A stretch of DNA of 64,000 nt, taken from positions 1-64,000 of the forward strand of contig JAVVLW010001563.1 in assembly GCA_034401795.1 (NCBI GenBank), given 5' to 3'. This DNA comes from Chaetoderma sp. LZ-2023a (lineage: Eukaryota > Mollusca > Caudofoveata > Chaetodermatida > Chaetodermatidae). How positions within the stretch are numbered: position 1 is the stretch's first letter; the number at the start of each line of letters is the position of its first letter. This document shows positions 1 to 64,000 of the stretch, piece by piece. The notes below the pieces were generated by a model. That model was not told where the DNA came from, made no database searches, and worked only from the letters and a program-made list of their open reading frames with translations. Position numbers and translations under genes: made by a program.

Positions 1-550
1 ATCGTACTTATTTCAACTCATTTATGGCCGTGTCTGGATAGCAATCTATTGAATTTAAACATCTCTATGTCCAACTATGAATAAATTAGAACAAATTACA
101 GGAAACAATGGTGTTGTAAAAAGAAGTTGAATGATGTTTTATTTGATCATTTTACAACACAATATGGTATTTAATAAAGGTATAACACAATATTTGGACA
201 GTAGTAAATCATTTGAACGATCCAGTTGAGGTAGTACCACTATAGCCATGATAGAATGCGATCGTTATTCCCGACTGATTCCCGATCCATAAAATCAAAT
301 TTTCAGCTCTGAATTTTGCGATTCAGACGAAAGATTTTGAGGGAAAAAGTGTGGCAAATATTTATCCTTGTATATAGTGCGCAGTAGCTATTTACAACAT
401 GCAATTTGAACAAAGAAGTGTGCAATATCTACAGAATTGTACGGTACCTATTGAAATAAACATGTTGCATCTAACAGTCTGTCTGCAGCTATCCTGACAG
501 AGGTCATTTGGTAGTGTTTTATTGTCAATAAATGCTGAAATTGAACCTTG
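1..550. other. Intergenic, no feature recognised
   Basis: AT-rich sequence with only short open frames. I see no conserved protein motif, splice-bounded exon, RNA gene or repeat here. Confidence 0.5.
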
Positions 551-944
551 GAACAAGAGGCCCAAGGGACCTGTATCACTCACCTAGACTATAGGCATCT
601 CAACTAGAATGGTCATTAACAATAAGCAGAACTCTACTGAGTTGAGCAGACTTGTTCTAGAAAACAGAGGCTACGTTTTTTTATGTATCAAATTCTCTTG
701 AACAAACTTTAATGGTCCTTAGTCATCAATATCATATCTCCCAAATTTCGGCCCAATCTGTTCAGTGGCGCCGGAGATGAAGTTTCTTTCATGAAAACCA
801 GGCCATCCAAGATGGCCGCCCCACCATTTGGCAAATCAAATTCTCTTGAACAAACTTGGTTCAGCTAGTGCCCTAAATGCTATTTTATGAGTTTTGAATC
901 AATCGCTCAAACAGTTTCGGCGAAGATTATTAAAGACATTTCTA

Positions 945-2333
945 ACAAGAGTTTTAGTGAAACTCAACATACGCCCGCAGGCATACTTGTTTGAGGAATG
1001 CTAAATTATGTGAAGTTTGTCTTTGATAATTCTCTAAGAAAGGGGGGGATTTCTATTAGGTACACATTTGGAATTCACTGCAAAGACATCACTAAAAATC
1101 TTGAAAGTCTTTTACAGCTGCATTCATCATTACAATTACAAGACAATTTTGATGAATTTTTATCTTTCAAGGAAGATAACTCTGGCAAATATGGGTATAT
1201 TTTGCTGAAACAAAATTATGACACTTCATCTATCCATAAAACATCTGATGAATAAAAAATTGTGAGTGTAGGTTCAAAACTGTTTGAAATCTGGACCGGA
1301 CAAGAAAATGCTGACAAATTTTAATCTTTCAAGAAAGACAACTTTGGCAAATATGGACAGATTTTGCCCTTCATCTATCCATATTAGATCCAATGAAAAC
1401 AACAAAACTTTGACAAATGCCTAAAAAAAAGTTGTAAATGTATAGGTTCAAGTGTTCAAGATCTGGCACGGACAAGATAATTTTGATGAATTTTAATCTT
1501 TCAAGGGAGATAACTCTTACGAATATGCAAGGATTTTGTCGAAAGGAAATCATGAGACTTCGTCTATACCCAACACATCTGCCGAAAAAAAAATTGCGAG
1601 TGTAGGTTCAAAACTCTTCGAGATCTGGCCAGGAAAAGAAAATTTGGACAAATTTTAAGGGAGATACCTCCTACGAATATATGAGGATTTTACCGAAATG
1701 AAATCATGACTCCCGCGAATATGGGCGGATCATGCCAAAACAAAATCATGACACTTCGGCTATACGTAACACATCTTTTGAAAAAAAATTTATGAGTGTG
1801 GGTTCAAAACGCTTCGAGATTTGGATCATGACTCCCGCGAACATCGGCGGACCATGCCAAAACAAAATCATGACACTTCAGCTATATGTACCACATCTTT
1901 TGAAAAAAGATTTGTGAGTGTGGGTTCAAAACTCTTCAACATTTGGCCTGGACAAGACAATTTTAATCTTTCAAGGGAGATAACTCTGGCGAATATGGGC
2001 AGATCTTGCCGAACCGCAATCATGACACTGCCTATCCATAACACATCTAAAAAAAAATTGTGAGTGTAGGTTCAAAACTCCTCGAGATATGTCCCGGACA
2101 AGAAAATTTTGACAAATTTTAAGCTTTCAAGGGAGATAACTCTAGCGAATATGGGAGGATTTTGCAGAATCGAAATCATGACACTTCGTCTATAGGTAAT
2201 ATATCTGCTGAAAAAAATTTGTGAGTGTAGGTTCAAAACTCTTCAAGATCTCCTCCGGATAAGAATCAGATGGACGGATGGACGCACGGCGAGCGCCATC
2301 ACATAATACGACCCCGCTTTGCGCAGGCGTATA
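945..2333 (+). repeat. Nested repeat family A (GGGAGATAACTC tandem units), direct copy
   Basis: Starts ACAAGAGTTTTAGTGAAACT followed by CATACGCCCGC, and ends with CATAATACGACCCCGC and GGCGTAT, so the extreme ends are roughly inverted (ATACGCC against GGCGTAT). The body is about seven diverged units of 110-165 bp, each with TTTCAAGGGAGATAACTC, an AAATCATGACACTTC phrase and GTGAGTGTAGGTTCAAAACT. An inverted copy with the same two ends lies at 48975-49920. This indicates a dispersed mobile family inserted into the surrounding CCAAGATGG element. No ORF of note. Confidence 0.75.
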
Positions 2334-4307
2334 AAAATCGAACAAAATCCGTGATGGCCACCTGTAAAACTGGCTGATCGACTTCGTTCCAAGAAACTTA
2401 AATCTCCATTCCCTAAGGATGTTTCCTGCCACGTATAATTGAAATCAGCCCCATAGGTCTCGAGAAGACATTTTAAATTTCCGATTGCTTTAGTATGGGA
2501 GACTTTTGAGGATAAATCATCCAAGATGGCCGGCAACCCATTTATCCGACAGTTTTGAAAATTGAAAATTTGAGATCAGAATACACAAAAACATATAAAC
2601 CATTTTCAGTCAGCCTCAAAATCCAAACAAAATAAAAAATCAAACATGGCTGCCAAACACGCTATATTTTGATTGACCAACGGCGGCCATGTTTTTTTAC
2701 AGATCAACTTCCTTTGAATAAACTTTAATGGCCCTTATTCCATAATCATATGTCTCAAACTTCGGCCTGATCCCTTCAGCGGTTCTGGAGTTGCTTTCGT
2801 AAAAAATAGGTCATCCAAGATGGCTGCCGAACTGTTTGGTCAATCAAGTTCTCTTGTACAAATTTGGTTCAGCTCTTGCCATAAATGATATTTCATGAGT
2901 TATGAATCGATCCCTCAAACGGTTTTGGATTAGATTTTTAGACATTTCTAAAAATCGGTCGCAATCCAAGATGACCACCAGCCCAATTGGCCGATCGCCT
3001 TCATTCGAACAAACTTGGATCCCTATACCCTAAGGATGCTTCCTGCTAAATATAATTGAAATCGGCCGAGTAGTTCTCGACAAGAAGACATTTTAATGTT
3101 CCCATTGCTTTAGTATGGGCGCCTTTGCCGGGAAAATAATCCAAGATGGCCACCAAACCATTTAGCTGACAATTTTGAAAATGGTAAATTTGAGCTCAGA
3201 ATACCCAAAAACACATAGAACCAATTTTGGCCTCAAAATCAATCAAATAACAAAATCCAATATGGCCGCCAAACACTACATTTTGATTGGCCCATGGCAG
3301 CCATGTTTTTGACGGATCAACTTCTCTTGAATAAACTTTAATGACCCTTAGTCCCTATTCATGTCTCCCAAATTTCGACTTGATCCCTTCAACGATTCTG
3401 GAGAAGTCATTTTCGGGAAAACTAGGTCATCCAAGATGGTTACCGAAGCATTCGGTCAATTAAGTCTTCTTGAACAAACTTGTCTTATGTCTTTCCCTAG
3501 ATGAGGTTTCATGAGTTTTGAATCGCTTCCCCAGGCAGTTTCGGAGATTTTTAAAGACGTTTCCTAAAAATCAGCCGAAATCCAAGATGGCCACCAGCCA
3601 AATTGGCCGATCAGCTCCATTTGAACAAACTTGGATCACTATGCCCTAAGGATGCTTCTTGCCAAATATAATTGAAATCGGCTTAGTTGTTCTCCAGAAG
3701 ACATTTTAAATTTCCCATTGCTTTAGTATAGGCGCCTTTGGCGGGAAAATGTGCAAAATCATATATAAAACCAATTTCAGCCTCAAAATCCATCAAATAA
3801 AAAAAATCCAATATGGCCACCAACACGCTATATATTGATTGGCCCACGGTGGCCAGGTTTTTTGACGGATCAACTTACCTTGAACAAACTTTAATGGCCC
3901 TTAATCCATAACCATATCTGCACAATTTCGACCCAATCCCTTCAGAGGTTCTGGAGAAGTCCTTTTCACTAAAATTAAGTCAACCAAGATGGCCACCGAA
4001 CCATTTAACCAATCAAGTTTCCTTGAACAAACTTGGTTCAGCTCTTGCCCTAGATCATATTTCATGAGGCTTGCATCAATCCCCCAAGTGGTTTCGGAAA
4101 AGATTTTTAAAGACGTTTCCTAAAATCAGACAAAATCCAAGACGGTCGCCAACCAAATTGTCCGATTGGCTTCGTTTGAACAAATTTGGATCCCTATGGC
4201 CTAAGGATGCTTCCTGCCAAAACATAATTGAAATCAGCCCAGTGGTTCTTGAGAAGTCGTTTAAAGGAAAAGTTGACGGACCGGCGACAGATGGTCGCCA
4301 TGGCATA

Positions 4308-4338
4308 AGCTCACTTGGCCTTTTAGGCCAGGTGAGCT
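4308..4338. repeat. Terminal hairpin of the 551-4345 element
   Basis: AGCTCACTTGGCC and AGGCCAGGTGAGCT form near-complementary arms separated by a few T residues, directly at the right boundary of the tandem-repeat element and followed by CTAAAA. A 3' terminal hairpin followed by CTRR would fit a Helitron-like end, but the usual spacer and the T after the end are missing, so that reading is weak. Confidence 0.5.
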
Positions 4339-4345
4339 AAAAAAA

Positions 4346-5250
4346 ACTATAATATCTGCTCTACACAGCCAGAATTTGTAAAACATTTATTTTACAAGCT
4401 AACCATGCATTTACACTAGTCCCAGTAATGTCAATCATTCAGGTGATGATGAGTATACTTGTAGGTGCTAGCCAGAATTAGCAGAACCACATCAATGATA
4501 ATTGACAATAATCACTTCCATGATATGAAGAATACTCTCATTGCACAGGGACGCCTGTCTGGTCCGGCAATTGGCATCTTATATATTCCCATCCACTACA
4601 CTATTATTGTATATAGTGTGGCGGATGGCGGCATGTATGATGTCGGTTGTTGAACTGGATAGGAGGAATCTGTAAGGCCCATTGCTAGTACTTAACTTTA
4701 TTATTTTGAATACTTAAATGATTTAGAACCTACTACACAGTATCGAGACACCTCAGTGCTATTGTGTCCCTTAAGCCTAATCAATATATTACAATAGATC
4801 TATATATTTATAGCGAAAGCAGTGAACGATGGCTTCGTGCATTCGCAGTGAGCATACATGGATAACATGTATCTACGTGTAAAATAGGAAAAATCAACAG
4901 AAAATGAACTAGGCTAAATTCCATATACCTTGCGACTGAGAAAGCGTGGTTTCTGGTCATGAGAATCTTTGATTCCGGTTCCGGTTTATGACATAGATAT
5001 AGATTTTGTGGTTTCTTTTCATAGGCACGTGTGTTCCCCCAAGTTATATTTAGGGAACCTTGCTCCGCATTTTCAATGTCCAAAGTGTGTGTGATATTGC
5101 TATGGAACAGCATACATTTACTTCAGAATGTAAAATGATTAAATAGCATCAAGCACACCAGGTAAAAGAGACGTCTATTCATATTTATGTGTATATAAAC
5201 GCAATACAAGGCATCGTTCACTGTCTCGTATTATTTTCACACCTATGACC
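4346..5250. other. Intergenic, no feature recognised
   Basis: About 900 bases upstream of the tandem mini-exon gene, without a recognisable coding exon or repeat. Promoter elements for the downstream gene may lie here, but none can be assigned. Confidence 0.4.
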
Positions 5251-6026
5251 ATGGAACGTCGCGGTTGTGCATATGCCACGCAGGTATAAGACTGGTCAAA
5301 TTATGTCGCAAGCACGCATACATGCATTCGCAAAAGCACACATTCACATTATTATTCTTATTTTATATTGCAGATGTTGCAAAGGCTATTGCAGCCGATG
5401 TGCCAGAGGTGATAGCCGATGTCGCGGTTGTGTATATGCCAGACATCGACGACGCAGGTATAAGACTGGTCAAATTATATGTCACAAATTCGCGCGCGCA
5501 TGCACGCACACATGCATTCGCACACGTACACATTCATATCAGTATTCCTATTTTATATTGCAGATGTTGCAGAGGCTATTGCAGCCGATGTCGCGGTTGT
5601 GCCAGACATCAACGACGCAGGTATAAGACTGGATATGTCGCAAACACACATTCGCGTGCGCATACACGCACACATGCCAGGTATTCTATATTTTATTTTG
5701 TCATTATACTTATATGTTAAATTACCTGTTGATGTTGCAGATGTCGCAGATGTTGCGGAGGTGGTGCGCATGCAGGAAATGCAGGTATAAGAATTGTATG
5801 AGACACGCACGCACTCATAACATTTTATATGTTCACATGACAAGCAATAACTATGTAATCAATTTTTATTTTATGTTAAATTCCCAATCTATTTTGATTA
5901 ACAGGTATCAAATTCAATGGTCGGCCAATCTTCGCGAGAGATCTTTCGGCGTTTGAGCTGATAGATCTCGCGGAGTCCGAGCTCCAAGAACCAATTCCTG
6001 CAAATAATAATAATAATAACAACTAG
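5251..6026 (+). CDS. Small multi-exon gene with tandemly duplicated mini-exons
   Basis: Function not recognised. Candidate exons are 5251-5283 (ATG, degenerate), 5374-5457, 5564-5620, 5741-5784 and 5905-6026 (stop TAG). Every donor reads GTATAAG and acceptors read TTTATATTGCAG, GATGTTGCAG or TTAACAG. Exons 2 and 3 encode the related acidic/hydrophobic phrases DVAKAIAADVPEVIADVAVV and DVAEAIAADVAVV, ending PDI(D/N)DA; exon 4 gives DVADVAEVV. The last exon encodes KFNGRPIFARDLSAFELIDL and ends in an asparagine run from (AAT)n. The 84-nt and 57-nt exons keep the same phase (1-1) and join in frame to the last exon. The 44-nt exon ends in phase 0 and would shift the frame, so it is either skipped or dead. 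The next gene's first visible exon at 8053 also needs a phase-1 donor, so splicing into it is conceivable. Start and expression are inferred. Confidence 0.45.
5255..5904 (+). repeat. Tandem exon-plus-intron repeat, about 100-190 bp units
   Basis: Four units each consist of a DVA-coding mini-exon, the donor GTATAAGA, then an intron rich in alternating purine-pyrimidine (ACACGC, GCGCGC, CACACATGC) and a T-rich acceptor. The first three introns share GTATAAGACTGG and the ATTTTATATTGCAG end is present twice. Unit boundaries fall in the same place relative to the splice sites, so whole exon-intron cassettes were duplicated. Confidence 0.75.
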
Positions 6027-6659
6027 AAAACGTTGTTTGACTCAGAGGGCCCCGCAATCACTGAAAACACCTTTTTCTACGCAGTAAATAGCAATTTTAT
6101 TCAAAGCCTTCATAATATTAAAAACAAAAAATAAAAAAACCAAATAAAAAATGAAATGAATTGAAGCAAAAGCTGAAGAATTAAGGTTTCTCAATGCTCA
6201 GATGAAAAAGAACATAACATGCAGAAGCATGAAATAGTTAATTAAGCAGGTTCCTGAATACAGCAAAAATATCTTACTTATATTAAATATTTTCTTCATG
6301 ACATGCTCGAGGCGGTAGGTCATGCAGTAGTGAAATGTTTGTCTTCTTATGTTATTAATATTGATAAGACTTTTATGGCTTTATTACTTTAACCTTTGTT
6401 CTCCCAAATTCTCAGCTGTTGCAATCATTAGGTGTTCATTTTGAGAACGGTACAGCTGAAATGTGATCATATGATCTATAACAGAATCCCTTTCATCTGC
6501 AACATTGTCAAAGTGAATATCACTCTGTGTCTGTGTCGAGCAGGATACGGTATAAAGCTACACGCTACCGATGATTTCACAATTTGGTGGCAACAAAAAT
6601 TTCACTACAGGCAATACCTGTGGCTTTCCTTGAGAGACAGACATTAGATAAAGGGACAC
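6027..6659. other. Intergenic, no feature recognised
   Basis: AT-rich spacer between the mini-exon gene and the 170-bp tandem array. Only short meaningless frames were seen. Confidence 0.4.
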
Positions 6660-8035
6660 CCCTAAAAATCAAGTGAAAGTATGTTAAAGTTTTTAAAAAA
6701 TCACAAGTATCACTGGTGCCCAAAGAGAAAGTTAAAAAAAAATCACAAGTATTGCTGGTGCCCACAGAGACAAGTGGCCAAAGCATTTGACTATGAAGGT
6801 GCATCCTTCAAAAGGCACATCTGTGTATCTTAAGCGAGGCATATAACAAGATTCAACAAAGTATCTTAAGCAGTTCTGTATGATATAAGCTGTTTACGAG
6901 AAAATTTACAAAAACCGTACATTAAAAAGCCCATTTTCACGCAACATATTGGACCAATAATGGCGAATCCTTCAAAAGGCACATCTGCGTGTCAAAACTG
7001 AGGCATAGACCAAGTATCATTAAAATATCTTAAGCGATTCTGTATGATATGCTGTTTACGAGATTTTGTGGACGGACGGACAGACGCGGTGATTACTATA
7101 GGGCTTCCGCACCTTCTGGAGTTTTTGAATTAAAAAGTCTATTTTCACCCTAGATTTTGGACCTATAAATGTGAATCCTTCAAAAGGTAAATTTGTGTAT
7201 CATAGCCGAGACATATATCAAGTTTCATTAAATTATTTTAAGTGATTCTGAATGATATGGTGTTTACGAGAAAATTGACAAAAATTTTGAGTTTTTGCAT
7301 TAAAAAGCCAATTTTCACCCAAGATCTTGGACCGATAAAGGTGAATCCTTCAAAAGGCACATCTGCGTATCATAACTGAGGCATATACCAAGTTTCATTA
7401 AATTATTTTAAGCGATTCTGTATGATATGGTGTTTACGAGAAAATTGACAAAAATTGTGTTTTTGCATTAAAAAGGCCATACCCAAAATTATAAACGTGA
7501 ATCCTTCAAAAGGTACATCTGCGTATCATAGCTGAGACATATATCAAGTTTCATTAAATTATTTTAAGCGATTCTGAATGATATGGTGTTTACAAGAAAA
7601 TTGACAAAAATTGTGAGTTTTTGCATTAAAAAGCCAATTTTCACACAAGATCTTGGACCGATAAAGGTGAATCCTTCAAAAGGTACATCTGCGTATCATA
7701 ACTGAGGCATAAACCAAGTTTCATTAAATTATTTTAAGCGATTCTGTATGATATGGTGTTTACAAGAAAATTGACAAAAATTGTGTTTTTGCATTAAAAA
7801 GCCCATTTTCACGAAAAATATTGGACGAATAATGGTGAATCTTTCAAAAGGCACATCTGCGTATCTAAACTGAGGCATACACCAAGTATCATTAAAATAT
7901 ATTAAGCGATTCTGTATGATATGCTGTTTACGAGATTTTGTTGACGGACAGACAGACAGACGGATGGACGGACAGACGCGGTGATTATTATAGGGCTTCA
8001 GCACCTTCTGGTACTGGGCCCTAATAATAAAATCA
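6660..8035 (+). repeat. Tandem array of ~170-bp units ending in GACGGACAGACG motif
   Basis: The phrase AATCCTTCAAAAGG recurs near 6966, 7173, 7342, 7499, 7669 and 7840, giving a unit close to 170 bp, with a diverged first copy near 6805. Each unit continues with ACATCTGCGTATCATAACTG, a CAAGT(T/A)TCATTAAA phrase and GATATGGTGTTTACGAGAAA. At 7071-7121 and 7945-8012 the units end with GACGGAC repeats followed by CGCGGTGATTA(C/T)TATAGGGC, which look like element termini. The array directly abuts the first visible exon of the MULE transposase gene and so probably lies in its upstream intron. Confidence 0.75.
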
Positions 8036-8052
8036 TATTGTCATTTTTTTAG

Positions 8053-10206
8053 GATATTCTCATAGTCTGGGGTATCGATATATCCTGAAGGTTGACAAGT
8101 GTCGTCCCTAGATTGTCTACAGATGCATGGTAAGGGGTCGAGCGCTAGCCTGTAAAGCGATAGTACACCTAAGAGATGGTGAATATGTTCGATGTCTCCA
8201 CAACCACATCTGTGTTGCTGAGCCAGGTAACCACATCATATATTTAACTTAACTACTATTACACATATTATGTAATAAAACAATTCTGTGTTCTATATTA
8301 TTCTGTCTACGAAGTAAATTGAAGGAGAAATGAAAACAGCCTACTAGTTTCTCTTATATAACTTCAGGTCGCGAAAAAGTTGCAGTTGTCTGCAGAGATG
8401 CAAAACTATTGGGAAAGAGGAGACTGTTCGACTCTGCTGCAGAAATCGTAGAAGAGGTAACGCCCCTATTATATGGCTTATTGATTAATTTATTGATTTG
8501 TTATCTGTATTGCATTGCAGGTGATGTTCGAGAACGATAATGTCCAGTTGTTCCCGACATTGCCGAAACTGACCATCTTGAGCCGACAAGTTAATAATGA
8601 CAGATGAAACTGCAGGCCAAAAGAAACGACGGACATTGACTTCCGGCTCTACGAGAATTACTTACCAAGGGACTTCATTAAACGTGACATATGGACTGAC
8701 GACAGACGACACATTATAATGGCTACGGATGCGATGCTAAACCAGCTCTTGAAGGCAAAGACCTGGTAACATTATTTGTTTTATCAAACTTTAGCTAATC
8801 ATAACCAAACAATAACATTAACATTTCACCGCACCTTAACACAAACTAATTCAAACCATAACATAACCATCTAACACTTGTTCATTAAAAATATAATGGT
8901 GTATTAATGTCATAGTATAGGGTAAATCTTATTGCAACAATATATAATTAAATTGATTACAATTGTTTGGTTTGTTAAATATTAATAAAATGAATATCAA
9001 TATCATTTTGTGTTGAAGGTACGTGGATGCTACGTTTAAAGTTGTGCGGCCGCCATTCGTGCAATTTTTTAGCATTCATTCATTCGTCAGATCAGGTGCG
9101 TCGATTAAACAGGTGCCACTGGTGTTCGTGATGATGTTGGGGAGAAGGGCAGCTGATTACAGCGCTGTATTCCAGCCTCGGCAGAAATCGCATTATTAAG
9201 ATGCGTGGCTGATTATGAGGAAGCAATTTGGCAGAGCCTGAGAGGAGTCTTCCCACCCCGCACCAGCAACCAAGGGTGCATGTCTCATTTTACGCAGGTG
9301 TGTAGGGGCCTACATTTATATGCAAGCATATACAGAATTATGGTGATATGATATTATCGATAATTAGTTTAGGCACATACAATATATATTAATAAATTAC
9401 TTTGGCATTTATGTTTCAGTTGATCTGGCATAAGGTGCAGGAGCTGGGGTTGCAACGCATATATGCCGATGATGAAGGGACTAATGAGGTAATTATTATT
9501 ATTATTATTATTATTATTGTTGTTGAGGTTGTTTGAGGTAAAATTGTTTAATATTAATGTTACGTTTTTTATTATTCAGATACGTCATCGTCTTATGTCA
9601 TTGCTGCTTCTGCCTCATCCACATATAAGGGAGATGTTCGACATGCTCATGGAAGGCATTGGTCCAGATTGCATTGCCTTGTTGCAGCTGGCTGAGTATA
9701 TGAGGACACAGTGGATAGATGGGGTGATCTTCTCTCCCGTTGATTGGGTGGTTTTCAACCAACATGTCAGGACCAAAAATGATGTGGAGGGTTGGCACTA
9801 TCACCTAAATCATCGGGCCAAGAAAGGTAACAATAATAAAGATACTATTTAAATTGATACATTGCTATATAATATTTCTTTAATAACGATTATCATGTTA
9901 TATGGAATTGTGGTCGATCGCATTATCTATTGTATTTCAACAGGTCAACTCCCATTCTATCTGCTGTGTAGCTTGCTACACAAGGAGGGGAAGCTGGTCA
10001 CAATGCAGATGACGTTGGTGTTGGGTCAGGATCTGTCATGGCATCAGCGCCATGGAGCCGTGGTGGTGAACGAGAAGCTGGAAGGTCTCTGGACAGCCTA
10101 CTCAGAGAGTAGGCTATCGGTTCAGGACCTGCTAGTGCAAGGGAGCCATCTGATTTGCCTGAGGCGAGACGGAGAGGGGAATGAGGTGGAGGCTGTGGTG
10201 GTGTAA
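8053..10206 (+). pseudogene. FLYWCH zinc finger + MULE transposase gene, seven exons, decayed
   Basis: Exons with GT/AG borders: 8053-8226, 8368-8456, 8521-8765, 9019-9297, 9420-9488, 9580-9826 and 9944-10206 (TAA). Exon 1 carries a FLYWCH-type finger: GYRYILK, YRCMVRG, ACKAIV and HNH. Exons 3-7 form a Mutator-like transposase. The first Asp is in WYVDATFKVVRPPF (9026-9028), the second in VADYEEAIW (9211-9213), then GCMSHFTQ, and the Glu is in NDVEGWH (9787-9789). The C-terminus contains GQLPFYLLCSLLHKE. The MULE family cuts and pastes DNA in the nucleus and leaves 8-11-bp duplications. Damage: in-frame TAG at 8109-8111, TGA at 8605-8607 and a frameshift near 9175-9185; otherwise exons join in frame. 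The 5' end, including the exon donating phase 1 to 8053, was not found. The gene may be a dead autonomous MULE or a decayed domesticated copy; its own TIRs were not identified. Confidence 0.85.
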
Positions 10207-10403
10207 GATGGTTGTGATGGTTCTAATCGAGTGTTTTTTGAGGTGAAGATTCCGCTACAGTAAAGGCCCTTTTCAGAGCCCATCTCAAATGCACTCGATT
10301 ATAGGCATCAATGTTTTGCTCTTTTATGACTTGCACTAATCACAATTCTAATACTACCTGTTTGATGACCAACACTAGCATTAGCATGCACACTAATAAG
10401 TCT

Positions 10404-10512
10404 AGGCCGTGTTATCACTAGAGAGTTAATTGGGAATAATGGCATACCACAGTATTGCGGCATACCTCAGTAGTGCGTTACACCGGTTAGGTCTCTAGTG
10501 AGAACACGGCCT
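10404..10512. mobile_element. Short MITE with 20-bp inverted ends
   Basis: AGGCCGTGTTATCACTAGAG at the left is matched in reverse complement by CTCTAGTGAGAACACGGCCT at the right with about one mismatch. The element is 109 bp with no coding capacity. Flanks offer only a TA-like duplication, so the superfamily is uncertain (Tc1/mariner or PIF-Harbinger derivatives would both fit). Confidence 0.7.
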
Positions 10513-10713
10513 TAATGTAACATTGAGTTTATTTTTGAAAATATATCATGAGAATTACTGACCCAGCTATTGAGCCAGTCGTTCCAGTGATAAATTATAT
10601 AATCTTCTTCTTTTCGTTCGCTGATCATACCGCCAGTCCTGTAAGTGACTATCGACATGATCATAAGCGTTAAGTGCGTGGATCCATGGTTTATTAGAGA
10701 AACCGATTACACT

Positions 10714-11122
10714 GTATGTATGTATGTATGCATTTATATAGCACCAATTCCAGAATTAACTGCCCAAAGGCGCTTTACAAAAGTTAAAGCTAATTTAAAA
10801 TAGTGAAATATGCTTTTTGGAACAAATGGGTTTTTAGAAGAGTTTTGAAAGCCTAAACATTGTTGCTGTTTTGAATGTTGGATGGAAGGTCGTTCCAAAG
10901 TTTTGGTCCAGCTATGGAGAAAGCACGCTCTCCAATGACAAGATTGGAATTGGGTACTACGCAGAGTAGCTGTTCACTCGATCTTAGTGCTCTCGGTGCT
11001 ATTCGTCTAGTTATGAGTGATGATAAATACGGTGGGGCTAAGTCATGTAGGCATTTGAACACGAAAAGTGCGACCTTAAATTGGCAAATCAGTTTCAAAA
11101 TACTCAACATTTCTAACATCAA
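10714..11122 (-). pseudogene. L2/CR1-like LINE, ORF2 C-terminus and 3' UTR
   Basis: The minus strand encodes the typical C-terminal tail of CR1/L2-group ORF2: FKVALFVFKCLHDLAPPYLS, then RALRSSEQLL, ERAFSIAGPKLWNDLP. A stop at 10853-10855 interrupts it, after which the same frame continues with FKTLLKTHLFQKAYF to a stop near 10790. Downstream is an L2-style 3' UTR (AAAGCGCCTTTGGGC and GGTGCTATATAAATGC) and a (CATA)n tail at 10714-10731. All 5' domains (endonuclease, RT) are missing, the usual outcome of 5'-truncated target-primed insertion. Confidence 0.85.
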
Positions 11123-11573
11123 TTAAAATGAGGTCTATGAATTTCAGATCTATGGTTACTTAATCACGGCATTAACCTGGGAAAAAAAATATATTATTTT
11201 ATACAGACAGACTTATACAGATCAATAATAAACATTACGATTACAATATTTTACAACAACATAACAATGTTGAACACGCTGCCGAAAATGTAATAACGTG
11301 AGAGTCTCAGTGGCCTGCCGAAAACGTATTAATATTTGTGGCTGCCGAAATTACATGGCTGCCGAAACCGCCCGAGACACCCTGACCATTATCATAGGCC
11401 GCATAGGGGGGGGGGGGGGGGGTATGTGGTAGTGGAATAATCACTAATGGATTGACGGAAATTCAAAGGCATGTTGTATTACTTGAAGTAACAGCACACA
11501 GTATTGTGACAATGATGTGCTGATCATAGACGTGTAAACCTGCGGTCAGAAACAACTTAACTTATTAATAGCT
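11123..11573. other. Flank between the LINE fragment and the giant TIR element
   Basis: Noncoding. Contains an uninterrupted G run near 11407-11421, which may be hard to sequence accurately. Nothing else recognised. Confidence 0.5.
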
Positions 11574-11584
11574 AAGTATTGTAT
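11574..11584. repeat. Left target-site duplication of the giant TIR element
   Basis: AAGTATTGTAT immediately precedes the left TIR and is repeated exactly after the right TIR at 23147-23157. A T on both outer sides makes the duplication 11 or 12 bp. Confidence 0.9.
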
Positions 11585-12104
11585 AGTCTCTATGAAAAGC
11601 CGCAGTCTACAACTGCGTCTCTAACATCTGCCTATCGATTCCTGTCTGGATTTTCCGCCGAAACGGCCCATATTTAACACGCCTGTTTTTATACGAAAAC
11701 TGGATATACGTGCGAATCGAACTATGCAGTCAATAAAAACATATCGGCAACATCAGATTGCCGTAAATAGTTTAGTGAATTATTCTCTTTAAACCATTCA
11801 GTCTTCGTTTTATTCAAAGTAAACAACAGGCACGTTTGTCTGCGCGTACATTCTGCTTTTTTCGTATCTTCTCGCTTCGGTTGACGACTCACGTGACGAG
11901 CGAGTCCGCGCTAAAACACGGATCACGTATTGCGTTGCCGGACGGCGCCCGATTGTAGATTGAACAATCTACGAGGATTTTTAGAAAAGGTCTGATTGAA
12001 AATATTTTCTTTTAAAATTGTTTAATAAATAAATGAATTATATTAATTATCTTAGTAATAATCATAATAATAATAATAATAAGAATAAGAACAATAATAA
12101 GAAC
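11585..12104 (+). repeat. Left terminal inverted repeat
   Basis: Reverse complement of 22632-23146 with very few differences (for example GATTGAAAATATT against GATTGAAGATATT). It contains two internal stem-loops, CGCAGT-ACTGCG near the tip and GTAGATTG-CAATCTAC at 11955-11972, a TCACGTGA palindrome, and GC-rich motifs unlike the AT-rich interior. TIRs of MULEs can carry the transposase promoter and binding sites; here that is only a possibility. Confidence 0.9.
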
Positions 12105-12197
12105 AATAATAATAATTTGGAGAAATTTAATTTAAAAAAAAAAATTAATAATAATAGAAATAAGAAAAAGAAGAAGAGGAAAAAGAAAAAGAAGACG

Positions 12198-12266
<69 letters not shown>

Positions 12267-12740
12267 AATCATCATCATCACCATCACCATCATCATCATC
12301 ATCATAATAATAATAATAATGAATATTAAACAAATAAAAAAAATAAAAATAATTATTCAGAATAATATTCAGAATAATAATAATAAGAATATTAAGAATA
12401 ATATTAAGAATAATAATACTAATATTAAGAATAATAATAATAAATTTTTTTAAATTTAAATAAATAAATACATAATAATAATAATCATAATAATAATCAT
12501 TATAATAATAATAATAATAATAATAATCATAATAATCATAATAATAATAATAATAATAATGAATATTAAACAAATAAAAAAAATAAAAATAATTATTCAG
12601 AATAATATTCAGAATAATAATAATAAGAATATTAAGAATAATATTAAGAATAATAATACTAATATTAAGAATAATAATACTAATTTTTTTTAAATTTAAA
12701 TAAATAAATACATAATAATACTAATCATAATAATAATCAT

Positions 12741-12771
<31 letters not shown>

Positions 12772-12823
12772 GTTTGGATAAATTTAATTAAAAAAACCAA
12801 ACTAATAATAATAATAAGAAGAG

Positions 12824-12855
<32 letters not shown>

Positions 12856-12954
12856 AGAATAACAAGGAGGAGGAGGAGAAGAAAATAGTGAAAAAGAATA
12901 AATAAGAATAATTTTATTTAAAAAAATCATAACAATAAATATTAATAATGATAC

Positions 12955-12999
<45 letters not shown>

Positions 13000-13025
13000 A
13001 TATTCAAAAAATAAAAATGATAACA
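12105..13025. repeat. AT-rich microsatellite block with 2 x 240-bp duplication
   Basis: (AAT)n, (AAG)n and an (AT)n tract at about 12199-12251, adjoining the left TIR. A 240-bp unit starting GAATATTAAACAAAT is present at 12321 and again at 12561, nearly identical. The block is an approximate mirror of 22020-22631 by the right TIR: for example the AAGAAGAGGAAAAAGAAAAAG phrase here has its complement near 22390-22420. Confidence 0.85.
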
Positions 13026-13309
13026 AAAATTATGATTTATGACGCATTCAAGATGGTCGTAAAACCACTGAGCTAATCATGTTCCCCTTAGCTATTTTGA
13101 TGCTAGTGCCAATCAATAGCATATTCCCTGAATTTCGCCTCAATTTGCTTGGTTATTCTTGATACAAAATATATTTGAAATTTGCGGGAAATATAATAAT
13201 AAATGGAATAATCAGTCTAGTCTTCCATAACTTTTGTCTTGTAATCATAATGATACAAGAAAACCAAAGGCTAAGATAAGAGCAAGCCAATGGGCTATGC
13301 CTCGTAAAA

Positions 13310-13340
<31 letters not shown>

Positions 13341-14389
13341 GTGATGATCATGATCATGAAGATGATTTAAAATATACGATCCTTGCAGGTTAGCAGATAA
13401 GGGATCTATACACATATAACACTGTACTAAAGTTTACAAGTTCAGCACACACCATGACATTACATATCGTTCATGTGAGTGTGCATAAATGCGCATGTGC
13501 ATGTGTGCAGGCATTAGTTTGTGTATATGTGTATGGCTCCGTGCATGTGTGCATGCATAACTATGTGCGTGTGTATCTACATACCTGTGTGCGTGTGTGC
13601 GCTAGAATTATTTGTATGGCTTACCTCATTATCAGCCTCGTTCTTTTTCATTTCTTCTACTGTTGAACACAACTGGCATGCATCACAATTTACTTACCAA
13701 TCAATAGAAGAGGTACCTTAGTCTTTCGAGTCACAAAGACGGGTTGCTGAAGGCAATTACACAAGGATGCACATAAATAATGCTGAGCTGCATTCACCAG
13801 TTGCTAGAGTCATACTGATGCACAATAACGGTTGGCTGTACACATAATGAAGTACAATGCGTAGTTGCAGAAGGCATGGGAATTTCTTATACTTTCTAGA
13901 TTCATATCAACACTTCAAAACCCTCATAGAGAATCCTCCTCCTCATTCATGTCATTGGGCTTTATATTCGCTCTTCATGTCTCTGTAGTAGTTGTTTTGG
14001 TAGGAGTTGGGCTGCTGACCTCACCAAACCCTCCTCTGTTCACAGCCGGGCTTGGGACCATCCAAGGCAGAGTTAACACAGGGGAATTAGACTGTACATA
14101 GACAAGGCTGATGCAAAATCACTAATTGCTACAGTCGAATTGATGCACAATGGTGAGATGCTGTAGACATGGGAATGAGACTGTACATAGACAAAGATAA
14201 GACATAATCACCAGTTGCTAGAGAGAAACACTCAAGAGTGTCTGTAGACACGGACACGAGGCTATATATCTCCATGTCTGAGACATAGTCATCAATATTG
14301 CTATAGTCATATTGAGGCACAATCAAGAGTAGCTTGGCACGTAGGCAACACGCTATACATAGACAAGGCGGTGGCATGATCAGAATTTG
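13026..14389. other. Interior of giant element: noncoding with microsatellites
   Basis: Contains (GAT)n at about 13310-13350 and a GTGTGC/GTGCAT-rich stretch at 13470-13600. From about 14110 onward degenerate ancestors of the following 32-bp minisatellite appear (GCTGTAGACA, GGCACAAT). No gene recognised. Confidence 0.5.
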
Positions 14390-15175
14390 GTAGAGTCATC
14401 TTAAATCAAAATGACGATTTGTTGTAGATGTACTGATCCACAATGATGATTTGCTGTAGACTTACTGAGGCACAATGATGGTTTGCTGTAGACTTCCTGA
14501 GGCACAATGACGAGTTGCTGTAGACGTACTGAGGTACAATGACGAGTAGCTGTACACTTACTGAGGCACAATGATGAGTTGCTGTAGATGTACTGAGGTA
14601 CAATGACGAGTAGCTGTACACTTACTGAGGCATAATGATGAGTTACTGTAGACTTACTGAGGCACCATGACGAGTTGCTGTAGACGTACTGAGGTAGAAT
14701 GACGAGTAACTGTACACTTACTGAGGCACACTGACGAGTTGCTGTAGACATATTGAGTCACAATGACGAGTTGCTGTAGATATACTGAAGCACAATGACG
14801 AGTTGCTGTAGATGTACTGAGGCATAATAGCGAGTTGCTGTAGACTTACTGAGGTACAATGACGAGTTGTTACAGATGTACTGAGGCACAATGACGACTT
14901 GCTGTAGACTGATTGAGGCACAATGACGAGTTGCTGTAGGTTACTGAGGCACAATGACGAGTTGCTGTAGACTGAGTGAGGCACGATGAAGTGTTGCTGT
15001 AGATGTACTGAGGCACAATGACTAGTTGCTGTAGACGGATTGAGGCACAATGAATGGTTGTTGGAAGCATGGGCAGAGGGCTGTATTGATAGATGGCTGA
15101 GACACAATGACGAGTTGCTGTAGACATATTGAGTCACAATGACGAGTTGCTGTGGACATACTGAAGCAGGATCAA
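14390..15175. repeat. 32-bp minisatellite, about 24 copies
   Basis: Unit approximately GACGAGTTGCTGTAGACTTA + CTGAGGCACAAT, spaced exactly 32 bp over much of the array (for example 14509 and 14541). Copies differ at a few positions. Long open frames across it on the minus strand are produced by the repeat and are not genes. Confidence 0.9.
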
Positions 15176-17059
15176 ATAATTTTCAAGCACAAAATTGTAA
15201 AATGTATGTTCTTCAGCTTAACTTGTTTTTGGGCCGATTTAGGCAGTTAACCCTTTAACTGATGTGAAACTTTAAGTCACATCTTCAAGGCAACCATGCA
15301 TGAAAGCTGTTGAACATCTTGAACATATTTTGAGTTTAATCATGATAACTTAATTTAAAATACCCAACCGAATGTTTCTTAAATCATCACGAATTTGTTG
15401 CATCTGGCATGTATTATTGAACAAATTAGGTTAATCACTGCTTAGATCCATGCATGCCAGACACAACACCCTGGAGTGTAATTTTATCACTTCAACCCAA
15501 TCTGTTCAGATAAACATTCTCACTCAAAGACATTGGCACTTATAATCACATCCGATATGAGTACAATTACTTCACCGAATAGTGTGATCATATAGACAAT
15601 CTGTGCTGTACATACACAAGCCTTTATGATTTATGGCATATCTTTGTGAATATTTTGAAAACAATTTTATGGGTATTTGGTGCCGTGTATGGCAGCTTTG
15701 CTATACAGTTATTAGAATGTGGTGTTGGCTGGCTTAAGAAAATGTCTAAGTTTTAGATAGATTGAGTCCTGATAATTATCATAAGTTATGTTTGCACAAT
15801 TTATCACATTACAGCGTGAATTCATTATGAAAAAGCAACTTAGAAAGTATAACAATTTTTAAAGATAGAATGTAATATTGTTTGTTTTTATTTAGATTTT
15901 TTAAATATCACACATATTATGGGTACAATATAGTCATTTATCACACTAATGCCAAATGGACTTGTTAATAGAAGTCAATAGAAGAAAGACGCGTGTACAT
16001 TAAAAATTACCTTTGTTAATCTATTGCTGTCATATTAGACAGCAAACAGTCTAAATAAAAGTTGTCCATGACTGCACACCAAATAACCTCTGAAATGTAT
16101 TTGAATTTGGGAAAATGAACATTCAGTGTTCCAAGAGTTTAATTATCCAGACCTCAAAACAGATACAACTTGTTCAGTAAATCATTAACAATTTTTATCT
16201 ATTTTTTATGTATTCAAATGCAAATGTCTTTGCGTTTACCAATATGTCTATTTATGTTATCAAATGTATATAAAATGTGTTGTCTAATTAGTTTGTGGGC
16301 CACCTAATGACTATTTTCAAGATTACAATAATGATATTTATATTGAGTTCTGCAGGATATATTTTTTTAATGTAGCATTTATACTGAAGCAAAAGATATA
16401 TGTCTGCACAATTTGCTTACTCAGATTGAGCTCTAACAAGATGTAAAGCAGATGTATTTAAGACAATTGTTAAAATGGAGTGTTTACTGTTGAAGAGACT
16501 GACTCACTTAATGCATATTTGTTATTTTACAAACTGTTATAATTACACAAGGGTGCACATCAGAATGCGTGTAAATAAATTTTTACAATTGTACAATTTT
16601 ATAGGCTTAATTATTGTATCTCAATGTAATGAAATCAGACAAATCTTAAAATATGATGATTTCCTTCAGTAAAGATTATTTTAAAATTTTAATAGCAAAG
16701 TTGAATTAAGGAATCTTGTCTCGAATTAAATTTAAAAAACAAAAGAATTATATTAATTAATATGTAATGAAATTGTCATATGTTAAGAAATTTTTCCTTT
16801 CCTTACATCTACGCAGACAATTTAAGACTATAAAAGTATACAATTTTGACTTTTTAATTGTATATATATTAAGTGGTTGTTACCAATTAGGTGAAACTGC
16901 AATAATAAATAATAAACTGGCCTGATAATTCTAATATTTTAATACACGTAACAAAGCACATATATCATAATCCTGTAAAGTGATTAAATGATTTTTGCCT
17001 ATCGTTAACATTATTGCTGCTTGTTATTATCCAAAAGTCCTCATGTTCCCTGTTGGAAT
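15176..17059. other. Interior of giant element: AT-rich, no feature recognised
   Basis: About 1.9 kb of AT-rich sequence with short frames only. No domain, splice-bounded exon or terminal-repeat structure seen. Confidence 0.5.
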
Positions 17060-17541
17060 TATATGCTATACTGCGCCACCACAACCACCACCAACACCAC
17101 TCCACCAGCACGAGCACCACCACCACCAAAACAACAACAACAACAACAACAGCAACAACAACAATCACCATCATTATCATCATCATCATCATCATCATTA
17201 AAACAAGAAAAACCACTGCTGCTGCACGTGACTCCAAGAATATCTGGAATGTGCACCATCAGTTCCCATGAATTCGTGTTGTTGTCAGACAGGTGGTTGA
17301 ATGCGGTGTATTTTGGTCATCTGGAAGGTGAATCAATATAGAACACACACATCTAAAACGCAAAGTGAAAGGCGCAGAAGACTTGACTGGGTTCAAACAC
17401 ATTCATGTTGATAATTTAAAAAGATAAAAATTAAATTCCAGATGATGACTAAGCTATATCCTAGTGCCAGCAAGTCGTCCATGACAGGGTTCATAGATTT
17501 ACTGATTGACAATAATACATAAACTATTTCTACGGCTGCTG

Positions 17542-17607
<66 letters not shown>

Positions 17608-17610
17608 GTA
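17060..17610. repeat. CAC/CAA/CAT and (CTA)n microsatellites
   Basis: 17060-17200 is a run of CCACCA, CAACAA and CATCAT triplets; 17528-17608 is a nearly pure (CTA)n tract. Homopolymer-rich peptides predicted from these are artefacts. Confidence 0.85.
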
Positions 17611-20081
17611 CGGGCGGATCTAGAACAGAAAGCTGACTGCTGCACACCAATAAGAAATGAAAATCATTTGTCAACGGGCGCCTCTCACAATATGGGGGAT
17701 CCAGGCGTCCTCTCCTGGAATTACCAAAAATGTGATGCTCTGAGGAGTGATCTCCTACATTATGAAGGATACATAATTACATTATTTTGATTTTAAAAAT
17801 ATATAAATTTTTTCTAATAATTACTCATATGGATAAATGACCACACAAATGCTTTGATGTAAAGCATGAATCGGCTATATATGAGAAGATTGTTTAACTC
17901 TTAGGATATACATTTTCTAGTCAATTTGCATGTCACATAACTTTGGTACACAAAAACAAAATTATGATGATCGAGCCAATTCCCAATATGAACATATGTA
18001 AATTAATGCTGGGATTAATTGTAACCGCTGCTAATTGGCATTGACCACTTCAAATCGCCATTTACCACATTATAATCCCCTTCCAATTTATAGCTAAACT
18101 TTTTAAAGGTTTTTGCGTGTGTAATGATAGATTTATATACTTTGAACTCATAATTATCCTGATCCCTTTTTAAAGTAAAGATACATATATCTGTTGAATT
18201 TTTGTAAGAATTGACGGGCTGTTACTGTTCAAATATTGCTGGCTATGGCAGCAACAGTGTCCATTCGAATTAGTTTCACAATATTCAACATAATGTTGAT
18301 TAAATATTAAATCCAGCAAAGACATACAATTCTTACATTTGGCGGACTTCTTCAGCTTCATGACAGAGGTATAATATGTAATTAATATGATTGTTTGATT
18401 AAAAGCATGGGTGTAGTAACGTACTTGTACCGAGGGGATGAAATATTGACGTGGCTATGTGGATTCACTATGAGAGAGATAAAAACCGGGGTGGGGGGGG
18501 GGGCGGGGAGGGGGGAAAGGCCCCCCACTTACTACCAACTCTTCATACGGTTATGAAAATGGACATATGTTTTTGTCACAATTGATGGTGGTTAGCTAAA
18601 GTATATTCTCATAATGACACAGAATTACACAAATTACCATCAGCTGGCCACAAAAGCTAGTTACCATAGCATAGTTATAGGAAAGTGTCCAAAAGAGTGT
18701 GGGTGGTGTGTGCGGAGAGGAGGAAACTCAGACCAGATGTAAGTATAACTCGAACTACACCTGTAAGGGAATTAGCTGACGTTGGCGTGGATTAGATTAC
18801 TATACGATGTGAAACACCCATGCGTTTTTATCCAAAAGACAAAACCTCAGTAATGATTATGACGTCATTAATCAAATGATTACCGGATATTTTAATTTGC
18901 CAAAATGCTTAACCCAAAATGAAAACGATAGAATAGAAGTCTAGGGGTATCTACATGATTTCCATTATCAATGGTTAACACTTTTATTCGAAGGAAAGCT
19001 TATGGGACCGATTTGAGGTGAATCCCAACACTTCCTTATCTTGGCTTGACATATGGAAGAGTAATCTGCATTAGCATTTGAACTTTAACCTATTGATTCA
19101 CAATATGGTGGTAATTAAGAGGAAATAAACAAAGACAGATTTGAAAAATATTATTCATTCATTCTTGCCTAGTTTCTGATCTGTTGTAAAATTATAGCAG
19201 CATTGTACAGTTGACATGATTGTTACAATTGATATATTATATGAATATAAAAATGATTCTGTTGAAGCAGGATTTCAAAATTATAACTACTGAAACCCTC
19301 AATGTCTTTCCTTTAATATTCATAAACCAATTTGACCCAAACCAAGAACTCTAATCCTTGAAGTCATATCTAGATCGAAACGACCATTATCGATACAACG
19401 GATTGATCCTGGTTGATCCAATCCCTGCTCTTTCTTTGAGTTTTGATATCGATTTTTCGATCCAATGTCATTTATATCAATCCTCAAAGAATATCACAGA
19501 CGATTTAGTTCACTTCAGAAATCATAAATGCTCAAAATTAATGTAAGATGAGATCCGGGTACATCCACTATCCAAGTTGAAACTGATCCCCATTCGATCT
19601 GATCCATAAGACCACTATCGACTACTGAATCATTTACAACCTGGGATGTATATTGACCATCGGATAATCCCCAGAGTTTATGGCAGCATGTCGATAAAAT
19701 TAAGACTTAACGGTTCTTGGTTCAGAATTTAACCTTGAAACTATTAATCTAATTAATGTGTTAATAGTTATGACAACAATTAATATAACATTTTCATATA
19801 ATAAATCAACAATATACGACCTGAATGTAGTATATCTGTTGTAAATGCTCAATGGAAACAGCCATTTCTTTGTTGCTTGAAGACGAAGGGTCCTGCGGAC
19901 GAATGATCACAATACCAATTCTGATATCGTATCGAAGACGATGGAAAGATGTGGGTGCACCCAGAGGAACGCGTAACACAAAAATATAAACGAATTTATC
20001 TTATAATGTAGGTGGATCTGAAATGCTGAATAGGCCTGGCCACGAGCCGCCAGAAGCTAAAGATGTGATGGATTAGCGAAT
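17611..20081. other. Interior of giant element: no gene; G-rich tract
   Basis: Noncoding apart from meaningless short frames. At about 18488-18518 a run of GGGG blocks could form a G-quadruplex. No coding domain recognised. Confidence 0.5.
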
Positions 20082-20395
20082 GGCCAGGAGCTGGTTATCT
20101 GACCCACAACCACGTTAACCAGGAGCTGGTTATCTGGTGATAGTCAATGATGACCAGGAGCTGGAGACCTGGTTATGCACGATATTATTAGAAGCTGGCA
20201 ATCTGGTCATGGATGATACTACCAGGAGCTGGAGACCTGATTACGAATGATATTACCAGGAGCTGGAGACCTGGCTGCAGATGACAATACCAGGAGCTGG
20301 AGACCTGGCTATAGCTGATATTACCAGGAGCTGGAAACCTGGCTACACATGATATTACCAGGAGCTGGAGACCTGCCTATAGCTGATATTAATAA
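20082..20395 (+). repeat. 34-bp minisatellite, about nine copies
   Basis: Unit ACCAGGAGCTGGAGACCTGG + CTATAGCTGATATT with starts at 20221, 20255, 20289, 20323 and 20357, that is exactly 34 bp apart; earlier copies are more diverged. Confidence 0.9.
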
Positions 20396-21159
20396 CCCAA
20401 AGTCATGCAGAGATTCTTGGATGAAAGTTCATATTGTGCCTACAAATCAAAACGTATATTCACTGGACAAACGTGAATTAACTGTTAATGGGCCCTAAAC
20501 TGAGATGGCGCCCATATCTATTTATGAATCTGTATGAGGACTGCTGATAGACTCATTTTTATATTTGAACTTCACAATGGAAACATTTTCTCGGCCACGC
20601 CGGTGTATATGGCTGGCGTAGAAATATATACACGTGAGATGATGGCTGCCTACATCACAACTTCGCTAAGGCGCAACTGACTCTCACGAAGGCCAACCAC
20701 TGAATGCTTGTCGAGGCGACGATTTTAACACATGAACACAATGTATTGTGACCCGTCTGGATCACGCGGATATACAACAACATGTTGATTTGTAACTCCT
20801 ACATAACTGCTCAAATAATTCATAGAGATTCCATACATTTTATAAATAATGAAATCTACATTGATTATAACCTAATCATAATAACAAATACAATTAATTA
20901 TCTTAATTCTAACTGATATAAATTTTGTATAAATGTAAATCTCAATTACGAATATCCCCTACGCCTTTATAATTGACATGAAGTAATTTATTTCATTAAA
21001 TCAACCAGAAAGCATGCAAGACTGAATAACAATCTGTCTACCTATATTGTAGCGGATTTGGAGTTCAAATATGTTGCGGGTGGCATAAGCTAACGTGATT
21101 GTATAGAAATGTGATTGCTATGTATGATCTTACGATCATATGATAGCAGCCGTCGTCAC
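20396..21159. other. Interior of giant element: no feature recognised
   Basis: AT-rich noncoding sequence between two minisatellites; nothing recognised. Confidence 0.5.
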
Positions 21160-21465
21160 ACACCTGACACACAGGACTTTCATAGTGCAGAATCAGAAAG
21201 TTCGGACTACACATGGCACACAGAACCTTCAGAGTACAGTATCAGAAAACTCGGACTACACCTGGCACACATAACCTTTATAGGGCACAATCAGAAAACT
21301 CGCACAACACCTGACACACACACAACCTCTATAGGGCAGAGTCAGGAAACTCGCACAACACATAGCACACATAACCTTTATAGGGCAGAGTCTTGAAACT
21401 CGCACAACACCTGGCATACAGAACATTTTATAGGGAACAATCTGCAAACTCGGACTAGCATCATC
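21160..21465 (+). repeat. 49-bp minisatellite, about six copies
   Basis: Unit approximately ACTCGCACAACACCTGGCAC + ACATAACCTTTATAGGGCAG + AGTCAGAAA; starts at 21249 and 21298 show the 49-bp spacing. Confidence 0.85.
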
Positions 21466-22019
21466 CATCGTATTATTAAATCAATAGTTCATCCCAATGT
21501 AATACAAGCATACATGCTATATTACGAGTTTGCTGGCCACATCTCTACATGATAATGGATGATCAAGTTTTAGCTATGCCACATACATCTCTAGCTAAGC
21601 TTCGCCCATGCGTTATTCGTGTTGTGATCAATCGAACCGTGAACTCCCGGAATCTCAATTTCCTGAAATTTATACAGGTGAGCTGTTGTCTATTTTGAAA
21701 CTAATTAACTGTGTGCTGTGGCACCAAGAATGGCAAGGCAGATTAGTTTAAAGTGACCGGTTATTAAATAGTAATACATACAGTTTTTACAACTTTGTGG
21801 ATTATTAAGGGTATATGACCAACTGAGACATGGCTTTCATTTTAAGTCCACTGTGATTGTGACACCAACCCACATGTGACGTAATTGATTATGACATCAT
21901 ATACTTGACTGGCATACTGGATTCCTGTATTAACAGACAGAAGGAAACAAAGCTGTCTACAACAGCAAGCAAAGATATCATTCAACAAAGATATCTGACA
22001 CCAATTCGAGAAAAGTTTC
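21466..22019. other. Interior of giant element: no feature recognised
   Basis: Noncoding sequence leading into the right-hand microsatellite block. Confidence 0.5.
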
Positions 22020-22264
22020 TGCTTACCAGTATACCATCTCTTCTTGTTCTTGTTCTTCTTCTTCTTCTTCTTCTTATTTTTATTGTTATTAATACTTATT
22101 TTAGGAAAAATTTTTTAAATCAAATTAGTCACAATTATTAGTCTTATTCTTATTATTCTTATTATTCTATAATGTTATTATTACTCTTATTCTTATTATT
22201 ATTTTATTTTTATTTTGCGTATTTCTTCTTCTTATTTTTGTTTTTTAAATTAAAATTTTTAAGA

Positions 22265-22301
<37 letters not shown>

Positions 22302-22307
22302 TTATAA

Positions 22308-22365
<58 letters not shown>

Positions 22366-22408
22366 ATTATTCTTATTTAATATACATCTTCTTTTTCTTT
22401 TTCCTCTT

Positions 22409-22439
<31 letters not shown>

Positions 22440-22506
22440 TTATTATTATTATTTATATTATTATTAATTATTTATTTATTTTTTCTTAAATCAAATCATT
22501 CAGAAA

Positions 22507-22547
<41 letters not shown>

Positions 22548-22631
22548 TGAATATTATTATTATTATTATTTTAATTCTTTATTTTTTTTATAATCAAATT
22601 ATTCTTCTTGACTATACTTCTTATTTTTTTA
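22020..22631. repeat. TTA/CTT/(AT)n block beside the right TIR
   Basis: Pyrimidine-rich counterpart of 12105-13025: (CTT)n, (ATT)n, an (AT)n tract at about 22313-22363 and a TTCTTTTTCTTTTTCCTCTT phrase. It extends the inverted symmetry of the element inward beyond the clean TIR, although expansions and contractions have scrambled it. Confidence 0.8.
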
Positions 22632-23146
22632 TTCTTATTATTGTTCTTATTCTTATTATTATTATTATGATTATTACTAAGATAATTAATATAATTCATT
22701 TATTTATTAAACAATTTTAAAAGAAAATATCTTCAATCAGACCTTTTCTAAAAATCCTCGTAGATTGTTCAATCTACAATCGGGCGCCGTCCGGCAACGC
22801 AATACGTGATCCGTGTTTTAGCGCGGACTCGCTCGTCACGTGAGTCGTCAACCGAAGCGAGAAGATACGAAAAAGCAGAATGTACGCGCAGACAAACGTG
22901 CCTGTTGTTTACTTTGAATAAAACGAAGACTGAATGGTTTAAAGAGAATAATTCACTAAACTATTTACGGCAATCTGATGTTGCCGATATGTTTTTATTG
23001 ACTGCATAGTTCGATTCGCACGTATATCCAGTTTTCGTATAAAAACAGGCGTGTTAAATATGGGCCGTTTCGGCGGAAAATCCAGACAGGAATCGATAGG
23101 CAGATGTTAGAGACGCAGTTGTAGACTGCGGCTTTTCATAGAGACT
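22632..23146 (-). repeat. Right terminal inverted repeat
   Basis: Near-perfect reverse complement of 11585-12104, ending GGCTTTTCATAGAGACT. An open frame of 67 codons inside it is composition-driven and has no recognised homology. Confidence 0.9.
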
Positions 23147-23157
23147 AAGTATTGTAT
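23147..23157. repeat. Right target-site duplication of the giant TIR element
   Basis: AAGTATTGTAT, identical to 11574-11584. Confidence 0.9.
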
Positions 23158-23884
23158 TAACGAAAACTGGTATCGTTTAAAACAATTTAATTATTAGTGG
23201 GTTTCAGGGCAGCAGATTGCTGAATTTGACGACTAACCTAATTGAGAAATAATTCAAATGGCAAAGGCATATCTGTTTTGACGCTACACTAGTTTAAAGC
23301 GAATAAGTTTACTTTTTTTCTTCTGATATTTGTTCCGTTCCGTTCCGTTCTGCACTTGGATAGTCCTCCAGTTTGTTGGTGCACCCACACGTATGTGGTA
23401 GTAGCTATTACGATTATAATCAGACGAATTAGTTCGAATATTACAGTTGCGCGAATTTCGGAATTACAATTCAACGAAGTTACGTGATGCGTAAACTTGA
23501 TAGTATAACCGAGAGTTACGTGCAAGTAAACCGCCTATGGTATAAAAACAAACGATCATCACAATGCAGAAGAATGCCGAACTTCGTGAATTTGTTTTTA
23601 TCGCTCTCATTCTATGACGTCACGGCGCGTGTATCGCATCTTCACAATAGTCACGGTTATGTTGCAGTTCTCACCCCTTTGACACAATTTTTTTTGCAAA
23701 AATGCGTTCAAAACAGATATGTATTCATATAATTACTAATACTAGTGGTAAAAATGTACAGATTCCTTAATGCACTTTCTTAGATTATTTAGTTACGACT
23801 ATTTAGCATCTAAAATGATAAATTTTCACAATCTAAAGTTACCGTCTGCTTTGTTTCATATCTCAAGATAGCATCGTTCAACGA
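23158..23884. other. Flank right of the giant element, no feature recognised
   Basis: Unique-looking AT-rich DNA with two short overlapping frames on opposite strands; no motif recognised. Confidence 0.4.
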
Positions 23885-24348
23885 ATGAAATACGAACGTG
23901 ACCAGCATGAACAGTATAGCAGAAGGAACTGTTTGCTTACCCCAAATGAGAATACAGATAATGTGGTGATAAATGTGATTAATGAGAAACTTGGCATACG
24001 AATTGATCCAGCGAACATCTGTCGCAATCATAGAATCGGGCCAAAATGCATAGGCACACAAGCCACTGCAGATGGTCGCATTAAATCAAGGCCAATCATC
24101 TTTCGTCTCGTGGCTTATAACACTAGGCACCATATCTTTAGTAATAAAAGAAAGTTGAAAGGTAGCAACATTGTGTTGACTGAAAGTCTGACCAAGAACA
24201 GGTTAGATCTCCTAGATCTCCTGAAGCGAACGCAACAGCATGAAGATGTTAAATCGGCATGGACAATGGAAGCCGAATCCTTTGTCAAACGAAGAACGAC
24301 AGAAAGATGATAATTGATGTAGCTGAAGATCTTAATAAGCTGAAATAA
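23885..24348 (+). pseudogene. LINE ORF1p-like fragment (L1-type RNA-binding fold)
   Basis: Open for 141 codons with the signatures of ORF1 proteins from invertebrate LINEs: EQYSRRNCLL, a VVINVINEKLGI helix, ICRNHRIGP, RPIIFRLVAYNTRH and NKRKLKGSNIVLTESLT. Such proteins coat LINE RNA and act as nucleic-acid chaperones in the RNP. The frame breaks near 24290, after which NERQKMIIDVAEDLNKLK continues in the next frame to TAA at 24346-24348. A few residues after RRNCLL appear deleted. The N-terminal coiled coil expected in the family is short or missing. It could be ORF1 of the PHD-containing LINE 3.2 kb downstream, but the gap is too long and degraded to show this. Confidence 0.7.
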
Positions 24349-24573
24349 GCAAATTAAGGACATTATTACATGAAACCTAACCAATGAAAAACAATACATG
24401 TATTACATCTAATTAAATCTAATCTGAGCAAGAGACTACAAAACAATGATTAACCCTTTCTGCATATTTGTGTCAATGTACCTTCTTTCACTTTAACCTT
24501 AATGGTCAACATTTTTGCAAGAAAGTTGTTATAGCTTTATTTAGCAATTTAAATCCAGGCAGGGAGAGGACTG

Positions 24574-24651
24574 TTTCTTGAGGTTTTATCACTGGAGTGA
24601 GTTATTCGATTACCAATCCAATTACTCCAGTGATAAGTTTCTCAGGAATTG
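24574..24651. repeat. Hairpin repeat, TTATCACTGGAGT arms, copy 1
   Basis: TTCTTGAGGTTTTATCACTG and GAGT pair with ACTCCAGTGATAAGTTTCTC and AGGAA across a 20-30-base loop. A second copy with similar flanks lies at 27040-27125 and an isolated right arm (TTCCAGTGATAA) near 10583. Confidence 0.7.
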
Positions 24652-25344
24652 TCTTCTACTGGCCTGCAAATGAACATCCATGCAGACTACTGCAGGGCCG
24701 GTTTTGACCGGCTTAACTTAAGTTGACAAATGAAGGGGTAACTAGGGAAACCAGTAACTGAAGTGGTCAACTTCATACTAACAAGCTATAATATATCATA
24801 ATCCTATACATTATACATGTAGATATTCTATATAAATTGCCTACTGTTATTTCTTTCAGATAATAATGTTCGTTACAGAGATGAAGCCCTAACCTAACAG
24901 GCCAATTACTGTGGTAAAATTTATAGAAAGTTAACGCATCAATTTAATTATTGCTTCTTTGCATATGCTGCCCTCTGGGTTTTTTTCTTTTTTTTTATTT
25001 ATTTAAAAATTCTCGTTGCATTGCTATTTATTTTGTGCTCTCTGTCGCCTGTATCATGATTTATTGTTGCTTTGTTCTCTCATCATTTGTTCTAATACTA
25101 TCATTACTATGCATCAATTGTCAAACTGTTCAGGGCATAATTTATCTAGTATCGCATCTCAATTTGCTACATATATTTAGGTATTTACTATACATTCTGC
25201 AACATGCATACATGTAGCTATATCTGCTATGTAAAATTTGTACGGAATTGCAATTTATTATTAATTTTCTTAAATTCTATTATTAACCCTTTCAACGACA
25301 AATTCCTGAAAAAGTATATTCTTTACTATGTACATGCATATTCT
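24652..25344. other. AT-rich spacer with a diverged duplicated stretch
   Basis: 24840-24960 resembles 26090-26340 (shared phrases ACTGTTATTTCTT(T/C)CAGAT, TGGTAAAAT and CAATTTAA(T/C)TATTGC), suggesting an old duplication of this block. Predicted hydrophobic peptides follow from T-rich composition. Confidence 0.45.
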
Positions 25345-25445
25345 GTTGAATATTTTGAAATTGGTATGACTGAAAGTCATTGCTGCCTTAGGCAGCGGTG
25401 GCTTCCAGTCAAATTAATTTCAAAATTAATTTAGAAATATTCGAC
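25345..25445. mobile_element. Foldback MITE, fully palindromic, copy 1
   Basis: A 101-bp near-palindrome: GTTGAATATTTTGAAATTGG ... GACTGAAAGT ... TGCTGCC / TTA / GGCAGCGGTGGCTTCCAGTC ... AATTTAGAAATATTCGAC. Related hairpins lie at 35552-35641 and, as a left arm only, near 47164-47206. Confidence 0.7.
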
Positions 25446-26497
25446 AGCTTTCCTGTTTGTTTGCTCTGAGATTGAGATACGGGGAATTTATTGCTATACA
25501 TTTTTGCTGACAACTATACAATTTATAATTTGCATAGCAATATATGCTATGTAAATATCAAATTCTAAATTATGCCCCGAAACTATTTAGTGATTAATTT
25601 TGAATTATGTATCTCACATTGCGAGATGAGTTCAGGAAAATTACATGTCACAAGAATCTAATAATGTGGAAATTACCTGAATGTGCGCTTAAAAATGGAT
25701 CAGACTGGAAGCTGCTACATGCTACGTTAGTGATGTTCAGCTTCCCGCCCGATTGATAATCAAGAAGATCAGCAGCCATCCCAAACTCTGGATATATGAA
25801 AACTAAATTGTTTGCCTATTTCTACAAACTTGCCTCGTTTTAAATTTTCATTCATGCATGGACTGCTGCTTCAGCCTAGTATTGTCAATATCTAAAAAAT
25901 TTTGATGAAGCATGAGCTCCAAGCAGGGTAAAAAAAAAAAAAGGACTGATTACCTAAACTATAAATGACAGCTTCCATCTCATTTATTGAAAGATGGATA
26001 TCATATACCAGTATAAATCTGCTTCAAAGTACCAGATAGCAACAATAGTAATGATAAAATGTCATATAATCATATATACATGTTATTCACGCACTGTTAT
26101 TTCTTCCAGATGAGAAAGTGTGGCACAGGCATGACGCTCCAACTTTGACAGCTCAAAATTATGGTAAAATCCACAATTTAATTACATGCTATAGTTGCGA
26201 CTCCAATGGCCCTGCCAGAAATAGACTGACAGACCAACGTGTCCTGGCTGCGAGTCGCAACTAAAAAAAAGAAAAAAAGAAAAAAAAAGAAAGAAAAAAA
26301 AGGAAGCCCATGCTTCAATTTAACTATTGCCATTTGTTTGCTTTCTCCTGCATCAGTGATCTACATGACCATTATATCACCAGAGGCACTAAATCTGCTG
26401 ATTTTTGCTTTTATTTTATCCATTTTCTATTTATTTTCATTTGGCCTGTCAATGCTCTGCTTCGGTCTACTGCTCTTTTTCAGCTTATGATTTTTTG
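25446..26497. other. AT-rich spacer, no gene recognised
   Basis: Includes A-rich tracts at 25930-25942 and 26262-26302 and the second copy of the diverged duplicated stretch. No domain or exon recognised. Confidence 0.4.
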
Positions 26498-26790
26498 TCA
26501 ATATCATTTTGCTTTATGCATTGTATATGTTAAATTATACGTTGTCAATGTCTGTGTCATATTTCTGTTCATTTTGCTTTGCTGCTTTGTATTAAGCTGT
26601 GAACTTGACAATTCTATGCTGTTGCTTTATGCTTTGTCTATGTCACGCTATATACTCTCAATATCTGTCATATTTCTCCCTCATTTTGCTTTTTTTCCTA
26701 ATTTGTCACTATCATTTTGCTTTATGCTTTGTATATGTGTCAAACTGCATGCATTCAATATTTACATTCAACTTTTTTCTTAAACTCATG
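26498..26790 (+). repeat. Degenerate ~105-110-bp tandem repeat
   Basis: TCATTTTGCTTTATGC(A/T)TTGTATATG begins near 26502 and again near 26711, with a related TGCTTTATGCTTTGTCTATG near 26622. Units also share TCATATTTCT and CATTTTGCTTT. Confidence 0.65.
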
Positions 26791-26838
26791 TGTCCAATGT
26801 CATCTACTTATACATGCAAACTGTGTATTACTAATAAG

Positions 26839-26952
26839 TGCGTGCGTGCGTGCGTGCGTACGTGCGCACGTACGTATGTGCATGCATGCATGTATGTATG
26901 TATGTATGTATGTATGTATGTATGTATGTATGTATGTATGTATGTATGTATG
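26839..26952 (+). repeat. (TGCG)n and (TGTA)n microsatellite
   Basis: GTGCGTGCG followed by a long (ATGT)n tract; reads as repetitive Cys/Met/Tyr/Val peptides in several frames, which are artefacts. Confidence 0.9.
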
Positions 26953-27039
26953 TGCATCTTATTCCTTCTTATCTTGCTCCTTAATTCCGACAACCAATCC
27001 AGTCTTATACTGGTCTTCAGAAGTGCCGGCTTACAGATT

Positions 27040-27125
27040 CAGAGTGGCCGTTCTTGAGGTTCTTACCACTGGAGTGACTGCCAGTCATTCCAGTGATAAG
27101 TTCCCGAGAGAGGTCTACACTGGAC
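27040..27125. repeat. Hairpin repeat, TTACCACTGGAGT arms, copy 2
   Basis: CTTACCACTGGAGTGACTG pairs with CAGTCATTCCAGTGATAAG (27062-27100). Flanks (GGCCGTTCTTGAGG, GAGGTCTACACTGG) match those of the copy at 24574-24651, so they belong to one dispersed family. Confidence 0.7.
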
Positions 27126-27546
27126 ATACGAATGTACATATATTTTATTTATCCAACAAGAATTTGAATATTCTTTTTTCAATACATCAAGTTTTTTGAG
27201 CGACGGCTTTCATTTTCCTTTCCATCAGAGTTTTTTTTATCCTAGTTATTTATGCTCTGTCATGCCGGTATAAAAATATTGAACTGCCATACTAAATAAT
27301 TAGCCATATATACAACCAGACCATTACCCATACCAGTATATCTGCTGCTCCGAAGCCACCAGCTAGATATTATGAAAAATCTAAATTGCTCCCAGCCATC
27401 CTAAACTACATGTTTTCTGCCAAGCTGAGGAAACCTTCCGGTAGCCTTTTTCTCACTTGTCCACTTCCCTAAGATTTCAATAGCGAATCGTATAATAATT
27501 ATTCTACCCACAATTACACCTCACTCATCCCTTTCCACCCAATCCT
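27126..27546. other. Probable 5' flank or 5' UTR of the PHD LINE
   Basis: About 420 bases with no recognised coding content. The 5' boundary of the following LINE could lie here but no target duplication was identified. Confidence 0.35.
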
Positions 27547-30500
27547 ATGCCCATCAAATTCCCTTGTTCTTCCTGTAGAAAACCAGTGAGATGTAACCAA
27601 TATGCTATACTATGTGATTGCTGTGGTGTCTGGATACACTTATGCTGCTCAAAGCTTACCACTGCTGAATATGCAGAACTAGAAAACTCAGAGGTGCCAT
27701 GGTGGTGCATTAACTGCAATAAAGATTTATTTCCCTATAATCACTATGATGATGATACTGATTTCATGTTAGCTATCCTGGACATAAATGAACGACATAA
27801 CCACATGTATCAATATACCCACCAAGAAACACCTTTTAATCCATTTAAGCTTAACAAATTCTACCAAAATATTATATCTCAAGATGATACTGATAATGAG
27901 GAATGTGACTATATTCTTCAAAAGGAATTTAATGATAATTTAATTAGGAATGTAAATGAAACAATCACATTCTCTCAACTTCATATTAATATCAGGTCTC
28001 TTCTGAAGAATAACAATAAACTAGGCATGTTTCTAGATGCAAGCTCTCGTGAATTTGATCTAATTGGTGTTACTGAGACCTGGCTGAAACCAGACTCACC
28101 ACTAAGCTTAATTGATAGACAGCACTATAACTTCATTGAAAAGCATAGACCAGCACAACACACAGCCACAAGGGGAGGTGGTGTATGCATCTATGTAAAG
28201 GATACCATTCAATATACTATAAGAGAGGATCGGTGCATGATGGAAGCAGATATAGAAGGCCTTTTTATTGAAATACTCAGAAGTAAATCAAAAAGCAAAA
28301 TTGTTGGTGTTATTTATAGAGCCCCAGGAACGGATAATGATAATTTTATCAAAGCTTTCGATAACATTTTGCAAACTATCCAAAAGGAAAACAAGATAGG
28401 ACACATTATGGGAGATTTCAACATTGATCTACTAAAACAAAACTCCTTTTATACACAAAACCTACTAAACTTAATTGGCTCATATGGCTTCTATCCACTC
28501 ATAACAAAACCGACTAGAATTACAGAAACAACTGCGACCATCATTGACAATATCTTCACAAATAGCATTGTTGAATGGAAAAATCAATTAGGTATTTTTG
28601 TTGCAGACATATCTGATCACTTGCCTATTTACTACCTGAAAAAAAACACATTTATAAAAGAAAATCTAATGTGTACGGACTTTGGAATAGAAAATAGTGA
28701 CAAATTTAAGAACGCTGTCTGCTATAAACTGGAACTACATTAATAGAATTGTCAGTCATGTGAAGATGCCTATACCACATTCCATACTGTGTGCACAGAT
28801 GTATATGATCGCGCCTTTCCACTAAAAACTGCTAAACAATTTAAACGAAACCCGACTAAACCAGGGCTAACTAGGGGATTGATAGCTGCTTGTCATAAGA
28901 AAAACACACTGTACTTAACATTTATCAAGCACTCTACAAAGTACAATGAATCTCAATATAAAAAATATCGCAACAGACTAAACCAAGTAATCCGGAGAGC
29001 CTAAATCAATCATTACCATAATAAATTCATCAATCAGAAAGACAATATCAAAGAAACGTGGAAGTTAATAAAGTCTCTACTGAATAAACAAAACAAGAAA
29101 TCAGAGACATCAAGATTTATATATAATGACAAAGTTTTAACCAACAACCAAGATATAGCAAATAAATTTAATGAATATTTTATCAACATTGGACCCAGCC
29201 TATCGGAAAAATTAGGAATACCTCTAATACAAATATAGAAGATTATCTGACAGGCAGCTATCAATCCTACTAACACAGATGAAATCTCAAAAATCTTAAT
29301 CCAAATCTACCTGAACAAAAGTGCAGGCATTGATAATTTTAAATGGAACATTTTTACTAACTGTCTCTCACAAATATTAATCCCATTGAACCACATTTGT
29401 AATCTTTCCCTGATGCAGGGTATATTCCCATCTCGACTAAAAGTAGCACGGGTGACACCAATATATAAAGCCAATGACTCTTCTGACTTCACTAATTACC
29501 GGCCTGTCTCAGTCTACAATAGACTGATAAATTTCTCAAATAGATATTCTATTCTCTATAAAGCGCAATATCGTTTTAGACAAAACCACTCCACAATGCT
29601 GGGTCTGATAGATATGTTGGAAAAAATAACAAATTCTCTAGAAAACAAAGAACATATTTTTGGCATATTTCTTGATCTTTCTAAGGCTTTTGACACAATT
29701 GATCATAAGATTCTAATAAAAAAAACTATCTTATTATGGAGTGAGAGGAATTGCCCTAAATTGGATAACAAGTTATTTATCAAACAGAGCACAGTGCGTA
29801 CAATACAATGGAGCTTGCTCTAGCAATGAAAACCTAGTTTGTGGTGTCCCGCAGGGATCAGTACTTGGACCTCTCCTGTTTTTAATATATATGAATGATT
29901 TACCCAATGTCTGTCAGCACCTTTCATTAATACTGTTTGCAGATGACACCAATGCTTTTTGCCACAACAAGAATATAGAAACACTATATAAAAATGTAAA
30001 TGAAGAAATAGAAAAAGTAATAAATTGGTTTAAAGTAAATAAATTATCACTGAATGTCGGGAAAACTAATTACATGCTCTTTACAAAATCTAGAAAACTA
30101 AAGAAAAATGACTTGCCAAAATTGTACATTGATAATCAGGAAATACAGGAGGCTGTTTGCTAAATTCTTAGGTGTCTACCTGGATAAAGATCTAACCTGG
30201 GAGAAACATATAGAGATTGTAACATCTAAAGTGGCAAGAAACATTGGGATCATGTGACAACTTAAATCATACTTACCACCTAACATACTAAAAACACTAT
30301 ATTGCACGTTAATACTCTCACAAATTACTTATTGCAACACTATTTGGACTAATACATATAAAATCAGACTGGCAAGACTAAAATCACTTCAAAAGCAAGC
30401 CATTAAACTTTTTGCACAAACAGGAGAGGCCCAAAATGTTTACAAGACAGAAAATTGATTAAAACTAGAAGATATTGGTAATCTCCAATTATATACAATA

Positions 30501-30761
30501 ATAAAAGATTTTTTCAAAGGTAATCTACAAAATTCACTGTCTTCTCTCTTTAACCTAAACACTGAAATACATGCATACAACACCAGATCTAGACACAACT
30601 TTCACACAGAATACAATAGAATGGAAATCTCAAAAAAACAAAAACCATCCTTTCAAGCTACAAAACTCTGGAATAACACAGACACGAACACACGTACACG
30701 GATTATTAGTCAAAATTCCTGCAAACATATTATTAAACAAATGTTCATTAATAAGTACTAA
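27547..30761 (+). pseudogene. PHD finger + endonuclease + reverse transcriptase LINE ORF2 (CR1/Jockey group)
   Basis: Residues 1-65 form a PHD-type zinc finger (CSSC, CDCCGVWIHLCC, WWCINC). Then comes an apurinic-like endonuclease from about residue 140: INIRSL, GVTETWL, GGGVCIYVK, GVIYRAPG, MGDFNIDLL and SDHLPIYYL. The RT follows: VARVTPIYK, NYRPVS, FLDLSKAFDTIDH, GVPQGSVLGPLLFLIYMNDL and the catalytic FADDTNAF, then the C-terminal thumb region to a stop at 30759-30761. Such ORF2 proteins nick DNA and reverse-transcribe their own RNA at the nick. Damage: stops at 28741, 29002 and 29236, frameshifts near 29735 and 30163, and an in-frame loss of about a dozen residues between NYRPVS and YNRLINF in RT. 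The copy is inactive. The start at 27547 is chosen because the zinc finger begins directly after it. The exact clade (CR1, L2, Jockey-like) needs a tree. Confidence 0.9.
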
Positions 30762-31492
30762 ATCGGGTAATTGGACCTCACTCATATATTAGTTACTACA
30801 CCTTCATGCGCCCGGACACCACAGCAATTACCAGCAATTCATCATGAAGAACCACCTGTTAACAATACTGATATTACTGCTCTTGCCCTGCCTCTACACT
30901 CCGGTTTGACATATTGTCAACATAAAATAAAAGGTACCGGTACTGCTGAATATTCTGGACCTAGTGGAATTTGTGGGAGAATTTTCTGCATAAGGCAGCA
31001 ATGTCTTCTATTCCAAATGTGTACAGAAGATTACTTACGTCATAACCAAATCAGTTTGTTGCTAGAATCATGTTGGCCATTGTTATCTTTACTGTATCAT
31101 TAACCATAATCATATTTAATTTAATTTATTTTATTATATTATATTTTATGTGAATGTCTGGCTCCTGGGTCTTACAGACAACACATCCCAAGGGACATAG
31201 CTCCTCTTGCTCGGTGTTTTGAAGAGGACTTGACCGGGGGCTGTGGTTGGCTAAGCCACCAACAACTCTCGGTCGGGTGGCTTTTCTGAATATTCAGCGA
31301 GTGTGCAGCTTCTGTGTTAAATCCTGAGTCAAATTGGACCAGCACTCCTCGAGATATACACAGATCCAGAACTTGATCATATCTAAGAGCTCTAAAAAAT
31401 CCAGCCATGACAAACACACTAAGAAATAGACTCGAACACAGATTCACATAGCCGGTTTACTCTCTTTCCTCTAGGGAAAGAAGGTGATAGAC

Positions 31493-31535
<43 letters not shown>

Positions 31536-31891
31536 GTAGAAACAGGATGAACTCCAGCCCCCACCCCACCCCCTCCATCCCCTAGCCCATTCCAATGAGT
31601 GAAATATGTTTATAAAAAACAAGTGAACCATGTTTGTCATATGTCTTGTCTTTTTCTCTTTTCTTTTCTCTTCTTTTTCTATGTCAAATCCTATATTATT
31701 TGTCTGTAGTTATGTATAATATATTGTCATAATGCCTTATGTCTACTTATGTCAAATCACGTGTAACTTGTATGTTATTCTATGTCAGGGGTCCACAAGG
31801 TAATAGGCACAGCCTCCAGTGGACTCCCTGTTATCATATTGTAATTTGTAATATTTACCAAGAGAATAAATCAAATCAAATCAAATCAAAT
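30762..31891 (+). mobile_element. 3' region of the PHD LINE with (TCAAA)n tail
   Basis: Noncoding sequence after ORF2. An (AAT)n tract lies at 31494-31534, and 30790-31640 may include a later insertion. The final 250 bases end AATAAATCAAATCAAATCAA, a short tandem tail of the type left by CR1/L2-group LINEs. Immediately beyond it the endonuclease frame of another LINE starts. Confidence 0.65.
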
Positions 31892-31892
31892 A

Positions 31893-34805
31893 ACAAGAAC
31901 TTAAAGGGTAACTTTATGTATACCCAGAAATTGTGCGAGAGAGATCAAATAGACATTATAGCCCCGCAAGAACATTGGCTATATGACTGTGAAAAATACT
32001 GGATGAAAAAACTACTTCCTGGTTTCCAGCATCATTCCAGATCTGTGGATGAAGGCAATCCATTACCCCCCCCCCCCCCATACAGTTACCACGGGGACGG
32101 CGGATCAGGTATAAGCTGGAGAGATGACCTAAATAGTATAATTGAAAGTCTACCTGATGGTTCAAATAGAAAAGTGTGCATAAAAATAAACTCATCACCT
32201 TCAGTCATCATTATAGCAACATATGCCCCATGTAAAGGGTGTAGCAAATATAATGAGGAATATATGGAAATCTTAGCAGAATGGCAGGAACTACTGAACA
32301 AATATAAAGACTCCAATGATGTCCTGATATGCGTCGATTTCAATGCGTCATTGCTTTCAGAATATCCAGATGCAAGAGACAAACTATTAACAGATTTCTG
32401 CACCAAGAACCAGTTAGAATTAGTTCCAAATTATCCATTTGGAAAACCCCTTGAATGTACAAATGGCTCTTCACAGATTGACTATATCATTGCATCAGAC
32501 ATAGATCTCATAAAACAAGTTCAGCATGTATCAAAGGAATACAACTGCTCAGATCATATACCAATTAGAGCTGTCATTACAGTTAAGGAAAGCAGTATGA
32601 GTAACAATGTACTGAAGCCAGTACAAGAAAGAAAGCTTCAGTGGGGAAACGGTGATCTGGTTCAATATAAAGAAAATCTGGAAAGAAACATGCATCAAAA
32701 GGATCTCTGCTCATCAAACAAATCGGTAGACGAACTTATCACTACTGTCACCATATGTATGAAGGCCAGTACTAAAGGGGCACTCCCAGAGAGGAAACCA
32801 AAGATTTCAAAGAAGGGTCGACTCTGGAATTATAAACTTGCAGAAACATCAAACATATCCAAAACAATACATCATCAATGGGTTCGTGCCAGTAGACCTT
32901 CACATCCAAAACATCCATCAAAGATCAAATTAAGAGAAGCTAAAAAGGCGTATCGGAGAGAGCAATGGCAGGCTGTAACAAGAGCAGAGCAAGATACTAC
33001 AAACAAGATCATGAATGCCCTACCCTCAGATCAGTCACTGTTTGCACAGCTATTACGAACTTAGAGAAAAATATTGCATGTGAATGATAAGGAGTTTCAT
33101 GGAAATGATATAATAGAAGGATGGACAACTTACTTTGAAGAGCTAGGAACACCAAAGGAAAACTCCACATTTAATAAGGCATATAAAGATCAGGTTGAGG
33201 ATGATATAACCAACATTAAATCTATCTGTGGTGATGATCGGTCCAGTCCCGATCCCTTCACGTGGGATGATGTAAACAGTGCTGTGAATGAGCTACACCT
33301 GCAAAAGGTCTCAGATCACATTTAATAAGGCATATAAAGATCAGGTTATGATCGGTCCAGTCCAGATCCCATTGTGAATGAGCTACACCTGAAAAAGGCC
33401 TCAGATTCTGATGGACTCTCATCAGAGCACCTAAAACATGGTGGTGTCTTACTAATCCTAGCTGAAGGCATATATCCAGATGCATTTAAAACTGGTCTGA
33501 TTACATCAATCCATAAGAAGGCAGGAAAGCCGTTGACGATCCCAGATAATTACTGGAAAACCACAGTGACATCCACAGTGGGAAAAGTCTTTGAGAAGCT
33601 TTACCTTAAACGCATTAGACCATTGATTTCAGAAAGCCAAAGTAATCTACAATTTGGTTTCACACCTGGAAAATCACCATCAGTTGCAGCAGTACTAATG
33701 ACTGAAGTTATAGCGGAATGCAGAGAAAATAAAGTGCCCTGCTATGTTGGCTTTATGGATACACAGAAAGCTGTTGATGTTTTCTGACATTTTTCATTAT
33801 TGCGTCGTCTTTACCTCGTCGGTATAACAGGGAAGCTATGGTTGATTGCGAATGAAATGTATAGAAACATGTCAGCACAAGTCAAGTGGGAGGGACATAG
33901 AAGTAGAAAGTTTGCTGTCAAATAAGGCCTTCTACAAGGTGGTGTCACATCCGATTTTCATAAACCATATGAGGATCCGCTACTAAAATTACTTGAGCAA
34001 ACAGCAACTGGTCTACATATTGGTTCAATATATCTGGGCTCAATAACACTATGTGATGATAAGACAGTCCTAGATACATCCCCAGATGGGTTACAGGTGG
34101 GACTGAATGCTGCAACAATGCATGCAAATAAAGAACGGTATGTTAATGGCATTGCCAAAAGCCAAGTGATGGTTTTCAATAAAGGCAAAGAAACAGAATA
34201 TGAGTGGACACTAAACGAAGAAAGGATGGACGTGGTAAAGGAATATAAACATCTGGGACTAATAAGAACAGACGACAAAAGTGGCCTAGGCAAAGAAATT
34301 ATAAGAAAAGCTCGTGCAACAGCTTATTCATTGATGGGTGCTGGCTTTCATGGAATTAATGGACTACGCCCAATTATCAGTATAAAACTATGGTCAACAT
34401 ATGTAACACCACGATGTACGTATGGACAGGAGGCATTAATTATACCAAAGAAGGAAATAAGTCAGATCACTACGCATGAAAGGAAACCCTTAAAGCAATT
34501 GCAATCACTTCCAAATAGTTGTGCAAATTCACTGGCATATTTACTTCTCGGTGCACTGCCGATAGAGGCGCACATTGAAAAGAAGAAGCTGACATTACTT
34601 GGTGCAATACTAAGGAGTGAAGGCTCTGTCGAACAACAGTTAGCAATTCGGCAGCTCGTTATGAAAAGAGAAGGCAGACACAGTTGGTTTCAAGATGTTG
34701 AATTGATTTTACAAAAATATCAATTACCATCAGTCCACCTGCTGCTACAAGACCCACCACCTAAATGTGTATGGAAGCGTCATGTCCAAAAGGCTGTAAA
34801 CACAG
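31893..34805 (+). pseudogene. Second LINE ORF2: endonuclease + divergent reverse transcriptase
   Basis: The frame begins at the N-terminus of an endonuclease (IIAPQEHWL, IIATYAPCKGC, VDFNAS, SQIDYI, SDHIPIRAV). The RT region follows in fragments: SDGLSSEHLKHGG, DAFKTGLITSIHKKAGK, LQFGFTPGKS, GFMDTQKAVDVF and, in place of FADD, ITLCDDKTVL. The tail YLLLGALPIEA ... IRQLVMKREGRHSWFQ ... WKRHVQKAV is typical of a LINE family distinct from the other two here; I think Nimb/I-like but cannot be sure. Damage: stops at 33062 and about 33323, frameshifts near 33785 and 33922, and an internal tandem duplication at 33167-33406. No ORF1 is present because the copy starts directly at the (TCAAA)n tail of the upstream LINE. 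The end is taken where the conserved tail stops, just before a possible DNA transposon. Confidence 0.85.
33167..33406 (+). repeat. Internal tandem duplication within the second LINE
   Basis: 33167-33316 is repeated at 33317-33406 with about 60 bases lost from the second copy: both have CACATTTAATAAGGCATATA, GATCGGTCCAGTCC and GTGAATGAGCTACACCTG. The duplication inserts a stop and confirms that the copy is dead. Confidence 0.8.
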
Positions 34806-34811
34806 TAGTCC

Positions 34812-35877
34812 TAGAGCGGATTATCCACGAGGCTAACGAGGCAGTAGCCTAGGCCCTCGCACTTGAAGGGGTCCTCGCACTTGGACAAAAAAAAATTATG
34901 TTTTCCTTTTCTTTAGGCAAGCTACATCACGCAACGAAGAGACACTCGGTCAATATCTCCAAAATAGATTATTGCCGTATCATGGCCTTATGTCAGTGAC
35001 CTATGTTATTCTGTTTATAGTCTCGTTTTATTGTTTAAATATCGATTGTAACAATGCTCGAGCGGCCGAGCCGAGTTACCCGAGTAGACTAAACAAATGC
35101 GATGATCACGTGATGGCGTGAGGCACACGTGGAAAGTAATTTTTGTTGCCTCTTTTTGTTGCCTCAGTGAGTCAGTGGAAGCGGTCCAATGCACTGTTAA
35201 AAGGTTTTTGATCGGGAATCAGTAGGCCTACATTCAGTCATTCATTGATTCTCATAGTCATACTGTGGATAGCCGAGTTCTTTCGTAAAACTTAAAGAAA
35301 GGCAAGGTAGGAGGAAACATTGTTACAATGTTACTGACTAAATTAAAGCTACGTTGTCACGGTTGGCTATATGAATATTTTTTACAAATTATAAATTGTA
35401 TATTACACCCTTGCATCTATCGGGTCAATAATATATACCTTAATATACCCAAACAATGTCCGTTTTGGGTAAAACGTATACTTTTAACGCTTTCCCCGAA
35501 TAATCTATGAAAACCGAAATTAATTATTATGTACGAAACATTACATATTCTATTGAATATTTTGGAAATAATTTGACTGAAAGCTGTTGGTGGCTCGGGA
35601 ACAAGCAACTTTCAGCCAAATTGTTTTAAAAATATTTAACATGGTCGGAGATATGGCGTATGGGAAATGTTGTCTGCAAAAAACTCGGCAGTCAATGTGT
35701 TAAAAACTCCATTTTGTCTGCTATAAAGCCTATAATAATTAACTAAAATGATGCCAAATATACGTCAGATTGCACCACAGAGCGTCTAGATTTTAAAAAT
35801 TCCCCCCGGACACCCCCCCAACCCCCGCATGGTCTTGTGCCTAGGGCCTCGCACAACCTTAATCCGCCACTGTTTCT
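34812..35877. mobile_element. Possible non-autonomous DNA transposon, GCGGATTA ends
   Basis: Left end reads GCGGATTATCCACGAGG ... GCCTAGGCCCTCGCAC; the right end in reverse complement reads CAGTGGCGGATTAAGG ... GCGAGGCCCTAGG. Both therefore start GCGGATTA followed by a CCTAGG/CCTCGCAC block, as in several metazoan cut-and-paste elements beginning CAGTGGCGGAT. The left end lacks a clean CAGTG and no target duplication is evident. The interior is noncoding and contains a foldback MITE. It interrupts the C-terminal part of the second LINE. Confidence 0.4.
35552..35641. mobile_element. Foldback MITE, copy 2
   Basis: ATTGAATATTTTGGAAATAA ... TTGACTGAAAGCTGTTGGTG pairs with CAAGCAACTTTCAGCCAA ... 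TTTTAAAAATATTTAAC. Same family as 25345-25445. Confidence 0.65.
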
Positions 35878-35949
35878 GGATGCTCCTACATGTATTTCAA
35901 TAACAATGAACTCATTTGACAAATTACAGTATATGGTTACATTTTTTTT

Positions 35950-37595
35950 CAGCTACATCCAAGAAATCGAGATCAAGCTCGAAAGTACAAGACCTTCAGT
36001 GATGACTAGTGCCTATACGGCAGTGAAAGAGGATAATATTTCTGTAAATAGAGCGGCTAATCTCTTTCGCATTACATATCAGACACTAAGAGATAGAGTT
36101 ACAGGGAAAATATCAATTGACATAGTAAAAGCTGGAAGAGCCCCCTTGTTCAGTTTAGACAAGGAGCAGCAGCTAGGAAAACATGTTAAGTTACTCGCCA
36201 AAATTGGATATGGTTATAGCATACCAGAGGTCTTAAATTTAGCAACAGATTTTGCAATTAAACTCGACAAGCGACAAGTGGGATCCCACTTAAACAAGAG
36301 TTGGTTCTACAAATTAATTAGTAGATGGCCGGGACTTAAGGTGATATGGGCGCAGGCTCTTGAATTCAACCGTGCTAAGAGCGTAACACCACAGGTTATC
36401 AATGCCTACTTTGTAGCATTGAAGGAAATCCTCACAAAATATGACTTACTAGATCATCCACAGAATATCTATAATATTGACGAAAAGGGCATTACGATTG
36501 ATCATAAACCTCCCCATATTGTTAGTCAACGGAATCTTAAATTGCAAGCAGTCACATGTGGCAAGTCCAACACCATAGCTATCATTGGAAGTGGAAATGC
36601 CCTCGGGAATCACATCCCACCATATTTCATATTTCATCTGGAAAAAGGATGAATCCCGACTTAATGGATGGTGCTACAGCAGGTGCAGTAGGAGTTGTCA
36701 GCGAATCTGGCTGGTCAAATGCCAAAATATCTCAAGGAGCACTTCCTCAAGTTTGCCACTTGAGGCAATAGTGAGCATCCACTTCTAATTGTTTATGATG
36801 GTCACACTAGTCATGTCAGTGTTGAAATCATTGAATGGGCAAGACAACAGAACATCATTCTGTTTGTCTTACTACCACACAGCAGTCATCTGCTTCAACC
36901 TCTGGATATTGCATGTTTTGGGACATTCCAGCTAAAATATAATTTAGAGGTGCATTCATTTATGAGGAATCATGCAGGTCGTAAGATTACTCACTACGAT
37001 GTATGTAAAATCGCCTGCCATGTGTATGGACAAAGTCTCTGCCCAACAAATCATTTATCCATTCAATGAAGATGTTGTTGCAGCATATCTCATAGCTCCA
37101 TCCCAGCCAGCTGAGGAAATTGCTAATCAAATGAGCTGCGATGACTACCTAAGGAACTTGTTCAGAGAACTTTGGAAGCAGCAGAAGCAAGGAAAGAAAG
37201 AAGCGTGAGCAAGATTATCGGAGGAAAGGCCATTACTAAAGGAATTGTTCTGGATCAAATAAAGGAATACAATGAGAAGCAAAAAACCACAAAAAGAATG
37301 AAGACATTGAAGCCAAGGCTGGACCATCAGGACATTGCAATAAGGCCATTGGAAGAAAGGGCAAAAAGATACCAAAGCATGATGAAGAAGAAGATGAAGA
37401 TAGTGATAATGATGATGACAAATGCTGTGTATGCAGTCTCCACCACAACTTCGAGAAATCTCTGGATTAATTATTGTTAAATGGGCACAATGTGATGTTT
37501 GTAACCACTGGACACATCTAAGATTTTGCTCCAAAGTGAGAGTGGTCAGAAGACATGGCAGCTTCATTTGTCCATGTTGCCAAACAGAGAAATAA
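35950..37595 (+). pseudogene. Pogo/Tigger-like DD35D transposase
   Basis: N-terminal psq-type helix-turn-helix (AYTAVKEDNISVNRAANLFR, TYQTLRDRV), a second DNA-binding part (WFYKLISRWPGLKV), then a DDE_1 catalytic core. The first Asp is in YNIDEKGI, the second in LIVYDGHTSHVS (36797-36799), the third in SHLLQPLDIACF (36905-36907). There are 35 residues between the last two, as expected for pogo. The C-terminus has YPFNEDVV and a Cys/His cluster CCVC ... WAQCDVCNHWTHLRFC ... CPCC ending at TAA 37593-37595. Pogo transposases excise and insert at TA sites; relatives were domesticated as CENP-B and Jerky. Damage: frameshift in an A run near 36645, stop TGA near 36766, further shifts near 37045, 37200 and 37420. 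A strong TTTTTTTTCAG acceptor at 35943-35953 suggests that coding starts in an exon from 35954. TIRs were not found. Confidence 0.85.
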
Positions 37596-38099
37596 AACGA
37601 AGATATTCCTATAATTTGTACATAGTTAATTGAATTTGGAACAGTTTGTATGTTTATTTTTTCAAGTCTTGAAAAACATTAATTTGTCCCTTATGCTTAC
37701 TAAGTTTTAAAGAACCTTGTAGAGCCTCATTTCAACTCATCAATATCCATGAAATTAATATGACGTCACCACATGTTACAGAATCGGCATCCATTTTGTT
37801 TCCTCACTTCACAAAAATGTTTCAGCTTTATTTTTAGTGTTTACATTCAGACTTAAGGACTAGTTTAGCGATTAAAACGAGAAAAATTAGCAGTTCAGAC
37901 ATTCAACAAACCAGAACAGTGATATTTATGGAATTACAAGCATGTACCAGATGGCTTAAAATTTTAAATTTTGTTCTGAAATTTTTATTCGGAAGTATTA
38001 TTTTATGTTGTATTAAATTTGTGCACATATTTGTTCACTAGTTTTCTTTCACCATTGCATTGTTTGCTTATATTCACGAAATTCGGTACCCATAGTATA
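37596..38099. other. Spacer, no feature recognised
   Basis: AT-rich noncoding DNA between the pogo remnant and a 5'-truncated LINE; may contain the 3' end of the former. Confidence 0.4.
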
Positions 38100-40811
38100 C
38101 ACATGCTCAGAGATACCTGAACTGAAGACTGAGTGTGAAATAGTCTGGGTAAAGATCGATCTAATTGGCTGTAGAAGCCTATACATCTGCTCCTACTACA
38201 ACCCCAAAACATCAAATAAAGTCAGCCTAGACAACTTCGAAACATCAATAACTTGTGCATGTAAAGCAGAAAATGCCTTTATCCTAGCTGCAGGCGACTT
38301 CAACCTTCCTGACTGGGACTGGAAGCGCATGTGCCTAAAACCTAAACCCAGCTTCGCTGAACAACACCGTCAATTTAGTAGCATCCTTGACGACAATGAT
38401 CTGACTCAAATGGTAATGGAGCCCACTCGTGAGGGAAATATGCTAGATCTAGTCATCACAAATTGTCCATCCAGAATAAATACAGCAGCTGTTATACCAG
38501 GAATATCCGATCACGAAGCAGTCTATGTCGAAATTAATATCCAACCAATCATCAACAAACAAAAACAACGACAGATCCCGTTTTACAAAAAAGCAAAATG
38601 GGACTCAATCAAAGAAGACATCAGAAATATTGAGGAGAAAATTGCCCTAGAAGACCAGAGTGGAAAAGATGTCCACTGCCTGTGGACCACTTTTAAAAAA
38701 GGCCTAAGTGAATCAATTGCCAGACATATTCCACATAAAGCATCAAAACCAAAGAACAACTGCCCCTGGATAACAGTAAAACTTAAAATCACTCATGAAG
38801 CGCAGAGACCGCCTGTATAAGAAAAAGAAAGTCTGTTAATGCTAAGCATGAGTACCAATACAAACTGCTCAAGCATCAAGTGCAGAGTGACACCCGACTA
38901 GCTTACTGGTCCTACATTGAAGATATCATCACCAGAACAGAGCCAAACATTCCAACTGATCACCCCATCACCAAGAGGTTCTGGTCATTTATAAAACATC
39001 GTAAGTCAGAGAATGGAGGCATATCACCACTAAAACATCATGGGAAACTAGAGTCAGAAGCCTACAAGAAAGCCAACATCCTGAACCAGCAGTTCGAGTC
39101 TGCATTCAGCAGTACTTGCAACGTAATCAGAAATTAATTTCAGGAACAGTACTTTATGCCTGACCACCATTACTCTCCTGCCAACGATATAAACATCACA
39201 CAGGCAGGGGTAGAAAAACTGTTGTCGAAACTGAATGCTCACAAAGCCGCTGACCCTGACAACATCAATCCAAAAGTATTGATAGAACTGGCACCTGAAA
39301 CCGCACCAATCTTAACAATGATCTTCAGGAAGTCCCTATCTACATCAGTAATACCAACTGACTGGAAGAATGCAAACGTTGCCCCAGTCTTCAAGAAAGG
39401 ACAAAAGTATGATCCATCTAACTATCGTCCGATCTCACTTACTTGTATCTGCTGCAAGGTAATGGAACACATAATCACAAGCCATATCATGAAACATGCT
39501 GAAAAATATGACATCTTATATCACCTTCAGCACGGTTTCCACAGCAAGCGCCTCGAATTTGTTGACGATATCAGTAAGGAAATTGACAAAGGCAACCAAA
39601 TGGACATACTCATAATGGACTTCTCAAAAGCCTTCGATAAAGTTTGTCATAGTCTCCTAATACATAAACTCGGATATTACGGCATTATGGGAAAAACAAA
39701 TGCCTGTATTGAAGCCTTTCTATCCGACTGCCCTTGTTGATGGAGAAAGATCTACCCTGGCAAAAGTTCAATCTGGAGTACGACAGGGCTCAGTACTGGG
39801 ACCAACCCTCTTTCTTTTCTACATAAATGACATCCACCAAGGCATTACATCAAAGGTTAGACCTTTTGCTGATGATACCGTCATCTATCTTACAGTAAAA
39901 GTCGAAACAGACTGACAACCATTGCAGGAAGACCTGGACAAGCTAGCCGCTTGGGAGGAAAAGTGGAAGATGGAGTTTCACACCGCAAAATGCAACGTCC
40001 TATCCATCTCCAGAAAACAGACCACCATACGACATGAATACCAACTCCACGGCGTGATCCTAAAACCCATTACATCAGCAAAATACCTGGGGTTAACCAT
40101 CTCCAACAATCTAGACTGGAACCCACACATATCAATGATCTGCAACAAGGCAAATAAGACCATTGGCTTCCTCCGCAGAAACCTCAGAATATCACCTAAA
40201 CGGACCAAGGCCCAAGGGTACAAATCATTAGTACGACCGAGTCTTGAATACGAGAGTACTGTTTGGAACCCATATGAGCAAAGTGATATCAACCAAATTG
40301 AGAAAGTCCAACGACGAGCTGCCTGATTCGTAAACCATCAATATCGGAATACATCCAGCATAGGCGAAATGCTCAACACACTAGAATGGCAAAGTCTACA
40401 AGCTCGCCGCAAAGTCTCATCATGTTCTATAAAATTAACAACAACATAGTAGAAGTAAACATGGAAAACTACCTAGTGAAACCACTCCGTCACACAAGAC
40501 ACACTCACTGTATGGCATATCAAATCTCACATACCAGAACAGCCGTTGGCTGGAATGCCCTGCCAGAAGAGACGGTCACCAGCGTGTCACTAGATGCCTT
40601 CAAGGCCCTAGTGACCAGAAACTAGCGTGGAAGCTCTGTTTTTAATCTGCACCTGTACTTACATTTTGGCACCCTGTTTCTAAACTTGACGCATGCACAC
40701 ACCTGGAATAATCTTCTGCAAGTTGAAGGCGGCCAGTAATTGGAAGAGAAGAAGAAACATGGAAAATAAGGTGTGCTTATCTTGCTAATTAAAATTATTA
40801 TTATTATTATT
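38100..40811 (+). pseudogene. Third LINE (CR1/Jockey group), 5'-truncated, (ATT)n tail
   Basis: Begins inside the endonuclease: CEIVWVKIDL, SYYNPKTSN, AAGDFNLPDWDW, MLDLVITN, GISDHEAVYVE. The RT has NVAPVFKKG, NYRPISLTCICCKVMEHII, MDFSKAFDKV, VRQGSVLGPTLFLFYINDI and the catalytic FADDTVIYL. The C-terminus includes KYLGLTISNNLDWN, LVRPSLEYESTVWNPY, and GWNALPEETVTSVSLDAFK, with a stop at 40623. Frame changes or stops near 38820, 39135, 39740, 39914 and 40325 make it inactive. The 3' UTR ends in an (ATT)n tail at about 40793-40810. Fewer changes per kb than in the PHD LINE are apparent by eye, so it may be younger; no divergence was computed. Confidence 0.9.
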
Positions 40812-40954
40812 TGTTTTGGTGATTGGTTGCAAGTATGATAATGCCATGGTGGTGTGGGGTTTTCGGGAGGGCCTATCCAGTTATTTCTCATGACACAGTG
40901 GACCCAGAGGACAGGTTCCCAGAGGACAGGTTCCCTGGATTCAGAGGTGTGAGT

Positions 40955-42540
40955 GTTGGAACCTGTTCACCCCTCCCCACCCCCAAGTAACGATGATGCG
41001 TCAATGGAGGGATGGGTGGGTGGGCTGGAAGAAGGCACAGTATCAGGGCTTTGGAATCTAGATCAGTCACAAGAACATATAAATCTACTGGAATTACGAG
41101 CAGTAGTTCTGGGCCTGGAACATTTCTTAAAGAAAGTTCAGTGTAAGATCCTTCTAGTTCGATCAGACAACCCAACAGTATCAACAGTAATGACTTACAT
41201 AAACCACCAGGGCGGAACGAAGTCGCCCAGTCTCTGTATGATGACTTAGAAACTGCTTTCTTGGTGAAGGCAGTTCACATTCCGGAAAGGCTAAATCTGT
41301 TAGCAGACTCATTGAGCCGAAGAATGAGTGTTTTGTCCACGGAATGGCAACTAAATTAATGTATGGTGGATCATCTGCTCGACTACTGGGGGAACATATA
41401 TTTGTTCGCAATGAAGAAGAATGTGAAGATGACGACGTACGTCTCTCTTATTCCAGAACCAAGCGCTTTCGCAACAGATGCGCTAGCTATCAGTTGGAAA
41501 GGAATGTAAGCATACCCATACGGATCTGCTGGACCTTCTGGTTTGCAATCCGGTTCCTCTGCCTTTGATGGACAATATTATTTTCCAGGGCAAGTCCCTT
41601 CACCATCAATGTTCCAATTGGATGCGTGGATGTTGGCAAGGAATCTAAAATTAAGGAGGGCTTTTCTGAGCAAGCAGTCGTGTTTATGGCAAAAGCCAAC
41701 TGGGGGTCAACCTCCAGAGCATATAACTATAAAATCGATAGATTTGCAGAATGGTGCACAAACAGAGATGTTAATCCAATGGATGCATCTATTCAGGTAG
41801 TAGCCGATTTCCTCTGTCACCTGTATGATGCCTATAGCCTCAAACCTAACTCTATTGCTGGCTACAAGTCAGCTTTGATGTCTGTTATCCCTTGCTTGGC
41901 TGATAGGGGAATGGATGAAGTCTGTTCAGTTCTAGCTGATAAACCACTAAGTTCCATTTATATGAAAATTGGTGATGCCTAAAACCGTATTTTTAATTGC
42001 TGCGGCCTCTGCAAGACGGAGAAGTGAAATTCACGCTTTATCCGCCGAGGCAGACCGTTATGTGGTTACAGGCGAAGGCCTTATTCTTCTTCCTAGGATT
42101 AATTTCATGGCTAAAAACCAGTCTGAAATACCCAGGTCAACCTATTATTTTACCAGCTTTGACTAGGTATGATCCTAATTCAAAAGCATGGTGTCCAGTC
42201 CGCGCATTAAACAGGTACAAACAACGTACACAGGATGGCAGCCGGACCCATCCTCGTTATGGCTGTCTTATATTGAACCCCATGGCAGGGCATCAAAAGA
42301 CACTATATCTAGGTGGATTGTCGAATGTATTCAATTTTGCCACACATCCGCCACTGGTAAACAAGTTGACTTAGCAAAGGCTCAGTGTCCGTGGCATAGT
42401 GGCGTCCACCGCCCTGTTTAACGGTGTGCCGGTGGATGACATTATGTCGGTAGCTCAGTGACTCACATACCTCCGTGACACCACTAATTCTCTTGCCATA
42501 TCGATTTTCAAAAGATATCAGGTGTATATATTGTAGATAA
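40955..42540 (+). pseudogene. DIRS-type retrotransposon remnant: RNase H + tyrosine recombinase
   Basis: 40990-41350 encodes the RNase H portion typical of DIRS pol (DASMEGWVGGL, INLLELRAVVLGLEHFL, LVRSDNPTVSTVMTYINHQG, VKAVHIPERLNLLADSLSRR). A linker follows (YVSLIPEPSAFATDALAISW). From about 41640 comes a tyrosine recombinase: core-binding segment WGSTSRAYNYKIDRFAEWC, catalytic Arg in ASARRRSEIHAL, C-terminal DTISRWIVECI and the HxxR region. DIRS elements integrate by this recombinase instead of an integrase. The RT upstream is absent (5' truncated). Frameshifts occur near 41215, 41560, 41975 and 42160. At 42377-42395 the HSVRG motif appears as LSVRG because two bases seem to be missing from the His codon, shifting the frame. 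Inverted repeats follow at 43011-43377. Confidence 0.85.
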
Positions 42541-43010
42541 GTTACACTTGCTGTCCTCAGACAGCACATTTTAATTGTGAAAGAACCGCCTAATCGTGTA
42601 TCATTCTTCCTTCACTGAAGTGGACTGGATGGATACAGCTTACATGCATAAGGTCAGTACTGCCTTTTTTGTTCTTACATAATTTATTGTCACGATTTAT
42701 TACCCATTTTTAATGAAAAGATAATGGAACCTGTGTATTATGTGGTTCATTTACTGAGAGTATACGAAAATGAAGCCTTTCGTCTCGTGTCCTGTAGTAT
42801 TTAGCACCAGTACTTAGAGCGTATGGGATATTGAGGTCATAGCCTCTCCTTTCCCAAGGTTGTGTTATCCGATGTTCAAATCATTGCCTGATTGTGTGTG
42901 TCACACAATTTCTGATGCTAGTCCTTCATGCGCAAAAACGTGCAAGGGATGAGTTGGTCTTTTGACACCGCCTCCCGCCGAATTCACTGACGAATTCTGG
43001 CAATATCATA
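42541..43010. other. 3' noncoding region of the DIRS remnant
   Basis: No coding frame. The position between the recombinase and a set of inverted repeats suits the 3' region of a DIRS element. Confidence 0.4.
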
Positions 43011-43377
43011 GTGTTAGAGAGGTAAGTGTGTCTCTTGAAGTGAAATAAACGAAATCACAGATTTCTTTTTTCACGAGAGAGTAGTTATACTTACCTCCCT
43101 AACACAGACCCGGCTCTCTGCCCCACAGAGGCTCGCTTGTAAGTTGTATGTGTCCAGCTGAGGCAGTTTCAGTCTGCGCATGCGCGAGGTGGGGGGGGGG
43201 GGGTTGGTCGGCATTCGGCAGACTGTCCCCTGTCTACCTGCCCAATAGGGGCACTTTTCTTTTTAAATTTAGGGTTATTGTGTGAAGGTCAATATTTAGG
43301 AAATACCATTGAGTGTTAGGGAGGTAAGTATAACTACTCTCTTGTGAAAAAGGAAGTCCGTGATTTTGTTTATTTTA
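43011..43377. repeat. Inverted repeats probably from the DIRS 3' end
   Basis: GTGTTAG(A/G)GAGGTAAGT occurs three times: direct at 43011, inverted ending at 43105 and direct at 43313. 43041-43105 is the reverse complement of 43313-43377 over about 65 bases with few mismatches, enclosing 207 bases that include a G run near 43191-43203. 43011-43105 also folds as an imperfect hairpin. DIRS elements have inverted terminal repeats and an internal complementary region, which this resembles; an unrelated MITE insertion is the alternative. Confidence 0.65.
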
Positions 43378-43917
43378 CCACATCTCCGCTTCAGCGTTGT
43401 AGGCATTTTCCTGTGACGGAGGCCCACGCGAGGCACTTTCCTCTCGCAACCAAAAATTATTCGGCCGGCCTGAGGCAACTATAGTTTATGTTAAACCAGC
43501 TAAAATAGGTGTGCTAGGACTTTCCTTCAAAGGGATACCTTACAGAATATACAGCTCAGAGATCCGTGAGTTACCTCTGGCGAGATACAGAATAGACAAC
43601 ACCATTCCTTTTTTACATAGTTTTTTTACCTCAGCAGCAAACGAGTACAATTGTTTGACAGCCTTTATATATTTTTATTATGTCTCGCATCTAAATTAGC
43701 GATCGGTAACACTAACAGCTGGGATGAAATGGTGCAGTTCAACTTCTGCGGCAATGGTCGCAAGGCCCCACTGGAACGAGGTCAGTCTTTGTGGACACTG
43801 CGGTTATCCTCCAATATCCCCGAGGCCGGCTAACCAGCATCATTGGGCTGACGTACTGTACGAATACAGTACCGATGAACAAGATGATTATATGGAGCAG
43901 CGTGTACCCCTGTAGTC
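43378..43917. other. Spacer, no feature recognised
   Basis: Moderate-GC sequence followed by AT-rich DNA; two short overlapping frames without homology. Confidence 0.4.
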
Positions 43918-44492
43918 TACATTATGTATGTGATGGCGTGGATGGGCGGGTGGCAGTGTTTTCCAGATGATAACTGTTACTGTTTATCGGTACGTACACT
44001 TCATGGGATGGTTGGACTAGGTCTGGGGAAGAAACTTATTGAAATTGATGCTGATCCGAAATCCAAGATTGCGGCCATCCTGAAAATTGGTTTCCGGATG
44101 ATAACTAGGTTGTCGCTCATTGGATTGCTTTGAAACGGCATAGGGTTGTTGGAGTAGTTCTGGTGAAGAAACTTATCAAAATGGAGAACGATCCGAAATC
44201 TAAGACAGCCGCCAGCCACACTATCTATTGAATTTCTTTGAAACTGCTTAGAATGACTGGACTAGGTCTGAGGAATAAAGTTATACAAATCTACGATGAT
44301 CCTAAATCCAGTATGGCCATCTTGAAAATTAGTTTCCGAACGACAACTCCCTTTCCGTGTAGCAGATCACTTTGAAACTTCATAGGATGACAGATCTAGG
44401 TCTGAGGAAGAAATTACTATTTTCTGATGACTCTCATTAAGTTGGTTTGTCATAATGGCGGGTTATTATGCACCGTTTGCGGAGCTCTTGTT
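43918..44492 (+). repeat. Tandem-repeat family B, copy 1
   Basis: Starts ATTATGTATGTGATGGCG, has about four units of roughly 115-130 bp (GATGATAACT, TTTGAAACT(T/G)CATAG, GA(T/C)TGGACTAGGTCTGAGGAA, GATCCGAAATCCAAGAT) and ends GGTTATTATGCACCG then GCGGAGCTCTTGTT. The same order and ends occur at 55312-56174. Confidence 0.75.
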
Positions 44493-44555
44493 AACAGTTT
44501 TATTTTAAGCAGATTTATAGAAAGAAGATATATGTAATACATTACATACAACTAA

Positions 44556-45270
44556 TCTTTTTTCAACTTTTGTTCATTATACGTGTAGCTCATATTTCTA
44601 GATCTTACATATAATATTCCACTTTATCTTTCTGTAACTCTATCTTTCATGGTTACATCTACAACCAAGTTCGAACCGGTGACCTGCTCAGCGCTCATGT
44701 CGTGCTTTGTTATGTCCTGGGTTCAACTACCAGCAGAATGACACCATTATGATGTACCACTCGCTCCACCTACCATCTAATGTTCATTGCCTGTCTCTAT
44801 AATTCATGCTTTAAAATGCATGAAGCTGCTATTGTACAAGGTAGTAAAAGTAATCTGCTATCGCTCTGTCAAGATCCTTCCACACTGTATCTCTACGATA
44901 GGTATGCATGTTTAAGAATACCAATCATATTCAATCATGGGACACGCACATACGCACACAGTTTTATTTTGTTTTGTGTTTTGTTTCCTGTTTTGTTCTT
45001 TTTATCAATTTTATTTTAAGATGAGGATTTCTAGCCATGATACACCGAACAGAGACGAGATAATTTAAACTAATCTTTTTTAACTTTTGGTCATTGTACA
45101 TGTAGCTTATATTACTAGATCATACATATAATATTACACTTTATCTTTCTGTAACTATCTTTTATGGTTACATCTACAACAAAGTTCTGACCGGTGACCT
45201 GCTCAGTCCTCATCATGATTGAGTCCGGTCCTGGGTTCAACTCCCATCATATTCATTGGCATCCTGGGCA
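44556..45270 (+). repeat. ~514-bp direct duplication with tRNA-like B box (SINE candidate)
   Basis: 44559-44790 and 45074-45270 match strongly (CTTTATCTTTCTGTAACT, GGTTACATCTACAAC, CCGGTGACCTGCTCAG). Each copy has GGGTTCAACT(C/A)CC at 44719 and 45233, a match to the RNA polymerase III B box, preceded by GCTCAG, a partial A box. A degenerate tRNA-derived SINE is the likely source, but the A-B spacing is short and no cloverleaf folds convincingly. Confidence 0.45.
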
Positions 45271-46326
45271 ACATGTATGTAGTGTATCAGAAATAGGCTT
45301 GCATGATTATGCACTTTTCATAATCGCAGATAAATAATCACAATTATTAGATTAATTATACATGTACTTGTGGGTGTGTGTTGGGGAGGCATACACCTTT
45401 TAAAACCGCTAGTATTGACAATATCTGAAAAGAATGACAAAATTTACTCTAAAGGGGACCTGCTGAAGTAGCGATAAAAGAAAGAAAATTAGTATCGCTG
45501 ATCAGACTACGCTAAACATTACGCCTTTTGTAAAAGCGGTTGGATGCAAAATAAATCAGAATATACATGGAGAACATTTAAATTTTATATATTCCTTATG
45601 CTTCCATAGATCCACAGTTGTGAGAAATGCCAAACAATTGGACCACTAAATCCTGTGGCGGACTTGCATCCTTAATTTCAATAAGCTCACTTATTTTTGT
45701 AGCAGATCAGTCTAATAGCCTGTATCCTATATAAATTTATAGTATGTATCAAAACATATAACTGTTATTAAGACATGGTAAAATATTGTACTAGATCCAG
45801 CAAATTCAACACATTAAGACCATGTCTAGCAGTCCTTGGTAATTGGCAATGTCACAATTGACCATTTTTTCTTTGGCATAAGCTCCTCTCATGAGGTACT
45901 CATCTCTATAGTTATTTTGTGTTCTGTTAACCTTAGTAAATGTGTAACCTAATACTGTTTCACCCATCATGCCCATTCTGTAGCCAATGTGTTCGTTTAC
46001 ATACCATCCATTGCCATCGTCCTATTGCACGGTCACGCCCTCACGCCCTACCCCCATATCGAGTACCGTGCTTGCAGGATATGATATTTATGCTAAGTTA
46101 ACGAAACGTCCTAAATATAAATGAACTGTGTGTCACAGCCAATCAAATTTCTCGATAAGAAATAAATGATGACCTGATTGGCTACCCTCCAGCCCACCAG
46201 CGTAATGTTACTTCACATAGCAAGAGATCAAAGATCTGCAACTACAGCCACAAACAGCGGAGCGATCTGAGTGGTCATATGTTAGTATGATGATCCATTG
46301 CTGCCATTACCCATTACTATTCTAAA

Positions 46327-46361
<35 letters not shown>

Positions 46362-46612
46362 TAGTTTTGATCAGTTGTGGTGACTTTTCAAGATCAGTCT
46401 TTGTACATTATATACTTTGAACTACTGCGTTCTTCCTTTTAATACAAAAGCAAGAGTGACTTCGACCACATATTAAGGTATAAACCAGACATTCATATCT
46501 TATATGATGATTTTATAAAAAGGTTTAAATATGAATTAAACATCATGAATAGTTTCAATATAATTTGTCAAAACTAATTGAATGTAGCTTCATGTATTTA
46601 TTTTTCAAAAAG
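45271..46612. other. Spacer; (ATT)n microsatellite
   Basis: No exon recognised. (TTA)n at about 46328-46361. The T-rich tract before 46613 provides the splice acceptor of the next gene. Confidence 0.45.
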
Positions 46613-47840
46613 GTTACTGGACCATGGGAGATGTTGGGAGTGGACCTAATAGGGCCACTCACATGCACTCTAGATAATAATCGCTACATTTTCACCTCAA
46701 CGGATTATTACACTAAATGGGTTTAAGCATTTCCTTTAAAGGACAAATCTGCCTTATCTACCGGCACGGTGCATCTAACTGTATGATGACTGACCAGGGT
46801 AGAGAGTTTGTCAACCAGGTATTGTTGTGTCTATTTTCTGGAATGTTTTCTTACTAGATATAAAAAGTGTTATGGATGCGACTGACTAAGGCCAACGGGT
46901 GCCTTTCTCATCTATTGTTTTACAAAGAATTGTCACTTCTTAAAATTAGACACATGAAAGGGATGCTAATCTCCTCTCAAACGTATTGCACCAATAGATT
47001 ATGGTATATAGATAGCATATCATTCATACCCTGTCACATTCCCGTATCTGTATTACATTTATCTGCTTTGTAATATCACATAAATGTTCAACAGTGATCG
47101 CCGCCATTTTCTCTCCAAAAGATAGTGTGTGTGATATCATTCTTTATGTAATACGCATCTTGTTGAACATTTTGGAATTAATTTGGCTGGAAGGTGTTGC
47201 TGCATAAGGGCATGATAAAAAGCTCAACGTTACCTGCATAGTTTATGAGTGGCAGATTAGATCACCTGTATAGTTATCAAGAGATGAGGTTAGTTAATCC
47301 TCTAAATTATAGTTGTCATAACATCAACTCCAAAATTTATAATCTTTTTAACTGAAACATTTGGTTTCTTTTTCTCATATACATATAGGAAATGTTAAAG
47401 TTAGGAATTTTCTAATTTTCTTGTTTTGTACTTTATTTGTATCACCGAAGAGATATTACAAATTTGGCATTAGTTTAAGTTGCCGAATAGGCAGAGTGCA
47501 TAGAATTCTTTCCTTACCTCCTTAGTGCATGGCTTTTGATATGATATTGAGCAATCATTTAAGCTTGATTAATACTTGGATCTCCTCTGATTTAAATTTG
47601 GTTGTCATCATGCAACAATGAGAAAGTATGGGTATTTGGTAAATTAAATTGTTTTTTGTCTAGATTAATGATCAGTTATGTGCCAAATTGGAAATTCAGC
47701 ACAAAGTTACTGCAGCATATCATCCGCAGACTAATGGATTGGATGAGAGAACTAATCAAACCATCAAAAGGCAGGTTCTATCTTTGTATTATCATGACGA
47801 AGTGTTGCCTAGACAGGACTATATCCAACTTGTTTTCTAA
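46613..47840 (+). pseudogene. Gypsy/Ginger-type integrase core in two exons, decayed
   Basis: Exon 46613-46818 begins after TTTTTCAAAAAG and encodes VTGPWEMLGVDLIGPL ... STDYYTKWV and, after a TAA at 46724-46726 and a frameshift, MMTDQGREFVNQ before the donor GTATTG. Exon 47664-47840 begins after TTTTTGTCTAG and encodes INDQLCAKLEIQHKVTAAYH then PQTNGLDERTNQTIKR. The triad is D (46643-46645), D (46792-46794), E (47745-47747) with exactly 35 residues between the last two once the 845-bp intron is removed, which supports the splice. The closest families I recognise are gypsy-derived host integrases (KRBA2/GIN-like) and Ginger DNA transposons. Integrases catalyse strand transfer in the nucleus. 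The TAA at 47838-47840 precedes LGTIKHASIF, the usual continuation. Upstream zinc finger and downstream exons are not seen nearby. Confidence 0.8.
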
Positions 47841-48729
47841 CTTGGAACCATTAAGCATGCCTCGATATTTCAGAACCTATTGTTTGGTTCCATGACCTGC
47901 GTTGATGCGAGCGAACCTACCGCAAACTGAATTTCAGTTCCGTAAATAAACCATGCTTATAAATTACAATACATTGCAAAAATGGGTAACAAATTTTGGG
48001 TTCCATGATTTAGCCTACATGGTGCCGACACATTACCAGAACTTAAAAGGTTCCATAAAATATCAAGACCTGTTAAAGAAATTGGTGACTGGGTTTTGAC
48101 AATCCCGAAGCAAAGTGAAGTATGGCTTGATATAGCAATCACAATAGCATCTGCAAAGAATGCAAAAGTGGCGAATCGACATTGACATGCAGGCTCTAGT
48201 TTCTTAGTGTCAAATCTAAATCTGATGTAATACATCTATAATTGCCAGTGCTATTCGATCCAATATTTCATTAGCTTACTCGCCATGAGTTAATCTGTCT
48301 ATCCATTCATCACATGGTGTTCATCCTCTGTTGTGCCTATAGGCTTTCAATTTTTATGGTCACCAGCCATCATGATAACTGAAATGTTCTCCAAGGTAGT
48401 CATTGCCCCAACTCTGAATCGGGATGGGAAAAACAATGGAAGCAGCCAATTCAGAAGCAGGTTCTTACTGTTCTATTATTGACATGACGATAGACACGTA
48501 GATACATGACCCAGAGAACATTTAGTGGTATATGCAAAACTGCCCGTCCTGATTGGAGTCAAATCATTGAGACACTGAACACACCAAATCTACACAACAG
48601 ATGCAGTGCTCGTAGTTGTATGCGATCTCTGTGTAATGATTGTGATGAGAACAGGGAGAGCTTTAAGGAAACAGACGTTTTGATCACAGCATTGTATAGC
48701 GCATCAATATGGATAGTTTCAAACCTTTG
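47841..48729. other. Downstream of integrase exons, no clear exon
   Basis: The first 60 bases continue the integrase frame beyond a stop (KHAS, FGSM). The remainder has no recognised content. A partial foldback arm lies upstream near 47164 in the intron. Confidence 0.4.
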
Positions 48730-48970
48730 CTTTAATTTTAATTACATGCCAAAATGCAAGAATGTTGAATTACCAAACTTGGCACATCCATTCATATTAC
48801 AGCACGCTGGAAATTGTTTGAGTTTCAGGTCAAATATGTAGCTCCCGGTGGTTGGCAGGATACATATTTTGGCCATAATTCAGGAATGCAAAAGATGTAG
48901 TCACCAAATTTGGCACATCCAGTCATATTGAGAATGACTAGGACTTCAGTTCAAATGGTCAAATAAGCAA
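48730..48970 (+). repeat. Tandem-repeat family E (CACCAAATTTGGCACATCC), copy 1
   Basis: Two units of about 130 bp carry GAATGCAA, (T/A)CACCAAATTTGGCACATC and CA(T/G)TCATATT. The same family is longer at 61020-61560 and one unit appears near 49930. Confidence 0.65.
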
Positions 48971-48974
48971 ATTT

Positions 48975-49920
48975 GTATACGCCCACACAAAGTGGGTCGT
49001 ATTATGGGAAGGCATTCCCCATTCGCATGTCCGTCCATCCATCTAGTTCTTATTTGAATATCTCGAAGGGTTTGGTCTCCTACGCCCACATTATCTTTTC
49101 TCATTGCATATATTATGGCTGTGGGGTGTAGGTGTGTGTGGAGACTCAATGTCATAATTTCGTTTCATTAAATTCAGCCCATAATGGTCATAGTTATCTC
49201 CCCTGAAAACCTTAAAATGTGTTAAAAATTTATTTTCCGTTCGATATCTTAGAGTTTGGGACTTATGCTCTGCATTTTCTTCAGCAGATCTTATACTTAT
49301 AGACGACATGTCTGGATTTCATTTCAGAAATGTGTGTTCATATTCATCAAAGTTATCGCCTTTGAAAGACAAAATTTGTCAAACATTTCTTGTCCGATCT
49401 ATCTCACAATTCTTTTATCAGAGGATCTATTGCATATAGACGAAGTGTCGTGATTTTCTTTCTGCAAAATCTGCTCATTCGCCAGAGTTATCTCCTTTGA
49501 AATGCATCAAATTTGTCAAAAGCTTTTGTCTGATCCATATCTCTAACAGATTTTAACTTATACTCACTATTTTTCAGCGGGTCTAGACAGTACAGAGGAA
49601 CTGTCAGGATTACATTTTGGCAACATCTGCCTATATTTGCCAGAGTTATCTCCCTTGAAAGACAGCAAATTTGTCGCAAGTTTCTTGTCCATTATCTACC
49701 TTGAAAAATGACTGGGCACATTTAATTAAAATTTTGTACATAGAAAAATATGTTATAAGACGTCGTCGGCTGTAATGGAATTTCAGTGAGATCCATTCGT
49801 ATATGCCAGCGTTTCCCTACAAAACTCAAGATTACCGAAAACTAAATATCGACATACATTTTTTAATTCCTCAAACAAATATGTTTGCGGGCATATGTTG
49901 AGTTTCACTAAAACTCTTGT
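48975..49920 (-). repeat. Repeat family A, inverted copy
   Basis: Reverse-complement counterpart of 945-2333: begins GTATACGCCCACACAAAGTG, continues GTCGTATTATG, has GAGTTATCTCCCTTGAAAG units and ends TTGAGTTTCACTAAAACTCT then TGT. The two copies define the family ends. This copy is shorter (about 0.95 kb) through fewer internal units. Confidence 0.8.
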
Positions 49921-52019
49921 TCTCCATAGCTTGGGAATGCTAAAAACACCAAATTTACACATATAATTATATTGTCGTGACATAGTGATTTCCCTGCGAA
50001 AAATTACCTGGAATTCCAGGGATATCTTAGGATTTCCCCAGACAAATTGCATAGAAATTCAGAGGATGTCTTAGGATTTCTGGGGTTGTTTACTTGTGAA
50101 AGCTGGGGCGTAAATTATAATGAATGTCCAGAATTGTCTGGGCACATTACCTAGCCCGGACAATTCTGCTCAGACATTTGTTAAGTGTTAAGCTCAGAAT
50201 GTCCATGGATATTCTAGGATTTCCGAGGTTAATTAACAAATGTACAAGATTGTCCAGGCACACATTGTAGATATGGGATTGTCTTGTGGGAGTCATGACC
50301 CCGCCGGATGTCTTATATTTTCGAGTAAGTCCCAAGAGAAATTTATGATTTGAAAATACCAGGTGAGCTAATGGACCGGTTGACGTTATACTTTTAATAT
50401 TTAACTTATTATTACATCATCCAGTGCTGATGATAGTCAGTTTCTGGTAAATGCGTGATGTGCACATTCAAACTCATTGGATAAAGTTTTATCATCGAAA
50501 TTGAAATAGTCGAATTGATTAGAATAGATCCCACGGTTCTGAGTTGATGTGTATCTGGAAATAGTTCAGATGAAAGTTGTTGCTGTTCAGTCGGCATACA
50601 CTTTTATAATATTCAGCAGCTGGTTGAATCGATAGTTTAGGAAATAATCAAGGCATAATAGTCAGTGGAATCGAACGTGACAAATGGACTTAGTTGATGA
50701 CGTAGGCATTCTAGATTCTCACATGAGAATAGAACAACATCAGCTGGCAATGAGATCATACAGCTCATGTGCCTATTAACTCTAACATCCTACAGGCTTA
50801 TCCATCAATAGGCAATGGACAGGACATGGACATTGTAGCGTCCTGTAGGAATTAATAACATAATCGAAATTTGTATATCAACTATATGTCACTCATACAA
50901 TGGCATGCAACAACACATTCCGTAATGTTGTTAGTTAGCTGACAGATCGCATCAAATCAGAACCAGTTACCACCACTTTGTCTATTGGAGGCAACATCTC
51001 CATAGAAGAATAGCACAGAGTTTGATTGGTCAGGATGATGTCATAATCAATGCGCGTCGATCAAACTCTGTAGCAAAGAATGATATAGAACAGATTTTGT
51101 AGTTAACATTGAAATGCAGGGATCGCTGATTGGTCAGAACGACCAACATTTATTAGGTAGGGACTTCTAGGAAGGAATAAGTATAGGTTGATTGGGGGAC
51201 TGACTGTCCTGGCCAATCAAGCTGTGCTTATGATGTACCTAGAAGAATCATCAGAACAGGTTCGGGTAGAATCTAAATATTTAGATATGTATAGAAACTC
51301 AGATTCTGAGGACTATAAAATATACACTTTCAGATATAGAAAGCAATCAATCCACCATCTCGATTCACTGAACATCTCGTCGATGTTCAGTTTAGAAGTA
51401 GCTATAGACGTAGCGTAGCCGTAGAAATTACTTGTTCTGTACCAGAAGATACTAGTTTGTTATCTGAGCGATTTGCTCTAATCTAAATCACGTTGTAAAA
51501 CTTCTGTACAGTTAACTTAATAAAAATATCATCTTACGTATATGTGAGACAATAGTTTGATTTAATCTTTCCGTTAGCAGTTAGAATTTAGGAATCTGAT
51601 CAATGAGTCGGAAGCAACATCCGATCCTTACCCGATCTTCTTTAGTCAGAATAGGCCCAGCAGTCTTCTAATAAATATCGTCATCACCATCTTCTTGACG
51701 AGGCGAGCCAGACTGTCTTGTATCCTTCTCCACCATCGGCGAAAGGTTGTCGCAGCAACCGTCACATCATAATCTTACCGATAGTGAAGCGGAACCATCT
51801 GAGATAATCTTAGTCAGTAATCGGAGATCCAAAATCTTCAACATGTCTAGGATTGTCCGGGCTAGGTAATGTGCCCCTTGCATAGAAAGTCTGGATATCC
51901 TAGGATTTTGAGTATGCTTGTAGTTGAATAGGTTAGACTCGAAAATGATTAAACATTATTTGTTTGATGGGCTGATCTTTTTTCTAAATTCGTGGGCGTT
52001 GAAAATTTCTTTTAAACTT
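49921..52019. other. Spacer with dispersed GGGCACATTACCTAGCC motifs
   Basis: 50133-50175 is a stem-loop, CAGAATTGTC ... GACAATTCTG, enclosing GGGCACATTACCTAGCCCG. An inverted match (GTCCGGGCTAGGTAATGTGCCC) lies at about 51855-51876 and another related copy at 53675-53703. The DNA between (50.2-51.8 kb) contains a TATAAAATA at 51314 and AATAAAAATATC at 51519, about 200 bases apart, so a solo LTR or element promoter is possible. No coding domain recognised. Confidence 0.4.
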
Positions 52020-52939
52020 GATAATTAAAAATGTTTTGGATAAATTTAACAATATTATGGATAATTTTAACACCATTATGGATGATTTTTAAATTATTTT
52101 AGCTAATTTGCCAATGTTTTGGACAATTTAAAAAACGGACGTGTGAACGAGCGGATGAACGACCGGGAGAATGAATGAATGTATGAACGAACGAGCCTAC
52201 GCACGAACTAACGAGCATGTGTACGAATGAACAAAAGTGTGGGTGAGTGAGTGAGTGAGTGAGTGAGTGGGTGGGTGGGTGGGTGAGTGGGTGAATGAAT
52301 GAATGAATGTATGAATGAATGGATTGATGGATAGATGGATGGATGGATGGATGGATAACTAAATTTACACTTTACATATGGCTTAAGGTTTGGCTGTAAA
52401 AGTTATATGGAATTCATATTGATTATTCTTGTAGTTGAATAGTTAACAAGCCTATATTATTCTTATTGTAGTGATTAGATTCGAAAATGCCTTTTAAACT
52501 CAAAATGATTTGCTTATGCAATTTTTTCAATATTTTGGATAGTTTAAAATTGTTTTGGATAATTTTAACAATATTATGGGTAATTTATAAATTAAATAAA
52601 TTTTTAAGTTAAAAAAATTTTTAAATTAAATAAATTCCTTATGCATTTTTTTCATTATTTTGGATAATTAAAAATGTTTTGGATTATTGTAACAATGTTA
52701 TGGATAATTTTTTAATTAAAAATGTTTTGGATAATTTTAACAATATTATGGATAATTTTTCAATTAAAAAATTTTGGATAATTAAAAATGTTTTGGATAA
52801 TTTTGACAATATTATGGATAATTTAAAAAAAATAAAAATGTTTTGGATAATTTTAACAATATTATGGATGATTTTAAAATATTTTAGCTAATTTGACAAT
52901 ATTTTGGACAATTTGAAAATTGTGCGATCATTTTTCAAT

Positions 52940-52985
<46 letters not shown>

Positions 52986-53510
52986 GACAATATTTTGGGC
53001 AATTTAATATTTTGGGCAATTTAAAAACGGCTGTGTGAACGAGCGAACGAACGAACGGGAGATGAATGAATGAATGAACGAACGAGCCTATGAACGAACG
53101 AACGAGCCTATGCACGACCGGACAACAGTATGGGTGAGCGAGTGGGTAAGTGAGTGAGTGAGTGAGTGGGTGGGTGGGTGGGTGGGTGAGTGGGTGAGTG
53201 AGTGAGTGAGTGAGTGAGTGAGTGAGTGAGTGAGTGAATGGATGAATGAATGGATGAATGGATGAATGGATGGATGGTTTGATGGATAGATGGATGGATG
53301 GATGGATGGGTGGATGGATGGATAATTAAATTTACACTTTACATATGGCTTACGGCTTGGCTATAAAAGTTTGATAGTTTAATTTTGCCTTCATTGGTGA
53401 TGTGTAATCCATCACTCACTCACTCCCTCCCTCCCTCCCTCCCTCCCTCCCTCCCTCCCTCCCTCCCCACCCACCCACCCACCCACCCACCCACTCACTC
53501 ACTCACACAT
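52020..53510 (+). repeat. Duplicated compound microsatellite block, ~0.9-kb unit
   Basis: Two successive units each have ATTTTGGATAATTTTAACAA + TATTATGGATAA tandem copies, then AAAAACGG, (GAAC)n, (GTGA)n, (GTGG)n, (GGAT)n and AATTTACACTTTACATATGG. The AAAAACGG starts are at 52131 and 53022. A (GT)n tract occupies about 52943-52982 and (CCCT)n/(CCCA)n 53408-53500. Confidence 0.85.
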
Positions 53511-54129
53511 AGGAGGTTTGACGGAAGTTTGCAGACTGGCAGGTATGCATAGGTAACTATGTAAATACCTGGGTCGGCGTTTTTAAATACTTAGGATTTT
53601 GAGGGTTCTTTAGCTAGCCAAGCACGGAAAAGCTGGGATGGAAATTGGAACGATTGTCCAGGATAAATGTCCAGGATTGTCCAGTCTAGGTAATGAGCCC
53701 GAACAACAACAGGTTTTTGCATAGAATGCCCGGGAATATCCTAGAACATAAATGCAACACTATATGAGACATGTACCATTTCATATGTTTGCTATGACCA
53801 GAGATTGTTAACATATTACATGTATTAGAATCACTGCATCGCAGTAGAGCTTAAGAAGTTGAACCAAAACTGGTAACTGCTAATAAATTTCCCCCAAATC
53901 AATAAAATACATATGTACCTCTCAATACTATTTCGATTATAAGGTTACTTAAGTGCTAAGTAATCTGTCTAAAGGTTGTCAGCATTTTCAAAGCAGTATA
54001 TTTTGTATCCATAGCGCATGATACATTAGTAATGATCACTGCACTGAATGTCATCTCCTGCTAAGGACTTAAATTTCCCGCCAATTTAGCGGGTCTAAAG
54101 GTCAACTGCCCGGAAAAGCATGGAATATT
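53511..54129. other. Spacer, no gene recognised
   Basis: Contains one copy of the GTCTAGGTAATGAGCCCG motif at about 53684-53703; otherwise nothing recognised. Confidence 0.4.
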
Positions 54130-54480
54130 TCAGACTATTACGTGAAAGTTTGGGATTTTCTGGGCTTTTATGTATTTATGTAAGTCCGGAAATCCTCTGA
54201 CAATCCCAGTCCGGGCATGTCCAGTTTTATACAAAGCACGGAAAACCTTGAACAATCCCGTACTTTTGAAAGTCAGCTTTTTCGGGTTCATACAAGCACG
54301 GAAAACCTCGGACAATCCAGGATGTTTGAAAATTAGGGATTGTCCAGGCTTTTCAGTGTTCATACAAGACTGGAAAACCTTGGACAATCCCAGACTTTTT
54401 GAAAGACCTGGATTGTTCAGGCATTTCTCTCTCAGGTGGCTTTGAGCTAGGGACAATCCATGGATATCTTAGGATTTCTG
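54130..54480. repeat. Degenerate 60-72-bp tandem repeat
   Basis: GGAAAACCT(T/C)(G)GGACAATCC occurs near 54239, 54300 and 54370 with TTTTGAAAG and TTCATACAAG between. Overlapping frames on both strands are repeat artefacts. Confidence 0.75.
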
Positions 54481-55311
54481 AGGTGATACTTAAAAACCCG
54501 GACAATTTTTCGCTTGGAATAGTTTCAGTTCAAATTGTCAAGTTTTAGCTATTCTCTAATTAAATATATTGGTTGTTTTCAGAGCCCTGAAAATGGTGGT
54601 CTCTGACCAATGAGATGACTGGGACAAACATCTAGGCCCAATTCTATTCTCACTCAGGACAAAAAAACAAATGACCACAAAGTATAGCCCGTTTAGACGA
54701 GGCACGCTATCCAGCGGAGATTCTAACAGACCCTACAATGCTGGTAATTAAAGTATACTGTATAAATACTGATAATTGTCAGATAACTTGATTTGGTGTC
54801 AGAATTGTACAGAGACTAGCTAGGTAGGTCAAGAATTCAAAATGGAATTGTGTAGTCCATAATGACCTTTGTAGCAAAGGAATGAGTCGGTGACGTGTTC
54901 CTGGGTTCTTACATGCTGTGGCTCACCCATGGCCAGAGTGGGGTTAATAACCCACTCTTAGCCCATGGCCAAGAAAGGATTGGCCAAGAAAGGATGAATT
55001 GGACAAATTAATTGGATGCCAATGGGACAAGTGATGTGTCAACCTTCCCCCGCCCATCAAGAATAAATATTTGCATTAACTTATGCAGCGTTCAGCGCTC
55101 AAGAGAGCATGAAAAATTGGACACGCTGCTACGCATGGATGTACAAGTGACTGGAGGAAAGATGGTGGAAAACATAACTCCTGAACCTAGCGAACATTCA
55201 CTTAGTTTAATATTGAAACTTTGTCTTGGTACATTCTTTTATTATAAGAAGTTGCAGAACAAGTTCGAGTTTCAGACATTTTCATCAATTCTTATACCAA
55301 GCCAAAAAATT
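54481..55311. other. Spacer, no gene recognised
   Basis: Contains a short stem AGAGTGGGGTTAATAACCCACTCT near 54937 and, from about 55200, the ATTATAAGAAGTTGCAGAAC phrase related to the units at 56190-56800. Confidence 0.4.
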
Positions 55312-56174
55312 GGTGGTGTATTATGTGATGGCATTTACAGGCTGCCATGCGGCTGGACAGGAGAGAGGTTCCCGCATGATGACTGCTACTGTGTATCGGA
55401 TCAGTTTGAAATTTGACTTGACTAAGGCTGAGGAATAAACCACTCAAGACAGACAATGATCCCAAATCCAATATGGCCACCAGCCATCTTGAAAATTGAT
55501 TTCATGATGATAATTCAGCTACCGTTTATCGGATTGCTTTGAAACTTCATAGAATGAGTGGACTACATCTGAGGAAGAAACCTATTGAAATCCATGGGCC
55601 ATCTTGAAAATTGATGTGCCGATGATAACTCCATTTCTGGATAATAATTCTGCTACCGATCATTATGAAACTTCATAGGATGACTGGACTAGGACTCAGG
55701 AATAAATCTATTGAAATCGACAATGATCCAATATGGCCGCCAGCCATCACAGGTCATTGAGAGATTTTGTTCCTGGATGATAACTCCCCTACCATTTATC
55801 GGTTTGCTTCTAAATGTGAAAATAAGATGACTGGATTATGCCTGAGAAAGACATCTATCGAAATCTACGATGATCCAAAATTCAGTATGGCCAGTCTTGA
55901 AAATTGGTTTCCTGCCGATAACTCTCTGATCGCTTTGAAAATGTGTAGGATGACTGGACTACGTCTGAGGAAGAAACCGTTCGAAATTGATGATGATCTG
56001 AAAACTATGGTCACCGGTGGCCATCTTGAAAATTGGTATGTGGATGATAACTTGGCTACTATTTATCGAATCGCATTGAAACTGCATAGGATGATCGCCA
56101 TCTAATAATATAGCTCTCTTCATTGGTTTGTCATCACAGAGGGGTATTATACACCGCTTGAGGAGCTCTTGTTG
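55312..56174 (+). repeat. Tandem-repeat family B, copy 2
   Basis: Starts GTATTATGTGATGGC and ends GGGGTATTATACACCG + GAGGAGCTCTTGTT, as in 43918-44492. About seven units of 115-130 bp with CCATCTTGAAAATTG, GATGATAACT and GACTGGACTA. Confidence 0.8.
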
Positions 56175-57584
56175 ATAATGCTACGCCTCATGAAATTCTA
56201 AAAATATCAATTTTCTGCAACGCTTTTCGCACTCATTTAACATATTCAACTGAAACTTGCTGTATTGCTTTGTTATGAAAACTGATTAAGTTCAAGTTTC
56301 TGGCATTTCTGTCAAAATGCTAAAATTATCAGTTTTTGACACTCCTTCAGTCAACTGAAAATTGATACATTGCTTTACTACAGTACAGAACAAATTTGAG
56401 TCTTAGACATTTTCGCTTCTTAAATACGAGTTTTTCCTGGCTTCTTTTTGCACTCCTTCAAGATATTCAACTGAAAATTGGTAGGTATATTGCTTCATTA
56501 TAAGGAGCTACAGAGCAAGTTGTTTTAGACATTGTCGTAACTTGTTTGTGGAGTTACAGTTCCTTTTGACATTGGAAATACGAAAAATATAAGTTTTCCA
56601 CACGTTTTGTCGCACACGCTTAAATTATGAGGTACAGAGGGACACGGCATGTTTGAGTTTCAGATGTTTTCAGCAATTTTTTATGCCTCCCTTTCACCTC
56701 ATGAAATTCTAAAAATGTCTGCTTTCATGACCTTTTTACATTCTCCAATATATTGAAGAGAAACGTAAGGACATTGCTTTGCTATGCGGCATTTGCGTGC
56801 GTGTGTGTGACATTAAATGGCTTTCATATTTTCTAGATCTTTTAGATCAATTGCCATTCCACATGGAATCCTACTGTACTGTCACTCTTTCTTGTGTTAG
56901 AATTTGAGTCAACCCGTATTAGTATTTTCCCGAGATATCCAATTATCCAGAATTTGGTCAGATCTTGATCAGGACCAGTCTGAAAATCCTATTGCACCAT
57001 AAGTTCCTTTGTTGTGTTAAAAATTGAGACAAATCGGATAAGTAATTTTTTCGACTAGTCTCTGTCATAGGTTCAGCATTGTTCGACCCTATCTTGTGTG
57101 ATATAACGGTCTTACATTGTATTTTCATACTAATATAAATTGTAAGTGTAACCAGAGTGAGACAAAAATATTAATTTAATATCAATAAGAAATTGTGTAT
57201 CTTTTCACCAACGAGTCCGCTGACCATTTCCAAACTTCTGATAGGCTAATCCTTGCCTGTTGGAGAGACTTGAGAAGCTAGACCAAATGTTTCAGGAATA
57301 ACAGACTACATAGTCTTATTCACTACAAAACTATGCTTGCGAATCATGAGAATCAAGAGATTGTTAGGCAGTAAAATGTTTCTAAGTACTACAAATATAT
57401 CACCTAACTTAACTCTCTTACTTTTCCCTCATTCTCATCACAATATATTTATTATACACATTTTATTTGGTTAAATGGAGAAGGTAAATGTACTTTTGTT
57501 TTTTAAGTTCAATCGTCAACCTTGATCCAAGGATCTGCAGACTGATGTGGAGTCTGGCAATGGTGAACTCTGCCAACCTGTTTT
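56175..57584. repeat. Degenerate ~100-bp repeats then unique DNA
   Basis: 56190-56800 repeats ATATTCAACTGAAA(A/C)TTG, ATTGCTTTGTTATG and TTTTGCACTCCTTCA at roughly 100-110-bp intervals. From about 56810 no structure is recognised. Confidence 0.5.
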
Positions 57585-57835
57585 GGCAAATATTCACACA
57601 AGCCAAGAAAAACAAAGTTCGTACTAAACAAACGAAAAAGAAAGTTACCAGCCCCAGACATGGGTGACCTAGTTTTGCACTATAATGCAAAAAAAAAAGC
57701 ACGCAAAGGTGACCCATTGGGGTCTGATTACCATGTGCCATATAAATTGGTTAACGTTGAAGGGAAGAAATGTACGTAACCGAAGTGTTCTCAAGACGAA
57801 GTGCAGTCTGATCATTTAAAACTTTTTAAACAACC
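57585..57835 (+). pseudogene. Integrase C-terminal module fragment (gypsy/KRBA2-like)
   Basis: One frame encodes KRKLPAPDMGDLVLHYNAKK then KARKGDPLGSDYHVPYKLVN and VEGKKC, ended by TAA at 57777-57779. A frameshift then gives VLKTKCS and DHLKLFK. This is the SH3-like tail that follows the catalytic core in gypsy-derived integrases (VGDLVLL ... KGD ... GPYKV ... LKP). It is in the same orientation as the core exons at 46.6-47.8 kb, so it may be a 3' exon of the same gene with repeats inserted between, or a second copy. Its upstream part is degraded. Confidence 0.65.
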
Positions 57836-59035
57836 AAAAAATAATTATCAATGACAAAGCAAAGTGGACGATGGCCCAGCATAGTGTGGTGCCGTAGGAA
57901 TTAAGTAGAATGTTACGGTTTTTCAGTGGCCACTTAACTCACCTATATGACTTATTTAATCTCAATGAATCTTTACAGGCTTAGTCTTTAACACAATTAC
58001 ATGCAGTCTATCATAATAAAGTTTAAAGCCTGATATTTTTTCCATATTTTCCGAGGTTCTGAATGTCATTAAAAGTTAGTGTTTTCCATGAACATTTACA
58101 TCAACAATGGCTTATCTGATTTAATGATCCTTTACAAATTTGTTCCTTCCAGCGTTCGTATAGATTTATTCCACGGTATAACAAAAATAAATCTTTTAAC
58201 TTTTCCATATTTTTTCTGAGTTTAAAGGTAAGATTATTTTGGAGACAAACATATGGTTATGCTTATATCTAATTTTCAGTTAACTTTATAATGACTTGCT
58301 TTCATATAAAAGGAGCTGTACACATTTATTCAATGCTTATTAGTATTTCTTTCGATTACAATGTGCAAACTGGTATTAATTTATGTAATTTTCAGGATTT
58401 TCTTTAGTGAAACCTCACTGGAGACAGGTAGTATGTTTTCTGTTTTTCATAATATGCACGCTGGTAATGGTTGTGAATTTATTTATGCATGCTAGTAGTG
58501 ACTCGTGAAGCTGACATCCTAAGAAAAGCATGTATCAACAAACATATATTCTTTTGGTCTGTAGAAGACTCAAAATTTGATCCTAGCAGTATGATCTAAT
58601 TTCTCATCGATTTTCTAGGTATTTGAAGTAATGATTATCTTTTTACTAACATTTCTCCTTTTAAACCTCGCTGTTGTCCCATGTAGAGACTGAAGCTTTT
58701 AGTGGCATCTTAGTACTTTTACTTTTAGTTGTAGCATGAACATCCATATCCTGGTATTCCTGGTGCATGTTAACAGTCCTTAGATATCCTCTGTGCACTA
58801 ATTATATTATATGCTATCCTTAGATCATGATTATTCTAAAGGCAATTTAACTGAAACACATTGCTGTCTTGTGAACCAACACCTTTCAATCAGCTAACTC
58901 TACAACTGGGGCCTTTAAGCTATTTCTTGAGGACATTGAGGAGAAATGGTTTAGCTAATGCAAAGACAGACATTATCAGGTTACATGTATGTAAATCCAG
59001 CGATAGGATATGTTCATATAAGATCGCCCTTCAGT
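57836..59035. other. Spacer, degenerate repeat phrases, no gene
   Basis: Phrases such as GATCCTTTACAAATTTGTTC recur and resemble parts of 60120-60800, suggesting an old dispersed repeat. No coding feature. Confidence 0.4.
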
Positions 59036-59575
59036 AATTGAGACCTGTACGTAAGCGCTGAGTGTACGTAAGAGTCGAGTGTGTATGTAAGAGTCGAGTG
59101 TGTACGTAAGAGCCGAGTGTGTACGTAAGAGCCGAGTGTACATAAGAGCAGAGTGTGTACGTAAGAGCCGAGTGTGTATGCAAGAGCTGAGTGTGTAAGA
59201 GCTGAGTGTGTACATAAGAGCTGAGTGTGTACATAAAAGCTGAGTGTACGTAAGAGCTTATGAACGTAAGTCGAGTGTGTACATAAGAGATGAGTGTACG
59301 TAAGAGCCGAGTGTACGTAAGAGTCGAGTGTGTACGTAAGAGATGAGTGTGTAGGTAAGAGCTGAGTGTACGTAAGAGCTGAGTGTACGTAAGAGTCGAG
59401 TGTGTACATAAGAGCTGAGTGTGTACATAAGAGCTGAGTGTGTATGTAAGAGCTGAGTGTACGTAAGAGCTGAGTGTACGTAAGAGCTGAGTGTGTACGT
59501 AAGAGTCGAGTGCGTATGTAAGAGCCGAGTGTGTACATAAAAGCTGAGTGTGTACGTAAGAGCTGAGTGTTTTTC
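59036..59575. repeat. 17/19-bp minisatellite, about 28 copies
   Basis: Unit GTACGTAAGAGCTGAGT with or without an extra GT, and C/T or A/G variants (GAGCCGAGT, GAGTCGAGT). Alternation of 17- and 19-bp units lets the minus strand stay open for 174 codons of Thr/Ser/Tyr/Leu-rich peptide, which I do not consider a gene. Confidence 0.9.
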
Positions 59576-60986
59576 AGTTAGTCAAAGAGCTTACACATTG
59601 GTGATAGTTAGAGGGTAAACATATAACTAGTACACTGTGTACACAGGCATCATTGGTAAATGTCATATAGTTGGGTGGTGGTAAAACAGGATAACTAACA
59701 TGCAGGACAAATGTCCTTTGCCCATCAGTAGGGATTAAGCAAGGGTGACAAAATATTAAGTGTAATCTTAAATAACTGCTATGCTTGTACACTTTTAGTT
59801 TTACTATCTAATCATAGATCTTAGGCTAAAGTGATATTTTAATATAGTTATTAAAATACTGTAGAATACGGTGCATGGAAAATAAATTTTAATGATTTGA
59901 CATAGATTATTAACGGTAACGTCTATTTTCACCAACATAGCAATGGCTCAGTTAATCTGACTGCTTGTCAATATTGGCAAATCTAAAATTTTGGCCAATA
60001 TAGTGCTTGGTACCAATTGTCTGTCTTTTTTGTGTTTTGTCATTATCATTAGGTGGTGGGTATGTTTTTGTTGATCCCGACGCAAAGTGCCGACATGGCA
60101 ATCCAAATAACATGCAGCATGCAACAAGAAAATGTTTCCATGGACATTTAATTCATCAAGGGATTATCCAATCTCAATAAACCGTTATAAATTTGTTCTT
60201 AGATATCATCATTGCATCCAGTCTCAATCATGATTAAAATGATTCAAATTTTCTCAAACTGTTACATGGTTTGAACTCTGTTTATTTCTGTCTGACTTGT
60301 CGCCTTTTAAGTCAAGAATCATAATAATGTGAACATTTTTTTCAATAGACATTTAATTCATGAAGTGGTTATATGATTTTAATGAAACTTTACCGATTTG
60401 GTCTATGCAATAATTTCCTTGGTGACTGATGGATTATCCAAAAAAGTCTCAAATCATTTAAAACATACCTCTTAAACCACTTGGTAAATTTTAACCAAAT
60501 ACGATTGGAAGGATCTTGTTGGTAAATTCCAGAACTTCTTTTCAAAATTTTGTTCCTTCGACCATTGGATTTGCCCAAACATTTTCCAGAAATCCTTTAA
60601 ATAACGCGCTACTCCATAATCAATGGCCGATTTCAATAAAACTTGGGTGGAAAAATTGTAGTGTGGTTGACTTCAACATTTCTAATGAGAATTTCAACCA
60701 AACTTTTCCAGAAAATTGTTTAAGATATTACTCCTAAATGTCTGGTCATAATTTGTAGATTTAAAAATAAAATTTCTATTTCTGGCAGAATTGTTGATTT
60801 TCTGACAAAATATCTGTAGGACTCTGCATGCAGAACATGTTCTTCTTACTTAAAATGCCAATGTTCCAGGTAAGCGATACAGGCCCCTAATGGGTCATGT
60901 ATCTCCTCATCTTCATCATAGCTCTGGAAGGCAAGAAGGTGGAATCATCAAAATTGTACACAACCATATTAGGGCTGGCTACAGAG

Positions 60987-61019
<33 letters not shown>
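59576..61019. repeat. Degenerate dispersed repeat; (GA)n tract
   Basis: 60060-60870 carries phrases like TTTAATTCATCAAGGGATTAT and TTTCAACCAAA(C/T), and at 60868-60895 the end CCAGGTAAGCGATACAGGCC, which resembles the reverse complement of the 551-585 boundary (GGTGAGTGATACAGG). (AG)n at 60987-61018. No gene recognised. Confidence 0.5.
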
Positions 61020-61020
<1 letters not shown>

Positions 61021-61560
61021 GAAGTTTCAGGTCAAATATTTAGGTTATGGGGTCACTAAGTGTATACCGGAATGGACATGTGTGTCCATAAATGTAGAAT
61101 TACCAAATTTGACACATATACCTATATTGTGACTCACTAGAGGTGAAATAGCTAGGTGATGGGGTCACTAAATATATACAGGAATGCACATATCTTGTCA
61201 TAACTCAGGAATGGAAGAAGGTAGAATCACCAAATCTGGCGCATGCAGTCACATGGTGGCTGACTAGACAGCTTTGAAGTTTCACCGCAAATAGTCAAAG
61301 ATCTACGTCAGAGGCTCATGAATTACATACTGGAATGCATATTTCCTGCCACATTTCGCGAATGCAAGAGGGTAAAAAACCTACAAATTTGATGCATCCA
61401 TTCATATTTTGTCTGGCTAGAAATAGTTTATGGTCAAAGGGTTAAATGTCAAGGTCATGGGGTTACTGAAATTTCTTAGCATAACTCGGGAATGCAAGAT
61501 GGTAGATATGACAAAATATTGGCACATCATTAAAATTGTACCATAGTGCTCTAGAGATTC
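61020..61560 (+). repeat. Tandem-repeat family E, copy 2
   Basis: About four units near 130 bp with GAAT(G)CAAGA(A/G)GGTAGAAT, ACCAAAT(T/C)TGGC(A/G)CAT and GTCAAGGTCATGGGGT phrases; see 48730-48970. Confidence 0.65.
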
Positions 61561-63019
61561 AATTGAGTTTAAATTCGGTGTTGACTAGCTAGGTCACATG
61601 CTCACTAAATACATTGGGAAAATGGAGCGTAAAGGTGTGGGTCAGCACCTCTGAATCTAGTTATTTGATATTAATTTTCGCTTTTTTAGAATAAATTAGC
61701 AAGGAGCATGGCTGCATGGAGGCTCCAGCTAACTTCATCAGTCATAATGAACCTCAGGAAGGGAAGACACAACAAACAGATAGGTATATATGTTCATCAA
61801 AAAATACTGGATACTGTTTTGTACTTTCATTCTCAGATTCCATGGATGACTGCTAAATGTACTATTTAGCCAGAAATCAATGTCCTTTCATCCTCAGAAG
61901 CCCTGGATGGTGTAACGCTAAACCTACCATTCATCCGGAAGCTAATTATGTAGGCCCACTCAATCTTATAAGCCCCTTGATAACATATCGCCAAATGTGC
62001 CATTCTGCCAGAAAACAGTCTTTTTTCATGGGTGGCAAAGTCTTTCCATCAAATTTCCTTTAGAATATAAGTCATGCTTAACAGACTTGGCTGACACGAC
62101 CCTAGAAAACTACCCGATTTTAATCAAACTACTTCTAGGATTCTAGCGTGGTAGACTTCAGAACTTTTAAGGAGAAATCTGATGAGTCAATTTTTCCCAG
62201 GTTCATCTTGAACTTTCCTATTGATGTGTGTTATGTTAGCGTGCTTGGGGTGACCTTCCAAACATATAAAGCTAGTGACCTGAATAATTGTAATTGTGCC
62301 ATCAGTCAGCAGCATTATGACAATGTCACTATCAGGATCTTGCTACAAGTTACATATTGGGGGTTATAATGGTGCAACAAAAGAATGTCAGTAACGTGCA
62401 CCCAGGTTCTACTTCGAATAATACTTACCAGATGTACTATTATGATATCTATTATCTAGTCTAGCTCAAAATAAACAATTAAAACTCCGTACTCTCCTGG
62501 TCCTGCCCATACTGTCCCGGGAATTACCATAGCGCCAGGTTCCGAGTCAATTCCCAATCACAGTCAGATTCGTCTATTTTGCTGGTAATAAATGATTGAA
62601 TTTTCATTAAATTGGCACATTATTTTAAAATGGTAGCCATTGTTGGAGTCGCTCCGGTACCCTTAACTGTTTAAGCATTATGCGGGTACTCGGTTAATTT
62701 CTCTTGCGACTTGGTTCCTTCCAAGATGGATGCGTTCTTAGCCAAGATGGCGGCGCCCATGATTCATGTTTGCCATCGGCTTGGCGTGTCTATGCACTCT
62801 ATTTGGGCCGATCTTTAGCCTTCACTTCATTGATGAAGGTGTTTGTAGTGATCGGTACGTTTTTTCTTGGTTATTTTAATGGTTAGTTAATTACCAAGAC
62901 GTGTTTATTAATTTTCACTCTAAAAAATTTCAAATATCTCCTGCCTTAAATCCTGATTATCATTAATTTAAGAGAAAGTTAAAGTTTCTAAGTAATTTTA
63001 ATATTACAATCAAGTCATT
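61561..63019. other. Spacer leading into the DIRS-like ORF
   Basis: 61.6-62.6 kb shows nothing recognisable. 62640-62880 becomes richer in GC and includes CCAAGATGGCGGCGCCCATG; it may be the 5' region of the element that begins coding at about 63073. Confidence 0.4.
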
Positions 63020-63072
63020 GTGCGTTTGCTCGTCATGTATGTCATGTGCAGCATTTTAATTCTTGCTTTGTG

Positions 63073-64000
63073 TTCGCAGAGGGCTAAAGACCTGGACACT
63101 TTGTGTACTAAATGCAATCGGTTCATGAAGCGTAGACTTGCTGGTCACCACTGCATAGCTTGCGCGAAGTGCAAAGTTGGGAGTCCTTGCGATGTTTGTG
63201 TGAAGTGGTCGTCGGAGTTAGTGGCGAAGTTCTACCGTGATCGGCGTGCACGACCACAGAATCGTGAGGGACAAGGCGGCCAAGGCAGATCAGGCGTCCA
63301 ACAGAGGCTTGGAGCAGCGCCTGAATGAGAGAATGGATTCGGCTTTGGATGTATGGGCGGCCCAGTTTAAAGCCATGTTTTGAGTCACCGCAATTCACGA
63401 TCCCGTCGATGCAGTACTACCTTTCGGTGGTCCGGCCAGTGCTGCGGAGGGTGTTGCACCTGTACCTCCTGTTGCGTTGGCTCAAGAGCCGACGGCAGAG
63501 GAGGAGCTTTTGCTCATGGAGGATTCTGGCATGTCGGATCTTTCCGCGATGGCTGTACCTGGTACATCCCAAGGTTCTCCTTCGGGTTATGTACGGGTTT
63601 GCCAGTCGGGCATCTTCCATCCAGATCTTGTTCAGCACGTGCTGCTGTTGGAGTCGTGTTTGACGGCTTCTGACAGCATCCCGGCGCCGGTGGTTACGGG
63701 TCCTATCGGATTTCCGTGATTAATGCGGCTGTGATCCCGGCTCCCGTGCTGGAGCCGATGGATTTCAGTGAGTCCGTGTCCGGCGTATTGTTGTGCACGG
63801 TCTGTGGGCGTTGTTTACACTAGTAAGCAAGTTTGCAGTCCTCAGCATGGATCATTGGTGTCTGTCTCGTCCAAGGGCGAGAAAGATGATGAGAACGGCA
63901 GTCCCTTGTTGGATGAGTCGTCCTTTTCCACCGAGGCTGAATGGGTGCAGGTCCTTGAATGGATGTCCGGCCGTCTCGGATCAAGGACCTCAGCGCAATC
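63073..64000 (+). pseudogene. DIRS-type gag-like ORF1, partial, frameshifted
   Basis: Opens with CTKCNRFMKRRLAGHHCIAC then CKVGSPCDVCVKWSSELV, a Cys/His arrangement I recognise from ORF1 of DIRS-type retrotransposons. A basic segment follows, then after a frameshift near 63250 an Ala/Glu-rich stretch (KADQASNRGLEQRLNERMDS), a TGA near 63380, a Pro-rich linker and EEELLLMEDSGMSDLSAMAV. A second Cys motif CTVCGRC lies near 63800 and coding-like sequence continues to the window edge. In this order a gag-like protein precedes RT/RNase H and tyrosine recombinase. A good acceptor (TTGTGTTCGCAG at 63069-63080) overlaps the start, so an upstream exon is possible. GC content is clearly above the neighbourhood. 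Confidence 0.6.

Follow-up and report, generated by a model that had tools for sequence, protein, structure and literature searches.

The window analysed here, a stretch of 64,000 nucleotides (C879:1-64000, on an 88-kb contig), contains an inverted-repeat element of 11,564 bp (11584..23147) that is non-coding by every test run and yet moves as a unit. The element is real and is larger than usual for a non-autonomous DNA transposon. It is probably a recent non-autonomous cut-and-paste transposon, served by a long-stagger transposase from elsewhere in the genome and leaving end-joining scars behind. The points that we count as shown are the 9-bp target site duplication, the empty site, the near-identical collinear copies, the internal-deletion derivatives with intact ends, and the absence of any known transposase domain inside the element.

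Boundaries, target site and empty site

The limits of the element were set by comparison of copies, with which it is collinear in four other cases, and its termini read TAGTCTCTATG...CATAGAGACTA. The near-identical parts of the terminal inverted repeats, 430 bp each as compared, occupy 11584..12013 (+ strand) and 22718..23147 (− strand) and differ by 0.23% over 429 aligned positions; the alignment contains 2 gap columns. The long termini matching almost base for base, as described in an earlier sequence-only reading of this DNA, were thus confirmed. Beyond these outer arms, an inverted similarity of 80%, partly of low complexity, extends to ~1.19 kb on one side and ~1.10 kb on the other, running through (TAA)n. 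By repeat composition, the AT-rich inner arms consist of (TAA)n on the left (12056..13002) and (ATT)n on the right (22134..22676). When the first 33 bp were searched at up to 3 mismatches, only the two ends of the element matched in the window, with 0.00 matches expected (100 shuffles). The outermost 34 nt (11584..11617, +; 23114..23147, −) finish with the same small hairpin at both ends; in the fold of the left tip its stem pairs 11601-11606 with 11612-11617 (+).

The sequence-only reading had described an 11-bp duplication. The 11-bp word AAGTATTGTAT does have two exact occurrences in the window, one at 11574 and the other at 23147, with inverted copies of AGTCTCTATG directly inside both occurrences. 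However, in all 13 complete copies compared, the window copy included, the boundary T-AGTCTC...GAGACT-A lies one base further out and is accompanied by a 9-bp duplication. Of the two extra letters on each side, one is the terminal base of the element itself and the other a chance match. The duplication in the window is therefore AGTATTGTA, at 11575..11583 and 23148..23156.

Exact 9-bp duplications were found at 24 of 26 paired loci, a set that includes these 13 copies and five short loci described below. Five further short loci all carried one, raising the total to 29 of the 31 paired loci read. The misses were C2:99.1 Mb (2/9 bases matching) and C1:43.4 Mb (7/9). As two short loci, L032 and L039, share both duplication and flank, 28 of 30 is the safer independent count. 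No strong base preference within the duplications was seen among the paired loci read.

The predicted empty site was found in its 9-bp form. The joined flanks match C778:528-952 unbroken over query positions 1-426 at 100% identity; a single AGTATTGTA is present there and the element is absent. C778 aligns with window 11106-11584 over 479 columns with no mismatch and one gap, and with window 23145-23332 over 188 columns with one mismatch, past which the two contigs diverge. From these 479 and 188 aligned bases only, we infer that C778 may be the other haplotype or allele. Given the empty site, an artefact of assembly is very unlikely, and the window insertion is probably recent. The location of the window on an unplaced 88-kb contig could in principle suggest such an artefact, or a chance inverted repeat, but the many chromosomal copies with duplications of their own and the empty site together refute this explanation, to which we give practically no weight.

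The family in the genome

The searched genome consists of 2,753 contigs with a total of 2.44 Gb. When it was queried with the left arm and 40 of 606 candidates were scored, 40 full-length matches with 97-100% identity were obtained, many of them standing in inverted pairs. Tips with at most 2 mismatches numbered 304 forward and 306 reverse, whereas the reversed control gave 117 and 107. The sequence-only reading had called for a check for other copies of the arm with duplications of 9-12 bp; many copies are indeed paired, and nearly all paired loci read are flanked by direct duplications of 9 bp. From 196 typed tips, at least 58 pairs were listed, the tip lists covering the first 100 places. 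Their lengths, approximate as some ends were placed by an internal 32-mer, range from 58 bp to ~62 kb, the longest being a candidate pair. A 49.6-kb pair retains an exact duplication.

Among five collinear copies with lengths of 10,780-11,654 bp the divergence is 0.66-1.35%, which indicates that the whole non-coding interior is mobilised together. According to the Pfam scan and copy alignment, this interior, common to full-length copies, spans 13003..22133. It holds a 32-bp minisatellite of 24 copies (14410..15168), a 34-bp minisatellite of 7 copies (20153..20391), a 49-bp minisatellite of 6 copies (21160..21457) and several short trinucleotide runs. The 32-bp array differs in length among the five aligned full-length copies. 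An abundant dispersed repeat starts at ~18,760 and was followed over 18760..19000, with several genomic matches of 238-244 bp at 96-97%; the query stopped at 19000, so the repeat may extend further to the right. The earlier description of the contents as only satellites and AT-rich DNA holds for the minisatellites, trinucleotide runs and AT-rich arms, but not for much of the 13-22 kb region, which is free of tandem repeats and common to the five copies.

The earlier suggestion that the window element may have captured satellites or genes gains no support from the five aligned full-length copies, all of which contain the minisatellite regions. Counting the window, at least 15 places hold the middle 3 kb (16000-19000) essentially whole at 95-100% identity, and partial matches go down to 85%; when the 40 scored candidates out of 10,574 were inspected by eye, none stood out as a clear unlinked single-copy source for it.

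Derivatives with internal deletions and intact ends measure 2.3, 3.0, 6.2 and 6.5 kb, and a 16-kb copy is a family member carrying an insert. A second arm type is represented by 46 + 52 exact ends (control, 0); the near-identical terminal repeat is ~430 bp in the window copy versus 310 bp at C2:99.1 Mb. The second subfamily carries a LINE-like piece, most simply explained as a nested insertion. Just 4 ends have the rare sister tip in which position 14 is C. Two sister arms agree with the family arm by 95% at positions 1-20, 90% at 21-40 and 45-50% at 41-100, in a profile that omits row C2_63_L, which has an insertion. Tip positions 1-40 are thus the part common to the family and its sister family.

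The sequence-only reading of a giant non-autonomous inverted-repeat DNA transposon is supported by the many copies, the exact duplications and the empty site.

Coding content and search for a transposase

At the level of Pfam domains, the absence of a transposase, as first reported, is borne out: when all six frames were translated through their stops, no family exceeded its cut-off in the element interior (best E 0.011, below its cut-off). The Rfam scan of the element and the tRNA scan of the window were both empty. LINE endonuclease and reverse transcriptase domains are present in the 64-kb window and, together with the size of the genome, suggest that the host is an animal or another large eukaryote. 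Within 13005-22033, no frame stays open for more than 154 codons, and this longest one lies inside the 32-bp minisatellite; 1 of 100 base shuffles reaches that length. The interior could conceal a spliced transposase of a kind not yet described, making the 11.5-kb element autonomous; Pfam does not cover every transposase, and the interior is kept whole at the 15 or more places mentioned above. Given the lack of any longer frame, the minisatellite position of this one and the empty six-frame scan, we regard such a hidden gene as very improbable.

The search for an autonomous copy, which the sequence-only reading had called for, found none among the long loci read. The 16-kb copy (C5) belongs to the window type and carries a nested insert, whose 708-aa frame is DIRS-like by eye. 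Copies of the second subfamily with LINE-like pieces (by eye) lie at C2:99.1 Mb, C4:36.4 Mb and C13:54.0 Mb, and the first of these also contains a Gypsy-like element (by eye). The 9.2-kb C2 locus was dropped as an autonomous candidate because its frames are LINE-like and Gypsy-like (by eye) and its flanks mismatch (2/9). Scans for exact tips in viral and prokaryote collections and a search of phage records gave no match, as expected for such a genome.

Transposase domains were located across the genome. The MULE domain PF10551 has at least 130 matches (150 of 344 candidates scored); 0 of the 130 listed fall inside any of the 58 listed pairs, both listings being incomplete. Around eight MULE loci (~1.5 kb on each side), no family tip was found at up to 4 mismatches. 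PF20700 gave 2 matches (5/5 candidates scored), neither near listed tips by eye. The P-type RNase H domain PF21787 gave 115 matches (131/131 candidates scored). After omission of 15 of the 115 rows, each a second fragment of a place already counted, none of the 100 P-like places lay within 34 kb of a tip in the incomplete tip list, the nearest being 34.7 kb away; this comparison measured distance to tips, and containment in two giant pairs was judged by eye.

Short loci and comparison with known transposons

When two exact 17-bp tips spaced 6-36 bp apart were searched for, 24 loci turned up, with lengths of 51-68 bp, against 0 in the control; the same search at a spacing of 37-67 bp, which corresponds to loci of 71-101 bp, gave none. 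Likewise, the 58 listed pairs include 6 of 58-64 bp and none between 65 and 531 bp. With a junction and its reverse complement counted once, the 24 loci contain 15 distinct junctions, the recurring ones being found at 2, 3 or 4 loci each. The tip kept on each side measures 23-34 nt, and 0 of 48 ends exceed 34 nt. Overlaps of 0-6 bp are present at the junction in 21 of 24 loci, and fillers of 1, 2 and 6 bases in the other three; since overlap bases were counted on both sides, the true kept lengths are perhaps slightly shorter. The 34-nt limit coincides with the end of the small tip hairpin; 4 of 200 shuffles fold equally well. Flanks were read for 10 short loci, 7 from the set of 24 and 3 from outside it, and every one of them has an exact 9-bp duplication.

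End joining that follows a cut at a fixed place is expected to produce varied junctions below a constant limit, the pattern seen here. We read the 51-68-bp loci as putative excision scars of a transposase that would cut ~34 nt inside the ends, its stagger being inferred from the 34-nt limit. According to the proposed mechanism, a transposase supplied in trans from elsewhere in the genome would cut one strand at the outer end and the other ~34 nt inside, at the base of the small hairpin. Up to 34 nt of each tip would stay on the flanks after excision, and end joining of the flanks would leave a near-palindromic scar of 51-68 bp between the old duplications.

The 28-bp centre of the 64-bp form (at most 1 mismatch) occurs at 18 places (control, 0), four of them among the 24 loci. 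This centre and the recurring junctions could have repeated transposition of the short form as another source. Taken further, the exact duplications and the shared centre would fit an origin of the 51-68-bp loci as independent tiny transposons, that is, minimal palindromic MITEs, rather than as scars. A MITE is a short gene-free element, below ~600 bp, a size that the 11,564-bp element itself far exceeds. We consider tiny transposons an improbable account in view of the 15 distinct junctions in 24 loci. Moreover, the two ends of a stiff DNA of ~60 bp would be difficult to bring together in a transpososome, and some copies, such as L032 and L039, are duplicates of one event.

The sequence-only reading had found that the element fits the MULE pattern. 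The duplication at 29 of 31 paired loci lies within the 8-11 bp of MULEs, and the ~430 bp of near-identical terminal inverted repeat agrees with their long arms. MULEs, including Phantom, Tm1 and Pack-MULEs, also resemble the family in that they duplicate 9 bp, have arms several hundred bp long and heterogeneous interiors, and are mobilised in trans, as is probable here. In contrast, the element here comprises 11.5 kb of non-coding DNA, the putative scars keep at most 34 nt per tip, and no MULE domain lies in the listed members; the Pack-MULEs of the first survey reached at most 7 kb according to a review (PMC6431247).

In a conventional MULE family, the short loci would have some other origin, for example gap repair that was interrupted or a deletion between the palindromic arms; this reading is unlikely but is the rival to be taken most seriously. 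A 9-bp duplication with long arms is typical of MULEs (PMC6446971), MULE domains abound in the same genome, and the nematode MULE family Tm1 likewise combines 9-bp duplications with long composite arms and includes members that carry no genes (PMC3169594). However, besides the lack of MULE domains in the listed pairs, excision of the animal MULE Muta1 is mostly precise when duplications are present, with up to 13 bp left occasionally, and its cut was inferred to fall outside its repeats (PMC5225508). The short loci, if scars, differ in keeping 23-34 nt of each tip, although precise excisions would be invisible to our search. Interrupted repair, for its part, predicts neither the 34-nt limit nor the empty 71-101-bp class. 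The MULE pattern therefore stands for the duplication and arms but not for the short loci and domain content, and filing the element as a MULE is premature.

The P-element superfamily shares cut-and-paste transposition and perhaps also a long staggered cleavage within the terminal repeat, for which the putative limit here, ~34 nt, is different; P transposase leaves 17-nt single-stranded ends, described as unusually long (PMC7776569). The duplication of P and THAP9-type elements is 8 bp (PMC7776569) rather than 9 bp, and the 100 P-like places all lie >34 kb from listed tips. Rehavkus elements have a 9-bp duplication, repeats of 26-400 bp and an association with minisatellites, but their minisatellite lies in the C-terminal part of the protein and their listed hosts are arthropods and annelids (PMC6446971). 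No protein was found in the element here for comparison. Foldback-type elements (FB, Galileo) have similarly long, repeat-rich inverted arms and great size variation, whereas the outer arms here are unique sequence and the microsatellite is confined to the inner arm. The target duplication of Galileo is shorter than the 9 bp found here. Galileo is a member of the P superfamily (PMC4168063).

It is conceivable, if somewhat doubtful, that a cut-and-paste transposase outside the known superfamilies would bind the 34-bp hairpin-ending tip, cut with a stagger of ~34 nt (twice that of the P element), move gene-free cargo of at least 11.5 kb and leave near-palindromic scars of 51-68 bp across the genome. 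The excerpts returned by a PubMed Central text search contained no stagger >17 nt and no comparable scar family, a result for these texts and not a claim of absence from print.

According to a review, the transposition of DNA falls off significantly once the cargo exceeds 6 kb (PMC6431247). Despite this reported drop, a gene-free element of 11.5 kb has its middle 3 kb at 15 places or more and an empty site. If the short loci are indeed scars, each of them records the place of a cut, so that the cleavage geometry of the transposase would be readable from the genome and could then be tested directly. The short-locus series is the part most worth following.

Arms of the element

At tip position 14, within the outermost 34 nt of each arm, the element in the window carries A at both ends (window 11597 and 23134). 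In the arm comparison, this base was absent from all 40 other arm rows, and private bases common to both ends were also found in three other copies, located on contigs C11, C16 and C5. The presence of the same private bases at the two ends of one copy hints at homogenisation of its arms.

The empty-site contig and short loci on C17

Two short loci (joined tips) with the 64-bp centre were located on contig C17, at C17:58404524 and C17:58550736. P-like domains lie 37.6 and 34.7 kb from them, respectively, in an identical arrangement. This pair is probably a segmental duplication; therefore, some short loci would be copies of one event.

Contig C778, where the empty site lies, carries at 8100-8519 a domain of the P-type RNase H kind, and a second transposon has perhaps inserted near the empty site on this haplotype. 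C778 diverges from the window past window 23332 (C778:953-10000; sequence piece L069 reads 300-1500).

Retroelements and tandem arrays

Outside the element, the window contains two tandem arrays, at 7119-7935 (period ~170 bp, 4.9 copies) and at 59046-59570 (period 19 bp, 29 copies). In window 27499-39737 there are several open frames of LINEs, in which domains for endonuclease and reverse transcriptase were detected; these frames apparently represent at least two or three adjoining elements.

LINE-like and Gypsy-like pieces, labels assigned by eye, were repeatedly observed within or adjoining the AT-rich inner arms (pieces L067, L068, L070, L035, L040 and L037); the Gypsy-like piece in L067 has terminal repeats of ~157 bp. 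The microsatellite arms may serve as landing pads for such pieces.
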